Of a stretch of 64,000 bases of DNA, positions 1-64,000 are shown in pieces. The DNA lies in contig NZ_AP018207.1 of assembly GCF_002367995.1 (NCBI RefSeq), positions 4,649,083 through 4,713,082 on the forward strand, written 5' to 3'. Position 1 is the first letter of the stretch; the number at the start of each line of letters is the position of its first letter. This DNA comes from Calothrix brevissima NIES-22 (GTDB lineage Bacteria > Cyanobacteriota > Cyanobacteriia > Cyanobacteriales > Nostocaceae). The translations under genes were made by a program, and so were the position numbers. The notes below the pieces were generated by a model. It worked only from the letters and a program-made list of their open reading frames with translations, did no database searches and had not been told where the DNA came from.

Positions 1-275
1 TTACCACTCCCATTCATCATACCGTTGAGGACAACAAATATAATTAGAAACCCAGCACCAAATGCACCACCAATAATTCCTAACCTTGACCAGGGAGATG
101 TAACAAAGTCGTGTTTAGTTTGGATTAATGCGGGGTCTTCTACTTCAGTTTCATATTCTTCAACCACCTCAAATTGTGAATTTTCAACTTCTTCGTCTTC
201 TGAACTATCGATTGGTAAAAGACTATTTACGGAAGATATATCTTTATGGGAAGCCTCATTCTCTAGCTGTAACAT
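1..275 (-). CDS. VirB10/TrbI-like protein, N-terminal part (runs off the left edge)
   Basis: Only the first ~91 codons are inside the window, read from ATG at 273-275. The visible part is a strongly acidic cytoplasmic stretch rich in Glu and Asp, then a single hydrophobic segment (about residues 70-86) after an SPWSRLG motif. A cytoplasmic N-terminus followed by one membrane anchor is the architecture of VirB10/TrbI, the protein that links the inner- and outer-membrane parts of a type IV secretion system. The diagnostic C-terminal periplasmic domain is outside the window, so the call rests on topology and on its place as the last gene of a run in virB order. It starts 24 bases after the VirB8-like gene. 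Confidence 0.6.
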   Translation of the reverse strand, partial: MLQLENEASHKDISSVNSLLPIDSSEDEEVENSQFEVVEEYETEVEDPALIQTKHDFVTSPWSRLGIIGGAFGAGFLIIFVVLNGMMNGSG

Positions 276-299
276 AGTTCTATGCTTGATTAATGATTT

Positions 300-1076
300 T
301 TATTTCTTGCCGAGGTTATAATCAACAATTTGAGTAATTTCTAAACCTGGTTCTCGTACTAAATAAATTTTCTTATCGAGTTCAGTTGGCTTATTTGGTA
401 ACTTGGGAGTATCGACAGCTTCAACAGTAATTGTTTTGTTAAAGGCGATTCCTTTGCCTTGGTTTTCGTTCCTATTAAAGCTTACGAGTGTAGCGATATA
501 ATCGACTTCCCACTGTCCATCCTTAATTTTTCTGGGTTCAGAGATATGGCGGGTGACGAGTGAAACTTGAACTTCACCGTTAAATACACCACTTGGAACG
601 ATTTCTGCTAATTTCTTGAGAAAGTTTGCCCGAAAATCTTGATTTTCAGATAGTGCAAATGCAGCTTCCCAGGCTCTAGTGGGAATTTTTTTTCTACTAT
701 TTTTTGTTGTTTGAATATCTATTCCCCTATCAGGTTTAGTGACATTTTCGCCATTCTCTGTTGCTTCGATTATTCCGTTCCAGCCGAACATTTTAATCAT
801 GCTATCTGAGATAAAGCGTTTGATAGTTTCGGCTTCGCGTTCGTTGGGAGCAGCAAATTTACCAGGTGAAATAGACCCATCTTGGAGTTGAACAATCGTC
901 ATGCCTTTGACATGATGATTTGTGCTAGCACTCATGCCAATATTTATTATTTGCAATAGGGTAGATAAGATAGTTCCTCCTGCTGTTACGGCGATCGCCA
1001 TTGCAATAGGTGTGGAGGTAGATTGGCCATAACTGAGGAGCCGAGCTGGTTGAGATTTAGACTTAGGTTTAAGCAT
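300..1076 (-). CDS. VirB8-like type IV secretion protein
   Basis: 258 residues: a short basic N-terminus, one membrane segment (about residues 24-48) and a soluble C-terminal region. This is the bitopic layout of VirB8/TrbF-type assembly factors, whose NTF2-like periplasmic domain nucleates the transenvelope channel. The region around residues 175-225 (QWEVDYIATLVSFNR, then alternating hydrophobic strands) fits the final sheet of that fold. Its position after VirB6 and before VirB10 matches canonical virB order. Sequence similarity to classical VirB8 is not obvious by eye, so the family call depends on topology plus gene order. Confidence 0.6.
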   Translation of the reverse strand: MLKPKSKSQPARLLSYGQSTSTPIAMAIAVTAGGTILSTLLQIINIGMSASTNHHVKGMTIVQLQDGSISPGKFAAPNEREAETIKRFISDSMIKMFGWNGIIEATENGENVTKPDRGIDIQTTKNSRKKIPTRAWEAAFALSENQDFRANFLKKLAEIVPSGVFNGEVQVSLVTRHISEPRKIKDGQWEVDYIATLVSFNRNENQGKGIAFNKTITVEAVDTPKLPNKPTELDKKIYLVREPGLEITQIVDYNLGKK

Positions 1077-1089
1077 ATTTATTTGTTAA

Positions 1090-2241
1090 TTACTTTTTAA
1101 CTTTGATTTTGGAACTAACAAATTTGGTGGCATTGACAGCAACCGTAGCAGTTGTACTTGCTCCACCTGTAGCGATTCCTGCTGCAATTTCAGAGCCAAA
1201 TGCTACTGTTTTACCTAATCCTGTCCAAACAGCTATTCCACCACCTGCGGCTAATGCAGATGCCAGGATAGGAGAAACTAACCCAACAAAAAGCAGAAAT
1301 ATCATCGGTTGATTTTGTTCGGAATTAGCGATAAGTTGTCCGCACAAACCAATAATCATGTTGAAGCAGAGTTTCGCCATTCCAACGGTGAAATAACCAG
1401 TTAGCCAAGCGAAAATAGGTTTTGCGCCAAAGGGGAGTAGCGAACCGCCTATTGCCAACGGGCCAAGTAGGGCAGTTAAAAGCATCGTGAATTCTATACC
1501 CCACTGGTAAGCGTTATTGAGGGCGAGGAGGATAACTGCGACAAATCCGGTGATCATTGAACCGATTGTACTGGTGATAGTATTACCAATCTTTTCGGCG
1601 ATTTGACCAGGGGAGAGATTTTCGAGCGCGTCTTTGGCATCAGATAAAGCCTGAAGTGGGTTAAATTCCCAACTACCGCTATCGGGGGCTTCTCCTTTAA
1701 ATAGATCGGGCGCAGAGGTTTTGAGTTCTGCTTCTGCTTGTTGCAAACAGGTGATTGAATCTTGCGTGTTACCAGGGATGGAACGGCATCTTTCCATTGC
1801 CGCCCCTACTTGCTGCTGGAGGGCAATATTGCCGACTGCGCGGTTGAATGCTACTTCTAGGTTGGCTCCGGCAGCAGTAAATTCCAGGATGTCATTATTA
1901 ACAGTATTAATGTATCCCCGGATGGCGAGTGTTCCACTTCTGAGTAAAGTGCCATTGTTAGCTAATAGTCCGATAACTAGAATGGGCCATATCCAACTGG
2001 AGAGGGCTTTCATATCTTCTTGATTTATCCAGTTTTTGCCTAACTCAACCATAAAAAGGGTAAGTGTAGCGATCGCAAAAAACTGACCAACTTTGCACAT
2101 CGAGCCGTACAAATTGCCGTTGAGGGTTTCTTGCCAAAGTTCATTGAACCCTTCTGCTACTAGTTGCGCTCCAGCTGACGCATTTTCTAAAATGTCTTGC
2201 CCGAAGAATGGGTCAGTTGCAATTACAAGATGTTCTAACAT
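1090..2241 (-). CDS. VirB6/TrbL-like polytopic membrane protein
   Basis: 383 residues with hydrophobic segments near residues 50-66, 82-96, 225-247, 255-278, 283-305 and 312-350, separated by a long soluble loop (about residues 110-220) containing two cysteines. VirB6/TrbL proteins are inner-membrane channel components of type IV secretion systems, and a large periplasmic loop plus a Gly/Ala-rich C-terminal membrane block is typical. The C-terminus is basic (KIKVKK). It lies between the VirB5-like and VirB8-like genes, on the same strand and 13 bases from the latter. A strong hairpin precedes it and could set its expression relative to the upstream pilus genes. Confidence 0.7.
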   Translation of the reverse strand: MLEHLVIATDPFFGQDILENASAGAQLVAEGFNELWQETLNGNLYGSMCKVGQFFAIATLTLFMVELGKNWINQEDMKALSSWIWPILVIGLLANNGTLLRSGTLAIRGYINTVNNDILEFTAAGANLEVAFNRAVGNIALQQQVGAAMERCRSIPGNTQDSITCLQQAEAELKTSAPDLFKGEAPDSGSWEFNPLQALSDAKDALENLSPGQIAEKIGNTITSTIGSMITGFVAVILLALNNAYQWGIEFTMLLTALLGPLAIGGSLLPFGAKPIFAWLTGYFTVGMAKLCFNMIIGLCGQLIANSEQNQPMIFLLFVGLVSPILASALAAGGGIAVWTGLGKTVAFGSEIAAGIATGGASTTATVAVNATKFVSSKIKVKK

Positions 2242-2266
2242 GGTCTGTATTATGTACCTGATAGAG

Positions 2267-2299
2267 AGTTGGTCATCTCAATTGCAGAGATGACCAACT
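2267..2299 (-). terminator. Intra-operon hairpin between virB5-like and virB6-like genes
   Basis: Perfect 13-bp inverted repeat: arms 2267-2279 and 2287-2299 with a 7-nt loop. It lies in the 70-bp gap between the two genes. No T-run follows on the minus strand, so it is more likely an attenuator or an mRNA-stabilising or processing element than a strong intrinsic terminator. Confidence 0.55.
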
Positions 2300-2311
2300 A
2301 ATTAGGGTGAA

Positions 2312-3043
2312 TTATTGCCCCGCAGTAGTTTTGAGACTGCTAAACCCACTGATTTCGATATACTGGGCGCTGATACCGTCCATCATCAGGTTTTGACGAC
2401 GGCGATCGCTTGCCCCTTGTTCGGCAAGTTGAGATAGCATTAGGTTAGTTTGCTGGGCATCGTGCCGTGTTTGCAGTCCGTCAATGCGGGATTGACCCAA
2501 CATTGAGACAATTTGCGAGTTTTGGGCAGCAATGACCTTGAGGATGTTTTGTGAAGCATCCATTGGTTGTGCAGATTCTGCGAGTTCTTTGGCCTCGGCT
2601 ACAGTTTGTTCAGTTGCTTCTATCTCATTTTTGGTACGTTCTTGTCCGACTTCCCCTAAGACGCTGGCGATCGTGGCGCGGGTGGTTTCTCTCTCTAGTT
2701 CGTTAGCTGCACTGACCGCAGCTTCAACTGTGTTGCTTTCATTCCAGTTACCCTTGCTCTTGAGTTGCTCTTTGAGTTTTTCGGCTGAGTTTACTGGGTC
2801 TGGCATATCCATACTGCCAGTCTGAATAGCAGTTTTAGCTTCGCCTTTCATCCCACCCCATTTATTAGTTACTGAGGTAAGTTCCTTTTTGGTTTCCTCA
2901 AAATAGTTGTTGAATTTACCTAAAACTTTGAAGAAGTCGTCAATTGAAAAGGCGTAACTGGGTGCTGTACCGAGTAAAGTAACCAGACCAATTATTGACC
3001 CGATTATTACTCCTTTCTTAGTAAACTTGAATTTTGGTTTCAT
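2312..3043 (-). CDS. VirB5/TrbJ-like secreted protein
   Basis: 243 residues from ATG at 3041-3043, chosen because it directly precedes a signal peptide: basic MKPKFKFTKK, a hydrophobic core, then a PSYA-F cleavage-like site near residue 31. The mature protein is almost entirely helical and polar, with long heptad-like stretches, few aromatics and many Gln and Glu. This matches VirB5/TrbJ minor pilus-tip proteins. C-terminal repeats of the type QTNLMLSQLAEQ resemble the helical tail of TrbJ. It lies between VirB4 and VirB6, where virB5 is found in canonical operons. A promoter could lie in the 112-bp gap to the VirB4 gene. Confidence 0.65.
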   Translation of the reverse strand: MKPKFKFTKKGVIIGSIIGLVTLLGTAPSYAFSIDDFFKVLGKFNNYFEETKKELTSVTNKWGGMKGEAKTAIQTGSMDMPDPVNSAEKLKEQLKSKGNWNESNTVEAAVSAANELERETTRATIASVLGEVGQERTKNEIEATEQTVAEAKELAESAQPMDASQNILKVIAAQNSQIVSMLGQSRIDGLQTRHDAQQTNLMLSQLAEQGASDRRRQNLMMDGISAQYIEISGFSSLKTTAGQ

Positions 3044-3155
3044 ACTTTTGGTGGATAAAATAATCAATGTGGCAATTAAAGTTAAGCCACTTGTTTATGA
3101 GTTATTGATTTTTATTGTTATAAATACAGATTATTCTTAGCTTTTCTTCTATAAT

Positions 3156-5984
3156 TTATGCTGACTTTAATTGCTGATTATTATTGTTATCCAGTAATTG
3201 TTGTGCTTCTTGACTTAACTCATCTCCCCGAAGCATTTGTATGTAGCTTTCTGAAAATTTCACCATACCCAGCATTGGATTATCGGCATATTTATTGAGA
3301 AATAGAGTGCGTAATTCTTGCTCATTCGGGTTATTTGCTACTGCTGCAAGTAAGCAATAAGCAGGATAATACCTACAGAAAGTAAGTTTGCCATTGTCAT
3401 CAAGTAACCACTGTGAATAAATACTTTCGCGTTTTGGGAAGAATGCTTCGGTACTATTGCGTGAGATAATTTCATAAGGGTATTTAAACCTGTTCACAAA
3501 TGGGTCAACTGCCGATGTTTGAATCCGACCGATCAGGCGGGTTGTGATGTTAGCAAATATCTTAGAAGCAGACTTACTTTGGAAAATACTTTCTGGTTCT
3601 TGGGCAGATAAAATTACACGTATACCTGCTTTTGCACCGTTAGCGCAGAGTCTACCAATTAGCTCTGCTATGCTCTCAAAATTGAATAAAATTGGTGCTT
3701 CATCTAAGAAAAATATTGATACTTTAGATGATAAAGCTCTACGTAAAGCTGCGGAATAGGCACTCAGAGCGAGGACTGCGGCATCGGCTTCACTCCCAAG
3801 CGATCGCAGTGCGAATACAAGCAATCGAGCATCAGTTTTAAAGCTAGATGGATTGGCGATTGATTGCCCAACTCGTGAATTTAGCCAAAACTTTAATCGC
3901 AATCTGATTTGGTCAAGAGCATCGAGAATTTCTTTACTATTATTGGTGATGGAATCGAGCTTGATAAATCCAGGCGAACAATAATTATAGAAATCTTTAA
4001 GTGTGGGAATATCTGCCCATTCAGGTGTTCCCAATCCATTTTCTAATGCTAGCTTATACCGAAGTTTGATATCTTCATCGTTGTAAAAAGTTTCAATTGT
4101 GATTGTAATGATACTTTCAATATTTGATACTGTTGTCGGGCTTACTCCTACAGGATTTGTCCCTAGTACCATTATCATTAATGTGGATTTCAAGAATTCC
4201 TTGAAATCAGTCATCCTTTCTTTAATAACTTCAGGCTCATACCCCCTTAAATCTGGTAATTCAAATAGATTATTCGATTCTTTACTAATATCGAAATAAG
4301 CTCCTTCTTCTCCCATAAATTTGGTATAGTCGGTAAACGTGCTAGTACCATCGGGTTTAGGATAATCAAGCGCAATTACGGGAATGTTTTGAGCCAAGGC
4401 AGGTGTTAATAAACCTGCTACTAAGACAGATTTACCCGCACGTGTAGTACCAAAAATGGCGAGATTTTTGTGCTGCTTGTACAAGTCAAGATGTACTGGA
4501 GTTCCTCCCTCTTCAGCAATTAGCTCAAACCCGGATTTATCTCCTGTAGCCGTTCTAACTATCGGCATGAGTCCGGGAACTTCTGATGAGAAATAAGGGA
4601 GGCGACGGTTAAAGGGTCTTGTGAGTAGATTTTCCCAAACAACAGGTACACATTGTAACCATGTTTTCCAGGCATACTCGATTTCTCTATCAACTACGGC
4701 AGGTCGCAAGAAACAGCTAGAAAGGTATTGACAAGCTTCATCAAGTTTTTGACGACTGTGACGATGGACACAAAAAACAACAGCAGTATGAATCGGGAGA
4801 CTGCCTCTGAGGATAGTTTCTTGTGCCTTAACTGCCTCCTCAATGTTCATATTGGCTTTTACGTCAATTGACCCCTTCTCTGAAGACATGGCACTGGAGG
4901 TAATTGACTGTTTGGTAATCCGTTGCAGAGCAGTTTTGGCAAGTCCCTGGTTGGCTTTAGATAGCTGGCAGATAATCTCGGTATCGGAGATTTTTTCTTT
5001 GGATATTACCTCCCAGAGGTATCGAAGCTGTGCGTATTCGTCTACCCAGCCCTGGGGCTTTTCGCTAAATTGCAGAACGCCGATATACTTGTCTTGCAGT
5101 CTTACCCAGCTGCGATCGAGAAACGGGACAGATTTTTCGTTCTCCAGCATCAGGTGGCGAATGTGGAAATCGCTAGTTTGAACTTCTCGAAGTCCCTCTT
5201 CATCTAATATGAGGGGATTGGGAACTTTGGGTGCATCGCTACGGTTAAACTGACTCCAAAGAATTGACCATACTTCCTCACTTGTGACTGCTCGTACTGA
5301 AAGCCCCATCGAGTTTGTCAAAAGTTGTTCCCAGCGTTGAAACCCAGAGGTAAAACTATCCCGTAAAATTGTTTCGATTCGTTCTTGCCGAACACCGTGA
5401 ATTTGTCCAGTAAATTGGAACCAGGCATTTTGCAATTGTTTGATAGTTTTTTCAATTGCATCATTTGAGCGACTATCTTCAGAAGCCAGGACACTATAGG
5501 TACACCAGAAACGTAAAAACTTATTTTTACGAGTTCCCGCTTTAGTGAGTTCTCTTGCTCGCAGACGTTCAGATCGCACTAATAAAGTTAATTGCTCTAG
5601 GTCGCATTTATCCTCTATCTTTTTTAGTTCTTGCTGTCGGAGAAAATCATCAGTGAATGAACCAAGATGAATTGTTAAGGTTTCGCGTTCGGGAAGTTCT
5701 TTGAGTCCACCCTCAATATTTTCAAAAATCGGCAGAATCTGTTCTTCTGGTAAAGACGGGTGAACTCCTTGTACGTCGAAGCAGAACTTAATTTGAATAT
5801 CTTCTTTTTTCTGGAGGATGAGTGCGCCGATATCTCTACGACCAGCAAGTGAGATACTTGCAATCCCGGCTAAATGAGTAATATCCTCAAACGGTGTCAG
5901 ATTTTTGACAACACCTAATTGTTCGGTATCGAGGGATTTTTTACCAATTTTGTCCTTTGTTTTCGTTGAGACGGTCGAACTCAT
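3156..5984 (-). CDS. VirB4/TraC-like conjugative ATPase
   Basis: 942 residues. A Walker A motif, GTTRAGKS, is at residues 512-519, and a Walker B-like FFLDEAPILF segment follows around residue 755. The C-terminal half is of FtsK/HerA type, as in VirB4/TraC, the ATPases that power pilus assembly and substrate transfer at the inner face of the membrane. The N-terminal half (about residues 30-450) would be the CagE/TrbE-type domain and carries no catalytic motif I can point to. The C-terminus ends in an Asn/Gln-rich tail. It is the largest gene of the operon and sits after the VirB3-like gene with a 42-bp gap. Confidence 0.88.
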   Translation of the reverse strand: MSSTVSTKTKDKIGKKSLDTEQLGVVKNLTPFEDITHLAGIASISLAGRRDIGALILQKKEDIQIKFCFDVQGVHPSLPEEQILPIFENIEGGLKELPERETLTIHLGSFTDDFLRQQELKKIEDKCDLEQLTLLVRSERLRARELTKAGTRKNKFLRFWCTYSVLASEDSRSNDAIEKTIKQLQNAWFQFTGQIHGVRQERIETILRDSFTSGFQRWEQLLTNSMGLSVRAVTSEEVWSILWSQFNRSDAPKVPNPLILDEEGLREVQTSDFHIRHLMLENEKSVPFLDRSWVRLQDKYIGVLQFSEKPQGWVDEYAQLRYLWEVISKEKISDTEIICQLSKANQGLAKTALQRITKQSITSSAMSSEKGSIDVKANMNIEEAVKAQETILRGSLPIHTAVVFCVHRHSRQKLDEACQYLSSCFLRPAVVDREIEYAWKTWLQCVPVVWENLLTRPFNRRLPYFSSEVPGLMPIVRTATGDKSGFELIAEEGGTPVHLDLYKQHKNLAIFGTTRAGKSVLVAGLLTPALAQNIPVIALDYPKPDGTSTFTDYTKFMGEEGAYFDISKESNNLFELPDLRGYEPEVIKERMTDFKEFLKSTLMIMVLGTNPVGVSPTTVSNIESIITITIETFYNDEDIKLRYKLALENGLGTPEWADIPTLKDFYNYCSPGFIKLDSITNNSKEILDALDQIRLRLKFWLNSRVGQSIANPSSFKTDARLLVFALRSLGSEADAAVLALSAYSAALRRALSSKVSIFFLDEAPILFNFESIAELIGRLCANGAKAGIRVILSAQEPESIFQSKSASKIFANITTRLIGRIQTSAVDPFVNRFKYPYEIISRNSTEAFFPKRESIYSQWLLDDNGKLTFCRYYPAYCLLAAVANNPNEQELRTLFLNKYADNPMLGMVKFSESYIQMLRGDELSQEAQQLLDNNNNQQLKSA

Positions 5985-6026
5985 AGCCTGTAGTTTCGTT
6001 CAGTGATATTTTTTACTTGAGCAGCT

Positions 6027-6362
6027 TTATCTGAGTTTTTTCAGCTGGTGCTTTTTCTTGGGTTGAGGTTGTAAAGGATTAACGAGAGAAACAAAAGGTT
6101 TATAGCCACGGGTGATGCGGGGCGTGCCGACAAACTTACCAAAAAAAGCTTTGTTGGAACTTACCGTCCACCAAGTTGCCCATCCCCAAGCAGTTACAAT
6201 TCCGGTTGCCAGCCAGGAAGCTTGCATAAAACCCTTGACTACCATGTAGGAGATGAGAGCGATCGCACTCCAGGGAACAATTTGGTCGGCGGGGAATGGC
6301 CCAAGGCGTGGCTGTTCTCCTAATACGCGGTTGACAGTACGAAATTCCCGTTCTCTGGCCAT
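6027..6362 (-). CDS. VirB3-like small membrane protein
   Basis: 111 residues from ATG at 6360-6362; an in-frame TTG at 6377 would add five residues. A charged N-terminus (MAREREFRTVNRVLG) is followed by two adjacent hydrophobic segments (about residues 32-68) and a basic C-terminal tail rich in Lys, Gln and Pro. VirB3 proteins are short inner-membrane proteins with two such segments that associate with VirB4, and the gene directly upstream of VirB4 and downstream of the pilin is where virB3 normally lies. The call is from size, topology and position. Confidence 0.6.
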   Translation of the reverse strand: MAREREFRTVNRVLGEQPRLGPFPADQIVPWSAIALISYMVVKGFMQASWLATGIVTAWGWATWWTVSSNKAFFGKFVGTPRITRGYKPFVSLVNPLQPQPKKKHQLKKLR

Positions 6363-6400
6363 TATTACGAAAGACAAAAGTCAGTTTTTGAAATTTTGAT

Positions 6401-6428
6401 GAGTGGCACTTGTGGAATTGTGCCACTC
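6401..6428 (-). terminator. Hairpin after the pilin-like gene
   Basis: Perfect 9-bp inverted repeat (arms 6401-6409 and 6420-6428, loop 10 nt) between the VirB2-like and VirB3-like genes. Placed after a pilin gene, it could stabilise the pilin mRNA or attenuate read-through so that pilin is made in excess. No clear T-run follows. Confidence 0.5.
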
Positions 6429-6455
6429 GTGGTGGCTTTTTTGACGAGTGACGTA

Positions 6456-7055
6456 TCAGCCTGTTACCAGTCCTGCGAGCAAGTCTCCGACTACAACTGT
6501 GAGGGCAACGATAATTGGTGTACGGGCGATTGTTTGCCAATCTTCGTCGTTTCTGGCTGCTTGAACAACCCTAATAAGACCAATACCCAGGTAAATTAGG
6601 AACAAACCGCGCAGTACAGCGAATACGTACCTAATAATATCTTCATTGACACCAGTGAAATACTCTGTGAAGAAGTCCTCTGCGTTTTGCATGAACTGGG
6701 CATTTGCGGGTGCAGTGGCGATATCCAACATAAATACTACACCTACCAAGCAGAACAGAACAGTATAAATATTGATGCCATACTTGCGCTGCCATTTCTC
6801 AAAGTTGGAAAGTAGCAAGTTTGCTTCCTTGGGTAGTAACGCTACGATGCCAGTTCCAAACGCGAGTGATGCCATCACCATGTGGTGGAGTGAGATATCT
6901 GCAATCATCAAGCCAGTACCAACTGCCATTAGTCCGGCGATGCTAGCGTTCTCTTTCCAGTTGCGCTTTTTGCGACGGGTGGAAGCGGGGTATCCGTATT
7001 CTTCGTTGGAAGGAATGCGATCGCTGCCAAAATCAGATTCGTAGTCTATTTTCAT
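6456..7055 (-). CDS. VirB2/TrbC-like pilin with an extended N-terminus
   Basis: 199 residues. Hydrophobic segments lie near residues 37-53, 58-74, 95-116, 143-165 and 178-197. An APANAQF stretch at residues 115-121 looks like a signal-peptidase site. Downstream of it come a short amphipathic region and two membrane helices, the topology of a mature VirB2/TrbC conjugative pilin. The ~115-residue extension before the putative cleavage site is longer than in classical VirB2 (about 120 residues in all). It is the first gene of the minus-strand type IV secretion operon. If it is not a pilin, it is an unknown membrane protein in the same operon. Confidence 0.6.
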   Translation of the reverse strand: MKIDYESDFGSDRIPSNEEYGYPASTRRKKRNWKENASIAGLMAVGTGLMIADISLHHMVMASLAFGTGIVALLPKEANLLLSNFEKWQRKYGINIYTVLFCLVGVVFMLDIATAPANAQFMQNAEDFFTEYFTGVNEDIIRYVFAVLRGLFLIYLGIGLIRVVQAARNDEDWQTIARTPIIVALTVVVGDLLAGLVTG

Positions 7056-7427
7056 AAAAAGATTATTTCAGAAATTAGTGAATGAAACTTTGTAGAGGTA
7101 ACTAAGGTCGAATTACTGCTTTTTACCAAAGTTTTGATTGGAGTAAATATCTGCTCCAACTTCTCACTTGTGGAATTATTTTATGGGATTAATAACCGTG
7201 AAATCATCTAAAAATTTTCTATTTTTAGACACTATATTTTTCAGTAAATCATTCAGTGAAAACTCGGATAAATTTGCTTGACAACTTCCAACAATTAAAT
7301 CAGTGGTTTATTTCATAATGTTTGACCCCCGATATAGCCTATATCGGGGGTCAAACATTGATATATAAGGTAGTGTAATTACGGTTGTTTACCGCTAGGT
7401 TGTTGTGACAAATAAACTCTCCGTCAA
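7056..7427. other. Intergenic region upstream of the type IV secretion operon
   Basis: About 370 bases without a convincing gene. AT-rich DNA next to the VirB2-like start (7056-7300) probably carries the operon promoter, but I cannot pick a specific promoter with confidence. The one clear structure is the inverted repeat at 7317-7359, listed separately. Confidence 0.6.
7317..7359. terminator. 20-bp perfect inverted repeat (hairpin)
   Basis: Arms 7317-7336 and 7340-7359 are exact reverse complements with a 3-nt loop, and each contains a run of five C or G. It lies about 70 bp beyond the stop of the minus-strand DUF192 gene and would separate that transcript from the virB operon. A terminator is the simplest reading. 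A short palindromic mobile repeat is the alternative, because the symmetry is longer than an intrinsic terminator needs and no clear T-run is present. Confidence 0.65.
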
Positions 7428-7994
7428 CTAATTCTGCGTTTTATTTGTGTTGAAATCGAGTTGAAGTTTCTTGCCTACTTTGAGATTGAGGGTTTTAGTA
7501 CTGTTAGCAGGTAGTTCGATAACCTGATTAACAGGATAGATTGAATCGTACTTAGGACAGATTTTGGTATTGCAAGGGGGAGCTGCTTCTACGATTGATT
7601 TGATAACTCCATCTTGGAAGAATATCATATCTAAAGGAATATACGTATCTTTCATCCAAAGTTTAATTTTTTCAGGTTTGTTGAGGACAAATAACATTCC
7701 GTGATTTTCAGGAATCGAATTACGAAATTTGAGTCCGTGGGCATATTCTTTTCTATCGTCAGCTAATTCGAGTTGAACTGTTTGATTGTTACTGGTAAAG
7801 GTCGCGCCAATAGGTAAATACTGGGGCTGGCGAGTCCAAAAGTATAGCGGTAGGGGTGAGAGGGCAGCAGTAAAACCAGCAATTGGCCCAACAAATTTGA
7901 TAAATTTGATGAATTTGTAAAATAGGCTTTTTTCTGGATTTTGTGATTGTTTAGTTTGAATGTTGGTTTGAGCAGTTTGTCTTGTGACTTCCAT
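7428..7994 (-). CDS. DUF192 (UPF0127) family protein, membrane-anchored
   Basis: 188 residues from ATG at 7992-7994; an in-frame TTG at 8036 would give 202. After a polar N-terminus there is a hydrophobic segment (FVGPIAGFTAALSPLPLYF). The DUF192 domain follows, with its hallmark GMLFVLNKPEKIKLWMKDT, then PLDMIF and two cysteines in the APPCNTKICP loop. DUF192 proteins are small beta-barrels, usually exported or lipid-anchored, with no established biochemical role. It lies between a Ycf46-like ATPase and the type IV secretion operon on the same strand, but a strong hairpin separates it from the latter. Confidence 0.85.
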   Translation of the reverse strand: MEVTRQTAQTNIQTKQSQNPEKSLFYKFIKFIKFVGPIAGFTAALSPLPLYFWTRQPQYLPIGATFTSNNQTVQLELADDRKEYAHGLKFRNSIPENHGMLFVLNKPEKIKLWMKDTYIPLDMIFFQDGVIKSIVEAAPPCNTKICPKYDSIYPVNQVIELPANSTKTLNLKVGKKLQLDFNTNKTQN

Positions 7995-8118
7995 AGTTTT
8001 AGCTAAATAAGGTAGTAAAGTGTTTAGAAATGGCAAGCATTATGAACAGTTGAAATGTTTTGGTTACATTTGCTTTCGTCCAAACATGATGAAACTTTGA
8101 ATTGATTTATGATGTGTG

Positions 8119-9756
8119 CTAGCTGAAAATATCAATGTTGCCAACAGCAAACTTGCTTTCGTCTAGGGGGCTACTAGGTAAAGCTTGTTGGTCAGCTTTG
8201 TTACGCATCGATTCGACTCTATCGGCTTCGCGGATGGCAAGCGGGTTAATCTGACGGCGTTCTTCTAGTAATGCCTCGATTGTTAGTTCAAGTGTGGGGA
8301 CTTGGCTTTCTAAGTAGGTATCTTCCGTTATTGTTTCGCAGAATATGGTGCTAGCGGCGCGTTCTACAATTGTCTGGATTTCTGCACCTACACAGCGATT
8401 GGTGGCTTTAAGAATTCTGCGCCACTGTTCTTCACTCCAGGGGTCGCCGCCATTGCGAAAGCGTTCGTCAAACCGGGCAGCGTGCAGTTTGAAGATACTA
8501 TATCTTTCTCCATTATTGGGCAGGTCTACTTTAAATAAATAGTCAAACCGTCCAGCACGGGTGAGTTCGGGTGGCAGCCATTCCATGCGGTTAACTGATG
8601 CGATGACCAGTACATCTGACGTGCGCTCTTGCATCCACGTCAACAGCTGACCAGCCAGCCGTTTGGCGAGGTCATCATCCCCGGCGAAGCCTTTATCAAA
8701 GTCGTCGAAATACAAAATTACTTGGTTGAGCCTATCTGCCAGTCGCAACAAGCGTTTGAGTTTCAGTTCTGCTTGGTTGCCAAAACTTCTAAAGTTGCCC
8801 CAATCGACCATAATGAGGGGAATACCCATATTCTGAGAACAGGCTTTTGCTGAGTGTGATTTTCCCGTCCCCGGTGGCCCCACAAGCATAATTCCCTTGG
8901 GTACGCGCAGATTGTATTGTTTAGCACGCGGGGTAAGCAATCGCTTGAACTTTTTGAATGACTGCTGCATGAGTTCTAACCCACCAAGTTCGACTTTTGG
9001 TGGAGGTAAGAATTCGATGTCATACAAGCGGTTGAGCAGTTGAATTTTTTTTGCTAGTAGAAGCTTTGCTATCTCACTGGAATTTCCTAAGTCATGATTT
9101 TTTCTAATATCGGTTAGGCAAGAGATAATATCAGAAATATACAGACCAGCACTAGCGTTAGCAATTTCTAAATAGTCTTGTTCAGTATAAATTAAAGGAA
9201 ATAAATTACTGCTGATTAAATTAGCAATAATTTCTTGTGTATCTGGTAATTCTTGGCTCCAAAGGGGTATTTCTGCTGCTATTTCGCTTGCTATCTCAGC
9301 ATTGGCTCCTAGTAATATTGTAGTCTTATTGCTATTTTTTGTATGAAATTTGAGATTAACTAGCGACGACTTAATCCATTCTGATAGAAGAACAAATTCA
9401 GTATCTTTAGTTATGCTTTCTTTTAACCAAGGAAAAATATTCTCAACGATTAATACTCCAGTGCCAGAATAAAATCTCCAAAAATTGAGTACTTGAAAAT
9501 AGTCTTCTGTCTTTTGTTTGATGGAAGGTTTATAGTCGTGAAACTCTTGAAAAATAAGATTATTTTCGGTACTTACGACTAATTCTTTAATACTGTCCTC
9601 GCTTAAATTCCATATATAGATTTTTTTACCTACTTGCTGACAGGAAGTAGTAAGACGAATGAGGAAGCGGTGACGTTCTTGGAGGGGGGATTCACAGGCG
9701 ATGATTGGATAATTGTCCGCAAGCAGGTCTTCTAGATACTCAAAGCTAGACTTCAT
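8119..9756 (-). CDS. Ycf46-like AAA+ ATPase
   Basis: 545 residues from ATG at 9754-9756. The N-terminal region begins with YPIIACESPLQERHRFLIRL, the arrangement of cyanobacterial and plastid Ycf46 proteins, in which a degenerate P-loop domain precedes an active AAA+ module. The C-terminal module has Walker A GPPGTGKS (about residue 292 from this start), Walker B VILYFDDFDKGF and the second region of homology with PPELTRAGRFD, so it should hydrolyse ATP as a ring. In cyanobacteria Ycf46 has been linked to CO2 utilisation. A plasmid-borne copy beside a secretion operon may do something different. The 5' region is shared with a divergent gene. Confidence 0.82.
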   Translation of the reverse strand: MKSSFEYLEDLLADNYPIIACESPLQERHRFLIRLTTSCQQVGKKIYIWNLSEDSIKELVVSTENNLIFQEFHDYKPSIKQKTEDYFQVLNFWRFYSGTGVLIVENIFPWLKESITKDTEFVLLSEWIKSSLVNLKFHTKNSNKTTILLGANAEIASEIAAEIPLWSQELPDTQEIIANLISSNLFPLIYTEQDYLEIANASAGLYISDIISCLTDIRKNHDLGNSSEIAKLLLAKKIQLLNRLYDIEFLPPPKVELGGLELMQQSFKKFKRLLTPRAKQYNLRVPKGIMLVGPPGTGKSHSAKACSQNMGIPLIMVDWGNFRSFGNQAELKLKRLLRLADRLNQVILYFDDFDKGFAGDDDLAKRLAGQLLTWMQERTSDVLVIASVNRMEWLPPELTRAGRFDYLFKVDLPNNGERYSIFKLHAARFDERFRNGGDPWSEEQWRRILKATNRCVGAEIQTIVERAASTIFCETITEDTYLESQVPTLELTIEALLEERRQINPLAIREADRVESMRNKADQQALPSSPLDESKFAVGNIDIFS

Positions 9757-9822
9757 CTTAGTTGCTTGTAGCGTAATCAGAAGCAATCTTATCTAGAAGA
9801 TATGCTGTACGATAACTGATAA

Positions 9823-9855
9823 TTTTCTAATTTCTAAATCCAAAAAATTAGAAAA
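9823..9855. promoter_or_regulatory. 11-bp inverted repeat in a divergent promoter region
   Basis: Arms 9823-9833 and 9845-9855 (AT-rich, built on TTTTCTAATTT) with an 11-nt spacer. It lies in the 200-bp gap between the minus-strand Ycf46-like gene and the plus-strand nuclease-like gene, so an operator is plausible. No T-run identifies it as a terminator. Confidence 0.4.
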
Positions 9856-9955
9856 AAGTTGGTTTCTTTTCAGTATTTTGTTGATTGTGTAATGGTGTTG
9901 TGAATTTAGATAATTGCCAAGAGTTCTGATTTCCCAAGTTTTTCGATTTTCAGTT

Positions 9956-10534
9956 ATGGCCAAAACACCGGAATATCCAATCGTTGTTATTCCAGAGTTA
10001 GTTAAAGACAAAAAACTATTTACCCCTTTAGTTTTTCCGTCTGGACAAGGAGATGCACCAATTGGGGCAAGTGAGGGGCTGTTTGCAAATGTTCTCAAAC
10101 ATTATTTTGGTGAAATTGTTTCTCCCCAGCAGGTGATGTTTCCACCAGGGCATCGACTACCATTTACGGCTGATTTTCTGTTGATTGAACCAAATACTGG
10201 CTTACACATAGACTTGGAGGTTGATGAGCCTATCTCATTTGCGACTGGGAAGCCCACTCACTGTATCGGCGAGGATGACTATAGAAATAAGTGTTTTGTC
10301 GATGCAAACTGGCTGGTTATCCGGTTTGCAGAAGAACAAGTCTCATCTCAGCCAGAACGCTGCGCTCGATTTATTGCTGGTGCGATCGCCCAACTGACAG
10401 ATAATAATACTTATCGCCAGAAGCTACTTCATGTAGAGAAAGTTACTCCTATGCGTCAGTGGTCTTCACGTCAAGCTTCCAGATTAAAGAAAAGTGATTA
10501 CCGCCAAGGCTATCTTGGCCAGAGAAGAAACTAA
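9956..10534 (+). CDS. DUF559-like / PD-(D/E)XK-fold protein
   Basis: 192 residues from ATG at 9956, the start that begins the conserved-looking MAKTPEYPIVVIPEL. The middle contains FTADFLLIEP, then HIDLEVDEP, then CFVDANWLVIRF: an acidic residue on a strand, an ExD pair on the next strand and a terminal strand and helix. This resembles DUF559/Vsr-like PD-(D/E)XK nuclease folds, although a Lys is not seen in the canonical ExK position. The C-terminus is very basic. It is divergent from the Ycf46-like gene. Related cyanobacterial proteins are annotated only as hypothetical. Nuclease activity is inference. Confidence 0.5.
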   Translation: MAKTPEYPIVVIPELVKDKKLFTPLVFPSGQGDAPIGASEGLFANVLKHYFGEIVSPQQVMFPPGHRLPFTADFLLIEPNTGLHIDLEVDEPISFATGKPTHCIGEDDYRNKCFVDANWLVIRFAEEQVSSQPERCARFIAGAIAQLTDNNTYRQKLLHVEKVTPMRQWSSRQASRLKKSDYRQGYLGQRRN

Positions 10535-10619
10535 GGATGTGAAAAAATATTTCGAGACAATTTGATGAGAGCCATTAGCGTTCATCAGTATTGAGTTAAT
10601 TTGAAATTTATTGATAAGG

Positions 10620-10856
10620 ATGCTGAATGTTTACTTGGGCTTTGCCTTTGTTCAAGCTGCTTGGCAAGTCTGGGTTTTGTTTGCTCTGTACGGTTTGCAT
10701 TTGGGTATGAGTCAGGGCGTATTGTTAGCACTGGTAGCACATAAAGTTCCAGGTGCATTACGAGGTACTGCATTTGGATTTCTTAATCTAGCAGTAGGCA
10801 TAGCACTTTTACCAGCAAGTATTTTAGCTGGTGAATTATGGCAGCACTGTTATTAG
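10620..10856 (+). pseudogene. C-terminal remnant of an MFS transporter
   Basis: About 78 codons encoding three hydrophobic segments. The stretch VPGALRGTAFGFLNLAVG followed by IALLPASILAGELW is typical of the last membrane helices of 12-helix major facilitator proteins. Full-length relatives are about 400 residues and nothing upstream supplies the rest, so this is a decayed fragment, probably left by a recombination event between 10535 and 10620. It lies just before the two-component genes. Confidence 0.65.
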
Positions 10857-10964
10857 TGTTCAATAATTCAAATCATTTATAATTAATAACATTGTAAAAG
10901 TTTGTAACTAAAATCATTCCTAACTTGATGTTACTAAGCTGTATAAGTTAAGAGATGAAGTATT

Positions 10965-11639
10965 ATGAGAATTTTGATAATTGAAGATGACGATCGCATT
11001 GCTAAACCATTAGCCGAGTATTTAAGGCGACAACACCATATTGTAGATATCACAACCGATGGGCTTGATGGGTGGGAATGGTCGCAATCAGGATTATACG
11101 AGTTAATCTTATTAGATTTAATGCTTCCTAAATTAGATGGCATCACTTTGTGTCAGCGTTTACGTGCTGCTTCATCTAATGCTCTGATTTTAATGCTGAC
11201 AGCACGAGATACAACAGGAGATAAAATTATTGGACTCGATGCTGGTGCTGATGATTACTTGGTCAAGCCATTTGAGCTAAAAGAGTTAGCAGCACGTATC
11301 AGAGCTTTAGCACGAAGAAGTCCGCAGATACGCCCATCAATTTTAATCCACGGTGATTTGCAATTAGATCCGGCCAGCCAACAGGTTATTTATGCAGAAA
11401 ATATTCTGTCGTTAACACCTAAAGAATACATGATACTAGAATATTTTTTGAGACATCCAAATCAAGTTGTGACTCGTTCAGCAATCTTTGACAAGCTGTG
11501 GGACTTTGATAAATCTTCGGGAGAAGGAAGTATAAAAACTCATATTACAAACTTGCGGAATAAACTCAAAGCTGCTGGAAGTGCAATAGACTTGATTGAA
11601 AATGTTTATGGTCTTGGTTATCGTTTACGACATCAGTAA
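10965..11639 (+). CDS. OmpR/PhoB-family response regulator
   Basis: 224 residues. The receiver domain (1-115) has the acidic pocket E7/D8/D9 (IIEDDD), phospho-acceptor D51 in LILLDLMLP, a TARD switch motif and VKPFELKELAAR. The C-terminal winged-helix DNA-binding domain (about 127-222) ends with VYGLGYRL, the signature of OmpR-type effectors. The start ATG follows a purine-rich AGAGATGAAG. It pairs with the histidine kinase 95 bp downstream. Layout and neighbours (PepSY protein, membrane proteins) resemble metal- or envelope-stress-sensing pairs such as cyanobacterial RppA/NrsR, but the signal cannot be read from the sequence. Confidence 0.92.
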   Translation: MRILIIEDDDRIAKPLAEYLRRQHHIVDITTDGLDGWEWSQSGLYELILLDLMLPKLDGITLCQRLRAASSNALILMLTARDTTGDKIIGLDAGADDYLVKPFELKELAARIRALARRSPQIRPSILIHGDLQLDPASQQVIYAENILSLTPKEYMILEYFLRHPNQVVTRSAIFDKLWDFDKSSGEGSIKTHITNLRNKLKAAGSAIDLIENVYGLGYRLRHQ

Positions 11640-11734
11640 AATAGCTTAATTAGAAATATTGGTCTCAATCATTACTTATATGTATACCATCCTAAATTTT
11701 AGTTAATAACCAATAATTTGCTATCCATAAAAAT

Positions 11735-12973
11735 GTGTTTCAAAAAATTCGATATCGTTTATTGTTGTCTTACTTGGTGGTTTTTGCATCACTACTTGGA
11801 ATATTTGCGCTCGCAGTCCGAATTGTTTTCGCTCATAGTCTGACTCAACAAATTAAAGATAAACTCACAGCTATCGGACAAGGTGCAGCTGCAAATATAG
11901 AATTTGAGGCAGGTCGCCTGAAAGTTGAAAGTGACTTTCATCCACAAGACCTAATTGCTCGTCATCAAGCATTACAGTGGTTTGATACTCAAGGTCATTT
12001 AGTTACTCAACAAGGAAAAACTGTCTTAAACTCACCATTATTACCAAGCAAAATGGTAGAAGTTCAGAGCGGCAAAGTTCGTATCCAAGCTGCAACTATA
12101 CCAATTATTGATAGCGACAATAATCAGTTGGTTGGGTATGTGAGGGTGAGTCAATCTTTAGAAGAATTTGATGAAAATCTCAAAAAATTAGACTGGGGAT
12201 TAGGCGGTGGAATTCTTATAACTTTGGTTCTTAGTGGGATTGGTGGCATTTTCCTAACTCGTCAAGCGATGCAACCTATTGAGGAGAGTTTTCAAAGGCT
12301 CAAACAGTTTACTGCTGATGCTTCCCATGAACTGCGTAGTCCTTTAATGGCAATCAAAATTAATGCTGAGTTACCGTTAGAATATCCTATGGAAATCGGG
12401 CCAAAAGATGCAGAAAGGTTTCAGGCGATCGCCAGTGCTACTAACCAGATGACTCGCCTCACAGAAGACTTACTGTTCTTGGCACGTACCGATAAAGTTC
12501 CGAATGGGGATTGCTCCCGTCTTAATTTAACGTCAATCTTGGAAAACTTATTGCTACTTTATAAACCTCAAGCTGGAGCCAAGCAAATTAATTTGATCTC
12601 TCAGCTAACAGAGAATCTTTACTTGATGGGTGATTCAGTTCAACTAACGCGGCTATTTTCTAATTTGATTGAAAACGCGCTCCATTACACACCATTAAAA
12701 GGCGTGGTTGAAATCAAAACCACTCGTGTCGGTTCTCAGGTTTATGTCAAAGTGCAAGATACAGGCATAGGAATTGCACCAGAGCATATCGACAAAGTTT
12801 TTGAGCGTTTTTGGCGAGCAGATAAATCACGCTCTTATAATTCTGGTGGTTCTGGTTTAGGATTAGCCATCGCTCAAGCGATCGCGCAAAGTCACGGTGG
12901 ATTAATTACTGTCACTAGTCAATTAGGATTTGGTAGTTGTTTCAATGTCCGTTTACCAGCTTCTATAAATTAG
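11735..12973 (+). CDS. Membrane sensor histidine kinase
   Basis: 412 residues, starting at GTG 11735; an ATG two bases earlier is in another frame. Two membrane segments (about residues 9-30 and 152-172) flank an extracytoplasmic sensor region of roughly 120 residues. The dimerisation domain has its phospho-acceptor H198 in DASHELRSPL. The ATPase domain has the N box LIENALHYTP, G1 box VQDTGIGI, F box FERFWRAD and G2 box GGSGLGLAIA. Little room is left for a HAMP domain between the second membrane helix and the H box. It is presumably the partner of the response regulator just upstream. A hairpin overlapping its stop codon probably ends the transcript. Confidence 0.92.
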   Translation: MFQKIRYRLLLSYLVVFASLLGIFALAVRIVFAHSLTQQIKDKLTAIGQGAAANIEFEAGRLKVESDFHPQDLIARHQALQWFDTQGHLVTQQGKTVLNSPLLPSKMVEVQSGKVRIQAATIPIIDSDNNQLVGYVRVSQSLEEFDENLKKLDWGLGGGILITLVLSGIGGIFLTRQAMQPIEESFQRLKQFTADASHELRSPLMAIKINAELPLEYPMEIGPKDAERFQAIASATNQMTRLTEDLLFLARTDKVPNGDCSRLNLTSILENLLLLYKPQAGAKQINLISQLTENLYLMGDSVQLTRLFSNLIENALHYTPLKGVVEIKTTRVGSQVYVKVQDTGIGIAPEHIDKVFERFWRADKSRSYNSGGSGLGLAIAQAIAQSHGGLITVTSQLGFGSCFNVRLPASIN

Positions 12974-13004
12974 GGATTGATAAAGGTTAACTTCATCAAT
13001 CCCT
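12972..13004 (+). terminator. Terminator-like hairpin after the histidine kinase
   Basis: Perfect 10-bp arms AGGGATTGAT at 12972-12981 and ATCAATCCCT at 12995-13004, loop 13 nt, overlapping the kinase stop codon. It also faces the end of the convergent PepSY gene, so it may serve both directions. No strong T-run follows. Confidence 0.55.
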
Positions 13005-13064
13005 GTGTATTAGATATTTAGTTAGTATGTGCTAAAACAGTTTTTACTTAATTAAGCTCCCGAC

Positions 13065-13559
13065 TTACTTACTATTATCATTGGTTTCGCGCTCACTATC
13101 ACCAGCATCTGGAACTTGAATACTGCTCTTGGGACGATTAGCTTCATTTTTTTCATCTTCTTGATTGTCATTTTCGGCATACAAAACCTTGCCATTACCA
13201 GCATCAACTTTCACATCTTGCTGACCAATTTTTACAGAGTAAACTAAGTTGCCATCTTCGTTTTCAAGTTTGATGCTACTGGCCTTAGCTCCTCTGGATG
13301 CTTCAGCTGCAAGCTTAGCTTGTTTTGCTGTAATTTTAGCTAGTGGTTGCAGTTTTGCTGCTTCTTGCTGTTCTTGTACATCATCGTTTGTTTCACCATC
13401 ACCATCACTGGCTTGGGCAACTTGGGTAGCAATATGATGCTGATGTACAACTGCTACTGAAGATTGTGGTTGTTTTGCTCCTACAACTCTCGACAATCCA
13501 GCAAAGCCCAAAATACCAACAAAAGCTGCTGCACAAATGATTTTTGTTGAAGTTTTCAT
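13065..13559 (-). CDS. Exported PepSY-domain protein
   Basis: 164 residues from ATG at 13557-13559, chosen because it opens a signal peptide (MKTSTKIICAAAFVGILGFAG). After a His- and Gln-rich linker the PepSY-like region (about residues 70-135) reads ITAKQAKLAAEASRGAKAS, then LVYSVKIG and VDAGNGKVLY, the usual helix plus beta-hairpin of PepSY. The C-terminal tail is acidic and polar. PepSY proteins are often controlled by neighbouring two-component systems and bind peptides, metals or proteases in the periplasm. Its promoter lies in a gap containing tandem 11-bp repeats that could bind the adjacent response regulator. Confidence 0.82.
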   Translation of the reverse strand: MKTSTKIICAAAFVGILGFAGLSRVVGAKQPQSSVAVVHQHHIATQVAQASDGDGETNDDVQEQQEAAKLQPLAKITAKQAKLAAEASRGAKASSIKLENEDGNLVYSVKIGQQDVKVDAGNGKVLYAENDNQEDEKNEANRPKSSIQVPDAGDSERETNDNSK

Positions 13560-13953
13560 ACTTGTAGAATCCCTAAAATTCTGGGTTTGTAATTTCACGA
13601 TAGGTAATAAAAGTTCAGAAATAGTCAAGATTAAATTGAATTTTGTAGATTAAATATTAAATAGCATAATTCACTTTGAATTAGAAATTTTAGCTATTTT
13701 AAGTCTATTTCTCAGAAATAAACGTCATTAAAAATCAAATCTTGACTTTTTCTTGACTTTTGCTGTGTAAAGTTTAATCATTCTGCCCATAATTCAAATT
13801 ATGAAAAAATTGACAGAATAAGTAGTTGTGTCACCAATTTGGGATAAATAGCAGGACATTTGTTATTAAGGACGCTAAATTTAGGCTAGAAAAATAGGTT
13901 TATCGCGTATTCTCTAATTTCATTTCTACCGAAAATCAAGGATAACAAATATC
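13560..13953. other. Divergent promoter region between PepSY and COG4705 genes
   Basis: About 390 bases without a gene. It contains the regulatory promoters of the minus-strand PepSY gene and the plus-strand COG4705 gene, and the tandem 11-bp repeat at 13741-13762 listed separately. Confidence 0.6.
13741..13762 (+). promoter_or_regulatory. Tandem 11-bp repeat resembling an OmpR/PhoB-class box
   Basis: CTTGACTTTTT is followed directly by CTTGACTTTTG, and a third weaker unit, CTGTGTAAAGT, continues the 11-bp phase to 13773. OmpR/PhoB-family regulators bind tandem 7-bp motifs separated by 4 AT-rich bases, which is exactly this spacing. Such a regulator is encoded about 2 kb upstream. TTGACT could also act as a -35 element for the plus-strand gene. 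Assignment to that regulator is inference. Confidence 0.5.
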
Positions 13954-14721
13954 ATGGTAAATATTTTAAATAGAGTTCCAGAAGTAACAATTTACTTCTG
14001 GATTATTAAGATTATGGCAACCACAGTAGGCGAAACTGCGGCTGATTTTTTATCAATAACGCTCAACTTGGGTTTAAGTATTACATCATATATTATGAGC
14101 GGCTTATTACTGATTGCACTTATAAATCAGTTTAGGCTAAAACGGTATGCTCCACTGAGTTACTGGTTAGTTGTCGTTTTGATAAGTATCGTTGGGACAT
14201 TAATTACTGATAGATTGGTAGACGATTTTGGAGTTAGTTTGGTGACAACTACCATAATTTTTAGTTGTCTATTGTTGGCAGTTTTTGCGTTTTGGTATTT
14301 CAGCGAAAAGACATTAGCCATGCACTCCATCAACACAGCTAAAAGAGAACTTTTCTACTGGATAGCTATTTTACTGACATTTGCCTTGGGTACTTCAACA
14401 GGAGACCTCTTAGCAGAGTCTTCGGGATTAGGTTATGCACAATCAGCATTAGTATTTGGAACGGCGATCGCAATCGTAACTAGTGGTTATTTTTACTTGA
14501 AAATGAATGCAGTTTTGGCATTCTGGTTAGCTTACATCTTGACTCGTCCATTTGGAGCATCAGTAGGTGATTTACTATCTCAACCTACTAAAAATGGTGG
14601 TTTTGGCTATGGTACGGTTGGAACAAGTATGCTTTTCCTCTGTATCATTATCAGCCTCGTAATTTACTTAAGCCTGAAGCGGAAGAAATCAGGCTTAGTG
14701 CCAATTGACCGAGAAGATTGA
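13954..14721 (+). CDS. COG4705-family membrane protein (copy 1)
   Basis: 255 residues, nearly all membrane-embedded, in four repeated units. Each unit pairs a membrane helix with a G-E/T-x-x-x-D motif: TVGETAADFLS near residue 27, STGDLLAESSG near 149 and ASVGDLLSQPTKNGG near 208. This repeat and the opening NRVPEVTIYFWIIKI identify the uncharacterised COG4705 family of bacterial membrane proteins. Function is unknown. It starts at ATG 13954 and is followed 125 bp later by a second family member. Its promoter lies opposite that of the PepSY gene, suggesting a shared regulator. Confidence 0.85.
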   Translation: MVNILNRVPEVTIYFWIIKIMATTVGETAADFLSITLNLGLSITSYIMSGLLLIALINQFRLKRYAPLSYWLVVVLISIVGTLITDRLVDDFGVSLVTTTIIFSCLLLAVFAFWYFSEKTLAMHSINTAKRELFYWIAILLTFALGTSTGDLLAESSGLGYAQSALVFGTAIAIVTSGYFYLKMNAVLAFWLAYILTRPFGASVGDLLSQPTKNGGFGYGTVGTSMLFLCIIISLVIYLSLKRKKSGLVPIDRED

Positions 14722-14846
14722 TAATTTGCGCTCGCCTGACTCATCTGTTCACTGTTCAATAGCTTTTAAAGCTGTAGTGCCTATGCGACATAGCTTAGAG
14801 CTTTTCTTACTGCCAATGATGACTTAGTATTTTTTGGGAAACATAA

Positions 14847-15590
14847 ATGAACAAAGTTGCAAAAGTCACAATTTACTTCTGGATTATGAAGATTATCGCC
14901 ACGACGCTCGGCGAGACCGCAGGTGACTTCATTTCAATGACTCTTGGACTGGGGTATTACATAGCTTTTGCTGTAACGTTCGCCATCCTAGCTATTCTCT
15001 TATTTTTTCAAATTCAAGGAGACAGATATCGTCCAGCCCTTTATTGGGTGGCGATCATCGCTACAACCACAGCCGGGACTGAAGTTTCAGACTTGATGGA
15101 TCGATCTTTCGGGCTGGGATACGCAATGGGATCGCTGATTCTGGTAGCCTGTCTGTTAAGCGTTCTTGCTATCTGGTACTACCGAGATCGAGACTTGAGT
15201 GTTTATCCCATCATTAGGAAAGACGCAGAGACAACCTATTGGCTGGCTGTGGTGTTCTCTAACAGTTTGGGAACAGCTTTTGGTGACTTTCTTACCAGCA
15301 ACTTAGGACTGAGCTATATTCAGGGCGCATTGGTGACAGCCAGCGTCATTGGCGTTGTTATCGCCCTTCACTACATAACAAAGTTGAGCGATGTTCTCCT
15401 ATTCTGGCTCGCGTTCATCTTTACACGCCCCTTTGGAGCCACTTTCGGAGATTTTTTGACTAAGCCAATCAAAAATGGTGGTCTCTCACTACCAAGGGAA
15501 TATGCGTCAGCGATCGCTTTTATCTTGCTAGCACTTGTCCTATTCTTTTCTGTGCGAAAGGAGAAAAAAGTACGTCATCCACTTGAGTAG
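14847..15590 (+). CDS. COG4705-family membrane protein (copy 2)
   Basis: 247 residues of the same family, opening NKVAKVTIYFWIMKI, with TLGETAGDFISM, TAFGDFLTSN and ATFGDFLTKPIKNGG in equivalent places. The tandem arrangement suggests duplication or joint recruitment. However, synonymous codon choice is visibly more GC-rich than in copy 1 (for example GCCACGACGCTCGGCGAGACC), so the two probably have separate histories. Hydrophobic segments span most of the protein and the C-terminus is basic (VRKEKKVRH). Role unknown; the conserved acidic residues within membrane helices would fit an ion or small-solute function, which is speculation. Confidence 0.85.
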   Translation: MNKVAKVTIYFWIMKIIATTLGETAGDFISMTLGLGYYIAFAVTFAILAILLFFQIQGDRYRPALYWVAIIATTTAGTEVSDLMDRSFGLGYAMGSLILVACLLSVLAIWYYRDRDLSVYPIIRKDAETTYWLAVVFSNSLGTAFGDFLTSNLGLSYIQGALVTASVIGVVIALHYITKLSDVLLFWLAFIFTRPFGATFGDFLTKPIKNGGLSLPREYASAIAFILLALVLFFSVRKEKKVRHPLE

Positions 15591-15700
15591 AAAACCAATG
15601 CTTATTTTGAAAAATTTTTCCCGATTTTAGCTAATAACTGTATTTCCGCCGACCTACGCTAGCAGTAGCTAGGTCTTTTGACGATGAATAACATTTAAAT

Positions 15701-16381
15701 ATGCTACGACAACTTTCTCATTTCTGGTTGCGTTATATACATCCTCGTTTAGTTACATTAATTGCTGCTATTGGTATTGTTGGACTTGTTAGTTGTCTGC
15801 TGATTCTTTTTATTTTAGCAAAATTAGCCGAAGAGGTTTTAGAGCGGGAGGCTTTTGCATTTGATACTAATTTTTTGTTATGGCTACATCAGTTTGCCAA
15901 TCCCAACTTAGATAATTTCATGTTGTTCATTACAAATCTTGGTAATCCTAAAACTGTAGTTGTGGTTGCAGGAGTTACTTTGTTATTACTTTGGTGGCGA
16001 CGTTATCGAGAAGATGCAAAAATTTTTGTACTTGCTTGCTTGGGGGCATTGATTTTAAATACAGGGCTAAAGTTGTTTTTTTCTAAACCTCGTCCTGAAC
16101 TTTGGCATCGCTTGATTTCTGAAACATCTTTTAGTTTTCCTAGTGGTCACGCACTAGGTTCTATGGTGCTTTATGGTTTCATTGCTTATGAGTTGGCAAC
16201 TCACTATCCTCAGTTTGCCAAAGTTATCTACAGTTTGACAGTCATTGTAATTGCTGCTATTGGTCTCAGCCGCTTATATTTAGGAGTCCATTGGCCTACG
16301 GACATAATTGCCGGTTATGGAGTCGGTTTTTTGTGGCTAATGATATGTATGACGATGCTTAAATTGCAAAAACTAAGGTAA
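15701..16381 (+). CDS. PAP2-family membrane phosphatase
   Basis: 226 residues with about six membrane helices and all three phosphatase motifs: KLFFSKPRPE (motif 1), FPSGHAL (motif 2, catalytic His) and SRLYLGVHWPTD (motif 3, nucleophilic His and supporting Asp). Enzymes of this type remove phosphate from phosphatidate, undecaprenyl diphosphate or related lipids at the outer face of the membrane. ATG 15701 precedes a basic and aromatic N-terminus leading into the first helix. It is convergent with the minus-strand gene ending at 16387, only 5 bp away. The lipid substrate cannot be told from sequence. Confidence 0.92.
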   Translation: MLRQLSHFWLRYIHPRLVTLIAAIGIVGLVSCLLILFILAKLAEEVLEREAFAFDTNFLLWLHQFANPNLDNFMLFITNLGNPKTVVVVAGVTLLLLWWRRYREDAKIFVLACLGALILNTGLKLFFSKPRPELWHRLISETSFSFPSGHALGSMVLYGFIAYELATHYPQFAKVIYSLTVIVIAAIGLSRLYLGVHWPTDIIAGYGVGFLWLMICMTMLKLQKLR

Positions 16382-16386
16382 AAAAT

Positions 16387-16605
16387 TTAAGAAAATATGT
16401 AGGCAGGGGCGGGCGTAGCCATCGCCCAGGATTGTCCTTGTCGTCCTTGGGGATTACCGTATTCTGCATTGCAGTACTGTCGCACAAATAAAGCACTTCC
16501 AGCACCATGTCTTCCTTCTGTGTTGCTGCCAAATACAAAAATCTGGTTTTCTGCTAGTTTGGTAATTCTGTCAGGAATAATTTTGTAGGGATGATTATTT
16601 GACAT
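16387..16605 (-). pseudogene. C-terminally truncated A1S_2505-type phage/plasmid protein
   Basis: 72 residues. ITKLAENQIFVFGSNTEGRHGAGSAL and EYGNPQGRQGQSWA match the N-terminal half of a conserved phage/plasmid protein family (my recollection is the A1S_2505-type family), whose members normally continue well past this point. Here the frame changes character after GQSWAM and stops after a Pro/Ala-rich tail. That tail is encoded by a GC-rich stretch (near 16400-16430) resembling dispersed Nostoc repeats. It is probably a truncated relic, though it retains its ATG and overlaps the gene upstream by 11 bp, as in an operon. Confidence 0.6.
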
Positions 16606-16816
16606 TTGGTTCTTTTACCCAAAAGAAAAGATTGGGATATCTGTGGTTAAATTTTTTTACTTCTGCTTGAGCAGCAGTTAGGTTATCCCATAATTCCATC
16701 TCTCCATAATCACCTTTCATCATTGCTTCTTGTCTCGAATTTGGATGATTGAAAATTAGGGGTGATGCGTCTTTACTAGAATTTTTTCTTCGCCAACAAA
16801 TACAATACTTGTCCAT
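16595..16816 (-). CDS. Small hypothetical protein
   Basis: 73 residues, not recognised. It starts at ATG 16814-16816, directly downstream of a 13-bp inverted repeat that may be its operator. It contains a cysteine pair (CICW) at the N-terminus and a C-terminal helical segment (LTAAQAEVKKFNHRYP). Its end overlaps the start of the truncated gene downstream, so the two are probably co-transcribed. Confidence 0.5.
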   Translation of the reverse strand: MDKYCICWRRKNSSKDASPLIFNHPNSRQEAMMKGDYGEMELWDNLTAAQAEVKKFNHRYPNLFFWVKEPNVK

Positions 16817-16819
16817 TGT

Positions 16820-16859
16820 ATATAAACTGATAATAAAATTAATTACTATCAGTTTATAT
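16820..16859. promoter_or_regulatory. 13-bp perfect inverted repeat
   Basis: Arms ATATAAACTGATA (16820-16832) and TATCAGTTTATAT (16847-16859) with a 14-nt AT-rich spacer. It sits between the stop of the 16865-17233 gene and the start of the 16595-16816 gene, both minus strand. It could be the operator of the latter or a terminator of the former. The start codon is only four bases away, which favours an operator. Confidence 0.5.
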
Positions 16860-16864
16860 TTTTA

Positions 16865-17233
16865 TTATGCTGACTGTTTAATCTGGTTTAAGGCTATTAA
16901 CATTTCTTCTCGATTGAGATGTCGTTTCTTGCCTGTTTTAGATACTTGGATAGCGTAACTCCATTTTATTCCAGCTTTTGAGCATCTTTTCCTTAACTCT
17001 TGAACAGTGATATGTTTGTTTGTAGATCCTTGATTTTTGTTAGATATTCGAAGTTTGGATTGATCAGTTAAGTTTTCGATTTTACTTACAGTGGGTTTTA
17101 TGGATGTAGTGTAGTTGCAGTGCTTTTCAAAAGCGATAGATATCTCTAGCAAGAATTGTAAAATGAAGAGAGTAGAAAATCCGTAAATAAGAATGTAGAG
17201 AAGCCCTGTTAGCATATACTGTGCTAATTCCAT
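16865..17233 (-). CDS. Hypothetical protein with one membrane helix and a basic C-terminal domain
   Basis: 122 residues, not recognised. A hydrophobic segment at about residues 8-32 is followed by a polar linker. A compact basic region (about residues 75-120, ITVQELRKRCSKAGIKWSY and KKRHLNREEMLIALNQ) has the helix-turn-helix spacing of SAP- or Rho-N-like nucleic-acid-binding modules. A membrane-tethered DNA-binding protein is a possibility, not a finding. It is one of several small minus-strand genes typical of cyanobacterial plasmids. Confidence 0.5.
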   Translation of the reverse strand: MELAQYMLTGLLYILIYGFSTLFILQFLLEISIAFEKHCNYTTSIKPTVSKIENLTDQSKLRISNKNQGSTNKHITVQELRKRCSKAGIKWSYAIQVSKTGKKRHLNREEMLIALNQIKQSA

Positions 17234-17416
17234 TGTTTTAACTCCTGTTGATATAACTAGTAACTGGTTATTTGATGAAGCGGTATGCCAGCTTTCTGTT
17301 TATATCAAAGCGTTAGCTTGTGGAAATTTACTCTGAAGTAAAGATCCGATAATAAATTAATGGTGTAATAGTAGTGAAATATCTTACGCTTGGTTTACTT
17401 AGATAAAGATGCCACT

Positions 17417-17866
17417 CTACATATATTTAACAACTGTTCTAATATTACCAACTAACTGTAGTATCATATTCCAAATAACTTTCCAGCCAAATATTATTCC
17501 CCAAAATCCGCTAATAAATAGACCAAGTACTGATTTAAGAAAGATAACTCCCCTGTAATTTATCTCGACATTTGATTCGGCTTTGGCATAGATAACACCA
17601 TCCCCAATTTGATTTTTCAAATTCCTCACTTTTTGTTCTTCTTCTCTAATCCTTCTTTCTTCTTGCACTTTCCAGCCCCAAGGGATAAATCCCAAAATAA
17701 TCGAAATGGGAAGGTAGAATGGCCAGTTATATATGTAGCCCAGGGAAGCATAGATGATGAAAAAGGTTAGCCCCAAACCAGTACGCCAAACTAAACACCA
17801 AATAATAAACAAACTATTGATAATAGCGTTACGGATAACTATACTTCGATTTTGATGATATGACAT
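17417..17866 (-). CDS. Hypothetical membrane protein
   Basis: 149 residues, not recognised. Two or three hydrophobic segments lie at about residues 13-62, then a charged helical stretch (VQEERRIREEEQKVRNLKNQ), and a further hydrophobic segment lies near residues 105-130. The charged middle could be a short coiled coil on the cytoplasmic side. Transcribed with the same polarity as its small neighbours but separated from them by about 180 bp. Confidence 0.5.
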   Translation of the reverse strand: MSYHQNRSIVIRNAIINSLFIIWCLVWRTGLGLTFFIIYASLGYIYNWPFYLPISIILGFIPWGWKVQEERRIREEEQKVRNLKNQIGDGVIYAKAESNVEINYRGVIFLKSVLGLFISGFWGIIFGWKVIWNMILQLVGNIRTVVKYM

Positions 17867-18293
17867 TTGAAGATGTCTCCCGATAGCTAATATTAAATTT
17901 TATTTATGATGATTGCATACCTTAAGATTAAACTTAAGGCTAGTTCGAGTTATCATCTTGATAGTTAGAAATTAGGAAATACATAATCAATTGCAATTAC
18001 CTACTGAACCACATTACAGAAGGTTAAATATACCAACCTATCGTAACAATGTTTGTACTTAGCCCGGTATAGTTACTGTTGCTAAAATTGATATTTACTG
18101 TTTTACCGATTATATCTTCACTGATTTTAAATCAAAGCAAAGTTTTGATGATTTTTTTAATAAGTTTAAAATTGAGGTATAGTTTTTAGAAAAAATAAAA
18201 ATGATTAAGATTTGACTCTTAACCATTTGATGATATATTTGTAAAATGATGGGATCTACCTATGTTTGATTTACATGGTTGAGGCGTATGCCA
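17867..18293. other. Intergenic region with a CCTTAAG palindrome
   Basis: About 430 AT-rich bases with no supported gene. An inverted repeat, CCTTAAG at 17920-17926 and CTTAAGG at 17933-17939 (6-nt spacer), lies about 55 bp upstream of the 17417-17866 gene and may be an operator. Nothing else was recognised. Confidence 0.5.
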
Positions 18294-18896
18294 TTAGTTG
18301 TGGTTTTTCTTGTTGCGCCCCTTAGTAGCTGATTGCACCTTAAACCGTACCTGTTTCCCAATAGTTATCTCAGCAACATCGCTAATATCTTTACCAGATT
18401 TATAGGCTTCAAGAATTGCCTTATTATTAGCTTGGTACTTAATAACTCTAAATTCATCAGGAAAATCTTGATCATCTACCTCTACTAGTAAGTTAGCGAC
18501 TTTGGGCGGGTTATCCCTGATTTCAATTACCCTTTCCTTACCAATATTTTTGTCACTGATTAATCCAATCTCGTGTAGATGGATCAGGGTACGCTTGATT
18601 TGTTCAAGTTGAGTTTTACGACGTGAGATTACCTGGTCGTGGAGTTCGGCTACTCGCACTTTTCTTTCTTCCCAGGTTTCAAGGTCAAGATTTAGCTGGT
18701 CAACTACCCAGGCGATCGCATCAATTTTGGTTTCGATACCATCTTGAACACCCATAAGTTCTTGTACGAGTTGTTCTACTTTACCTTCTTTGCCTAACTC
18801 GCTTGCTTCCTCTATCTGTGACCAGAGTTTAGCAGCATCTAAGCTTAACTCTTTGAGCGTGAGTTGATTGATTTCGCGTTCAATTGCTTGAGTCAT
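18294..18896 (-). CDS. Siphovirus Gp157-like protein
   Basis: 200 residues. The first 90 residues are helical and Glu/Lys-rich (LTLKELSLDAAKLWSQIEE, then GIETKIDAIAWVVDQL, then WEERKVRVAELHDQV), the typical organisation of the phage Gp157 family. The C-terminal half ends PDEFRVIKYQANNKAILEAYKSGK, another family feature in which an Ile or Val replaces a canonical residue. Gp157 of Streptococcus phage Sfi21 was associated with phage resistance when expressed from a plasmid, and relatives sit near single-strand-binding or recombination genes. It follows a hairpin terminator that separates it from the small gene upstream. Confidence 0.75.
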   Translation of the reverse strand: MTQAIEREINQLTLKELSLDAAKLWSQIEEASELGKEGKVEQLVQELMGVQDGIETKIDAIAWVVDQLNLDLETWEERKVRVAELHDQVISRRKTQLEQIKRTLIHLHEIGLISDKNIGKERVIEIRDNPPKVANLLVEVDDQDFPDEFRVIKYQANNKAILEAYKSGKDISDVAEITIGKQVRFKVQSATKGRNKKNHN

Positions 18897-18920
18897 GATT
18901 TACTTTTTGATATGAAAAGC

Positions 18921-18950
18921 CAGTAGCAGTTACCTATTTACCTGCTACTG
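18921..18950 (-). terminator. Rho-independent terminator-like hairpin
   Basis: Arms 18921-18929 (CAGTAGCAG) and 18942-18950 (CTGCTACTG), loop 12 nt. On the minus strand the stem is followed by GCTTTTCATAT, a short T-run, so it fits termination of the small gene at 18993-19160 or attenuation ahead of the Gp157-like gene. Confidence 0.6.
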
Positions 18951-18992
18951 CTTGTTGACTAGGAAGAGTTGATGCTTGAAGGGAGATTGAAT

Positions 18993-19160
18993 CTAGTACC
19001 CGTACCGCAAGTGATAGTAATCTGACTTTTCTTGTGCTAATTCTGCTTCATAGTCGTAGTAATCCGCCTCGCTTATTAAGGTGCTTATTTGTTGAATTTG
19101 CTGGGCAGAGGTTACTAATTTTTTGTTAGCTTTTAGATTAGAATTAGTAGTAGTTTTCAT
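18993..19160 (-). CDS. Small hypothetical protein (55 residues)
   Basis: An open frame from ATG 19158-19160 to TAG 18993-18995. The product begins MKTTTNSNLKANKKLV, then has a helical ISTLISEADYYDYEAEL segment and an unusually tyrosine-rich end (YYHLRYGY). A terminator-like hairpin just beyond its stop supports a real transcript. I do not recognise a family. Short acidic, Tyr-rich proteins of this sort occur among plasmid accessory genes. No convincing ribosome-binding site is visible. Confidence 0.45.
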   Translation of the reverse strand: MKTTTNSNLKANKKLVTSAQQIQQISTLISEADYYDYEAELAQEKSDYYHLRYGY

Positions 19161-19294
19161 GTCTATACAACTTCAATTTTTCAATGAAGTTATTGCGTTA
19201 GCAAATGTTGTGATATTGACTTAGAAAGATAATATTTATTTTTTACCTTTCTCATAACTATCTACTACTGATTTGTCTTTAACCACTGGCTTTT

Positions 19295-19594
19295 CTACCA
19301 CAAAGATAGTTGTCCTGGTGATATGTTTCCCCGTCGTCGCGTATGGAACAGCAGATGACAAGCTGTGCATAAAGCCGCGAGATTCTCGACTCGATTATCT
19401 TCGGGCAGATAATTCCAGTGGTGAACCACTAAAGTTTTAATACTGCGTTCTCTACGATTTAACCCATCTCTTTTATCAGTTGGGCGTAAGCATTGTATAC
19501 CACAGCGCGTGCATTTCCAGTCGGATTTTGATTTGACCTCAAGTGCGATAGTATCCCAGTTTGAAGAATAGCGACTGCGGGTTTTGCTAGTCAT
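19295..19594 (-). CDS. HNH endonuclease-like protein
   Basis: 99 residues. CTRCGIQC, then LVVHHWNYLPEDNRVENL and LAALCTACHLLFHTRR form a complete HNH/beta-beta-alpha-metal core: zinc-binding CxxC pairs, the catalytic His pair, Asn in the loop and the last His on the helix. The N-terminal ~30 residues are basic (SRYSSNWDTIALEVKSKSDWKC). Small free-standing HNH proteins are common on phages and plasmids as nicking, packaging-associated or homing nucleases. Target unknown. It stands alone, with more than 300 bp upstream. Confidence 0.85.
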   Translation of the reverse strand: MTSKTRSRYSSNWDTIALEVKSKSDWKCTRCGIQCLRPTDKRDGLNRRERSIKTLVVHHWNYLPEDNRVENLAALCTACHLLFHTRRRGNISPGQLSLW

Positions 19595-19916
19595 TAATCA
19601 GTCCTTTTGGGTTACACAAAAATAATTTTGATTATATCGTTAATGTTTATCATAATATACTTAATTTTTTTATATTCAGTTTTGTTTATAAATTTATTTG
19701 CGTAGTTAAGGGACTCTTAACTTTTAAAAAAGGATATATATGCACTGATTATTGTAATTGAACAATGCAGGTTACGCCAAAAAATAAAATATAAGTCTTT
19801 GATATCGGTGCGGATTTCTAGCGGAGCAAGCTAATGATTGACGCAGATGATCTACTACTCTTGCAGTTGCTCCTTTGATGAATTTGATGCAATATTGTTG
19901 TTTTTATATTAAGTAT
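19595..19916. other. Intergenic region with a short inverted repeat
   Basis: About 320 AT-rich bases without a supported gene. One hairpin, AGTTAAG (19704-19710) with CTTAACT (19716-19722), has a 5-nt loop. It could be an operator for the HNH gene or part of the 3' end of the gene cluster at 19917-21556. Confidence 0.5.
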
Positions 19917-20456
19917 TTAAGCAGAAAGTTTTTCGGAAAAATTTACCTGCGACATAACTTGTGCGCGTACTGAATTAGCAGCTGTCTCTGCAATTTCTGC
20001 TCTATCAGAATCAGTAAGCAGTACTGCAAGTAGTGATTTGAGAGCTTCACGGTTAGATATAAACTCTTCACCGTATAAATCATCTTGCAGTAGGGTGGCT
20101 TCTAAGTGAGGTAATAGCTCAGGCGCAGGAGATAGTAACCGCTCTTTAATGCGTCTCCTTGCAGTCTCTGTTGCCGCTTTTGTACCTACACCTAAATCCC
20201 ATGTTTCAATTATTAGCCTGATTTCACGGTTAAGTGATACACGCAGCGTTGATAGGCGACCAAATAAAGGAAGGTTGAGCATTAAAGGTGGTAGTGCATT
20301 ACCCCAATCCAGACCAGCACCAATAGTGCAATTGGCTTCATCTTCGATACGAACAGCCTCATCGAGCCATCCTTCACCAAAAAGTAAATCTATAGCTTCT
20401 TGGGTTGTTACTGGCTCATTCACCTGAGAATTATTATTTTGCTGTTGATGATTCAT
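19917..20456 (-). CDS. Hypothetical protein
   Basis: 179 residues, not recognised. A Gln/Asn-rich N-terminus precedes VTTQEAIDLLFGEGWLDEAVRIEDEANC, then a mostly helical acidic protein without membrane segments or catalytic signature. It is 11 bp downstream of the GNAT-like gene on the same strand, so the two are probably co-transcribed and may work together. Confidence 0.55.
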   Translation of the reverse strand: MNHQQQNNNSQVNEPVTTQEAIDLLFGEGWLDEAVRIEDEANCTIGAGLDWGNALPPLMLNLPLFGRLSTLRVSLNREIRLIIETWDLGVGTKAATETARRRIKERLLSPAPELLPHLEATLLQDDLYGEEFISNREALKSLLAVLLTDSDRAEIAETAANSVRAQVMSQVNFSEKLSA

Positions 20457-20467
20457 AAATTTTCACC

Positions 20468-21016
20468 TTATCTTCGTCTCAATACACCATACTCAAAGTA
20501 AACCAAATTATCGTATTCTTCTTCAGACCCGCAGTTAAACATATTTTGTTTTTCGTAAAATCCTACAGACCTTGGTAAAGAATGCAACCCAACTCTACCT
20601 TCATACCCAAGCTCAACACTTCTAATTCTGGCGAAATTTAAAAGTGCTTGACCAACACCTTTGAATTGAGGCGGACGCTGAATTTCAATTCGGTTAGTGG
20701 GGGCAGTTGCAATACCATCAACATAAACTAGTCTCTTACCAATATTCAACCGGGAACCGTGCATTTGTGTTTCTATTATCATTAATCCTTGAGTTGTGTT
20801 TTCGCACTCAACTGCATAACCTTCAAGATTTGCTTGATTAGCAATATATCTTAATTTAAATATCCAGTCCCAGTATTTATCTTCTTGAGTAAATAACCTT
20901 AATTTTTCGACCCAATCATTTACATAATCATCAACGTGTCTTTGTCCTAAATCTACCAAATATGCTTCAACAGATGTGTTATCGCTACCTCTTTTTAATT
21001 CGATTTTTCGCTGCAC
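20468..21016 (-). CDS. GNAT-family N-acetyltransferase-like protein
   Basis: 182 residues. The C-terminal half has the acetyl-CoA-binding pattern of GNAT enzymes: a strand, QFKGVGQALLNFARIRSVELGYEGRV (Q/RxxGxG/A and the following helix), then SLPRSVGFYEKQNMF near the end. The first 100 residues are less typical. Substrate unknown. It lies between two uncharacterised genes on the same strand. GNAT proteins on plasmids are sometimes toxins that acetylate tRNAs, but there is no recognisable antitoxin next to it, so I do not make that claim. Confidence 0.75.
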   Translation of the reverse strand: MQRKIELKRGSDNTSVEAYLVDLGQRHVDDYVNDWVEKLRLFTQEDKYWDWIFKLRYIANQANLEGYAVECENTTQGLMIIETQMHGSRLNIGKRLVYVDGIATAPTNRIEIQRPPQFKGVGQALLNFARIRSVELGYEGRVGLHSLPRSVGFYEKQNMFNCGSEEEYDNLVYFEYGVLRRR

Positions 21017-21070
21017 CTAAAGCTCCTAGTTATTAACTTATTCTTAAAGCTTATAACGGCTATTTTACTA

Positions 21071-21556
21071 CTAAATAAAAGAGTAAAAGTGACTGCGTAT
21101 ATCAGTGGCTTTATGCCAACCAGCTAGCACAGCATCATCTGAAATTTCTCCAATAACTACCAAATTATCTTCTTTATCCACATAGTAAGGTAAAGGTTCA
21201 GCACTCAACCAACCATAAGCAATGGCTTCTTGGTCTCGCTCAAAAATTGAAACTTCTAAACTTTGCTCATATCTTGAGTAGTAGTAAGGTAAATAGCAAG
21301 CTGGGTATTCTCTTAAAGATTCGCGATTAACTGTGTATGATTGCCAACGTAGTCGCTCACCCTTAATTTCTTTTGGATTAGCTTCTAGCCAATCATAAAG
21401 TTTTTTAGCTTGCCTCAATGCGTAGTCTTTGCCTTCAAAAACAACGCTGGGAAGAAAAATATCGCCGTCAAAATGCACCGCGACTTCAAATAAATCTTCA
21501 TCCTCATCTTCGGCTTCTGTTACCTCAATGATTCCAGCCTTATATAGTTCGGTCAT
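21071..21556 (-). CDS. Hypothetical acidic protein
   Basis: 161 residues, not recognised. The N-terminal 50 residues are very acidic (TEAEDEDEDLFEV), and the middle is rich in aromatic residues (YPACYLPYYYSRYEQ). No membrane segment, signal peptide or known motif is seen. It is 54 bp upstream of the GNAT-like gene on the same strand and may be the first gene of a three-gene unit. Confidence 0.55.
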   Translation of the reverse strand: MTELYKAGIIEVTEAEDEDEDLFEVAVHFDGDIFLPSVVFEGKDYALRQAKKLYDWLEANPKEIKGERLRWQSYTVNRESLREYPACYLPYYYSRYEQSLEVSIFERDQEAIAYGWLSAEPLPYYVDKEDNLVVIGEISDDAVLAGWHKATDIRSHFYSFI

Positions 21557-21816
21557 TTCCCTGCATTGCTTCGTCAGATATACCCCTACATTATTAAAAT
21601 TTTAGCTTTCAGTTACAAAATAATCAGAACGCTCTGTTGGTTCTAATCTCTTATCTGGAGGGAAGTTTTGTTTGTGTACACGAGCCAGCACCGTAGTGTT
21701 AGTGCAGATCGGCATTATCTCCAGGAGGAACTAAAGCCCTATTCTTTTTCTTACCCGCGATCGCATTAACAGAGCGAATCAGTGTAAATTCAGAAATTCT
21801 TAAAATTAATAAAATA

Positions 21817-22341
21817 CTAACTTGGTGGATGATATAAACCTGTATCCCGATCAAACTGCCACCCTATACCCGATCGATCCTTGTTCTTGCACCATGCCAC
21901 AAAAAGCGGTGGTGGCAGATTAATTCGCTGCTCGCGTATAGTTTCTACACTTACACCAAGTCTTGAAGCTAAACCTTCTTCCGTTAGCGGTTGGATTCGA
22001 GGAGTTTGCCCTTGATAATATGAATTGTTGTTGTACGATTTATTCCGCCGCTTCGGTTGGTTGTTGAGATGATTTTGAATTTTAATAATAGCCTCAGCAA
22101 ATTGTTTCATTTGGGCTGTTATCTCTTCAGTTTTTTGTTCTAAAGAGTCCAAACGTTTATCTTCATTACCAGCAATTGCATCAAGGTCAGCTAGAGAACC
22201 ATCTAGGTATAGCTCAATAAAACGGGTGAGCGTCGCTGTTGCCGTCGTGCCTTTCGAGTTGCAACGGGCGATAAACTGCTCCCACATCTTTTGGTCACAG
22301 TTGAAAGATGCTAGCTTCTTTGTTCTCCCTGTATTGCTCAT
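21817..22341 (-). CDS. Putative DNA-binding protein with a coiled-coil linker
   Basis: 174 residues. The first ~55 residues (LASFNCDQKMWEQFIARCNSKGTTATATLTRFIELYL) resemble a ribbon-helix-helix domain: a short strand, helix, turn, helix. A coiled coil follows (about residues 60-92, DSLEQKTEEITAQMKQFAEA), then a Tyr/Asn/Gln-rich linker. The C-terminal helix-turn-helix-like segment reads LTEEGLASRLGVSVETIREQRIN and ends in a GIGWQFDRDTGLYHPP stretch. This two-domain layout is common on cyanobacterial plasmids. Three tandem TCTAGGTAA repeats lie immediately upstream of its start and are the obvious candidate binding site. Confidence 0.6.
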   Translation of the reverse strand: MSNTGRTKKLASFNCDQKMWEQFIARCNSKGTTATATLTRFIELYLDGSLADLDAIAGNEDKRLDSLEQKTEEITAQMKQFAEAIIKIQNHLNNQPKRRNKSYNNNSYYQGQTPRIQPLTEEGLASRLGVSVETIREQRINLPPPLFVAWCKNKDRSGIGWQFDRDTGLYHPPS

Positions 22342-22373
22342 ATCTAGGTAATGTCTAGGTAATATCTAGGTAA
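22341..22373. promoter_or_regulatory. Triple 11-bp tandem repeat at the start of a DNA-binding gene
   Basis: TATCTAGGTAA, TGTCTAGGTAA, TATCTAGGTAA at 22341-22351, 22352-22362 and 22363-22373: exact 11-bp phase with one variable position. It begins at the first base of the start codon of the minus-strand DNA-binding gene, so it overlaps the translation-initiation region. Likely an autoregulatory operator. A related TATCTAGGTTT occurs (on the minus strand) upstream of the 41121 gene. Confidence 0.65.
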
Positions 22374-22446
22374 ACTAGTCATGGACACCGAACAACTGAG
22401 TGTGTTTCCATCTTGATAACTACCTTGACACTATCATGATGAGCGT

Positions 22447-22505
22447 ATGAGTGCGATGGCCGAACCGCCCGGCGGAGGCTATGCCTTCTGGAGTGAGACG
22501 CTTTT
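22447..22505. repeat. GC-rich dispersed-repeat-like sequence
   Basis: A locally GC-rich stretch (GCGATGGCCGAACCGCCCGG and neighbouring bases) set in AT-rich DNA immediately 3' of the recombinase gene. The wording resembles the short dispersed repeats of Nostoc-type genomes. A genome-wide copy count is not possible here. Confidence 0.35.
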
Positions 22506-22512
22506 TTATTTT

Positions 22513-23595
22513 TCACCTGTGTTTGCTTTTTCTACGCAGTGCGTGAGAAGTCCCAACACGCCCGACATGGTGAATGTATTTTGCAGTTGTCGCCGGGGAA
22601 GCGTGTCCCAAATCTGCTTGCAAGTCAAAATCAGAAGCTCCATTTTTTTTAGCCAGCGTTGCGTGGGTATGGCGGAGAAAGTGGGCACTGAACTTAATTC
22701 CCGCACAAGCAGAAATTTCCTCCATCATCAGTCGCAACCCGCGATCGCTTAAAGGTTTACCCCTATCCCGCCGGCTGGGACTAGGAAACACCGGCCGATC
22801 GTTGCTGGCATCGCCACGGTAATCCAGTAGCACCGCACTAGTTTCCGGATCGAGACTAATGGTTCTAGTTTTATTTCGTTTCCCCGTCACAGTTAACAAC
22901 AGACAATCCCCATCCTCCCGAAACTGCCGCCAAAATAACCCCGGCGTAATTACGCGCTTACCATAATCAGAAGTTTGCCGGGCAATTTCTCCCGCCCTCA
23001 CCCCACTGTAAAACATGAGAGTAAACAGCAACCAGTGCATCTTATTAGTGTTGTGTTGCAAGTCTACTTCAATCGCCGCTTTTTCCAACTTAGCAATCTC
23101 GCGTTCCGAGAGAATCCGCTCTGCGAGCTTATCGTCCCACTGTATGCTTAAGTCCTTGCCCAAGTCGATAGCAAAATAACCAATAGAAGCTCTAGTACCC
23201 CACTCCCACAAACTTTTAATCGCTGCCGTGTATTTAGCCGCAGTATTTTTACTAATTCCATAAGTATTTTTCTTTCCCCGTACTGGCTTTTCATCCTTGA
23301 GCCAAGCCAGATAAGCGTGTAGGTGGAATAAAGTTACCATCCTCAAATCAGATATCCCAAACCGCGACTGCATATAATCGACAAGCTCATAACCAATTTG
23401 CCGATATGCCCGTCGCGTTTGGTCGCTTTTGATAGTGACAGAATGCACCCATAGCTCAATTAGCTGCTGTGTCGAACTAATTTTCTGGCGGTTGGGAAAA
23501 TAATAATCCACAAGCGCAACACGAGCTTCATCAAGCGGTAGAGTCACCACCTCGACAGCAAGTGATTCCACGCTTTTGACGGGTAAATTTTCCAT
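22513..23595 (-). CDS. Tyrosine recombinase (integrase)
   Basis: 360 residues from ATG at 23593-23595; an in-frame start at 23685 would add 30 residues. The N-terminal SAM-like domain (about residues 40-150) is followed by the catalytic domain with R (SGVRAGEIA), K in the beta-hairpin (TGKRNKTRT), HxLRH (SAHFLRHTHATL), H (LGHASPATTAKY) and the nucleophile Tyr in KYIHH. All expected catalytic residues are present. Enzymes of this kind resolve plasmid dimers or integrate mobile DNA. No attachment site was proven. A repeated 13-bp motif near its upstream end (23715, 23880) may be relevant. Confidence 0.88.
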   Translation of the reverse strand: MENLPVKSVESLAVEVVTLPLDEARVALVDYYFPNRQKISSTQQLIELWVHSVTIKSDQTRRAYRQIGYELVDYMQSRFGISDLRMVTLFHLHAYLAWLKDEKPVRGKKNTYGISKNTAAKYTAAIKSLWEWGTRASIGYFAIDLGKDLSIQWDDKLAERILSEREIAKLEKAAIEVDLQHNTNKMHWLLFTLMFYSGVRAGEIARQTSDYGKRVITPGLFWRQFREDGDCLLLTVTGKRNKTRTISLDPETSAVLLDYRGDASNDRPVFPSPSRRDRGKPLSDRGLRLMMEEISACAGIKFSAHFLRHTHATLAKKNGASDFDLQADLGHASPATTAKYIHHVGRVGTSHALRRKSKHR

Positions 23596-23714
23596 AATAA
23601 AATTCCCCAACCCCCACTGATAATTATGATGCCGAGAACCGTAATTCCCGGTATCTTTATGATAGTTGTTTCCCAAGCACCACAAAATTACTCATCGAAA
23701 ATAATCTATATCGT

Positions 23715-23727
23715 ATATCCGCAGATA
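23715..23727. repeat. 13-bp direct repeat, copy A (ATATCCGCAGATA)
   Basis: Identical to 23880-23892, 165 bp away. This copy carries partial dyad symmetry (ATATC...GATAT) and lies about 120 bp upstream of the recombinase start. Candidate operator or recombination-site half. Confidence 0.4.
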
Positions 23728-23874
23728 TCCCGTATGCGATGATGGTAGTGGGGAAAGTTGGGGAAGTAGGAGGAGATAGGGAGGCAGGGGGAGTAAGTAA
23801 ATATTAGAACTCGAAGCAAATGGTTAAAGAACTGGTTAGAAATCACTTCTCCACAACAAAAGCGCGAGGGACTG

Positions 23875-24369
23875 GTGGAATATCCGCAGATAAATATAAA
23901 ACTTCTGTCTGAAGAAGACCGGGAGTTGGTGAAGCAGGCCAAGCAGCGTGCTGAGGAGTTGCGCCTCACTTTTAAGGAGTTTGTGCTGAATTGTATTAGA
24001 AACGCACTCGTGGAAGAGAGTCCGGATGATGCAGATAGTGCAACTGCTGCTGAAATTGAAGCTTTAAAAGCTCAAATCGCCACCCTGGAAGAGAAGGTGA
24101 ATATTCCTTCTGCGACCAAAACGGAAGTACATACCCTCCAAGAGCGGTTAAATCAATTGCGGGTGGGGATTTCAAATGAAATTAAGAAAGATAGGGAGCA
24201 ACTTGCTTCTTTAACGCTGGCGATCTCCCGACTTGAAAGCCAAATTGAACAGCTAACACCTTCCTTAAATCTTCAAGTGGATGGCGAAGGAAATTCCGAC
24301 AGTGATAGCGACTGGATTTTTGGGGAAGACTCAGGCAGTTTGGGAGGAGAAGATGTTGAGGGTTTTTGA
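23875..24369 (+). CDS. Coiled-coil protein with a ribbon-helix-helix-like N-terminus
   Basis: 164 residues from GTG 23875; no ATG is available in frame before the conserved-looking start MEYPQINIKLL. Residues 1-50 (INIKLLSEEDRELVKQAKQR, then LRLTFKEFVLNCIRNAL) look like a ribbon-helix-helix DNA-binding motif. Residues 60-135 form a long coiled coil (EIEALKAQIATLEEKV and RLNQLRVGISNEIKKDREQL). The tail is Ser/Asp/Gly-rich. This is the architecture of small plasmid partition or regulatory proteins. It is divergent from the recombinase gene and carries one copy of the 13-bp repeat in its first codons. Confidence 0.55.
   Translation: MEYPQINIKLLSEEDRELVKQAKQRAEELRLTFKEFVLNCIRNALVEESPDDADSATAAEIEALKAQIATLEEKVNIPSATKTEVHTLQERLNQLRVGISNEIKKDREQLASLTLAISRLESQIEQLTPSLNLQVDGEGNSDSDSDWIFGEDSGSLGGEDVEGF
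23880..23892. repeat. 13-bp direct repeat, copy B (ATATCCGCAGATA)
   Basis: Second exact copy, lying at codons 2-6 of the plus-strand coiled-coil gene. An operator that overlaps its own gene start would fit autorepression. Confidence 0.4.
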
Positions 24370-24611
24370 ATGTGCTCAACTGATAGAGGGCGATCACTAC
24401 TTCACAGAACTTATGACTTGCAACATAAAACATCCGTTTCAGACAAAATATACTTTACAAGCTAGGCTAGTAAGACAATGTATTCACACCATCGACGCAA
24501 GTTTAAAATCGTTTAAACAAAAGCAGCACCAGTAGTATCGCTTTTATAGTTGACTTGTACTAAGTCAGAAATTAAGAAAAATTTTTAGTAAAAAATTATT
24601 GTTATCTTGGT

Positions 24612-27600
24612 ATGACTGACAGAAATTACAAATGGGAACGGTTTTGGTACAAAGCAGGAAGTGCAAGTCGTGTTAGTACTGGATTTCTAGAAGTATACAG
24701 GCTACCATCACATAAAATTATTACTCATCCAGATGCAGTCCTTTTTCAGGAAATATCTAAAATTCCCTGTTTAGTTATGTTAGGAGAGTCTGGAATGGGT
24801 AAAACTCATACACTAGATAGTGAATTAAATTCTATTCCTCAAGAAGACAAAGTACTTTTTGTAAACCTTGGATCTTGTGGGAGTGAACTAACTCTTTACA
24901 ACGATTTATTTAATTCAGCAGATTTTCTTGCCTGGACGCAAAGTACATATTGCTTGCACTTATTTCTTGATGGTTTAGATGAGTGTCAATCCAGAATTCC
25001 GAATATTTGTGAGCGACTAATCATTGAATTTAATAAGCATAAAGATAAACTAAATCGTCTATTTCTGCGTATTGCCTGCCGCACTGGATCTTGGGGCAAG
25101 GAGTTGGAACAAAACCTGAAAAAGATTTGGAATAATGATGCTTTTGGACTTTATGAGTTAGCTCAACTAACGGCAGATGATGTTAAATTAGCTGCTACTG
25201 ACAATAGTATAAACCCTGATGAATTTCTAGCAGAAATTCATCACAAACAGCTTGTTCCTTTGGCAGCCAGACCAGTTACTCTCAAATTACTGCTTGCAGA
25301 GTATCAAGATGGTAACAAGCAACTTCCCTCTAATCAAGCAGATCTTTACTTAAAAGGCTGCCAAAGGCTTTGTAGAGAGCGAACGGAACTTCGCCAACAA
25401 CTTATTAAACTTGATGAGCATCAATGTCTGGCTGTAGCAGCACGTATAGCCGCTATCTCAATTTTTACGGGTCGCCCTGTTATTTGGAAAGGAATAGATT
25501 TAGATGCTATCCCTGATAGGGATGCCACCATAACTGTTGAAGAATTAATTGGTGGCAATGAGTATTTTGAGAGAAACGGCTTCAAAAACGAAATTCCGGT
25601 AGATAAAGATGCTGTAATAGAAACTTTATCTAAAGGGTTTTTCACACGCTACTCTAATGATTCTGCTGATAAGCTTGTTTGGACACATCAAAGTTATGCT
25701 GAATTTTTAGCAGCTTGGTATATTAAGCAACAGGGTTTGGCTTTACCCCAGGTGAAAAGTCTCTTATTTCATCCTGACGGCAGACTTGTTCCTCAGTTAC
25801 ATGGAACATCTGCTTGGGTTGTATACCTAATACCTGAAATGTTTCAGGAAATTATAAATTCAGACCCTGAAGTTATACTTAAGGGAAATATTAATACTGA
25901 AAGTAATGAAGATAGATCTAAATTAGTTACTGCTATTCTACAACTTTGTGAAGAGAATAAAATAGTATCTTATGATTTACCAATTTTAACTTATGGAGCT
26001 AAATTTTATCATCCAAATTTATCTCAACAACTCAAAGCTTATATTGAAGGAATAAATCAAGAAAATGATCTCAGAAAGTTAGCCATTTATATTGCTAGAG
26101 TTTGTGAATTAAAAGAATTACAATCTATAATTTTATCAGTTGTTCTTGATTTTTCTCAATCTGTGGAAGTTCGTAAAGAAGCAGCAAAAACTATTTGTAG
26201 TATTGCCGATGAAGAAATAAAAGCTCAGCTTAAACCTTTAATAAACGAAAATCCAGAAGATGAACTGGATACCTTGAGAGGTTATGCTTTAAAAGCCACC
26301 TGGCCTAAATACTTGTCGGCAACAGAATTATTCAGTGTAATTACATTTCCAAAAAAGTCTAATTCATTCGGAGCCTACGAAAATTTTTTGACTCAGGATT
26401 TAGTTAAAGATATTCAACCAAATGATTTACTAATAGCATTAGAGTGGGTTAAAGAACAACAAATTTGGTTTAATCAACAACTTAGGTTGATTGATGAAAG
26501 TGGAACTGGAAAAGGGTTAGATTCTTCATTTCGTAAACTTATAATTTCTTTAATAGGTAAGGGGTTTGAATTTATTGATTATCCAGGTGTTATAGAGTCT
26601 CTTGCAGAGATAATCTTAACTGCAATGTTTGAGTATCAAAGAATTGGCGGAAGTCATCTTGAAAAGTTGTTTGAATTGGGGTTATGGAATGATGATGAAA
26701 AACGCTATAAGCTTTTAGTAGCTATATCGGATCTACTCGTCAATGGAAGCATTCCATTTTTGCAAATATATTTTTTAATTTTGGCAGTGAAAGCAGGTTC
26801 GTACAGCTTTCTAAAATATACATTTTTAAAACTTGGATACTCCTTGAGAAAATCCAACTTAATTATTGATAATCCAACTTTATATACTAAATTTTATATT
26901 TTACATATTATTACTAACAAAGACTTTTTATGGTTAATAAATTCTTGGAAAACAGCTATTAGTACACAGCATAAAAAAGTTTGGTCTAACTTTTTGTTAA
27001 AAGTATTTAATTTACAAAATCGTGACCATGTAGAACAAATATTGTTATGTATTATAAATGACAATATTCTAGAATTAAAAGAAGCTTTTTCATTCTATAT
27101 TGATCCAATTGAACTGGATTCAGAGCAAGCAAAGTCCGCTAGAAATTATTATTACAGGAATTTGGAGTTAGATGCTCAATATATAGAGAAAAACAAAACC
27201 CAACAAGCAGAGATATCATTAAAAGATATAATTATAAATATCACTCAATTATTAGACGAAGCTCTAGATGAAAATTTAGATGCTTGGTGGCAATTAAACT
27301 ATTGGATATCTTATAAGATAGATAATCAAAATTTCTATTTATTAGAAGCTGAGGTTGATTTAGAAAAATTACCGATCTGGCAAGAGCTAGATTTTATAAT
27401 TCGTTCAAGGATTATAGAAGCCGCAAAAAATTATGTTTACAATCAAATCTCAGATGTAGAAGCATGGGTGGGAAAAGCATATAGACCTGCATCGGCAGGA
27501 TATCGGGCTTTCTACATTCTTCTAAGACAAGAAAGAAATTTTATTCTCAATCTTCCTAAAGAAATTTGGAATAATTGGACACCTATTATTATTGATTACG

Positions 27601-29246
27601 GTAGTCGCTTATTTGAACAGGATGAAGTGAAATATGAATTAGTTAAAATTGCGTATGATAATAATCTAGAAACAACAATTCAAACTGTTCTTAAACTTAT
27701 AGATATATATGACAAGGAAGAACCACCATATATATTAGCATTAGTAGAATATTTGAGAGATTGTTGGGATAATTGCTTAATTAATATAATTTTTAGCAAA
27801 CTAGAGCAACCAAGGTTGAAGCTGGAAACATGGAGAAAATTACTAGAGATTTTAATTAAACAAAATAGTAAAGAAGCTATAAATATTTCACATAAATTAA
27901 TTGAGAGTTTAGCAATTTCTGAACAAGAAGTACTCAACACTGCTCAAAGTATATCAGACTGGCTTTCAACAGTCATAAATAATAACCTTTATGTTAGATG
28001 GTGGTTTTTACCTTTACTGCAACAACAACTATTGCTACTCTTAATTTATTTTAAGAGTTGGCAAGAGCCGATAATTGCAGCCTCAACACTTCTAAGCTTT
28101 GCAGAAGATGCTGGATGGTCTTTCCTATGGCCATTATTTCAACAAAATTCTAGTTTTGGTCAGGCGGTTGTTGAGGATGCTATACGGTATGATGATGTCT
28201 TTGTTAATATTGGCTCTGTACAATCTGAAGGTGACTTAGCAGATGTCTTTATTTGGCTTGCTCATCAATATCCCTACACTGAAGATCCTAAACACTATGG
28301 TATATACACTCGTGGTGTCAGAGACTATGTTGCTGATTTAAAAGGTGCTGTCTTGAAACATATTCAAGAACGTGGAACTCTACAAGCTGTGGTAGAAATG
28401 CAGCGCATTAAAAGCGAGTTCCCCGATCTAGTTTGGTTGAACTCAGTTCTTTTATATACTCAAACTAAAACTCGTAGTCAAACTTGGCTTCGCCCTCTTC
28501 CTCAAGATATTCTTGGACTAGCAAAGAATCGTCAAGTACGTCTCATTCGTAGTGGAGATGAGCTCCTTAATCTAGTTTATGAATCTTTAGAGCGATTAGA
28601 GAATAAACTTCAGGATAATGAAACTTTACCTGTAACTGAATTGTGGAATAAAGTAAAAAGTGGTGTACTTAAGAAAGTATTTCTCGCATTTATAAATCCA
28701 TTATATAAATTATTTCCAAATCTTGAAGCTACCATTAATAACCAACAAACTACAATTTTTACAGAAGATTTATTTACGCCTAAAGATGAAGATGACTTAT
28801 CTTCTTGTGTGAAAAGATACTTGGATAATGACCTGAAACCATTAGGTATTATTGTTAGTCGTGAAGTCGAGATTAATCGAAAGGATTATGTAGATTTGCG
28901 TATCGACTGTACTTCACAATATGGTAATCATCAGACCATTGAAACTTTTAGTGTGATTATAGAAGTTAAGGGAACATGGAATAAAGAACTTAGTTCTTCA
29001 ATGAAAGAACAGCTTTTTGACCGCTATCTTAGTGATATCAGTTGTCAACATGGAGTTTACCTTGTTGGTTGGTTTAATTGTGATAAATGGAGTAAGCAAG
29101 ATTATCGTAAATTAGACGCTCAGAGATATACAAAAAATTTCTCAACCCATGAAGCTGCGAAAAACTATTTTGAAATTGAAGCTATAAAGATATCACAGCC
29201 TAACAAAAAGGTTAAGTCTTTCGTACTGAATGTTTCTCTCCCCTAG
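24612..29246 (+). CDS. Large NACHT/STAND-type ATPase with a C-terminal PD-(D/E)XK-like nuclease domain
   Basis: 1544 residues. The N-terminal nucleotide-binding region has Walker A GESGMGKT (residues 58-65) and an extended Walker B LFLDGLDE (117-124), then a winged-helix-like part to about residue 380. The middle ~1000 residues are helical and repetitive, as in the sensor regions of STAND proteins. The end contains YVDLRIDC (D1428), VIIEVKGTWN (E1451 and K1453), then QLFDRYL and HGVYLVGWF: the order expected of a PD-(D/E)XK nuclease. Antiviral STAND proteins (Avs and bacterial NACHT) usually carry the effector at the N-terminus; here no domain precedes the ATPase and the nuclease is last. It stands alone, AT-rich, beside other defence genes. 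A defence role is inference. Confidence 0.75.
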   Translation: MTDRNYKWERFWYKAGSASRVSTGFLEVYRLPSHKIITHPDAVLFQEISKIPCLVMLGESGMGKTHTLDSELNSIPQEDKVLFVNLGSCGSELTLYNDLFNSADFLAWTQSTYCLHLFLDGLDECQSRIPNICERLIIEFNKHKDKLNRLFLRIACRTGSWGKELEQNLKKIWNNDAFGLYELAQLTADDVKLAATDNSINPDEFLAEIHHKQLVPLAARPVTLKLLLAEYQDGNKQLPSNQADLYLKGCQRLCRERTELRQQLIKLDEHQCLAVAARIAAISIFTGRPVIWKGIDLDAIPDRDATITVEELIGGNEYFERNGFKNEIPVDKDAVIETLSKGFFTRYSNDSADKLVWTHQSYAEFLAAWYIKQQGLALPQVKSLLFHPDGRLVPQLHGTSAWVVYLIPEMFQEIINSDPEVILKGNINTESNEDRSKLVTAILQLCEENKIVSYDLPILTYGAKFYHPNLSQQLKAYIEGINQENDLRKLAIYIARVCELKELQSIILSVVLDFSQSVEVRKEAAKTICSIADEEIKAQLKPLINENPEDELDTLRGYALKATWPKYLSATELFSVITFPKKSNSFGAYENFLTQDLVKDIQPNDLLIALEWVKEQQIWFNQQLRLIDESGTGKGLDSSFRKLIISLIGKGFEFIDYPGVIESLAEIILTAMFEYQRIGGSHLEKLFELGLWNDDEKRYKLLVAISDLLVNGSIPFLQIYFLILAVKAGSYSFLKYTFLKLGYSLRKSNLIIDNPTLYTKFYILHIITNKDFLWLINSWKTAISTQHKKVWSNFLLKVFNLQNRDHVEQILLCIINDNILELKEAFSFYIDPIELDSEQAKSARNYYYRNLELDAQYIEKNKTQQAEISLKDIIINITQLLDEALDENLDAWWQLNYWISYKIDNQNFYLLEAEVDLEKLPIWQELDFIIRSRIIEAAKNYVYNQISDVEAWVGKAYRPASAGYRAFYILLRQERNFILNLPKEIWNNWTPIIIDYGSRLFEQDEVKYELVKIAYDNNLETTIQTVLKLIDIYDKEEPPYILALVEYLRDCWDNCLINIIFSKLEQPRLKLETWRKLLEILIKQNSKEAINISHKLIESLAISEQEVLNTAQSISDWLSTVINNNLYVRWWFLPLLQQQLLLLLIYFKSWQEPIIAASTLLSFAEDAGWSFLWPLFQQNSSFGQAVVEDAIRYDDVFVNIGSVQSEGDLADVFIWLAHQYPYTEDPKHYGIYTRGVRDYVADLKGAVLKHIQERGTLQAVVEMQRIKSEFPDLVWLNSVLLYTQTKTRSQTWLRPLPQDILGLAKNRQVRLIRSGDELLNLVYESLERLENKLQDNETLPVTELWNKVKSGVLKKVFLAFINPLYKLFPNLEATINNQQTTIFTEDLFTPKDEDDLSSCVKRYLDNDLKPLGIIVSREVEINRKDYVDLRIDCTSQYGNHQTIETFSVIIEVKGTWNKELSSSMKEQLFDRYLSDISCQHGVYLVGWFNCDKWSKQDYRKLDAQRYTKNFSTHEAAKNYFEIEAIKISQPNKKVKSFVLNVSLP

Positions 29247-29680
29247 TTGATTAGCGAAAGTAATAAGGTAGGGAAAATATTTAACTTAAAACTTGAGCTA
29301 TTCGATTTTTACAATTTGCTAGAACTTGGTAACCTTGTTTTGTTACTCATAGCACTGAACAGCTATAAAGACCAGACAATAAAACAAATAAAGTGGCAGC
29401 AGGACATAACTTAAGATAGGAGTGTATTTAAAAGAGTTGATGCGATCGCGTGCAGCCCATACACAACAGAAAAATAACACACTAGTTTGATTGGGGCGGC
29501 CACTTTATCCTCTAAGTAAGATTTGCGGTCAATTAATGATTCACAAATGAGGATATTTTCTCGTGAAAGTCACAGGGCTGTCTGGAAGTAACGCAACGCA
29601 CAAATCCTTAATACCTAGTTTATTTTTACCGCAAGGTTGTATTGCTGCATTTAAACTATTGCTAGTTTGCTGAAACAAAT
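29247..29680. other. Intergenic region between the STAND gene and CBASS
   Basis: About 430 bases between the convergent STAND (plus) and Cap4 (minus) genes. It has no supported gene, a GCGATCGC (HIP1) octamer near 29440, and no obvious terminator hairpin. It may be a junction between two acquired defence modules. Confidence 0.5.
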
Positions 29681-31135
29681 TTAGCTGGAAATTCCTGAGA
29701 AGAGTTGGAATGTTTTAGAGTATTGACCATTGGATACCCATGCGTAGCAAGTGACTGGTGCTGTAGCGTCCAAGCGATGTCCCAGAAACAGAGCAAGATG
29801 AGCAGGTCCAGCAAAAAATAAATGAATTTCTTTACTACCTAGGGACACTAAGGTATTGACAATTAATTTTTTAATGCTTCCAACAGCATTGTTGGCATGT
29901 TGTGGGGAAGTAATAGGATGCTCTCCTCTAATGTGAAGCAGTGGCTCACCTGTGAGTCCATACTTCTCCAGATTGACTTCGACTTCAGGAATAATATCTC
30001 GAAGAATACCTATGCTAACAACCAAGCGGGTTCCTGTTCCGCCTATCATCTGATGAGCCAAAGGATAAACGGGGGTTTCTTGAGTGGGATGAGCATCTGT
30101 TGCCCATACCTCTTCACGGTATTCCATTTCAATTGCGTAGCCCCTAACAGATGAGAAGACAGATCCTATTGCAAGACATGCTGCCAGACGACGATTGCCA
30201 GCAAGCCTGATTCGCTTAGTATTTCTATACTTTTCAATCCAGCTTCGAGTATCCTGTAGTTCAATGAGTAAGCGATTCCACTGTTGGGATGGGGCAATCG
30301 CACGAGTTTCACCACCAGAAAAAGGGGCCCAATCGAAACACAATCCATGATGCTCTGGGTTATTTTCAGAGGCAATGGCTGTGTAAATCAGGATGGTACT
30401 AAGGGCTGGTAGTTGACTGGGAGGAATTTTTTCTCGCAGTTTTGTCTCTAACTCTTTGCGGGTAATAATTTGATTCTTGCGCTGTCGTATAAATGTGCCT
30501 AAGTGATTATAAATATTATCAAAAGTTTTAAAAGATAAGTCTTCATATTCACTCAAATTCTCAGCCAAAGACTGCTTAAAAAGAGCTTCGCCATGAGATT
30601 TTGCAGTGTTCCAATCTGCCTCCACTATCACCCTTTCAAAAATGAAAAAGGCATCTTGTTCAGTGCCGCCAATTTTTTTGACTAGGCGGGTATACTCTTT
30701 GAAAGAATTTTCTTTGACTGTAGAGTTTTCTTCATAAAAATCTTGAGGATTACGAACGCGGCGTAACCCATTTACCAAAGGCTCTAAGTCTCTGGAAACT
30801 CCTGCTGCTACAAGTATAAACTGCTGATAGGTGTTTGGACTACCAGCATCTACTTCTCGGAACCGTTGAATTTCATTTAAAAACTTGGATGGTTGGAGTG
30901 TATGGTCTTTAACTTCAAGAAACTCTATCGCAAACCCACGACCAGGAACAAAAAACTTTGCCTCTACATCTCCAATCCCTTCTCGGATCATAGCTGTGAA
31001 GCCATCTTGTGCTAGCCAAGCAGGGACACGAGCAAGCATGACTTGCTCCTGAAAGGAAAAGCCACCTTCAGCAATATCACCACCACGAGACTGTGGTTCT
31101 AGAAGTGAGGGAGTCAAATGTTCGCTCTCTGTCAT
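29681..31135 (-). CDS. cap4: Cap4-type CBASS effector (DUF4297 nuclease plus SAVED domain)
   Basis: 484 residues. The N-terminal DUF4297 nuclease has GFSFQEQVMLAR, then GIGDVEAKFF with D56 and FLEVKDH with E74 and K76, the PD-(D/E)XK triad. The C-terminal SAVED domain (about residues 290-480) ends with KEIHLFFAGPAHLALFLGHRL and the following strands of the fold. In characterised Cap4 proteins the SAVED domain binds the nucleotide second messenger made by the CD-NTase and switches on DNA degradation, killing the infected cell. It is the last gene of the CD-NTase-E2-Cap4 operon, 8 bp after the E2 gene. All core residues appear intact. Confidence 0.9.
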   Translation of the reverse strand: MTESEHLTPSLLEPQSRGGDIAEGGFSFQEQVMLARVPAWLAQDGFTAMIREGIGDVEAKFFVPGRGFAIEFLEVKDHTLQPSKFLNEIQRFREVDAGSPNTYQQFILVAAGVSRDLEPLVNGLRRVRNPQDFYEENSTVKENSFKEYTRLVKKIGGTEQDAFFIFERVIVEADWNTAKSHGEALFKQSLAENLSEYEDLSFKTFDNIYNHLGTFIRQRKNQIITRKELETKLREKIPPSQLPALSTILIYTAIASENNPEHHGLCFDWAPFSGGETRAIAPSQQWNRLLIELQDTRSWIEKYRNTKRIRLAGNRRLAACLAIGSVFSSVRGYAIEMEYREEVWATDAHPTQETPVYPLAHQMIGGTGTRLVVSIGILRDIIPEVEVNLEKYGLTGEPLLHIRGEHPITSPQHANNAVGSIKKLIVNTLVSLGSKEIHLFFAGPAHLALFLGHRLDATAPVTCYAWVSNGQYSKTFQLFSGISS

Positions 31136-31143
31136 GCAGTTTG

Positions 31144-31641
31144 CTACTCAATCGGTTTTTCTACAATAGAGTACCCTTCAACAGGATTGGAACTCCAACT
31201 TTGGAGTTTTGAATCTGAGGCGTGTGAAGATGGGCCAAGCCATTTTCCTGTATCTAGCCACAATTCATAGTAATATAACCATAATGCAGTCCACGGAATG
31301 ATAGTCTCTGCAAGCAGCATATCTTTCTGCCACTGTTTTTCTTTGGGGTAGTAGAGGCATAAAGTTCCGTCTTTCCAAACATGGGGAGGTCGTGGTGCTA
31401 AAGTCGGAGATATGACATTAACGGTTGGGTAAGAACTGAGTTTGTAGCGGATTGCTACTCGGTATTTTGGCGAGAACTGACGCGGTTGAAGTGTTCCTCG
31501 CCATACAGCTGCCCCACGCTCTCGCCTGTAAACGAACCCAGGGAATCGGTGCAGTATGTGCAGGTTTTGTAGCCCCAGGTTGATAGTGGGTTTCAGTTGA
31601 GAATATTCAGCCTTGGTCAATCCCATGAAACTTGGTTGCAA
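31144..31641 (-). CDS. E2-like protein of a short type II CBASS
   Basis: 165 residues. HVWKDGTLCLYYPKEKQW holds the presumed catalytic C95 in the bacterial E2 motif (H-x-x-x-D-G-x-L-C-L), and IIPWTALWLYYYELWLDTGKW is the helix that follows it in this family. There is no E1 or JAB domain. In short type II systems the E2-like protein alone acts on the CD-NTase C-terminus to control its activity. Its start lies inside the end of the CD-NTase gene (35-bp overlap in another frame), so the two are translationally linked. Distinct from the cysteine-free E2 encoded at 36226-36606. Confidence 0.85.
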   Translation of the reverse strand: MQPSFMGLTKAEYSQLKPTINLGLQNLHILHRFPGFVYRRERGAAVWRGTLQPRQFSPKYRVAIRYKLSSYPTVNVISPTLAPRPPHVWKDGTLCLYYPKEKQWQKDMLLAETIIPWTALWLYYYELWLDTGKWLGPSSHASDSKLQSWSSNPVEGYSIVEKPIE

Positions 31642-32695
31642 TGGTTGAAGTGTATAAACCAGAAGCAGGTTGGCTGGGCAGAATTAAACCAGTAGAGCTG
31701 ACGTAAGATTTGCCAGGTAAACCCACTTTAGCCAATTGAGACGCAGCGGTTTCTACCTCTGATGGAAAATATTCTTCTCCAAAGATTTTTTGCCAGTATT
31801 TAATTGCCTTCTCCCGATCATCAGTCTCTAAAGCTTTATCTGCCCAATTTCGTCCCTCATTAATCCGTCTCATGAAAGTTTCAAAGTGGGTGCGGCTCCA
31901 GTTCCAAGAGATGTTATGACCAAGGATCGGATCGGGGAGGTTTGGGGTTGCAACATTGCTGGTATGTAGCAGGTGATCGTATTGGCGGTAAATAGCATTC
32001 AAAAGCTCGTAAAATAGGACTGCCAATGGCTGTGTCATATCTAAAGTGTTCTGTTGGATGTGATAAACCAGCAGAGCACCAAGCCAGTAACTCTTGGGTT
32101 TGCGGCTTTTCATTTGGCAGTCACGAAAGTGCTTCAGAAGCTTGCCAAGTGGTTTAACTTTGCGATCGTGTTTTTCCTGTAGCTCATTGAGTAAGTTGAG
32201 ATACCCGATGGGGTGCGATGCAATCCACTTATTGAATCCTCGATCTGGAACGTAAAGCACACTCTCGAATCCATCTGGTGCAATGCAAGGAACAAAGTCT
32301 AGGTGGAAGTCTTTGCCTTTGAAGTAGACATGGACGGATCGGCGGGCACGCTCTACCTCTATTTCCGCTTCTGCATATCCCTCAAAGCCCAAAGCTTTTG
32401 GCAAGGCATCAAGCAACTTTTTCATGTCTTGAATTAATCGTTTAGCCTCTGGTTCATTTGCCTTTGGATCACCAGGGACACGTATTAGGGTATCTACGTC
32501 TTTAACATCACCTACTGCCATTTTTTGGGCGTATGAGCCTGCAAGTCGAGAGTGAGGGTAGACAGTGGGAAAATCTTTGCTTTTGGCAATGTACTCACGG
32601 ACTAAGGGTGGCAAATCGCGTGCTGCATCAAGGCGTTCTTGGGGTGGTTGAATGTTCTTGAGCAGTTCTTCAAAGTGTGTGATAAGCGGAAACAT
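31607..32695 (-). CDS. cdnD: CD-NTase (CBASS nucleotidyltransferase)
   Basis: 362 residues. The polymerase-beta-like core has LAGSYAQKM (G53-S54) and DVKDVDTLI with metal-binding D66 and D68, and the third acidic residue D133 is in FHLDFVPC. A helical C-terminal domain follows. These enzymes make cyclic di- or trinucleotides on phage infection. The clade letter is a guess from its association with Cap4 and an E2-like protein, so the symbol is tentative; the product nucleotide cannot be read. ATG at 32695. First gene of the three-gene operon; upstream is a 417-bp gap and then an IS630 element. Confidence 0.88.
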   Translation of the reverse strand: MFPLITHFEELLKNIQPPQERLDAARDLPPLVREYIAKSKDFPTVYPHSRLAGSYAQKMAVGDVKDVDTLIRVPGDPKANEPEAKRLIQDMKKLLDALPKALGFEGYAEAEIEVERARRSVHVYFKGKDFHLDFVPCIAPDGFESVLYVPDRGFNKWIASHPIGYLNLLNELQEKHDRKVKPLGKLLKHFRDCQMKSRKPKSYWLGALLVYHIQQNTLDMTQPLAVLFYELLNAIYRQYDHLLHTSNVATPNLPDPILGHNISWNWSRTHFETFMRRINEGRNWADKALETDDREKAIKYWQKIFGEEYFPSEVETAASQLAKVGLPGKSYVSSTGLILPSQPASGLYTSTIATKFHGIDQG

Positions 32696-33112
32696 CTATT
32701 TTTTTTACCTTTACTGAATTGGGCTATTCATAGCGCAGCGCTATGGTAATTTCTTTTCATATGCCACCATCATCAATATTTGAATCAAATATATCTTCCA
32801 GAAAAACTTACTCGTATTACCTATCGTTAGTAACCAAATTCATTTGAATTCAGCCGACATCGACTCACACTATGTCAGTGTGTAGCACTTTATTACACTG
32901 TATTTTAATGCTTTTTGATTAAAAAGAACAATTGTACTATTAGTGAAAACCGTACTAGAGTTAGTAGTAATTTTACGGTTTATCGTTCAGTCTGGTGATT
33001 AACTCAAAGTAAGGAGAGCGATCGCTCTCCTCTCAATTCATGTACACTTCGTCATAGAGTTGTTGCTCCGCAAATAATTCATGCAATGGGAATATTGCTT
33101 ACCCAGGAGTAA
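32696..33112. other. Intergenic region upstream of the CBASS operon
   Basis: About 415 AT-rich bases without a gene. A small palindrome CATAGCGCAGCGCTATG (32729-32745) lies 34 bp ahead of the CD-NTase start and may be an operator. The 33113 end abuts the IS630 element, so the original upstream neighbour has been displaced. Confidence 0.5.
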
Positions 33113-33141
33113 TAGTCTGTCAATTTTGAATTGAAGGGTAA
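33113..33141. repeat. IS630 left terminal inverted repeat
   Basis: Pairs with 34367-34395 with a few mismatches. Begins with the TA target and TAGTCTGT. The transposase stop codon (33120-33122) lies inside it. Confidence 0.75.
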
Positions 33142-34315
33142 AGACGCTTAAGTTTTATCCGAGCATCGTTGGTGGTAAATCGCCAATCTACAGTGTGGGC
33201 TTCTCGATTTCTGACTTCTTCCCAAGCAGCGATTTCTTGAATTAAAGCTTCTTTGTCAGGAATTCTGCGGTCAAGACATTGACGAGTTAAAACACTCAGT
33301 TCAATTTCAGCCATATTTAACCCTTCGGGTTCGCCAGTCGCTACAACGGGGGGAACCCCCGCAACGCGCTGGCTCACCAACTGCCATGTTTAGGAGTGTA
33401 GTGAAACTCTAATTTATCTAAAATCCGTTTAGCCTCAGTCGGGTCAAAAGCCTTGTAGAGAGATGCTTTGGCATGGGTGTTGAGTTGGTCATGCACTACG
33501 GTAATCTTAGTGGCATCCGGATATCGTTCATCGACTAAGTATTTCATTTGATGGGCATAGTCAACGGCAGTACGCCGCTGCGTTACCTCTACGTGCCGCC
33601 AAGCACCTAATGGCTCGAAAAACATGAATAAGTTACAGACCCCATTACGTTCATATTGGTAGTCATATCGCTGTTGTTTTCCTGGTTCGGCAGGTATTGG
33701 TTCAATTTTTTCTGCGATTAGTTGCTTACTGGTTTCATCAAAACAAACAAACGGATGATTTGGGTCATAGGGACGAGTGTACACATCTAAGACATCTTCC
33801 ATACAACAGACAAATTCTGCATTGCCTTGGGGAGGAATTACCCACGATTTACTTAACCACGGCTTGAGTTCGTTTTTTTTAGGGTTTGACGCACGGTTTC
33901 ATGAGATATTTTTTCTACATAACCTAATTCCACCATTTGCTGTGCCAGCATTCGCATTGTCCAATGCCCCTGTCCCATTGGTGGTTCACTACAAGTTAAA
34001 GCAATTAGATGAGCTTCCTGGCTCCCATCTAAACAACGTGGCTTGCGGTTATTTTGCAGCTTTCGGCTTAACGCGCCCTCTAGTCCCTGCTCCACTAAAC
34101 GCTGTCTGACTCGTTCAATCGTGGCAACGCTAATATTTAATGCTTGGCTGATGGCCTCATCCTTCCCACCTCCTTGTTCCCGGTTGGTGTCTGCCAAAAG
34201 CATAATCCTTGCATGGTTCACTTTGTAGGCCGCAGCTTTTCCTTTTTTTAGTCAACTCTTCTAGTTGCGCTCGCTCTTCGACTGTCAAGCTGACAATGTA
34301 CTTTTTCTTCGGCAT
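33120..34315 (-). pseudogene. IS630-family transposase, disrupted in three places
   Basis: The original start is ATG 34313-34315 (MPKKKYIVSLTVEERAQLEEL). Frame breaks: a run of seven A (34243-34249 on the minus strand) with one base too many; a run of eight A (33873-33880) where a -1 slip would join LKK to NELKPWL; and a 56-bp insertion at 33322-33377. The pieces carry an HTH (EAISQALNISVATIERVRQR) and all three catalytic acids: D in VCFDETSK, D in VVHDQLNTH and E in NMAEIEL. The A-run at 33873 may be a genuine programmed frameshift as in other IS630 elements; the other two lesions inactivate it. Confidence 0.82.
33322..33377. repeat. 56-bp small dispersed repeat inserted in the transposase
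   Basis: The sequence splits the transposase cleanly between the codons of HYTPKHGSW and LNMAEIELSV. It starts CCCTTCGGGTTCGCCAGTCG and contains GGGGGGAACCCCC. Rejoining the flanks restores a normal IS630 reading frame exactly. Its GC-rich wording matches small dispersed repeats found across Nostoc-like genomes, so this is an insertion of such an element rather than a deletion scar. Confidence 0.75.
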
Positions 34316-34366
34316 CAGTGCTTAGTGTTTTCTGGGGCTATTACTTTTAGATTATTTTCCCTGATT

Positions 34367-34395
34367 TTATCCTTCAATTCAAACTTTACAGACTA
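34367..34395. repeat. IS630 right terminal inverted repeat
   Basis: Reads inward (minus strand) as TAGTCTGTAAAGTTTGAATT; only about three mismatches separate it from the left end over the first 25 bases. Lies about 40 bp from the stop of the DUF6527 gene. Confidence 0.75.
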
Positions 34396-34438
34396 GTAAG
34401 TAAAAAGTGGATTTTTCTGCTAAACGAGACTATAAGGT

Positions 34439-34798
34439 TTATTTCTGTCCTGAATCAGCACACCATTCAACAACTCCCTGACGCACCCAAAAGTGGCAGT
34501 GGCATTCATTAAGCTGCCTAACAGAAGGATTAAGTGTTGGTCGTCCCAACGAATCAATGGCGATCGCCCAGCAAGGATGCCGCTTTTGATTCAAAGACAG
34601 CAAAATATTTTCACCACATCCTCCAGGGCAACGAAAACAAGCCCATTTCTGATATTCAGCATCACCAACGACTAAAATCTCCCCTGGTTTTATATTCTTA
34701 GGTGCAGGATGTGTTGGAACTATCCGTGCTGATAAGTCTGGCTGACGAATAAAACGCAGCCAGATTAATAACTGTCTAACTACACCGCGAAGAAACAT
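34439..34798 (-). CDS. DUF6527-family Cys/His-rich protein of the ubiquitin-like operon
   Basis: 119 residues with cysteines at 54, 57, 61, 76, 99, 101 and 113 and histidines at 74, 100 and 102, arranged as CFRCPGGC, HPCW and CHCH, typical of zinc-binding treble-clef or RING-like folds. DUF6527 proteins recur next to multi-ubiquitin, E2 and JAB-E1 genes in prokaryotes; no activity is established as far as I know. As the last gene of this operon, 3 bp after the JAB-E1 gene, it could supply a substrate adaptor or E3-like function, which is inference. An IS630 element starts just past its stop. Confidence 0.75.
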   Translation of the reverse strand: MFLRGVVRQLLIWLRFIRQPDLSARIVPTHPAPKNIKPGEILVVGDAEYQKWACFRCPGGCGENILLSLNQKRHPCWAIAIDSLGRPTLNPSVRQLNECHCHFWVRQGVVEWCADSGQK

Positions 34799-34801
34799 CC
34801 C

Positions 34802-36229
34802 TTACTCCACCAGATTAAGGAAAGCCATAACATCCCCTCTGCCCCACCACTGGGCACCGGCTGTCCCGCAAACTGGGCAATTGGGATTAGGGATTGCTGC
34901 TGGTTTACGGTCAGTCGTCAGATGGAATTTACGAACCCTGTGAGCTGCTGCACCATCCTCACCACGGAAACCCTGAAGGCGGTGGACAAGTTCCTGCATC
35001 GCCATAATTGCTACCTCCGTTGTAAATAAAACAACGGCAGGGCTGGGGTTTCCTTCTCCAATAACGTAGGCTTCTGCCTTGCGGCGTTCGTACTCATCAG
35101 GATTACTGCGTTTCAACGCTTCATCCCTTGCAGCAACAGGATTTATAACTTCACGACACAATAGACAGGTGTGTCCTGGTGCAGGTGCAAGCACCGTGAC
35201 GCGACCATCCAAAGCCTGAAAATTGGGCGTTTCCCTTTGAGAAACCTCAATTGCTAAACCCATATCAAATACAGGTGTTGCATAGTAGTAGGCAAACCTA
35301 TTCAGCATTAGGCGACCCGTATGATCATCAGTACAACAAAAAATTACGTCGCACGCTTTCAGGGGATCGCGGCAGTCTGCTTCTCCAATCCAAGCTTGAT
35401 ATGTTCTCACTTGAACACCAAGTCCAAGTTCCATAAGTGACTTGGCAACAACTTCAACTTTGGGACTCATAGCATCAGCATCTGGCTGACGCGCACCGTG
35501 TAGCCGATTTAAATTTGTATCCTCAACAATGTCTTTATCGAAAAGTGCAATGTTCCGAATACCCATCTTTGGCAGCAACATAGCGATCGCACTTCCTGTA
35601 CCGCCGCAACCAATGACCCCAACACGCAACATTGATAAGTCTTGATTAAGGGCTTCCCCAAAAGCTAAAGCCTGTCGCTGGAATGCTGGACGAGAAACCC
35701 CCAGCCCCCGGTTTGGATAATACAAACGGATTTTCTGCCCAATCACACGAATCATCCGCAAGGAGATAACTTCTTGCGAACTAACCCACAGGCGACCAAT
35801 CAAATTTCCATCCGGCATTAGGATAACACTCAAAATCTGTGTATCTGAGCCGTTGCGGTTTTGTGCCAGTTGAATCAAGTCTGGTTCGTTAGTATCATCT
35901 TGAATAGAGAATTCTCTCAAGCCTTCTCGATGACTGTGGAAAATGGCTAGTGTCAGGTTTTTCGCTTGTGCTGCTTGCAATGCCCGAACAAAAGAATCCG
36001 TTTTCCAGGTAATGTGTTTGGCAGAGAAAGAAACAATTTCATCCTCTGGCACTGGTATTACTTCATAAGAAATGAATTTTTGGTGCGGCTGCCCATCCCA
36101 AGGGTCGGCATTGATAACGGCCTGTCCACACAAGACATAGGCTGCTCGCTCTTTACCATCTATGGTTAATAGCAATTCGTGCAGGTAATTTGAGTGTTGC
36201 TCTTGCAATGTCAAGCTTACAGTATTCAA
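34802..36229 (-). CDS. JAB protease - E1 (ThiF-like) fusion
   Basis: 475 residues. The N-terminal JAB/MPN domain (about 1-160) has the JAMM zinc motif HSHREGLREFSIQD with H98, H100 and D111, so it should cleave a C-terminal tail or isopeptide bond. The C-terminal E1-like domain begins with the Rossmann motif GVIGCGGTGSA (around 207-213), then IALFDKDIVEDTNLNR for adenylation. CxxC pairs (CLLC and CPVC near residues 355 and 450) probably bind zinc. Such fusions both mature and activate a ubiquitin-like protein. The start overlaps the E2 stop by 4 bp (ATGA). Its substrate is presumably the tandem-Ubl protein at the head of the operon. Confidence 0.9.
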   Translation of the reverse strand: MNTVSLTLQEQHSNYLHELLLTIDGKERAAYVLCGQAVINADPWDGQPHQKFISYEVIPVPEDEIVSFSAKHITWKTDSFVRALQAAQAKNLTLAIFHSHREGLREFSIQDDTNEPDLIQLAQNRNGSDTQILSVILMPDGNLIGRLWVSSQEVISLRMIRVIGQKIRLYYPNRGLGVSRPAFQRQALAFGEALNQDLSMLRVGVIGCGGTGSAIAMLLPKMGIRNIALFDKDIVEDTNLNRLHGARQPDADAMSPKVEVVAKSLMELGLGVQVRTYQAWIGEADCRDPLKACDVIFCCTDDHTGRLMLNRFAYYYATPVFDMGLAIEVSQRETPNFQALDGRVTVLAPAPGHTCLLCREVINPVAARDEALKRSNPDEYERRKAEAYVIGEGNPSPAVVLFTTEVAIMAMQELVHRLQGFRGEDGAAAHRVRKFHLTTDRKPAAIPNPNCPVCGTAGAQWWGRGDVMAFLNLVE

Positions 36230-36606
36230 GCAGCCACCTCCAGAGCATTTTCAATCCGTTTGAGCATTGTCCATATGCCATCTGTACCAGGTCGCCACTC
36301 GTTATTATGTCTCGACCATCGCTGCCATTTCTGACCATTAAATTGGTGTGGTTGATCGGCTGCCTTTGGGTATTTTGCACCTTGTACCAGCTTTACCCAC
36401 GGCAGCAGGTAAAACATATCGGGGGGTGCATCTGGGTATCCGCTCGGCAAGAGAATTAAGATATCTGCCTGTTCAGTATCAAAACGGCCAAGTGGTAACT
36501 GAAATTCGCGTAAAATAACGCCCTTTTGACTGGCATCTACCACTTCTTCAAAAGGTAAACCCCTGTTTTCCAGGTATTGGCGATCGTTTGAGGGTAAAAA
36601 GCTCAT
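36226..36606 (-). CDS. Prokaryotic E2-like protein (family E), no cysteine
   Basis: 126 residues. LPSGYPDAPPDMFYLLPWV is the E2 core (strand, PxxYP-like turn), and WQRWSRHNNEWRPGTDGIWTML is the hallmark end of prokaryotic E2 family E. There is not a single cysteine in the protein, so it cannot form a thioester in the usual way. Family members are described as lacking, or having a displaced, active-site cysteine. A His in RWSRHNN is a candidate substitute or the protein may be a scaffold. It lies between the Ubl gene (3 bp) and the JAB-E1 gene (4-bp overlap), in a tightly coupled operon. Confidence 0.85.
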   Translation of the reverse strand: MSFLPSNDRQYLENRGLPFEEVVDASQKGVILREFQLPLGRFDTEQADILILLPSGYPDAPPDMFYLLPWVKLVQGAKYPKAADQPHQFNGQKWQRWSRHNNEWRPGTDGIWTMLKRIENALEVAA

Positions 36607-36609
36607 TAC

Positions 36610-37134
36610 TTAACCCTCCGTTGTAGTCTTTTTACCAGTGAAGAATCGCTCGACTCCTGGTGCTTGTAAATCGACAGACTCGTTATCGGCAATTGGGCGG
36701 TCTTCTGCACCACGTAGTTCAAGCCAAACTCCATAGGATGCAAGGTCAACGCCAGCAAGTTCCTTCAGCTTTAACCCTGTGATAATTGGCGCTCCCCATT
36801 CAAATCGCCGACCGTCGATGACAAAACGGAAGGAGCGATCGCTGCGCCAAGTAATGAATCGCTCGATACCAGGCTTTCTGAGTTCAACGGTTTCATCAAG
36901 GCGGATTTCTTCTAACTGACCGTTGTTTAGCACTTGGAAGATAAGGTACTCATCCACAGGTCTCTTGCTTGCTTCATCAAGCAGCTGCCCTCCCGTAATC
37001 ACGGGGTCGTCTACTTTGTAACTTCGGTCATCAATCCGCACTAAGTAGTGTTTTGCAAGAGGTGGTTGTACAGCCCCGTGCTGCTTGACCCACGCTTCCA
37101 GTTCAATCTGCTCAACCACGATATTGTTCGTCAT
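36610..37134 (-). CDS. Multi-ubiquitin (tandem beta-grasp) protein
   Basis: 174 residues. Two homologous beta-grasp units: residues 29-94 (YLVRIDDRSYKVDDPVITGG ... ELRKPGIERFITW) and 101-166 (FRFVIDGRRFEWGAPIITGL ... DLQAPGVERFFTG). Both contain a V/IDxRxxxxxxPxITG start and a PGxERF end, the marks of multiubiquitin-domain proteins. The chain ends KKTTTEG, so the last residue is Gly, as needed for conjugation without further trimming. It heads the operon whose other genes encode E2, JAB-E1 and DUF6527. The JAB could still separate the two units or remove conjugates. Confidence 0.9.
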   Translation of the reverse strand: MTNNIVVEQIELEAWVKQHGAVQPPLAKHYLVRIDDRSYKVDDPVITGGQLLDEASKRPVDEYLIFQVLNNGQLEEIRLDETVELRKPGIERFITWRSDRSFRFVIDGRRFEWGAPIITGLKLKELAGVDLASYGVWLELRGAEDRPIADNESVDLQAPGVERFFTGKKTTTEG

Positions 37135-37159
37135 ATTGTTGTTGCATAAGTGACTTTTG

Positions 37160-37175
37160 ATTTCACTTGTGAAAT
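37160..37175. promoter_or_regulatory. Palindromic operator between the Ubl operon and the XRE gene
   Basis: ATTTCACTTGTGAAAT is a perfect 7-bp inverted repeat with a 2-nt spacer. It lies 26 bp upstream of the tandem-Ubl start, and a further GTGAAAT half-site lies at 37217-37223, just ahead of the XRE start. This placement fits control of both divergent promoters by the XRE protein. Confidence 0.6.
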
Positions 37176-37232
37176 TTTATCCATTATATTGCACACATGA
37201 TTTAAAATTGCAAGAGTGAAATTGGAGATGAA

Positions 37233-37589
37233 ATGGCAAAAGGACAGTTTGATGTTGAAGCTTTTTATGCAGCATTGGACAGCCAACGGCTGTCTAAGCG
37301 TATGACATGGAAACAAGTTGCCGAAAAATCTGGTGTTAGTGCGTCTACCTTGACTCGGATCGCGCAAGGTAGACGACCAGATGTAGACAGTATGGCGGCT
37401 TTGTTAACATGGTCTGGGCTGAACGCAGACTCCTTCATCAAGCGCGAACAGGATACTCTAACCGAATCCGAACCACTCGCTAAAATTACGGCGTATTTGC
37501 GTGCAGATCCCCATTTAACGCCAGAAGCTGCATCTGCAATGGAAGCTGTCATCAAAGCTGCTTACGAGAAACTTCGCAAGGATCAATGA
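37233..37589 (+). CDS. XRE-family HTH regulator
   Basis: 118 residues. The Cro/CI-type HTH is at residues 24-50 (MTWKQVAEKSGVSASTLTRI, then AQGRRPD). The C-terminal part is helical. The start ATG 37233 has GGAG five bases ahead. It is followed 41 bp later by an ImmA/IrrE-type metalloprotease and is divergent from the ubiquitin-like operon. XRE plus ImmA/IrrE pairs typically act as a repressor and a protease that removes it on a DNA-damage or phage signal, as in ICEBs1. The palindrome at 37160 is its likely site. Confidence 0.88.
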   Translation: MAKGQFDVEAFYAALDSQRLSKRMTWKQVAEKSGVSASTLTRIAQGRRPDVDSMAALLTWSGLNADSFIKREQDTLTESEPLAKITAYLRADPHLTPEAASAMEAVIKAAYEKLRKDQ

Positions 37590-37596
37590 GATGACA

Positions 37597-37690
37597 TTAC
37601 GCTGTGGTTTTAGTCAGGAGGCAAATGCTTATGCCAGGTAAGGCGAAGTTCCGTCGTGGCTTTAAGAAGGAGGCAAGTGCTTATGCCAGG
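37597..37690 (+). repeat. 42-bp imperfect duplication around the protease start, with leader peptide
   Basis: 37597-37638 and 37649-37690 match at 34 of 42 positions, 52 bp apart. Copy 1 is the end of a small frame from ATG 37591 (MTLRCGFSQEANAYAR, stop at 37639-37641). Copy 2 encodes the equivalent residues of the protease (FRRGFKKEASAYAR). Copy 1 also contains AGGAGG, which now serves as the protease ribosome-binding site. Because 52 is not a multiple of three, the two copies are in different frames. Confidence 0.6.
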
Positions 37691-38194
37691 GAGTTTCGAG
37701 CAGAGCTTGGTCTAAAACCACACGCTCCCTTATGCCCTTGGCAGCTTGCTGAACATTTAGCAATTCCTATTGTTCCACTGTCGGAATTTCAAAATGAAAT
37801 TTCTGAAGAGGTTCGCTATTTTACAGAAAAAGACATAAAAAGTTTTTCTGCGATAACAGTGTTTTATGGTATACAAAGAATAATTGTTCACAATGACGCT
37901 CACAGCCGTCTACGTCAGGCTTCTAATGTTTCTCACGAAATAAGTCATGGTATCCTTCAACACCAGCCAGATGAAGTTTTTAACGAATGCGGATGCCGGA
38001 ATTTTAACCAAGAATATGAAGATGAAGCAAACTGGTTAGGTCCGGCACTTTTAATTTCAGAAGAAGCTGCCCTCCATATCGTTCAAACTGGAATGACAAT
38101 AGATGAGGCTGTTGAATATTACCGCGCTAGCAAGGAAGTTATCAATATGCGTATTAATGTTACTGGAGCGCGAAAACGAATTTTATCTCGTTAG
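37631..38194 (+). CDS. ImmA/IrrE-family zinc metalloprotease
   Basis: 187 residues from ATG 37631, chosen because AGGAGG lies nine bases ahead; earlier in-frame starts at 37604 (GTG) and 37625 are possible. The zinc-binding HExxH is VSHEISHGI, followed by the COG2856-type downstream region DEANWLGPALLIS, which supplies the third ligand (Glu in EDEANW). Proteins of this family cleave XRE-type repressors. It is the partner of the upstream XRE gene and so probably controls the divergent ubiquitin-like operon. An internal duplication reshaped its 5' end. Confidence 0.88.
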   Translation: MPGKAKFRRGFKKEASAYAREFRAELGLKPHAPLCPWQLAEHLAIPIVPLSEFQNEISEEVRYFTEKDIKSFSAITVFYGIQRIIVHNDAHSRLRQASNVSHEISHGILQHQPDEVFNECGCRNFNQEYEDEANWLGPALLISEEAALHIVQTGMTIDEAVEYYRASKEVINMRINVTGARKRILSR

Positions 38195-38332
38195 AGGGCT
38201 AATTGAATCAGTTTAACTGCAAAAATTAATAAAATCCTGGCAATCATCAATCAAAAATTTTATATGAAATCAAAAATTAATAATACTGTCATCTATATTC
38301 ATAAACTTGGCCAAGTAAGTCTTTTTCGTTTT

Positions 38333-38356
38333 TAGCCTGTCAAATATGGCAGGCTA
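38333..38356. terminator. Hairpin between the convergent protease and hypothetical genes
   Basis: TAGCCTG (38333-38339) pairs with CAGGCTA (38350-38356), loop 10 nt. It lies between two gene ends (38194 plus, 38382 minus), which fits a shared terminator, although no T-run follows on either strand. Confidence 0.4.
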
Positions 38357-38381
38357 TAGTAGATTCAGATTATAGCTGATT

Positions 38382-38687
38382 TTAACTAGCAATTGACGCT
38401 ATTTCTGGTGAGAATAATTTGTGATTTTCGATGGCATATTTATAACTAAATAGTCCATTGTTTGACAAGAAAAATTTTTCTTCACTACCCGATATCTTGA
38501 GTACTGTGATAACACATGGTGGTTGAATATTGTTATTACGAATGAATTTCCTTGCAGTTGTACAGGTTTTTTCTTGATGGTTATGTTGATAGCAACTAAA
38601 GCTTGTAACCTTTGATAACAAAACTTTTCCACGTAATCTACGTCTTAAATGGTATCTACCTAGTTTTTGTCGAATTCGTTTTGGCAT
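38382..38687 (-). CDS. Hypothetical protein coupled to a GIY-YIG gene
   Basis: 101 residues, not recognised. The N-terminus is very basic (MPKRIRQKLGRYHLRRRLRGK). Cysteines at SCYQ, KTCTTARK and PPCV could bind metal, but the spacing is loose. Its start overlaps the end of the GIY-YIG gene by 32 bp, so they are translationally coupled. A nucleic-acid-binding partner of the nuclease is a reasonable guess only. Confidence 0.5.
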   Translation of the reverse strand: MPKRIRQKLGRYHLRRRLRGKVLLSKVTSFSCYQHNHQEKTCTTARKFIRNNNIQPPCVITVLKISGSEEKFFLSNNGLFSYKYAIENHKLFSPEIASIAS

Positions 38688-38988
38688 TTTGCACTCTCCT
38701 TAATAATTGTGCGTGGTTTTTATATCGCTTAAGTTGAATTTCAAGCTGACGGGCTTCTTGTTTACTTGAGGTCTTCCATACGTAAACAATTTTGAATTCG
38801 ATGCCGCGTTTTATCGCAGCACGAGTAAATGCTGATCCAGACCCTTGTAGATGCTGCTGAAATCTTTTCTTGAGGTTCGCGCACGAACCTAAGTAATAAC
38901 GAGCTTGATGTTTCTCATTACCAAGCGGACGAGATAGCTCAATCATGTAGCAGCAAGGAATTGAAGGGATTTTTCCTGACAATTCCAT
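38656..38988 (-). CDS. GIY-YIG nuclease-domain protein
   Basis: 110 residues. The GIY-YIG core reads CCYMIEL (in place of GIY), then RYYLGSCANLKKRFQQH (the YIG strand and the Arg helix) and the catalytic-Glu region KQEARQLEIQLKRYK. This short single-domain form resembles the UvrC-like or YhbQ group; the function of such free-standing domains is often unknown. It ends inside the next gene, suggesting an operon of two. Relation to the neighbouring defence genes is unproven. Confidence 0.8.
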   Translation of the reverse strand: MELSGKIPSIPCCYMIELSRPLGNEKHQARYYLGSCANLKKRFQQHLQGSGSAFTRAAIKRGIEFKIVYVWKTSSKQEARQLEIQLKRYKNHAQLLRRVQNAKTNSTKTR

Positions 38989-39042
38989 TTATGGTTTTTT
39001 ACGATTATTTTGAAAACTGAGGCGTTAGCTAATTGTGGTGGT

Positions 39043-40152
39043 TTATGGCGTTACGCAGTTGAGCCTTTCTTGTTCTTGTACCCAACTAATTACATTTGAT
39101 TTACTAATGCTTACAAGCTTATCTTCACCTGCAATAAATACTTGAAACCAGCCAGTTTCTAACTCATAGTAGTCAATAATTAAACCTGCTTCTCTGGCTG
39201 TTTTGAGAGCTAATACTTCCTGGGTCAACAATCTTTCAATTCTTAACTGTTCTTCTGGGGAAAGCTGCTTCCAAGCTTCATCTTTAACAGCCAGATGCCT
39301 GTATATAGCACTTCTAATTTGATAATAACTGGTAGCTGATTTGAGTTTTTCTGCCAGCATTAACACTTCTTCCCCAACTGACTGCTGTTCTGTAGCGTTA
39401 CTGGTGCTGGTTTGTTCGTTTTGTTTTAGCCTGGAGTTAACTTCTATAGCTTTTTCGCTCTCTGTTGGGGATGTTTCTAATTGTGGAAGCATACTCGACT
39501 CAACCACTTCAGATTCAGCAGTCTCTTCTTGCGGCTGCTCTTTTTCTTGAGATTTGATTTTGGCGTGATAATCTGCGATCGCAGCGCGGAGAATTTGCTG
39601 GGGAAGTAGCCCATATCCGTCAATCAATTCCTGTGTAAGTACCCCTGTTTGGTGGTCTTCTTCCCACTGAGGAGGGAACTGACAGTAGCGATCGCCTTTT
39701 GGAGTTCTGCGCCAGATTGATATCTGCTTTTGTTGTTCCTGCTTTTGGGTTTTAAGGAGGGCTTTCCTCTCTTCGATTAACTCCAGTACCAGTTTGCAGG
39801 TCAATCCCCCAATTGGATAATCTTGTAGCTGACTGATAATTGGCTTGTATTGAGGAGAACACAGTCTGAGAAGTATTGTTACTGGAATTGCGGCTAGGTA
39901 TTGAGGACAAGTTAAAAATTCTTGGAAGTTTTCGGCTATTTTGATCGCTCGTTTTTCTTCAGAACTTCCTTTGTCCCAACCGTATGTATTGAGCAAGGCT
40001 CGGTATTCTTTCTTGCTATAGGTGGTTTTGTATTCATAGAGTAAGAAAGCAGTGTGCAAATATTCCAGACTGCTGGTTTCGATATGTGCGGTTGGATTTG
40101 GATCTAATTGATGTTTTTGGAGATAAGGGATTGATGTGATAGTTGCTGGCAT
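39043..40152 (-). CDS. Hypothetical plasmid protein
   Basis: 369 residues from ATG 40150-40152; a GTG 12 bp earlier is possible. Soluble and helical, with an ordered N-terminal half (IWRRTPKGDRYCQFPPQWEE, then GVLTQELIDGYGLLPQQIL near residues 150-205), a Ser/Glu-rich linker (about 215-265), and a C-terminal domain ending VSISKSNVISWVQEQERLN. I do not recognise a family. It is about 70 bp downstream of the tandem-HTH gene on the same strand. Proteins of this length and composition accompany plasmid maintenance genes in cyanobacteria, but I cannot assign a role. Confidence 0.5.
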   Translation of the reverse strand: MPATITSIPYLQKHQLDPNPTAHIETSSLEYLHTAFLLYEYKTTYSKKEYRALLNTYGWDKGSSEEKRAIKIAENFQEFLTCPQYLAAIPVTILLRLCSPQYKPIISQLQDYPIGGLTCKLVLELIEERKALLKTQKQEQQKQISIWRRTPKGDRYCQFPPQWEEDHQTGVLTQELIDGYGLLPQQILRAAIADYHAKIKSQEKEQPQEETAESEVVESSMLPQLETSPTESEKAIEVNSRLKQNEQTSTSNATEQQSVGEEVLMLAEKLKSATSYYQIRSAIYRHLAVKDEAWKQLSPEEQLRIERLLTQEVLALKTAREAGLIIDYYELETGWFQVFIAGEDKLVSISKSNVISWVQEQERLNCVTP

Positions 40153-40224
40153 GATAAGATTCACTTTGCATTAATTTCGTTGGTCTTAAAAGACCACTTA
40201 CCTATTTCGGTCACTGCTAATAAT

Positions 40225-40815
40225 TCAAGCTGCTTGTTTATCCCAAGCTTTTGATGATTTAGAGATAGCAGCCAAAGCATAGCCCAAGGTGTGCTTGTGA
40301 ATTTTGGGCATTTTGTGAAACGATATATCTTGACCCCAATCTTGGACTGATTTGGTGCCAATATGTAATACTTGCGTGAGAGTTTTAACACAAGTTGCGC
40401 GAAAATTGGCGTGGGAAACAGTTTGCAGTATTTGCTGTTCAGTTAACCCTTCAAGGAGTATTTTTTCTAGAAAGGTTTGAGCGTCTACGAACGGTGCGTT
40501 GTATTCTCCTGTCAAGATGCTATTTAGCTGGTTTGGTACGATGTCGGCCGTGTGAATGTAAGCAAGTGAAATTTTGCAGTAGTTGGGTATTCCGTCAAAG
40601 TTGAGATCGCTTCCCCACTTACGAACTGTCGGTCTTTGTACCCCTAAGACTGCACATAGTACGGTGATACATTTTTTGCGGTATTGCGAATCTGTTTCTT
40701 CTTCGAGAAGTTCTGGGGGGCTGAGTTCGGCTATACCGAAGCAGTAGCGTAGAAATTCTCTGGGTTCTAATCCTTGCTTTGGTAGTATTTCTACTACTTT
40801 GTAGCTCTTTTGCAT
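40225..40815 (-). CDS. Putative DNA-binding protein with two homologous helical domains
   Basis: 196 residues. Residues 46-90 (RKKCITVLCAVLGVQRPTVR, then KWGSDLNFDGIPNYCK) and 139-183 (ATCVKTLTQVLHIGTKSVQDW, then GQDISFHKMPKIHKHT) are homologous: C-x-x-x-L-x-x-V-L-x-x-x-x-x-x-V-x-x-W-G-x-D-x-x-F, each with a helix-turn-helix-like centre. A tandem arrangement suggests a single protein recognising two half-sites. The promoter region to its 5' side is rich in palindromes, its likely targets. No named family recognised. Start ATG 40813-40815. Confidence 0.55.
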   Translation of the reverse strand: MQKSYKVVEILPKQGLEPREFLRYCFGIAELSPPELLEEETDSQYRKKCITVLCAVLGVQRPTVRKWGSDLNFDGIPNYCKISLAYIHTADIVPNQLNSILTGEYNAPFVDAQTFLEKILLEGLTEQQILQTVSHANFRATCVKTLTQVLHIGTKSVQDWGQDISFHKMPKIHKHTLGYALAAISKSSKAWDKQAA

Positions 40816-41120
40816 CTTTATTAACTCTTACAGGATTTTTACCGAGTTAGCTTGATTTATCTCAAGCTCTTGTTTTGTGCTTTTTAGGTAAAGTTTACCG
40901 ATTCGCAAAGTTAGTGATGTATTAACTTAATATTATTTAATGTTTAGTGCATTACTAATTGAATTTAGTGATGCACTAAATTCAAAAGGTTTATTGAGGG
41001 CAAGTCATTTAGTTGTTGTAGTGATATAGGTTTTGATATAAAAGTTAATGTTTGTAACTAAAAACCCAGTTGTTTCTATAAACTGAAGAGAAACCTAGAT
41101 AAACCAAGTTCAAAAAACGT
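40816..41120. promoter_or_regulatory. Divergent promoter region with a palindrome array
   Basis: Contains, left to right, GGTAAAGTTTACC (40887-40899, perfect palindrome), GTTAGTGATGTATTAAC (40910-40926), TTTAGTGCATTACTAA (40943-40958) and a perfect 10-bp inverted repeat 40961-40983 (arms GAATTTAGTG and CACTAAATTC). The last three share TTAGTG spaced from A/C-TAA. Between genes for two putative DNA-binding proteins, this looks like a set of operators or a plasmid centromere-like site. The AACCTAGATAAACC at 41092 resembles the triple repeat at 22341. Confidence 0.6.
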
Positions 41121-42065
41121 GTGTCAAATCAGCGCGAACGCTTTTCTGGAGGGGATACTGACCGGGTATCCTTTACCCTTGCACCCGGTGTGCGGCAAAA
41201 GGTAGATGATGTACTGCCGATATTGGGTGGCACTTTAGCAAAAACTCTAAGGCGTTTAGTTGATTTGGGTTTGGATTTAGTTGACCTAGCTCAAAAAAGT
41301 GGTAAACCAGTTCCTCAACCGGGTAATTTGGAGCAGATGTTTTCGGGTTATACCTCTTTGGGTATAGAACTGATATTTGCGTGCGAATCCTTGGGTTTAC
41401 CAGTACCTGAAGTGGGTCAGGTGGGAGTTTGGTTTGTAGATAATCTCTCCCTTGGTTTGGGTGATATTGAGGGGATTAAGAAAGATAATGATTTTGGGGC
41501 ATCACGTATATTTCGTTTAAGTCGAGAAATTCAGAGGTTTTTTCAGCAGCAGCTTAATGTACTATCAGAAGATGAGTATGCTGCATTTTTGAGGAATTTG
41601 CATCGGGAAGCTATTATTGGGCAAGAGTTTGTAGCTGCTTGTCAGACGCAGGGTTTGCAGTTACCAGAGACAGGAAAACTACATGAATGGTTACAAGATT
41701 TGGTGGAGCGATCGCGCAGCCTGTCTACAGTAGAATTGCAATTATCAAATGAGTTATTAGAAGAATGTGAGCGATTGGGGATAGATCCGCCAAAACCTGG
41801 TGAGGTTGTAGCGTGGTTACAAAATACCCGCCCTGCGGTATTTGAGCAGCCAATGCACCAATATAGGTTACCTTTTACAGATGATGGTTTGCCTTTAGGG
41901 GGGTCGCAACCGTTTTTGGAGCATTTACTGACACTAAATGCACCGCCAACTGAAGATGAGGAGTATGACATTGCTCATAGGTTTGGTGTAGACCCAGCGC
42001 ATCTGAAGGAACTCATATCCCGCATGAGATTTGACAGGAACGGACAGACAAATAATTGTCATTAA
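41121..42065 (+). CDS. Putative DNA-binding protein with four ~28-residue repeats
   Basis: 314 residues, starting at GTG 41121. Residues 14-55 (DRVSFTLAPGVRQKVDDVLP, then GTLAKTLRRLVDLGL) resemble a ribbon-helix-helix. Four repeats follow, at about residues 49-76, 81-109, 167-194 and 209-236, each with the pattern L..x-C/L-x-x-x-G-L/I-x-x-P-x-x-G-x-x-x-x-W-L (for example GIELIFACESLGLPVPEVGQ and SNELLEECERLGIDPPKPGE). The Pro-Gly turn and Trp recur. Function unknown. Divergent from the tandem-HTH gene with an intervening palindrome array, and followed 20 bp later by another unknown gene, so part of a small operon. Confidence 0.6.
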   Translation: MSNQRERFSGGDTDRVSFTLAPGVRQKVDDVLPILGGTLAKTLRRLVDLGLDLVDLAQKSGKPVPQPGNLEQMFSGYTSLGIELIFACESLGLPVPEVGQVGVWFVDNLSLGLGDIEGIKKDNDFGASRIFRLSREIQRFFQQQLNVLSEDEYAAFLRNLHREAIIGQEFVAACQTQGLQLPETGKLHEWLQDLVERSRSLSTVELQLSNELLEECERLGIDPPKPGEVVAWLQNTRPAVFEQPMHQYRLPFTDDGLPLGGSQPFLEHLLTLNAPPTEDEEYDIAHRFGVDPAHLKELISRMRFDRNGQTNNCH

Positions 42066-42085
42066 TTTGCTGAGGGGATAAATGC

Positions 42086-42886
42086 ATGGATGCCATTGAA
42101 GATTCCTCAACATTGTGGACTTTATTATCTAGACCTGGATGGGAGATTAAGCCGAACCCAGTAAAGCATTTACTCAAAATTAAAGCTCCTGACTACCAGG
42201 AAGCATTAATACTTTATACTAACTATCGAAAATTTCTAGCGACGTGGGCAGCGTCTCTCAACTGTACCTGTGCTTTGATTGGAATTCAGGGGATGCGTGG
42301 GTCTGCATTCAAAATTCTTGCAGCAACGCCAGCATCGCAGCAGAAGTTATACGAAAGCTTGATTTTTGCGAGCTTACAAAAGTCGGTTCGTTTCAAATGT
42401 GATGGACTTGCCGGAAGCGATCGCTACTTTGAGGATAATATCTGCGAGTCTCCAGGCTTTTACATTGCCGAAACTTTTTTGTACCCTGAACTCAGACCAA
42501 TTGTTGATGAAGTATTTTCAAATCCAGACAAGAAACTTGCTCTAACACGAATGTCTGACAATTTTCAATTGATCGTGTCCGCATCAGCAGCACGTGCAAT
42601 GAGTTCTGACTCACAAGATGTAGTGCGTCGTCGAACCACAGATTTTTGGCACGCTAGAGACTACCAGATTTTTATACAGAAGTTTAAGCAAGATGGTAGC
42701 ACAGGTTTTGAAATCACTTACCAGGCAACGACAAATCTGCCCAAGACTAATCCTTTAGCAGCGTGGGCACAGTTTACTACGAGTTATAGGTTTTTTGAGA
42801 TTGATATAGGCGGGTACAGGGAAGTGTACCGTTTGGGCGAAGGTAAAGACATTACACCAATCAACCATCCCAAGATTATTTCATAA
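42086..42886 (+). CDS. Hypothetical protein
   Basis: 266 residues, not recognised. ATG 42086 follows GAGGGG. Alternating helical and strand segments; a stretch FQLIVSASAARAMSSDSQDVVRRRTTDFWHARD followed by FIQKFKQDG. No membrane segment or signal peptide. It is 20 bp after the repeat-containing DNA-binding protein and 14 bp before the next gene, so these three genes form an operon of unknown role. Confidence 0.55.
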   Translation: MDAIEDSSTLWTLLSRPGWEIKPNPVKHLLKIKAPDYQEALILYTNYRKFLATWAASLNCTCALIGIQGMRGSAFKILAATPASQQKLYESLIFASLQKSVRFKCDGLAGSDRYFEDNICESPGFYIAETFLYPELRPIVDEVFSNPDKKLALTRMSDNFQLIVSASAARAMSSDSQDVVRRRTTDFWHARDYQIFIQKFKQDGSTGFEITYQATTNLPKTNPLAAWAQFTTSYRFFEIDIGGYREVYRLGEGKDITPINHPKIIS

Positions 42887-42900
42887 TATAGTGAGGTTTT

Positions 42901-43752
42901 ATGGCAGTAAAATTCCTAGAAAACAAGGGCAGTGGCAATATCCTAGAGATTAGTAAAGCTAGGCTTTTAGAACTTACTGCTAATGTTTATCCCCTTACCT
43001 GGGAAGCCATTCTTTCAGGTAAAGGTGATAGTGTAGCTATCTTGGGTGCAGGTTTTGCCGAGCGAGAAGTTTTTTTTGGTTTTGAAGGAGTTGACCTAAC
43101 GCGCTACCAACTTCCGACAATCGACTGTTACGACATTGCTACTAATCCGCCAGAAAAGTTTTTAGCTTTACGCAGCCAATACCCAAATCTACAGTTAAAT
43201 TATTTTTGCGATCGCAATCTAACAGAACTTGAACTGACAAAACTTTACGCTCCAAATAGCCTGCGGCTAGTTTCGGTTCATGGAGTATTAGATTACTTGC
43301 AACCAAATGCGGTTACAACAACATTACTTGAGATTGTGAAGGTACAGCCGGAGGCAATATCGATACGGTTATTTTTAATGGGCAACCCGTGGTCGCGGAA
43401 TTTTGCAAGTATAGAGCAACTGGCGATGGAATTAGATTCAATAGAAATTACTACAAGTGGCTTAGTTGAGTCGATTGATTTTGATATATTTTGTCGTACA
43501 GGTGTTGTGCAATTAAATATTTTAGATAAGGATAAAATTGAACATAATTTGTTACCAAATTACGGTGCATCTCATATAATGCCTGATAAACTAGTTGGTT
43601 ATTTCAATACTCAAGGGTATCAGCTTGTTGCAACTGATGTGTACTCACTTTCAAGTCAAGATTTGCAAGGGGATGAATCGCAAAATCACAATAGTAATAA
43701 AGATGTATCTTTAGATAATCCACATGGGATGTTGTTATTTTTTAAACGATAA
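42901..43752 (+). CDS. Hypothetical protein, possibly Rossmann-fold
   Basis: 283 residues. A glycine-bearing strand-loop (VAILGAGFAEREVFFGFEGVDL) early in the protein followed by alternating hydrophobic strands and helices (LRLVSVHGVLDYLQPNAVT) recalls a SAM-dependent methyltransferase or other Rossmann fold, but no motif is definitive. Starts ATG 42901 with GAGG ahead. Last gene of the three-gene operon from 41121. Function not assigned. Confidence 0.5.
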   Translation: MAVKFLENKGSGNILEISKARLLELTANVYPLTWEAILSGKGDSVAILGAGFAEREVFFGFEGVDLTRYQLPTIDCYDIATNPPEKFLALRSQYPNLQLNYFCDRNLTELELTKLYAPNSLRLVSVHGVLDYLQPNAVTTTLLEIVKVQPEAISIRLFLMGNPWSRNFASIEQLAMELDSIEITTSGLVESIDFDIFCRTGVVQLNILDKDKIEHNLLPNYGASHIMPDKLVGYFNTQGYQLVATDVYSLSSQDLQGDESQNHNSNKDVSLDNPHGMLLFFKR

Positions 43753-44254
43753 AATACTCATTTGAATCGAGCTAATCAACGAAAATGAATCCGTCCACAA
43801 TGAGAATTTATGAAATTTCGTGAGTTAAATTCTCAAAGCATAAGGCGCTCGCTACTCCAAGGAAGCTATCTCAAAGTCGTACTACAAAATATTGCTTACT
43901 CTAAAAAACTAAGTGTTATTACTATAAAATTTTAATGTTGACCTGAGTTTGAGAACTAATCTACGTAAGACTTCTGAGAAAAATAGTCTGTAAATTGCTT
44001 ATAAAATAAAAGCTTTAAAATTTCCTTGATAATTAGCTAAATAATATAGCCGTATATAAAAATACTTCATAAGATGTAGCAGGTGCTAAGACTCGAATAG
44101 ATTAAGAAACTATTTTATACCTGCTACTAAAAAAGTATAGTTGCAGATTAGCACTCTAGTCCAACCAGTCATTAGACATAAGGGTTTAGGGGAGTGAGTT
44201 TCTCATGATTAGAGGAGGGATAATACCAGCCGAGTTACAAGGGGGCAGACACGA
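43753..44254. other. Intergenic region ahead of DISARM
   Basis: 500 AT-rich bases without a supported gene. An inverted repeat GTAGCAGGT (44076-44084) with ACCTGCTAC (44119-44127), 34-nt loop, lies about 130 bp upstream of drmD and could be an operator or transcript leader structure. AGAGGAGGG at 44211-44219 lies nearby, but the actual ribosome-binding site is AAGGGGG at 44239-44245. Confidence 0.5.
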
Positions 44255-47200
44255 GTGACTGACATTGTAACTGGACAGATTGTGCGCGTGCGCTCGCGGC
44301 AATATCTTGTAGAAGAAGTTGTGTCGAAACCGTCTCCAGAGCAAGACACAAAAGTTAGCCTTTCTTGTTTAGAAGATGATGCGTTAGGAGAATCGCTAGA
44401 AGTCCTATGGGAACGGGAAATAGATGCCAAAATCGTAGGGGCGACATCATGGGATTCCATAGCGAATCGAGGTTTTGATAATCCGCGTCTGTTTTCTGCC
44501 TACCTGCACACATTACGGTGGAATTGTGTAACCTCCACAGATGCCAAGCTTTTTCAAGCGCCTTACCGAGCCGGTATAGAAGTCAAAGCTTATCAATTAG
44601 AGCCGCTACGTAAAGCTTTGCTGATGCCGAGAGTCGGTTTGTTCATTGCTGACGATGTAGGGCTGGGCAAGACAATTGAAGCAGGGCTGATACTACGTGA
44701 GATGTTGATGCGGCAGAAAGTTAGGCGAGTCGTTATCTCGTGTCCGCCATCAGTGGTAAGGCAGTGGCAAGAGGAAATGGAGAGTCGCTTTGGACTCACA
44801 TTCATGATTCTAGATCGTGAGTTTATTGCTGCCCGTCGTCAAGAACGAGGTTACGGAATTAACCCTTGGATGACGCACACCCGGTTCATTATTTCCCACG
44901 CTTTGCTACGAGATGAAACCTATGCCGCACCGTTACGGGACTGGCTTGGAGATTTTGCGGCTGCTTCCATGCTCATCCTTGACGAAGCTCATAATGCTGC
45001 ACCTGCGAGTGGGGCGAAATATGCTGTGGATTCACAGTTAACACGCACTGTTCGAGATTTAGCACCACGTTTTGAACACAAGCTGTTTTTGTCTGCCACT
45101 CCTCACAATGGACATTCCAACAGCTTCGCCGCCTTGCTAGAAATCCTCGATCCCCAGCGTTTCTGCCGAGGAGTACCCGTTCGTAATCGCAAGTTGCTGG
45201 ACACTGTAATGGTGCGGCGCTTAAAGCAAGATTTACGAGAAATCGGAGAAGAGTTTCCCCAACGCTACGTTCTTCCTATAGTTATTGATAACCTGCCAGA
45301 AGACGCGCCCGAACTCAAATTATCCCGATTGCTGCAACAATATCGCAATCTGCGTGAGGAAAAGCTCAAAGATGCAGCGAAGTCTACCCAGACTACGGCG
45401 ATGTTAGTAATCACTTCACTACAAAAGCGTCTTTTGTCTTCCATTGAGGCATTTGCTCGGACTTTAAAGGTGCATCGGACGGGGATGGAAAAGCAAGCAG
45501 TTAACCGTTCTTCCATACATCAAGCCAGTCTCCCGTTGCTGTTTGAATCCCCTGGTGCTGATGACGAACGGGCTGAATTTTCTGAAGAGGAAGTACAAGC
45601 AGAAGAAGATGCTCAAATGGCAGCAGCTAGTATGCAAGCTGCCGGACAAACAGCCCGTGAATTAGCGATTTTAGATGAAATGGCAGATGTAGCTAATTCC
45701 TCTCGCTACCAGCCAGATCCGCGGATTCAACAACTGGTGGAGTGGATTCGCCAAAATCTTTGTCCTGATTTGGGTCAACCGAATGCTGCTTGGTTAGAAC
45801 GACGAGTAATTATCTTTACAGAATATACAGATACTAAACGTTATTTACAACAGCAATTACAAAGTGCGATCGCTGGCTCTAACCACGAACATGAACGCAT
45901 AGATGTATTTCACGGGGGCATTGGAGAAGAACGCCGCGAAGCTATTAAAAGTGCATTTAACGCTGACCCAGCACGTCATCCCCTGCGAATTCTGATTGCT
46001 ACAGATGCAGCACGGGAGGGAGTGAATCTGCAAAACAACTGTGCTGACTTGTTCCACTTTGATGTGCCGTGGAACCCGTCGAGGATGGAACAGCGCAATG
46101 GACGGATTGACCGCAAATTACAGCGATCGCCTGTTGTCCATTGTTACTACTTTGTTTTACCGCAACGCACAGAAGACAAAGTATTAGATGTACTGGTGCG
46201 GAAAACAGCCACGATTCAACAAGAACTTGGCAGCCTTGCACCAGTGGTTGAAAGAAATGTGTCGCGCTTACTGGCTAATGGGATTCGCCACCAAGAAGTA
46301 AATAATCTTGCCGATTCGATTAATAAAGCAGAACAACTCAATAACAAGGAAACAGTAAACACACAGGTAATTAATGAGGAACTGGAGCAAGCCAGACTCC
46401 GCCAACAGGATTTGACTAAACAAGTCGAGAATTTACAAGAAATGTTGAAAGACTCGCGGGATTGGTTGGGACTAGATGACAATCACTTCCGTAATGCCAT
46501 CTCTGCTTCTTTAGAAATTCTGGGAGTCTCAACACTTGCCCCTGTAGATGTGAATGAGGTTGCTAACAATCCTGTAACTGCGCGTTGGACAATTCCGGCT
46601 CTCGATCAGCGTACTGGTGCAGATCCAACATGGTCAACTACACTTGATACTCTAAGAACACCTCGAAAAATCGGACAAAAGCCTTGGGAATGGCGAAAAG
46701 AAGCACCGATTCGTCCTGTAGTCTTTCGAGATCCTGGTTCTTTAGATGGGGATGTAGTTCATCTGCATTTAGAACACAGAATTGTCCAGCGTTTACTGAG
46801 TAGGTTTTTAGCTCAGGGTTTTCTGCATGATGAATTAACTCGTGCTTGTGTTTGTCTGACTAATGACCCCATGCCAAAAGTGATTGCACTGGGACGGCTG
46901 GCTCTGTATGGTGAAAGGGCTTCTCGCTTGCACGACCAGGTGATTGCAGTAGCAGCAGAGTGGTCAGACCCAAGCAGTCGGGGACGCAAGAAACTTCAGC
47001 CTTTAAGAGAAGGCGAGAAAGACAACGTACTGGAATTACTGGAAAATTCCCTAGCTTCCCCACACTTGCTGCAAGTTGGCGAAGCGGTTAAAGAGCGATT
47101 GAAAAAAAGTGCTGCCCAAGATGTAGCAGAATTAATTCCCTATCTGGAACGCCGTGCCACAGCTTTGGCAGAAAGTGCTGAGAAAAAGCTGGCTAACCGG

Positions 47201-47476
47201 GGTATTAAAGAAGCTGCTGAGATGAAGAAGATTCTGGAAGAACAACAGACGCTAATTCTCAAGTGTCAAGAAGAATCTAAAGTAGTGCAGTTGTCTCTTC
47301 CATTCATAGAAGAACAGCGTCAATTGGATGCAGATCGTCGCCATTGGGAAAAACGCCTTCAAGCGATCGCAACCGAACTAATTTCAGAACCAGCCCGGAT
47401 TGAAGCCGCCTACAAAGTAAAAGCAGTGCGAGTTGAGCCAGTCGGCGTAATTTATTTATGGCCGATTTCCGGCTAG
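44255..47476 (+). CDS. drmD: DISARM SNF2-type helicase DrmD
   Basis: 1073 residues, starting at GTG 44255 with AAGGGGG about 10 bp ahead. Helicase core: DDVGLGKT Walker A (133-140), DEAH at 243-246 in LILDEAHNAAP, and motifs V and VI in the second lobe (TDAAREGVNLQ and RMEQRNGRIDRK). The C-terminal third contains a coiled coil. DrmD is the SNF2-family member specific to class 1 DISARM, an antiphage system that recognises incoming unmethylated DNA. First gene of the operon, 14 bp before drmMI. Confidence 0.93.
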   Translation: MTDIVTGQIVRVRSRQYLVEEVVSKPSPEQDTKVSLSCLEDDALGESLEVLWEREIDAKIVGATSWDSIANRGFDNPRLFSAYLHTLRWNCVTSTDAKLFQAPYRAGIEVKAYQLEPLRKALLMPRVGLFIADDVGLGKTIEAGLILREMLMRQKVRRVVISCPPSVVRQWQEEMESRFGLTFMILDREFIAARRQERGYGINPWMTHTRFIISHALLRDETYAAPLRDWLGDFAAASMLILDEAHNAAPASGAKYAVDSQLTRTVRDLAPRFEHKLFLSATPHNGHSNSFAALLEILDPQRFCRGVPVRNRKLLDTVMVRRLKQDLREIGEEFPQRYVLPIVIDNLPEDAPELKLSRLLQQYRNLREEKLKDAAKSTQTTAMLVITSLQKRLLSSIEAFARTLKVHRTGMEKQAVNRSSIHQASLPLLFESPGADDERAEFSEEEVQAEEDAQMAAASMQAAGQTARELAILDEMADVANSSRYQPDPRIQQLVEWIRQNLCPDLGQPNAAWLERRVIIFTEYTDTKRYLQQQLQSAIAGSNHEHERIDVFHGGIGEERREAIKSAFNADPARHPLRILIATDAAREGVNLQNNCADLFHFDVPWNPSRMEQRNGRIDRKLQRSPVVHCYYFVLPQRTEDKVLDVLVRKTATIQQELGSLAPVVERNVSRLLANGIRHQEVNNLADSINKAEQLNNKETVNTQVINEELEQARLRQQDLTKQVENLQEMLKDSRDWLGLDDNHFRNAISASLEILGVSTLAPVDVNEVANNPVTARWTIPALDQRTGADPTWSTTLDTLRTPRKIGQKPWEWRKEAPIRPVVFRDPGSLDGDVVHLHLEHRIVQRLLSRFLAQGFLHDELTRACVCLTNDPMPKVIALGRLALYGERASRLHDQVIAVAAEWSDPSSRGRKKLQPLREGEKDNVLELLENSLASPHLLQVGEAVKERLKKSAAQDVAELIPYLERRATALAESAEKKLANRGIKEAAEMKKILEEQQTLILKCQEESKVVQLSLPFIEEQRQLDADRRHWEKRLQAIATELISEPARIEAAYKVKAVRVEPVGVIYLWPISG

Positions 47477-47490
47477 AGGGAGTATAAACA

Positions 47491-50400
47491 ATGGCAAACG
47501 ATCCAGAAATTCGGTTACATAAAGAATGGTTGGGCTTTCTCCAGCCGGTGGGGTTGGTGGTGTCTCCGCCTGCATTGTCAGCAGCCCAAGCTGTAGTTAA
47601 CCGCAATGTGGTAGAACTGCAACAAACACTCGCTACAGTTGCTAGACGTGAAACCCTCTCTGGTGACATAGGCAAGGAAACCTTTGGAATTGACGACTTT
47701 CCTGCTTTCACTATCAACGTTTTAGGTTGGCAACCAGAAGATTTAGTTGTCAGTCCAGAAGAATTAGCGATCGCACTCCTAGATTACAACGAAGTTTTGA
47801 CACCCACATATGCTGTACCCGACCCTAATGGCAACTGGATGATGCTGGTACAGGTGCTTCCTGATGGTACTGAACTTGACAATGCCGGCGCAGAGGATAG
47901 TAAATCTACTGGTTGGCACGCTAGCCCCCAATCTAAGTTTGAGCGCCTTTTGAAAGAAACGAAAGTTTACACTGGGCTATTGTGCAACGGTACAGAATTG
48001 CGTTTGGTTTATGCACCACTTGGGGAGTCATCGGGACACCTGACTTTTCCTGTGCAGGCAATGTGTGAGGTATCTGGGCGGCTGATTTTGGGTGCAATGG
48101 AGATGTTGCTCTCGGCTGATCGACTGTTTAATGTCCCTAGCGATCGCCGTTTGTCTGCAATCCTAGAAAAAAGCCGTAAATATCAAAACGATGTCTCTAT
48201 AAAGCTAGCAGAGCAGGTATTAGAGGCATTATGGGATTTACTGCGCGGCTTCCAAATCGCAGATGCAACCAGTAAAAGCCGCTTAGTGAGTGACATCGCT
48301 ACCACTGCACCGCAGCATATTTACGGGGGACTGATTACTATTTTGCTGCGGTTGGTGTTCCTGCTTTACGCTGAAGACCGGGGACTGATGTCTCAAGATG
48401 CAGTTTATACACGCTATTACTCAGTTAGTGGACTTTACGAGCGCTTGAGAGAAGATGCAGGCAACTACCCGGATACAATGGATCAGAGGTATGGTGCTTG
48501 GGCATGGTTGCTGAGTCTGTTCCGTTTGGTTTACGATGGCGGCGGTCACGCTGATTTGTACTTACCTGCTCGTCATGGGCAACTATTTAACCCAGATGAG
48601 TATCCGTTTTTAGAAGGTCGTCCCCAGTATACAGAATATCAAACAGGGGAAAGTCTTGAACCCCCTCGCGTTTCAGATGGGGTAATTCACCGGGTATTGC
48701 AAGGGTTGCTGATACTGGATGGAGAACGTCTGTCTTACCGTTCTCTAGACGTTGAGCAAATTGGTTCCGTTTATCAAGCGATTATGGGCTACGAAGTAGA
48801 AAGAGCAAGTAGTCCTGCTATCGGTGTTTGGAGTAAACCCAAAGGTTCTAAATCTTCGGTAACAGTTGTTGTCAGCGTTGAGGAAGTTCTCAAAACTAAG
48901 GTGGGAGAACGGGCTAAATATTTAAAGGATGTTGCAGGTTGCGAAATTACTGGTAAATCCCTAACTGAGTTAAAGGATGCGAGGACACTAGAGGATGTAG
49001 TGGCGGCTTTAGGACGCAAGGTATCACCGAAAACGCCGAGTTTAATGCCTGTGGGTTCTCTGTATTTGCAACCGGGGGAAGAACTGCGGCGGAGTGGTTC
49101 TCATTATACGCCTCGTGCTTTGACTGAGCCGATTGTTAAAGAAACTCTCAGACCAATTTTATCGGCTTTGGGAGAAAACCCCACACCTGAGCAGATTTTA
49201 GAGTTGAAAGTTTGTGATTTGGCGATGGGTTCGGGCGCATTCCTGGCCGAAAGTTGTCGTCAGTTGGCTGAAAAATTAGTTGAAGCGTGGAATAAGCAAA
49301 ACGTATTACCTGAAATTCCAATTGATGAAGAACCGTTACTTTATGCGCGGCGGTTAGTGGCGCAACGGTGTTTGTATGGTGTGGATAAAAACCCTTTTGC
49401 GGTGAATTTGGCTAAGTTATCTCTGTGGTTAGCGACTTTAGCGAAATCTCATCCTTTTACTTTTTTAGACCATGCTTTGAAGTGGGGAGATTCTTTAGTT
49501 GGGTTGACTTCTGAACAAATTAAAACGTTTACATGGGATGAAGACAAGACTTATAAAGACCCAAACTTACCTTTGTTTAATCTATCAATGGAGAAAGCGA
49601 AGTTTTATCGCAATGGAATTCACAATTTGGATGAAGATGATTATGCAGCCAAGCGCGATTTTTACGAAAATATAGAAACAGAGTTGGGGGATATTCGGCT
49701 GAAAGGGGATTTGGTTATTGCTTCATTTTTCGCTAAGGATAAGGATAAGGCGAGAAAGGATGAGCGTGATAATTCATGGTTGAAATTTTATCAATGGCAG
49801 AAAAATCAGGAAGATGATTTAGATGTTAGGCGAATTTGTGCAGAATTGCGGTATGGGGAGAAACCAGTTCCGGCGTTTAATTGGGAGATTGAATTTCCAG
49901 AAGTATTTGATAGAGAAAATCCGGGGTTTGATGCGATTGTTGGTAATCCGCCATTTGCAGGTAAGAATACAACAATAAATGCTCATGCTTCTGGTTATCA
50001 GGATTGGTTGAAAGTTGTTAATCCCGAATCTCATGGGAATGCTGATTTGGTAGCGCATTTTTTCCGACGAGCGTTTAGCCTCTTACGCCAGTCTGGATGT
50101 TTTGGATTGATTGCTACAAATACCATTGCCCAAGGTGACACTCGCAGCACTGGTTTGAGATATATCTGTGAGCAGGGCGGTACGATTTACAATGCTCAAA
50201 AGCGGATGAAGTGGCCAGGTTTAGCGGCGGTTGTCGTGAGTGTTATTCATGTTTTTAAAGGGAAATATGAAAATAGAAAATTTCTAGATGGACGAGAGGT
50301 TAATTTCATTTCTGCGTTTTTATTTCATGCAGGAGGCAATGAAAATCCCAAGGTGTTGCTGGCGAATGCTGAGAAAAGCTTTCAGGGTAGTATCGTATTA

Positions 50401-51468
50401 GGAATGGGTTTTACATTTGATGATTCTAATCCTGATGCTACACCGATTCAAGAAATGCACCAATTGATTGAACAAAATCATAAAAATGCCGATAAAATTT
50501 TTCCTTATATCGGGGGTGAAGAGATTAATTCAAGTCCAACTCATGCCAATAAGAGATATGTGATTAACTTTTTTGATATGAGTGAAGAAGAAGCTTGGAA
50601 TTATCCTGATTTAATGAAAATCATCAAAGCTAAAGTCAAGCCTGAACGTGATGTCCAAAAGCGGGATGCTTTGCGTATTAAATGGTGGCAGTATGCAGAA
50701 AAAAGGCCCGGATTAGTGAAAGCGATCGCACCTCTTAAACGGGTTTTAGTTATTTCACGAATCAGCAACGCTTACGCATTTACTTTTCTTCTAAAAGGAA
50801 TGGTATACAACGAGAAAATTGTTGTTTTTGCTTTTCAAAGTGATCAGGCATTTTGTATATTTCAATCACGAATACATGAAATTTGGACTCGCTTTTTAAG
50901 CTCAACTTTAAAAGATGACCTTCAGTACACCCCCTCAGATTGCTTTGAAACCTTCCCCTTCCCTGAAAACTGGGAAACCAACCCCATCCTAGAAACCATA
51001 GGCAAAGAATACTACGAATACCGCGCCGCCTTAATGGTTCGCAACAACCAGGGACTCACCGACACATACAACCGCTTCCACGATCCCGACGAACGCCACC
51101 CCGATATTTTACAACTACGCTTACTCCACGCCCAAATGGATCGGGCTGTCCTCGATGCTTATGGCTGGACAGATATTTCCACAGACTGCACCTTTCTGCT
51201 TGACTACGAAGACGAAGAAGACGACGACGAAAACACCAGCAAACGCCAGAAAAAAAAGCCTTGGCGCTACCGTTGGCCCGAGGAAATTCACGACGAAGTA
51301 TTAGCCCGTTTACTCGAACTCAACCAGCAACGCGCCGAAGCGGAAATTTTAAGTGGTAAAGCTGCTGAAAAAGGAAAGGTAAAAGGGAATACTAAAAAGG
51401 CAGGAAAAACGCGGAAGGCGACAGAAACGAATCTAACTATTCCTGGTTTCCCATCTGCTTCTGTCTAA
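47491..51468 (+). CDS. drmMI: DISARM adenine methyltransferase DrmMI
   Basis: 1325 residues. A long N-terminal region precedes the N6-adenine methyltransferase: SAM-binding motif LAMGSGAFL (about residue 577), catalytic NPPF at 819-822 in DAIVGNPPFAGKN, and later target-recognition-like segments. Ends in a Lys-rich tail. In class 1 DISARM this enzyme modifies host DNA so that the helicase-nuclease part spares it. No frame break is seen. The 44-bp gap to drmA contains ATG codons but no gene. Confidence 0.92.
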   Translation: MANDPEIRLHKEWLGFLQPVGLVVSPPALSAAQAVVNRNVVELQQTLATVARRETLSGDIGKETFGIDDFPAFTINVLGWQPEDLVVSPEELAIALLDYNEVLTPTYAVPDPNGNWMMLVQVLPDGTELDNAGAEDSKSTGWHASPQSKFERLLKETKVYTGLLCNGTELRLVYAPLGESSGHLTFPVQAMCEVSGRLILGAMEMLLSADRLFNVPSDRRLSAILEKSRKYQNDVSIKLAEQVLEALWDLLRGFQIADATSKSRLVSDIATTAPQHIYGGLITILLRLVFLLYAEDRGLMSQDAVYTRYYSVSGLYERLREDAGNYPDTMDQRYGAWAWLLSLFRLVYDGGGHADLYLPARHGQLFNPDEYPFLEGRPQYTEYQTGESLEPPRVSDGVIHRVLQGLLILDGERLSYRSLDVEQIGSVYQAIMGYEVERASSPAIGVWSKPKGSKSSVTVVVSVEEVLKTKVGERAKYLKDVAGCEITGKSLTELKDARTLEDVVAALGRKVSPKTPSLMPVGSLYLQPGEELRRSGSHYTPRALTEPIVKETLRPILSALGENPTPEQILELKVCDLAMGSGAFLAESCRQLAEKLVEAWNKQNVLPEIPIDEEPLLYARRLVAQRCLYGVDKNPFAVNLAKLSLWLATLAKSHPFTFLDHALKWGDSLVGLTSEQIKTFTWDEDKTYKDPNLPLFNLSMEKAKFYRNGIHNLDEDDYAAKRDFYENIETELGDIRLKGDLVIASFFAKDKDKARKDERDNSWLKFYQWQKNQEDDLDVRRICAELRYGEKPVPAFNWEIEFPEVFDRENPGFDAIVGNPPFAGKNTTINAHASGYQDWLKVVNPESHGNADLVAHFFRRAFSLLRQSGCFGLIATNTIAQGDTRSTGLRYICEQGGTIYNAQKRMKWPGLAAVVVSVIHVFKGKYENRKFLDGREVNFISAFLFHAGGNENPKVLLANAEKSFQGSIVLGMGFTFDDSNPDATPIQEMHQLIEQNHKNADKIFPYIGGEEINSSPTHANKRYVINFFDMSEEEAWNYPDLMKIIKAKVKPERDVQKRDALRIKWWQYAEKRPGLVKAIAPLKRVLVISRISNAYAFTFLLKGMVYNEKIVVFAFQSDQAFCIFQSRIHEIWTRFLSSTLKDDLQYTPSDCFETFPFPENWETNPILETIGKEYYEYRAALMVRNNQGLTDTYNRFHDPDERHPDILQLRLLHAQMDRAVLDAYGWTDISTDCTFLLDYEDEEDDDENTSKRQKKKPWRYRWPEEIHDEVLARLLELNQQRAEAEILSGKAAEKGKVKGNTKKAGKTRKATETNLTIPGFPSASV

Positions 51469-51512
51469 ACAGGTTCAACGTCAGTTATGCCAATGGATTC
51501 CCAGAGAATATT

Positions 51513-54500
51513 ATGACCACATCTGCCGAAGTGCGATCGCATCTAATTGATGCCTTACAACTTGACCTTGTAGGGCCAACACCCGATGATGCTGTCCACG
51601 CTGAAGAAACTTTAGATCAAGCTCCTTCCAAGTGGTATCTCACGGGATTCCTTGTACCCTACGGCGCACCAGTTGTGGATAACTCTGGCGATGAAGAAAT
51701 GGACGAAGTTGGACGTGTTGGCTCTGGCGAAGACGAAAAGATTCCAGAGAAAGCCTTTGCACGTAAAGCCTATTTCCCTTCTTCAATGGGGTTAAGTGTG
51801 CTTTTACCCCAAACCGTTAACCAACTTCATGTTACTGTCGGGTGGGGCGATTACCAACCACTAACCAAACCAGAAACCGAAGGAAAAGAAATTACCTTCA
51901 CAGGTGATTGGCAGAGAGTTCCACGAGAAGCTGAACTTACCGTACCTTTGCGTACAAGCGGCAGACCGACTCAATTAGACCTTGGTTTAAATTTAGGCAA
52001 TACAACTAAACAACTAGAGATTCCCCTTAGTGGAAGCAGTTCTCCAATATATTTGGACGTTCCTAACAGCGATGGTTTACAACTGGTTGTCTCAGTTCGC
52101 CCCGTAACTTCTGAGGAATTAGTACCAGCAGGAACACGCTCAGTTTCAGTATTCTTAGTTAATCATCGCCGCCCTAGTCCTGACCAAAAGCGGGATGCTG
52201 CTTATGCTTTTCAAACGAATTTAATAATTCAGACAACCGATTCCTTTGTACCACGCCCCAATTTACGTGGGCGGGATGGCGATGATTGGGATGAGAAAGT
52301 TGCTGATTTACAATACAGGGATGATTACGAATACGCTGTTGGTCATAACGTATCTGCGATCGCAATTGCAAATCCCAATGGTGGCTGTCAGGAAGTAAGA
52401 ACAGCTTGGATACCAACTGCTGACGTAGAAAAGGTAATTGCAACCCAGGTTAAAGATGTCGAAGTCGGCATGGAAGCGTTAGCCGCCGCACCGACAGCAG
52501 AAGTATTGCGAAATCTACTCAGTCCAATGGTTAGTGCTTATGCCCAATGGATAGATGAGCAACGAGTCAAATCTCCTACAGGGCAAAAACGCTTAGGTGT
52601 AGCTAAAGACCTATTAGATCGAGCCGCAATTGCTAAAGACAGAATTGCTGCTGGTTTAAGCGCATTGGATGATCCACAAGTATTAGATGCGTTTCGCATT
52701 GCCAATCGAGCGATCGCCTTAGCAATTCGCCAGCGTGCGACTCATAAGAAAAATATTACTCCCGAATCTGTAGCCCCTCCAACTTGGCGACCGTTTCAAC
52801 TAGCTTTCTTGTTAATGAACTTGGTGGGTATAGCCAACCCCGAACATTCAGACCGCGAACTGGTTGATTTACTGTTTTTCCCTACAGGTGGCGGTAAAAC
52901 TGAAGCTTACTTGGGGCTGGCAGCTTTTACACTTGTATTGCGGCGGCTACGTCATCCTGGTATTGACTCTGCTGGACTGAGCGTACTGATGCGCTATACA
53001 TTACGCCTCCTCACTCTTGACCAACTGGGACGTGCTGCGGCGATGATTTGCGCCCTAGAGTTGGAACGGGAACAAGACGTAGCAAAACTGGGGAAATGGC
53101 CTTTTGAGATTGGATTGTGGGTAGGGCAAGCAGCTACACCTAACCGGATGGGGAAGAAAGGAGACAATGATGAAAACAGCGCTCGTTCGCGTACCATTGC
53201 CTTCCTAAACAATGATCGCAAACCTTCACCTATTCCTTTAGAAAACTGCCCTTGGTGCGGAACTAAATTCACCCGCAATTCATTTCAGCTACTGCCTAAT
53301 CCAGACCAGCCAATAGATTTGCGTATAACTTGTGCCAATCGCCGTTGTAGTTTTAGAGGCGATCGCCCTTTGCCAGTATTAGCAGTAGACGAACCGATTT
53401 ATCGCCGGTTGCCATGTTTTATGATCGCTACAGTTGATAAATTTGCGAGTTTGCCTTGGGTAGGAGAAACAGGTGCTTTATTTGGACGTGTAGAACGTCA
53501 TGACAAAGATGGTTTTTACAGCCCTGTTTATCCAGGTAGAGGTAAAGCACTTGATGGTTATCTGCCACCACCAGATTTAATCATTCAAGATGAACTGCAT
53601 TTGATTTCTGGCCCTTTAGGCACAATGGTAGGGCTTTACGAAACTGCAATTGATGCTCTTTGCAGTCGAGAGATAAATGGTCAAAAAATCCGCCCCAAGA
53701 TTGTAGCTTCCACTGCGACAGTGCGACGGGCAACTAAGCAGATTCAAGCATTGTTTGGGCGAAATGAAGTTGATGTATTTCCGCCACCAGGGCCAGATCG
53801 GCGCGATTCCTTTTTTGCGAAGACAGTACCTGCCGAAGAAAAGAATGCTCGAACTTATGTCGGAATTGCTGCTCAAGGGCGAAGTCTGAAAGTAGTATTA
53901 TTACGTACTTATCTAGTATTGCTGGGAGCTGCACAGAAAGAATGGTTAGCAGCAGGTGGGAGCAAAAACCCTGATAATCCGGCTGACCCTTACATGACAT
54001 TACTCGGATATTTTAATTCCTTGCGTGAACTGGGTGGCAGCCGGCGGATTGTTGAAGATGAAGTTAACTCTCGGCTTATTGGTTATAGCAAACGAAAACG
54101 AGGCGGTAAAAGTTCGGGTTTGTTTGCGGATCGGAAAATCGACGATGAACCAGAAGAATTGACCTCTCGTGTCAGCACAAGTGAAGTTGCAGATACAAAA
54201 AGCCGTTTAGAAGCAACGTTCGACCAAAAAGAACGTGTTGATGTAGTCTTAGCTACCAATATGATTTCTGTCGGTCTGGACATTACACGTTTGGGCTTAA
54301 TGGTAGTTCTGGGTCAACCTAAAACAGCCGCAGAATACATTCAAGCTACCAGTCGTGTAGGACGGGATGAAGAACGACCAGGATTAGTTGTTACATTACT
54401 CAACGTTCACCGTCCGCGCGATCGCTCACACTATGAACGTTTCTTTGCTTGGCACGCTACTTTCTATAGGGCAGTAGAAGCTACCAGTGTTACACCATTC

Positions 54501-54959
54501 TCTCCTCGTGCTATTGACCGAGGGATTGCTGCGATTACCGTTGCTTTAGCACGTTTGGGACATTCTGGGATGACAGCACCGCTTCGGGCGATCGACATTC
54601 TTCAGCACCGTAACGAGCTAAATTTTGTCATCGATGCGATCGCCAAGCGTGCCGAGATGCACGATAAAGAACTTGATGCAGGTGATGCTGAAGCACTCCG
54701 TCAAAAAGTCAGGGGTCGAGTTAAGGATTTACTAGATTTATGGGAACGGATTGCTGGTGAAAAAATTAACCTTCAATATCAGCGTGAGGTTGGGGAAGCG
54801 CCGCCTTTATTATTCGACCCACTTGACCCGGAATTAGAAAAAAAACCGCTAGAAGAACGAAAATTTAAAGCTCAACGAAGTTTACGTGATGTTGAGCCAA
54901 CAGTTAATTTGTGGGTTCGCAATCCTGATGGATTTGAGGTAGAGGAGGAAGAATCATGA
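51513..54959 (+). CDS. drmA: DISARM helicase DrmA
   Basis: 1148 residues. Walker A FPTGGGKTEAY (GGGKT at about 459-463), DELH box at about 693, second-lobe motifs ATNMISVGLDI and QATSRVGRDEERPG. A zinc-ribbon insertion (CPWCGTKF ... CANRRCSF) lies between the two helicase motifs. DrmA with DrmB forms the core DNA-binding helicase complex of DISARM, which binds incoming DNA ends. Its stop codon overlaps the drmB start by four bases (ATGA). Confidence 0.93.
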   Translation: MTTSAEVRSHLIDALQLDLVGPTPDDAVHAEETLDQAPSKWYLTGFLVPYGAPVVDNSGDEEMDEVGRVGSGEDEKIPEKAFARKAYFPSSMGLSVLLPQTVNQLHVTVGWGDYQPLTKPETEGKEITFTGDWQRVPREAELTVPLRTSGRPTQLDLGLNLGNTTKQLEIPLSGSSSPIYLDVPNSDGLQLVVSVRPVTSEELVPAGTRSVSVFLVNHRRPSPDQKRDAAYAFQTNLIIQTTDSFVPRPNLRGRDGDDWDEKVADLQYRDDYEYAVGHNVSAIAIANPNGGCQEVRTAWIPTADVEKVIATQVKDVEVGMEALAAAPTAEVLRNLLSPMVSAYAQWIDEQRVKSPTGQKRLGVAKDLLDRAAIAKDRIAAGLSALDDPQVLDAFRIANRAIALAIRQRATHKKNITPESVAPPTWRPFQLAFLLMNLVGIANPEHSDRELVDLLFFPTGGGKTEAYLGLAAFTLVLRRLRHPGIDSAGLSVLMRYTLRLLTLDQLGRAAAMICALELEREQDVAKLGKWPFEIGLWVGQAATPNRMGKKGDNDENSARSRTIAFLNNDRKPSPIPLENCPWCGTKFTRNSFQLLPNPDQPIDLRITCANRRCSFRGDRPLPVLAVDEPIYRRLPCFMIATVDKFASLPWVGETGALFGRVERHDKDGFYSPVYPGRGKALDGYLPPPDLIIQDELHLISGPLGTMVGLYETAIDALCSREINGQKIRPKIVASTATVRRATKQIQALFGRNEVDVFPPPGPDRRDSFFAKTVPAEEKNARTYVGIAAQGRSLKVVLLRTYLVLLGAAQKEWLAAGGSKNPDNPADPYMTLLGYFNSLRELGGSRRIVEDEVNSRLIGYSKRKRGGKSSGLFADRKIDDEPEELTSRVSTSEVADTKSRLEATFDQKERVDVVLATNMISVGLDITRLGLMVVLGQPKTAAEYIQATSRVGRDEERPGLVVTLLNVHRPRDRSHYERFFAWHATFYRAVEATSVTPFSPRAIDRGIAAITVALARLGHSGMTAPLRAIDILQHRNELNFVIDAIAKRAEMHDKELDAGDAEALRQKVRGRVKDLLDLWERIAGEKINLQYQREVGEAPPLLFDPLDPELEKKPLEERKFKAQRSLRDVEPTVNLWVRNPDGFEVEEEES

Positions 54960-56830
54960 GTAAATCAAACAAAAAGCGTCCTCCATCTGGAGAGATTCGC
55001 CAAAGCCAAATCTTATCTACTTTTGGCCCTGGGGCAATGGTGGATTTACCCGATTATTCCATCCTAATTGGCGGACTCAACCACTGGCACGGTGACAAAA
55101 AACGTATTTACGAAGACCGACTCAAGGAAAGAGTGGCTGACATCTTAGGGGTTAATGATATTGCCTTATATGCCCCACCTGTAGACGAGAAAGACCCGAA
55201 AGCATCTCGCACTGGAATGACAGCTTTTGCTTTCCCCACTTGGTTTGTGGCTCAAGTAGAAGAAACTTGGCCTAAACCAAATGAAGCAGCGCCCAATGCC
55301 AAAGTTTACCGGACACGTCCTCTACTACCTTGGGGTAGTTTGGTAACTGGTAAATATCTCAATGCTGACAGAAAGAAAGTGCCAGTTGTACCTGTGCGTT
55401 TTGTACAAGCTTGTGTTAATGGACACATCAAAGATATTGATTGGCGTGGTTTTGTCCACGAAAAGTCTCAAACTAACTGTCGAGGTCAGCTATGGTTTGA
55501 TGAAGGCGGCTCTGGCAACGATTTTGCTGATATTTTTGTGCGCTGTGAAGCTTGTAAAGCTCGTCGTCAGTTATCAGATGCAACAGTACCCAATGGCAAG
55601 GTCTTAGGAAAGTGCGAAGGACATCGCCCTTGGCTCGGCCCTAAAGCCCAAGAACTCTGCATTTCTGAGTCAACAGGGAAACCAGAATATAATCGGCTTT
55701 TGGTTCGCTCTGCCAGCAATGCTTACTTTTCCCAGCTCCTGAGCGTCATTTCTCTACCAGACTCAGATGATGCTTTGCAAAAGGCGGTTAATTTAGTCTA
55801 CGAAGACTTTCTTCAGTATGTAGAAAGTGGTGATGAAGTAAAAAAAGAACGCCGGAGGCAAAAAGTAGCTGTTGCGTTAGAAAGATTTAGTGATGAAGCA
55901 GTATGGGCTGAAATTCAGCGCAGGCAGGGTGGGCAAGGTAAGCAATACAAGGGTATTAAACAAGTAGAAATCGAGACTTTGCTATCTAGTCCCTTTGAGG
56001 TGGGAGAAGATGTTCCAGATAGCGACTTTTATGCTCGTGCGCGGAAATTAGATAATATCAAACCGAAATTACAATCTCTTCTAGAAAGCATTGTCTTAGT
56101 ACACCGACTTAAGGAAGTAACCGCCCAAATTGGCTTTACTCGTTTTGAGGCAATTATGCCTGATATTGACGGCGATTTAGATATTCAAGTCAGGCGAGCT
56201 GCTCTTGATATTGAGCCTACTTGGGTTCCAGCGATTGAAAACAGAGGCGAAGGCGTGTTCATCGCTTTCCGTAAAGAAGCTATTGAAAATTGGCTCAAGC
56301 GGGATGCAGTGCAGCAACGAGGGAAGAAATTAGCAAAAGGCTTTGATATCTGGCGCAAACAAAAAGGTATTGCCCAGGAGAAAGCTAAATTTCCTGGATT
56401 ACCTTACATTATGCTGCATTCCCTTTCACACCTATTGATTGCGGCTGTGTCTTTGGAATGTGGTTATGCTGCTAGTTCAATTCGTGAACGCATTTATGCT
56501 GGCGAATCTGGTTATGGCATTCTTTTATACACTGGCTCTCCTGGGTCGGAAGGCACTTTAGGGGGACTTGTACAAGTAGGAAACCGGATTGAATACCATT
56601 TGGATGTTGCACTGGAGATGGGACGACTTTGTTCTAACGATCCAGTTTGCGCCCAGCATCAACCAGATGCCGAACAAGAAGATAGATTTTTACATGGTGC
56701 GGCTTGTCATGGCTGTTTACTCATTGCTGAAACTTCTTGCGAACGACGCAATGAATTTCTTGACAGGGCATTGGTTGTTGCTACTGTTGAAGGCTCAGGG
56801 GCAGAATTCTTTGAGGATAGGAGAGTATGA
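54956..56830 (+). CDS. drmB: DISARM DUF1998 protein DrmB
   Basis: 624 residues. Opens with RQSQILSTFGPGAMVDLPD, followed by FVQACVNGHIKDIDW and CEACKARRQ, and ends with the DUF1998 signature region GAACHGCLLIAETSCERRNEFLDRAL with its cysteine set. DrmB pairs with DrmA to load on DNA. ATGA overlaps link it to the genes on both sides, and no break is visible. Confidence 0.93.
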   Translation: MSKSNKKRPPSGEIRQSQILSTFGPGAMVDLPDYSILIGGLNHWHGDKKRIYEDRLKERVADILGVNDIALYAPPVDEKDPKASRTGMTAFAFPTWFVAQVEETWPKPNEAAPNAKVYRTRPLLPWGSLVTGKYLNADRKKVPVVPVRFVQACVNGHIKDIDWRGFVHEKSQTNCRGQLWFDEGGSGNDFADIFVRCEACKARRQLSDATVPNGKVLGKCEGHRPWLGPKAQELCISESTGKPEYNRLLVRSASNAYFSQLLSVISLPDSDDALQKAVNLVYEDFLQYVESGDEVKKERRRQKVAVALERFSDEAVWAEIQRRQGGQGKQYKGIKQVEIETLLSSPFEVGEDVPDSDFYARARKLDNIKPKLQSLLESIVLVHRLKEVTAQIGFTRFEAIMPDIDGDLDIQVRRAALDIEPTWVPAIENRGEGVFIAFRKEAIENWLKRDAVQQRGKKLAKGFDIWRKQKGIAQEKAKFPGLPYIMLHSLSHLLIAAVSLECGYAASSIRERIYAGESGYGILLYTGSPGSEGTLGGLVQVGNRIEYHLDVALEMGRLCSNDPVCAQHQPDAEQEDRFLHGAACHGCLLIAETSCERRNEFLDRALVVATVEGSGAEFFEDRRV

Positions 56831-57627
56831 TGGCTTTTCTCCACCTGAGCCGTCCAGCCCTCGTTAATTTGGCAGTCGCTTTAGAAACTGGCAGACTTTC
56901 CCCACCCTTTTCCACATCGAATGTAGCGAACTACATCCCAGCAGCTTTGAATCGAGACATAGTTGATGAACTTAACCGCCTTAATGTCATCGGCGTACAT
57001 TCTCAGCATATTGCCTATACGCTGCGACTATTGGCAGAAGAACGAAGTACATCCCAAGCTGTGAGCGATCGCGTTGATTTGGTTTGGACTGGCCCAGAAA
57101 TTGCTGGTTCTCAAAGCCGTGACACTGGTGTTGTTGTGCGCGAGTTGTTTAGCACTGCCAAAATAAGCGTTCTCATTTCTAGCTTTGCTATTGATAAAAA
57201 ACAAAAAGCACGAGAGTTATTTATGGTGCTGGCAGAACGAATGGATTTAACCCCAGAACTAAATGTGCGAATGTTTCTTAACGTCAACCGACCATACAAC
57301 AGTGAAGTGCCAACATCTACTTTACTGCGGGAGTTTGCCAGTAGTTTTCGTCAAGATATTTGGCCAGGAAAAAGACTACCTGAAGTGTTTCACGATCCGC
57401 GATCGCTGACCGTGGGTGTGGAATCAAAAGCTTGTTTACACGCCAAATGCGTTGTTGTAGATAAGGAGCGTGTGCTTGTGACCTCTGCCAATTTTACAGA
57501 AGCGGCTCACGAGCGCAATATCGAAGCTGGTGTATTACTAAATAACCCAGTAACGGCTATTGCTTTGCAAATGCAATTTGAAAGCTTGGTTACAAGAAAT
57601 ATCTTATGTCGAATTCCTGGAGTCTGA
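56827..57627 (+). CDS. drmC: DISARM phospholipase D-family nuclease DrmC
   Basis: 266 residues. One HKD motif near the C-terminus, LHAKCVVVDKERVLVTSANF, followed by EAAHERNIEAGVLL. A single motif per chain means a dimer is needed to make the active site, as in bacterial Nuc. Start ATG overlaps the drmB stop. Seven bases separate it from the DUF262 gene that follows. Confidence 0.93.
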   Translation: MMAFLHLSRPALVNLAVALETGRLSPPFSTSNVANYIPAALNRDIVDELNRLNVIGVHSQHIAYTLRLLAEERSTSQAVSDRVDLVWTGPEIAGSQSRDTGVVVRELFSTAKISVLISSFAIDKKQKARELFMVLAERMDLTPELNVRMFLNVNRPYNSEVPTSTLLREFASSFRQDIWPGKRLPEVFHDPRSLTVGVESKACLHAKCVVVDKERVLVTSANFTEAAHERNIEAGVLLNNPVTAIALQMQFESLVTRNILCRIPGV

Positions 57628-57634
57628 TTATTTT

Positions 57635-59479
57635 ATGTCTACATTTGATTCTACAAAAATAAGTTTAAAAGATTTATTAGATAAAATTGTATCTGGTGAA
57701 ATTCAATTGCCCGATTTTCAACGAGGGTGGGTTTGGAATGATGAACATATTTGTTCACTTCTAGCCAGTATTGCTCGTGCTTTTCCTATCGGAGCAATTA
57801 TGTTACTTGAGGCTGGTGGCGATGCTAAGTTTAAAGCGCGTCCTATTGAAGGAGTAGATCCAGCAAAAGCAACACTTGATAAAGTAAAAAAGCTGATTCT
57901 TGATGGGCAACAACGGCTCACCTCATTAACCCAAGTACTAATATTTAAACAACCTGTAAAAACTTATAACTCCAAGAAAAAATTAGTACAAAGTTATTAC
58001 TACATTGACATAGAAACAGCTTTATTAGGTCCAGAACATTACGAAGATGCGATTATTAGCATTGATGCAGATCGGATTCAAAAAGAAAACTTCGGACGTG
58101 ATGTCAAGCTTGACCTCAGTACCCCAGAAAAAGAATATGAACATCTTTACTTCCCTTGTAACCAACTCCTTGATTATGACAAGTGGGAGGAAGGATTACT
58201 AGCTTACGATCCTGGTCTTGAAAAGTTTAGGCGATATGTTCAATTTCGTAGGCAGGTTGTGAATGAATTTCATAGCTATAATATTCCAATCATTGAACTT
58301 AGTAAGGAAAACAAGAAAGAAGCAGTTTGCCTTGTGTTTGAGAAAGTAAATACTGGTGGTGTTGACCTTTCAGTATTTGAACTTTTAACTGCCACTTATG
58401 CTGCTGATAATGTCAGTTTACGCGATGAGTGGTTTGGTAATACTCAAGGAGGAGTTGTAGGTATTCAAGCTCACTTACAAAAACTAAGATTATTACGCGA
58501 GATTCAACCTACTGAGTTTCTTCAAGGATTGACACTACTGCATACTTGGGATAGACGAAGGGAAGACTTAAAGGCGGGTAAAACTGGCAAGCAGGTAACA
58601 GGTGTTACTGCCAAGCGCGAAGCAGTTTTGTCTTTACCTCTAGATGCTTACCAAAAATGGAAACAGCCTCTTACGCAAGGTTACTGGAAAGCAGCTAAAT
58701 TTCTACGTCAAGAATCGTTTTTCTCTACCAACGATTTACCCTACCGCACTCAACTTATCCCTCTTGCCGCAGTCATGGCGTTGCTTGGCGATCGCTGGCT
58801 GGAACCGAAAATCCATGAAAAAATCGCCCGTTGGTTCTGGTGCGGTATCCTTGGCGAATTATACGGTGGGGCAGTTGAAACTCGCATGGCTTTGGATATT
58901 CAAGAGCTTATCGACTGGATTGAGGACGCTAAGGAAGAACCTGCAACTGTTCGGGATGCTAACTTCCAACCTGCACGTTTAGGGACTTTGCGTTCCCGAA
59001 CTAGTGCTGCATATAAGGGTATCAATACCTTGATTCAACGTGAAGGTTCTCAAGATTTCTTTTGGAAGTCCACTATTCGGGATTTGGATGAAACCGATTG
59101 GGAAGAACGCAGACTAGATATTCATCACATTTTCCCCAAGAGTTGGTGTGACAAGCAGGGTATTCCCGCATCTCGCTATAACTCTATTCTCAACAAAACA
59201 CCGATATCGTTTAAAGCAAATCGCATGATTGGCGGTAAAGCTCCAAGCGAATATCTGGTTCAGCTTCAAAACCATGACAGTATTCAGCTAGACGATGCAG
59301 GGATGAATGCGATTTTGGCAACTCATCAAATCGACGCAATAACACTTCGACAAGACGACTTTGAGAGTTTCATGGCATCGCGTCAACGGATGATACTTGC
59401 CAAAATCGAGACTGTTATGGGCAAGCCTGTATTGGCTGTGGATGATTCAGCATTTAGCGATGTTGTAGATGAGGAGTAG
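57635..59479 (+). CDS. DUF262/DUF1524 GmrSD-like endonuclease
   Basis: 614 residues from ATG 57635. The N-terminal DUF262 domain has LPDFQRGWVW (around residue 25-34) and ILDGQQRLTSL (DGQQR at 90-94), which bind and hydrolyse nucleotides. The C-terminal DUF1524 domain has an HNH-like motif DIHHIFPKSW (around 494) and later NKTPISFKANRMIGG. GmrSD-type enzymes cut modified phage DNA, for example glucosylated hydroxymethylcytosine. It begins 7 bp after drmC and may be co-transcribed with DISARM, though class 1 DISARM is not usually described with such a gene. Confidence 0.9.
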   Translation: MSTFDSTKISLKDLLDKIVSGEIQLPDFQRGWVWNDEHICSLLASIARAFPIGAIMLLEAGGDAKFKARPIEGVDPAKATLDKVKKLILDGQQRLTSLTQVLIFKQPVKTYNSKKKLVQSYYYIDIETALLGPEHYEDAIISIDADRIQKENFGRDVKLDLSTPEKEYEHLYFPCNQLLDYDKWEEGLLAYDPGLEKFRRYVQFRRQVVNEFHSYNIPIIELSKENKKEAVCLVFEKVNTGGVDLSVFELLTATYAADNVSLRDEWFGNTQGGVVGIQAHLQKLRLLREIQPTEFLQGLTLLHTWDRRREDLKAGKTGKQVTGVTAKREAVLSLPLDAYQKWKQPLTQGYWKAAKFLRQESFFSTNDLPYRTQLIPLAAVMALLGDRWLEPKIHEKIARWFWCGILGELYGGAVETRMALDIQELIDWIEDAKEEPATVRDANFQPARLGTLRSRTSAAYKGINTLIQREGSQDFFWKSTIRDLDETDWEERRLDIHHIFPKSWCDKQGIPASRYNSILNKTPISFKANRMIGGKAPSEYLVQLQNHDSIQLDDAGMNAILATHQIDAITLRQDDFESFMASRQRMILAKIETVMGKPVLAVDDSAFSDVVDEE

Positions 59480-59559
59480 TGAGCGGAGATAGATTAACTT
59501 CGTAGAAGTGAGGTAATAATTAATCTCATATAAAACCAAAATACTATTGGAGCTTTAAT

Positions 59560-59943
59560 ATGGAAGTAATCTTAGATACAGAACTTTTGGAATTTTATAA
59601 CTCAGGGCAAAAAGATTTTTGTAATCTGAGAGTCTATAATAGTAATTCTTTTAACTCTTCCCCAAAATTAAAAGGTAAAAATTTATCAGGAATTAATTTA
59701 AGTGGCTCAAATTTATATAATGCAAATTTAGAGAATACTAACTTAAGTGGAGCAAGTTTAATTTCAACGAATTTAACAAATGCCAAGTTCCAAGGTGCGA
59801 ATTTGCAAGGTGCAGATTTACAGGAAGCAAATTTGAGCCATGCTAATCTTGAAAATGCTAACTTCTGTGGAGTTGATCTAAGTAAAACATTCTTATTAAG
59901 AACCATTTTACATAATAGTTTAATTGATGAAAATACAGGTTAA
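59560..59943 (+). CDS. Pentapeptide-repeat protein
   Basis: 127 residues; about residues 37-110 are tandem A(D/N)LxX repeats (LSGINLSGSNLYNANLENTN, then LTNAKFQGANLQGADLQEAN), predicting a right-handed beta-helix of about three coils. Such proteins are common in cyanobacteria; some mimic DNA and protect gyrase, but most have no known role. ATG 59560 has TTGGAG ahead. It follows the DUF262 gene by 80 bp. Confidence 0.9.
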   Translation: MEVILDTELLEFYNSGQKDFCNLRVYNSNSFNSSPKLKGKNLSGINLSGSNLYNANLENTNLSGASLISTNLTNAKFQGANLQGADLQEANLSHANLENANFCGVDLSKTFLLRTILHNSLIDENTG

Positions 59944-59993
59944 TATCTTTTAACAAAGTCAGGGAAGGTTAAGTTAGTAATTTTTTAGAAATG

Positions 59994-60013
59994 AAATTGC
60001 TAAAAAGCAATTT
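59994..60013. promoter_or_regulatory. 8-bp palindrome ahead of the RecQ-like gene
   Basis: AAATTGCT (59994-60001) and AGCAATTT (60006-60013) with a 4-nt spacer, ending 14 bp before the ATG at 60028. Operator or ribosome-site-masking hairpin. Confidence 0.4.
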
Positions 60014-60027
60014 AATCAGGGATTCTC

Positions 60028-63000
60028 ATGCAAAATTTATCAAATATTGAATCATTATATGTTTATTTAGACTTAGAAATTAATAGTGAAAATAATATAT
60101 ACCGTATAGGATTGGTATCTCTGAATTTAACAAAAGATTTTTATCAAGAGCATCTAAATCAAGCTTACGAAGAAATTAGGAAGCTGAAGAATAGTAATTT
60201 AGCAGTATGCGGTCACAACTTCCGCCGCTTTGATTACCCTTATCTGATTGAGCAAGATCCTCAATTATCTTCTTGGTATATAATTGACACTTTAGAACTA
60301 TCAATACTCGCTTTTCCCCTACAGCATTCGCATAAACTAAATAAAGATTATAAGCAAAGTGAATATTCAAGTAATAATCCTGTAGAAGACGCACAGGTAA
60401 CTCGATTCTTACTTCGTCAACAATTAGAAGCACTATTTAAAAAGCCTGATGAAGTACAACAGGTATATATTTGGCTCCTGACTTGTGGTTGCGAAGATGC
60501 AGACCTTGCATATCAACAATTTTTCAGTGATAACCTTGGTTTGAAGATTGAACAACCCGCCATAGAAATGCTGCCAGAAACAATGCTAAAAGGAATAAAT
60601 CAATCCTATATGCAGCAGATATGGTCTAGTCCACAAACTTATAATTTTGAGACAAGATTATGCGTGGCGGGATTATTGGCTTGGAATTATGAGTGCAATG
60701 CCAATGAATCGAAGCAGGTTTTTTGTGATTGGCTCAGACATTTAAATGGTTTCCAAGCTGTACTTGAGAGTTTGCGTCCTTTAAGTACAGATGAATTCGT
60801 TCTCAGCTCTTACTTGGAATATTTTGAAATTCCCAGTTTTCGACCTTTACAGGAAGAAGCTGTGCAAGCAATTATTAATAATGAGAGTCCGCTTGTTCTC
60901 ATGCCTACTGGTGGTGGCAAGTCCTTATGCTATCAACTGCCAGCTTTCATGTTCTACGAAAGGCACAAAGCGCTGACTGTTGTCATTTCACCGCTACAAG
61001 CACTAATGGCAGATCAGGTGGCAGATTTAGAACAAGCTGGGTTTTTCTTTGCCACTTTTATCAACGGCAATCTCTCAGCAGCAGAACGTCGTCAGCGATT
61101 ATCAGAACTGCGTTCTGGTTCCAAAGGTTTGCTGTATATAAGTCCTGAGCAATTACGGTCAATGAGTATTCGGGCATTGTTAGAACAGCGCCCTCCGGTT
61201 CTGTGGGTGATTGATGAGGCTCACTGTGTTAGCCAATGGGGTCACGATTTTCGTCCTGATTACCGTTATATCCCGAAATTTATTTATGAATTATATCAAG
61301 AGCGGCAGCTTGCAATGCCTTTGTTAGCTTTGATGACAGCAACAGCAACTGTTGCTGTTATTGAAGATATTAAAGAGCTATTTGCTCAATACCAGTTAAA
61401 TATAAATCGTACAATTGATGGGGCAACAACAAGAGATAATCTAACTTTTGATGTCATTCCAGTAGCAGGCAATAAAGAACAAGTTTTACTGAATCAAGTA
61501 AAAGAAGCTCTTAAACTAGGTGGTAGTACGCTAATTTATACTACTACACGTAAGAATGCCGAAAAACTAGCAGAACTTCTCAAACAAAGTCATATTGAAG
61601 CTAAATATTATCACGGGAAACTTGCAAAAGAAAAAAAACAGGAAGTTTTGCAGGAATTCAAATCAGGTAAATTGAACGTAATTACTGCAACTTGTGCCTT
61701 TGGTATGGGCATAAACCGTAAAGATGTACGCTCTGTCATTCACCATTGCATGAGTGCAAATTTAGAAGGTTATATCCAAGAGGCAGGGCGGGCAGGGCGC
61801 GACGGAGAGCCAGCAGTTTGTACTTTACTCTTTGATCCAAAAGATGCTGATACAGTTTTTCGTTTGCAAAGCTTGAACCAACTAAGCGAACAAGATTTAA
61901 AAAATGTCTTGATCTCGACCAGACATATCCGCGATCTTACTTTTGGCAGTGCTAGAGATGATTGGTTTTGGGTGACAACCAATGAAATCTTTCAATTGGG
62001 CGACTTTGATGAAGAGTTTGGTGAAGAATCAGAGCAGCAAAATACTAAAATAAAAGCAGGATTGCATTACTTAGAAAAATTTGGTTTATTAGAACGAGCC
62101 GAAAACTTTTCAAGCTTTATCGAATTTGAACTAAGCCATAATACCTTTACTGAGTCTATAGAGCAGTTTGAGGAATACAGCCGGATGAAGGATTTATCCC
62201 GGTTTGAAGCAGACAACTTTGAGCGGCTGATTCAAGCAATGCATATTGCGAAAGCTTATTGTAATAGCAACGATCAACCGTTTCCCCTCGACCGTCTCAG
62301 TGATGAAGCTGGAATTAGCTTACATGACCTGACTGCCAGAATCCGTGAACTGCAAAAGGCTGAAGTCTGTTCTTTTGAAATACCAATTACACTTGTGATT
62401 ACCAAGGGTGTAAGAGGAGATGCCCGTAATAATCATGAACGCATTCGCCAGTTAGAAGACCAATTACTCAAAGTGCTTAATGAGTTGTTTGGTAATGAAA
62501 ATGAAATACAAATAAATCTGCGTGGACTTGCTTCTCGACTTGACCTAGACAATAGTAAAAAAATCAGAGCATCCAACATCATAGATATTTTGGAAGGTTG
62601 GGTTGCTCAAAAATGGCTAAAGTTAAGTAGAATTTCTATTGATGTAGTTCGCTTAGGAGAAATGGAAGTTGTAGAGCATTTACCTGGGCATAAAATTCTA
62701 ACAACTACAGTATTGGAAGTTTTGTATCAAGCATTGAGAGATACAACAGGGGCGAGATTACCTCTGAAGTACGAATTAGGTAAACTTGCTAAAGAAATTA
62801 CCCAAAAAACTCAACTTGACTGGAATAATGAAGAGTTAGAAGTTATTCTTTTGTGGCTGCACCAGAGAAAAATAATTCGATTAAGTGATGGGCTGAATCT
62901 CTTTCAACAGTCGCTGAAAGTCCGTGTAATAAAAAACGCAAGTGTTTCCACAGTAAAACGCCGTTACCCGGAAGTTGAAGCTCACTATAATGAACAAACT

Positions 63001-64000
63001 CGTCGCACTCATTACATGGTGCAATATGGTCAGTTAAAGTTAACAGAACAGCGTCAGCAATTCGTTAGTGATTACTTTGGCACAAATCAAGAAGAGTTCC
63101 TTTCAAAGTACCAATTTTTGGCACAAGAGATTACCAGACCGATTCTTCCAGAAGACTACAACCGTATTCTAGAATCGCTTAACCCTGCTCAAAAAGAAAT
63201 CGTTCTTGCTTCAGACCCAGCAATAGCAGTAATAGCAGGCCCTGGTTCTGGTAAAACAAGAACTATTGTTCACCGGATTGCTTATCTTGTAAAAGTTAAG
63301 CAAGTTGAGCCGAAGCGTATTCTCGTTTTAGCTTACAACCGTAATGCAGTTAGAGAATTACGGCTACGGTTGCAAAAACTGATTGGCGAACAAGCGTCAC
63401 GAATTCGGGTTTTTACTTTCCACCGTTTAGCCTTATCACTTTTAGGACGGACAGTAGGTGAATATACTAAGAATCGAACAATGGACTTTGATCGGCTTTT
63501 GGTTGAAGCTTGCGAACTAATTGAAAAGGGTGAGGAATTTGAATATGCAGATGAAGATACTCAGGCACGACGAATTCAACTGTTAGGGAAATGAGAATAT
63601 ATCTTCGTTGATGAATATCAAGATGTCACCGAGAAAGAATATCGTTTGATTAAGTCAATTTCTGGCTTAAATGAATCTGAGGATAAAACACGATCAGTAC
63701 AAATTAATCTCTGTGTTATTGGAGATGATGATCAAAATGTTTTTACATTTAAAGGTGCTGATACTAAATATATTCTTCAATTTCAAGAAGAGTATAAAGC
63801 AAGACGACTACTACTTACCGAAAATTACCGCTCTACAAAAAACATTATTGAAACTGCTAATTGTCTTATACAAAATAACCCAATACGCTGTAAACAATCT
63901 CTAGAAGAGCAAGTCCGTATTAACTCCGAACGCCAAAATCTAAGAGGAGATCCAGTTTTGGCTTTAATATTCAATAATTTATCACAACAAGCAGGATGGA
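60028..64000 (+). pseudogene. DEDD exonuclease - RecQ - UvrD fusion interrupted by an in-frame TGA (incomplete at the right edge)
   Basis: The N-terminal ~200 residues look like a DnaQ-type exonuclease: LYVYLDLEI (D-x-E), HNFRRFDYPYL and VEDAQVTRFLL. The RecQ helicase follows, with MPTGGGKS (292-299), DEAH (396-399) in VIDEAHCVSQWGHDFRPD and the second-lobe HxxxxxxxxGYxQExGRAGRDG. UvrD motif I is GPGSGKT (1071-1077). Codon 1189 is TGA (63592-63594); directly after it the same frame continues EYIFVDEYQDVT (DExx box), GDDDQNVFTFKGA and LTENYRSTKNI and stays open to the window edge. Either a nonsense mutation of an intact gene (one change from TGG) or a sequencing error. Similar helicases occur in defence loci. 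Confidence 0.85.

What the first reader, a model, noticed from the sequence alone, without database searches (positions are those of the whole stretch)
34439..37134. Compact prokaryotic ubiquitin-like operon with a tandem-Ubl protein, cysteine-free E2, JAB-E1 and a Cys-rich protein
Four tightly coupled genes form a self-sufficient conjugation and deconjugation set. The Ubl has two beta-grasp units and ends in a single Gly. The E2 has no cysteine at all, so transfer cannot use a normal E2 thioester. The DUF6527 protein has the Cys/His layout of a zinc-binding treble clef, a candidate substrate-selecting factor. Related operons are known from comparative genomics, but the chemistry and target of this multi-ubiquitin type are, as far as I know, poorly described.
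Basis: partly seen in the sequence, partly recalled or inferred. Interest (0 to 1): 0.8.

Follow-up and report, generated by a model that had tools for sequence, protein, structure and literature searches.

The report
Cyanobacterial Bub ubiquitin-like operon (known type)
This is a compact bacterial gene set that very probably attaches a ubiquitin-like tag to proteins without the usual cysteine chemistry; it is a good cyanobacterial example of a system already described, and its fourth protein (DUF6527) remains the real puzzle.

Summary
The four genes are real: tandem-Ubl protein (Multi_ubiq), cysteine-free E2 (Prok-E2_E), JAB-ThiF fusion and DUF6527, coupled by 3-base gaps or a 4-base overlap. 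The operon type is known. Iyer, Burroughs and Aravind described it in 2006 as row 6e, with the cysteine-less E2, the JAB-E1 fusion and a putative treble-clef metal-binding protein. It is now called Bub: the window BubB and BubCD match solved Citrobacter Bub proteins, and the BubB model superposes on Citrobacter BubB (TM 0.91). Best mechanism: the E1 adenylates BubA Gly174, and transfer follows through non-thioester intermediates; the oxyester chemistry is recalled from a paper I could not open. Added here, from 88 loci: an invariant QRWSRH block and no conserved cysteine in the E2; three BubA maturation states (already ending in Gly 37, short tail 24, fused to E2 25, undetermined 2); DUF6527 in 83 of 88; and no treble clef in the DUF6527 model. 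CapH/CapP-like genes lie divergently upstream, in a CBASS-DISARM defence island. The target, the role of DUF6527 and phage protection are open.

The parts
36610..37134 (-). bubA: two beta-grasp (Multi_ubiq) domains, 174 aa, ends ...TTTEG; Gly174 codon 36613-36615 is the predicted conjugating residue
   Evidence: Pfam Multi_ubiq 2e-49; matches solved multi-Ubl proteins 9cd2 3.4e-36, 9d5b, 8u38, 9d59; Gly aligned in mature, tailed and fused relatives
36226..36606 (-). bubB: cysteine-free E2-fold protein, 126 aa; invariant QRWSRH block at residues 95-100 (36307-36324)
   Evidence: Prok-E2_E 6.7e-57; Citrobacter BubB 3.3e-13; AF2 model TM 0.91 to 9eae_C
34802..36229 (-). bubCD: JAB domain (E27, H98, H100, S108, D111) fused to E1-like ThiF domain, TTG start
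   Evidence: ThiF 3.1e-40, Prok-JAB 5.1e-6; Citrobacter BubCD 4.6e-36; residues
34439..34798 (-). DUF6527 protein (the name bubE would be my inference from position), 119 aa; C57, C61, C99, H102 as probable metal ligands, S92 near-invariant
   Evidence: PF20137 2.1e-23; alignment counts; AF2 pLDDT 90
37135..37232 (.). 98-base divergent promoter region with inverted repeats (ATTTCAC-AA-GTGAAAT; TTGCA...TGCAA by eye), possible operator of the HTH protein
   Evidence: the motif TTGCAATTTTAA recurs in L009 and L010; not tested against chance
37233..37589 (+). HTH_3 regulator, CapH-like by domain and position
   Evidence: Pfam HTH_3 1.1e-7; no PDB sequence match at 0.01
37604..38194 (+). M78/IrrE-like metallopeptidase with HEISH motif, CapP-like by domain and position
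   Evidence: Pfam Peptidase_M78 1.3e-17; motif; no PDB sequence match at 0.01
33113..34394 (.). insertion sequence between Bub and CBASS; not part of the system
   Evidence: absent from L008, L017, L020 and L024, whose alignments break there; DDE_3 in 33374-33802
29681..32695 (-). neighbouring CBASS module: CD-NTase, cysteine-bearing E2, Cap4 SAVED nuclease; a separate system

Best explanation
A Bub (row 6e) protein-conjugation operon. BubD, the ThiF half of BubCD, uses ATP to adenylate the C-terminal Gly174 of BubA. BubA is encoded already ending in that Gly, so unlike relatives with a tail or a BubA-BubB fusion it needs no cleavage. BubB docks on BubCD and, having no cysteine, passes BubA on through a non-thioester route; the likeliest acceptor is the hydroxyl of Ser98 in its invariant QRWSRH block, with His100 as helper. 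The JAB half removes BubA from targets and, in tailed or fused relatives, also matures it. DUF6527 is a core partner, probably a zinc-stabilised all-beta protein that acts on or with the E1/Ubl complex. The operon is probably held off by the divergent HTH (CapH-like) repressor and released by the M78 (CapP-like) protease on DNA damage, as an anti-phage or stress module. Shown here: genes, homology, conserved residues, context. Inferred: every chemical step, the Ser98 assignment, regulation, and purpose.
For: Family matches for all four genes. Solved Citrobacter BubB and BubCD are sequence relatives, and the BubB model is the Citrobacter BubB fold, TM 0.91, rmsd 1.2. In C. freundii pOZ181 the BubA-BubB gene is fused, and aligned to it the PDB Citrobacter constructs are cut at G229|E230, the place of window Gly174. 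In 88 loci the Gly is followed by a stop (37), a short tail (24) or the E2 (25), 2 undetermined (L012 counted as fused by hand). E2: Q95-H100 each 88/88, no column with Cys in more than 25/88, 31 of 88 with no Cys in the aligned stretch. E1: no Cys in the crossover loop of the rows printed; conserved Cys are C299 and the CxxC...CxxC ligands. Of hydroxyl residues conserved at 95% or more and shared by Citrobacter, only S134 and Y388 lie outside the JAB motif and the ATP loop. JAB residues EHHSD are complete in 84 of 88; the two rows with real loss, L072 and L082, both encode BubA already ending in Gly. HTH and M78 upstream on the opposite strand in 25 of 65 loci that hold at least 4.4 kb upstream. 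EMBO J 2026 (passages): 219 of 544 Bub operons have CapW or CapH+CapP, both of which act on DNA damage.
Against: No step of the chemistry can be tested here. Profile alignment to human UBE2D3 matched only the YPxxPP stretch, at a probability of 0.5%, so the residue in the old cysteine position is not established. The oxyester chemistry is recalled from the abstract of Ye et al. 2026, which the library does not hold. Iyer et al. 2006 judged this E2 inactive. The EMBO J passage says Bub operons have not been shown to protect against phage. The HTH and M78 proteins have no solved relative at E 0.01, so CapH/CapP identity rests on domains and position; 40 of 65 loci lack the divergent pair at my thresholds. 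The window E1 keeps a four-Cys metal site that Citrobacter lacks, so the Citrobacter results may not carry over fully.
Confidence: 0.7

Rival explanations
1. BubB is a catalytically dead RWD-like E2 that only holds BubA or the E1; BubA passes straight from the E1 adenylate to a lysine of the target or of the complex.
For: No cysteine; Iyer et al. 2006 classed these as inactive E2/RWD-like and suggested that they bind Ub moieties. No cysteine nucleophile of the usual kind in the E1 crossover loop. RWD and UEV domains are among the fold matches, but only at E above 1, as for canonical E2s at E above 0.1.
Against: A six-residue block with Ser and His invariant in 88 of 88 and, for Ser98 and His100, kept in Citrobacter is more than a scaffold seems to need. 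Published Bub work reports E2 function through oxyesters (recalled abstract, not read).
Confidence: 0.2
2. The Bub E1 hands BubA to the cysteine-bearing E2 of the adjacent CBASS module.
For: A Cys-bearing E2 with no E1 seen beside it lies on the same strand beyond the IS; the two modules lie together also in L008, L020 and L024.
Against: Relatives of the CBASS trio are near only 4 of 88 Bub loci (short flanks, close relatives only), while all 88 have their own BubB. The CBASS E2 has its own CD-NTase partner.
Confidence: 0.03
3. A sulfur-carrier or cofactor pathway (ThiS/MoaD-like) rather than protein conjugation.
For: ThiF-type E1 with a four-Cys metal site, as in MoeB/ThiF (recalled).
Against: Tandem Ubl, JAB protease, E2-fold partner, single Gly rather than Gly-Gly, defence-island and plasmid setting.
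Confidence: 0.03

Closest known systems
Citrobacter Bub (solved BubA, BubB, BubCD: 9ea4, 9ea5, 9ea8, 9eae, 9eav; Ye et al. 2026, not read)
   Same: BubA, BubB, JAB-E1 fusion and DUF6527 in the same order (C. freundii pOZ181, a relative of the solved proteins); BubB fold TM 0.91; Ser98, His100 and Y388 shared
   Different: pOZ181 fuses BubA to BubB; its E1 lacks the four-Cys site; the two genes upstream are annotated hypothetical and winged-HTH, which I read as CapK/CapS-like
Row 6e polyUbl operons of Iyer, Burroughs and Aravind 2006
   Same: Every component, Cyanobacteria among the listed lineages, polyUbl-E2 fusion in some species and a C-x3-C motif (passages). They name sll6052 of Synechocystis; plasmids of PCC 6803 hold a copy at 60% E2 identity, the same size as a record named pSYSX
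   Different: They wrote H-x2-C at the second half of the motif; here it reads C99-x2-H102, after C57-x3-C61. They suggested perhaps a treble clef; the model does not show one
Bil (BilABCD)
   Same: Two-domain Ubl, E2, JAB and E1 in one operon (review passages); the solved 8u38 Ubl-BilA matches BubA
   Different: BilB has a catalytic Cys138 and BilD a catalytic Cys417; neither has a counterpart here, and the JAB is a separate protein there
Multi_ubiq + DUF6791-ThiF + DUF6527 operons (by my reading, domain X of Iyer 2006)
   Same: Ubl, E1 and DUF6527, with C57, C61, S92, C99 and H102 kept by eye
   Different: DUF6791 in place of JAB, no Prok-E2_E gene seen beside them, Ubl ends T-x-x-S instead of Gly in 5 of 5

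Membership tests
Bub / row 6e | Multi_ubiq Ubl | tested here: met
   two domains, 2e-49
Bub / row 6e | E2/RWD-fold protein without catalytic Cys | tested here: met
   Prok-E2_E 6.7e-57; no Cys; model TM 0.91 to Citrobacter BubB
Bub / row 6e | JAB fused to E1-like ThiF, metal ligands intact | tested here: met
   HxHx10D at 98, 100, 111 and E27
Bub / row 6e | metal-binding DUF6527 protein after the E1 | tested here: met
   ligand pattern by sequence; the metal itself was not testable
Bub / row 6e | CapW, CapH+CapP or CapK+CapS beside the operon (common, not universal) | tested here: inconclusive
   HTH_3 and M78 divergently upstream; no PDB sequence match
Bub / row 6e | conjugation through oxyesters (recalled) | not testable with these tools
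   biochemistry
Bil | E2 with catalytic Cys | tested here: not met
   BubB has no Cys
Bil | E1 with a catalytic Cys domain | tested here: not met
   no Cys in the crossover loop
RING / treble-clef E3 (for DUF6527) | zinc knuckle, beta-hairpin and following alpha-helix (definition recalled) | tested here: not met
   model pLDDT 90; only helix of 4 or more residues is 2-13, a 3-residue turn at 33-35, strands after; no PDB fold match, best E 0.99

The most novel reading that the evidence does not exclude
DUF6527 is not a substrate selector but a catalytic partner of the E1: an acyl-transferase or hydrolase of BubA built on near-invariant C57, S92 and H102. In the 11 sequences that lack both other putative ligands (C61 and C99), C57 stays in 10 and S92 and H102 in all 11. 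DUF6527 serves two different Ubl-E1 systems and also occurs in phage-like gene clusters, where it might act against the conjugates.
Probability: 0.12. Interest if true: 0.65.

Novelty: new member of a known kind. Interest (0 to 1): 0.32.

Why it matters
Cysteine-free conjugation breaks the textbook rule that ubiquitin-like tags travel as thioesters. This copy is a clean test bed: BubA is already mature, and a relative sits on a plasmid of the laboratory cyanobacterium Synechocystis PCC 6803. What is still open is the target, whether the operon protects against phage, and what DUF6527 does; it was found in 83 of 88 loci, four of the five misses being contig ends, and neither sequence nor fold searches found a solved relative in the PDB copies at hand.

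Tried and rejected
Treble clef/RING for DUF6527: rejected on the model. Viral-library fold matches exist (A0A8E7FZU2, 3.1e-7; A0A7S5UXZ9, 1.7e-4) but carry no name. DUF6527 as the maturation protease alone: not supported, since it is also present where BubA needs no maturation; its presence in JAB-less DUF6791 operons keeps a hydrolase role possible.

Locating the cysteine-equivalent residue by hhalign: a first attempt failed on a file-format error, the second aligned only the YPxxPP stretch of UBE2D3 and six residues of the CBASS E2. In one search the CBASS E2 did align its Cys to the catalytic Cys of UBE2D3, at a probability of 0.4%. Other E2 genes in the own genome: PF14461, PF00179 and PF14457 gave nothing, but no control rang either; the CBASS E2 itself scored in no Pfam family, so such searches could miss its kind.

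My first Ubl profile was built from an alignment that held fused E2s and so hit E2s as well; I replaced it by a Ubl-only query. My first count of HTH+M78 neighbours (46 of 88; 36 of 65) took any position and strand; upstream and opposite-strand only, it is 35 of 88 and 25 of 65.

Literature: several searches returned unrelated papers. The three key Bub/Bil papers were not held, so Ye et al. 2026, Gong et al. 2025 and Chambers et al. 2024 are cited from reference lists and recall only. For PMC13373217, PMC1779556, PMC11354881 and PMC12687455 I saw passages found by term, not the whole text. Promoter-like sites were no more frequent than in shuffles and terminator-like ones fewer.
Full report
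WHAT IS THERE. Four minus-strand genes at 34439-37134 are as reported. Families: Multi_ubiq twice, Prok-E2_E, Prok-JAB plus ThiF, DUF6527. Spacings are 3, -4 and 3 bases. BubA ends KTTTEG; BubB has no Cys. The own genome (9.26 Mb, 9 contigs) gave one match for the E2 family, one for DUF6527 and two for Multi_ubiq, which are the two domains of this gene.

SPREAD. Of 386 genomes of the window's phylum, 7 matched Prok-E2_E: the window over its whole length, and 6 others over about a third of the profile, 3 of them over the family cut-off. Among plasmids 99 records match the E2; among phage records none. The GTDB scan found 417 relatives, of which the best 80 were kept. Nostoc sp. C052 carries the same island (M78, HTH, Bub, CBASS) on a plasmid typed conjugative. 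In a quick tree of 84 BubCD rows longer than 350 residues the window's nearest rows are L008, L017 and L016; long branches (L013, L014) make parts of that tree unsure.

CONSERVATION, 88 LOCI (window, 7 plasmids that I picked, the 80 nearest contigs). E2 and BubCD in 88 of 88; Ubl by a Ubl-only query in 86; DUF6527 in 83. Four misses run into a contig end (L053, L054, L071, L075; lengths); in the fifth, L077, BubCD ends early in other sequence. Of the 83, the DUF6527 core is whole in 79 (not in L015, L016, L020, L056). E2: Y57, D63, M64, P69, Q95 to H100, W104 and D109 in 88 of 88; Cys in at most 25 of 88 rows at any column. E1: C355, C358, C451 and C454 all present in 79 of 88, gaps included; JAB residues complete in 84 of 88. 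The exceptions are L022 (E to K), L053 (truncated) and L072 and L082 (active site gone). These last two encode mature BubA, which fits a JAB role in maturation; two rows from one genus are weak evidence.

BUBA MATURATION. The Gly is followed by a stop in 37, a short tail in 24 and the E2 in 25 of 88, with 2 undetermined. I set L012 to fused by hand: its E2 frame carries the end of a Ubl, and the rest lies beyond an IS66 transposase. On the tree the fused state needs at least 9 changes, of which starred branches force 5. Aligned to the fused gene of pOZ181, the PDB Citrobacter constructs are cut at the same Gly. So the window BubA needs no processing, and its JAB, still intact, most likely serves to remove BubA from targets (inference).

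DUF6527. C57 80/81, H102 82/82, S92 81/82, C113 76/82. C61 and C99 are both present in 68 sequences, both absent in 11 and never single, of 79 with letters at both. Ten of those 11 have mature BubA; the eleventh, L013, is undetermined. On the BubCD tree the loss takes 3 changes, or 2 without L013 and L014, so the 11 are few events, not 11. The pattern suggests a C57-C61-C99-H102 metal site. In relatives from DUF6791 operons and Citrobacter these four and S92 remain by eye while C113 does not. The model is confident (pLDDT 90), one N-terminal helix and eight strands, with no PDB fold match. DUF6527 also follows DUF6791-ThiF genes and occurs in clusters that I judge phage-like by their gene content (L110, L111). 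Matches in phage records are weak: Burkholderia phage FLC9 4e-4 and, beside terminase genes, Thiobacimonas phage vB_ThpS-P1 8e-3.

E2 FOLD. The model (pLDDT 91.6) matches Citrobacter BubB (E 1.1e-8, TM 0.91); canonical E2s follow with E above 0.1 and TM mostly 0.3-0.5. QRWSRH spans the end of a strand (92-97) and the loop before the last helix (111-125). This is roughly where the catalytic Cys lies in canonical E2s (recalled), but could not confirm it.

SURROUNDINGS. HTH and M78 genes face away from the operon across 98 bases with inverted repeats. Such a pair, upstream and on the opposite strand, is found in 35 of 88 loci, or 25 of the 65 with at least 4.4 kb upstream. To the left an IS of about 1.28 kb separates Bub from CBASS; L008, L017, L020 and L024 lack it. 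To the right lie DISARM genes drmD, drmMI, drmA, drmB and a GmrSD-type gene. Context favours defence; it does not prove it.

AGAINST WHAT IS KNOWN. Iyer et al. 2006 give the same gene set, the cysteine-less E2, another domain in place of JAB in some species, polyUbl-E2 fusions, mobility, and the Zn-protein guess (passages). The EMBO J 2026 passages name Bub, count 544 operons and say phage protection is not shown. A 2025 review passage also lists Bub operons as complete Ubl cascades. From recall only: Ye et al. 2026 report conjugation through oxyesters and a serine protease in type II operons. Verdict: a well-preserved cyanobacterial member of a known kind.

Noticed in passing
window 44255-56830: DISARM genes drmD, drmMI, drmA, drmB, followed by a GmrSD_N gene at 57560-59479 and a DEAD/UvrD helicase at 60028-63594; the window is a defence island.
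   Followed up: partly
window 29681-32695: CBASS with CD-NTase, E2 and Cap4 SAVED nuclease; no E1 or JAB of its own seen beside it.
   Followed up: partly
window 33113-34394: Insertion sequence between Bub and CBASS, with a DDE_3 frame at 33374-33802 and a second frame at 33853-34221; absent from L008, L017, L020 and L024.
   Followed up: yes
L015 5357-6142; L016 3384-4700: Two Nostoc copies in which one open frame runs from BubCD into the end of DUF6527, as if by deletion: decaying operons.
   Followed up: partly
L012 2229-5378: A Pseudomonas koreensis plasmid copy whose Ubl is split by an IS66 transposase.
   Followed up: no
L107, L108, L118, L119, L120: Ubl proteins of DUF6791-ThiF operons end in T-x-x-S rather than Gly in 5 of 5, so their conjugating residue is unclear.
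   Followed up: no
L110 5851-6192; L111 3042-3410: DUF6527-family genes inside phage-like clusters, matching phrog_15183 and phrog_3362 of unknown function.
   Followed up: partly
window 22513-23685: Tyrosine integrase gene (Phage_integrase 1.7e-15) left of the island, a possible mobility gene.
   Followed up: no
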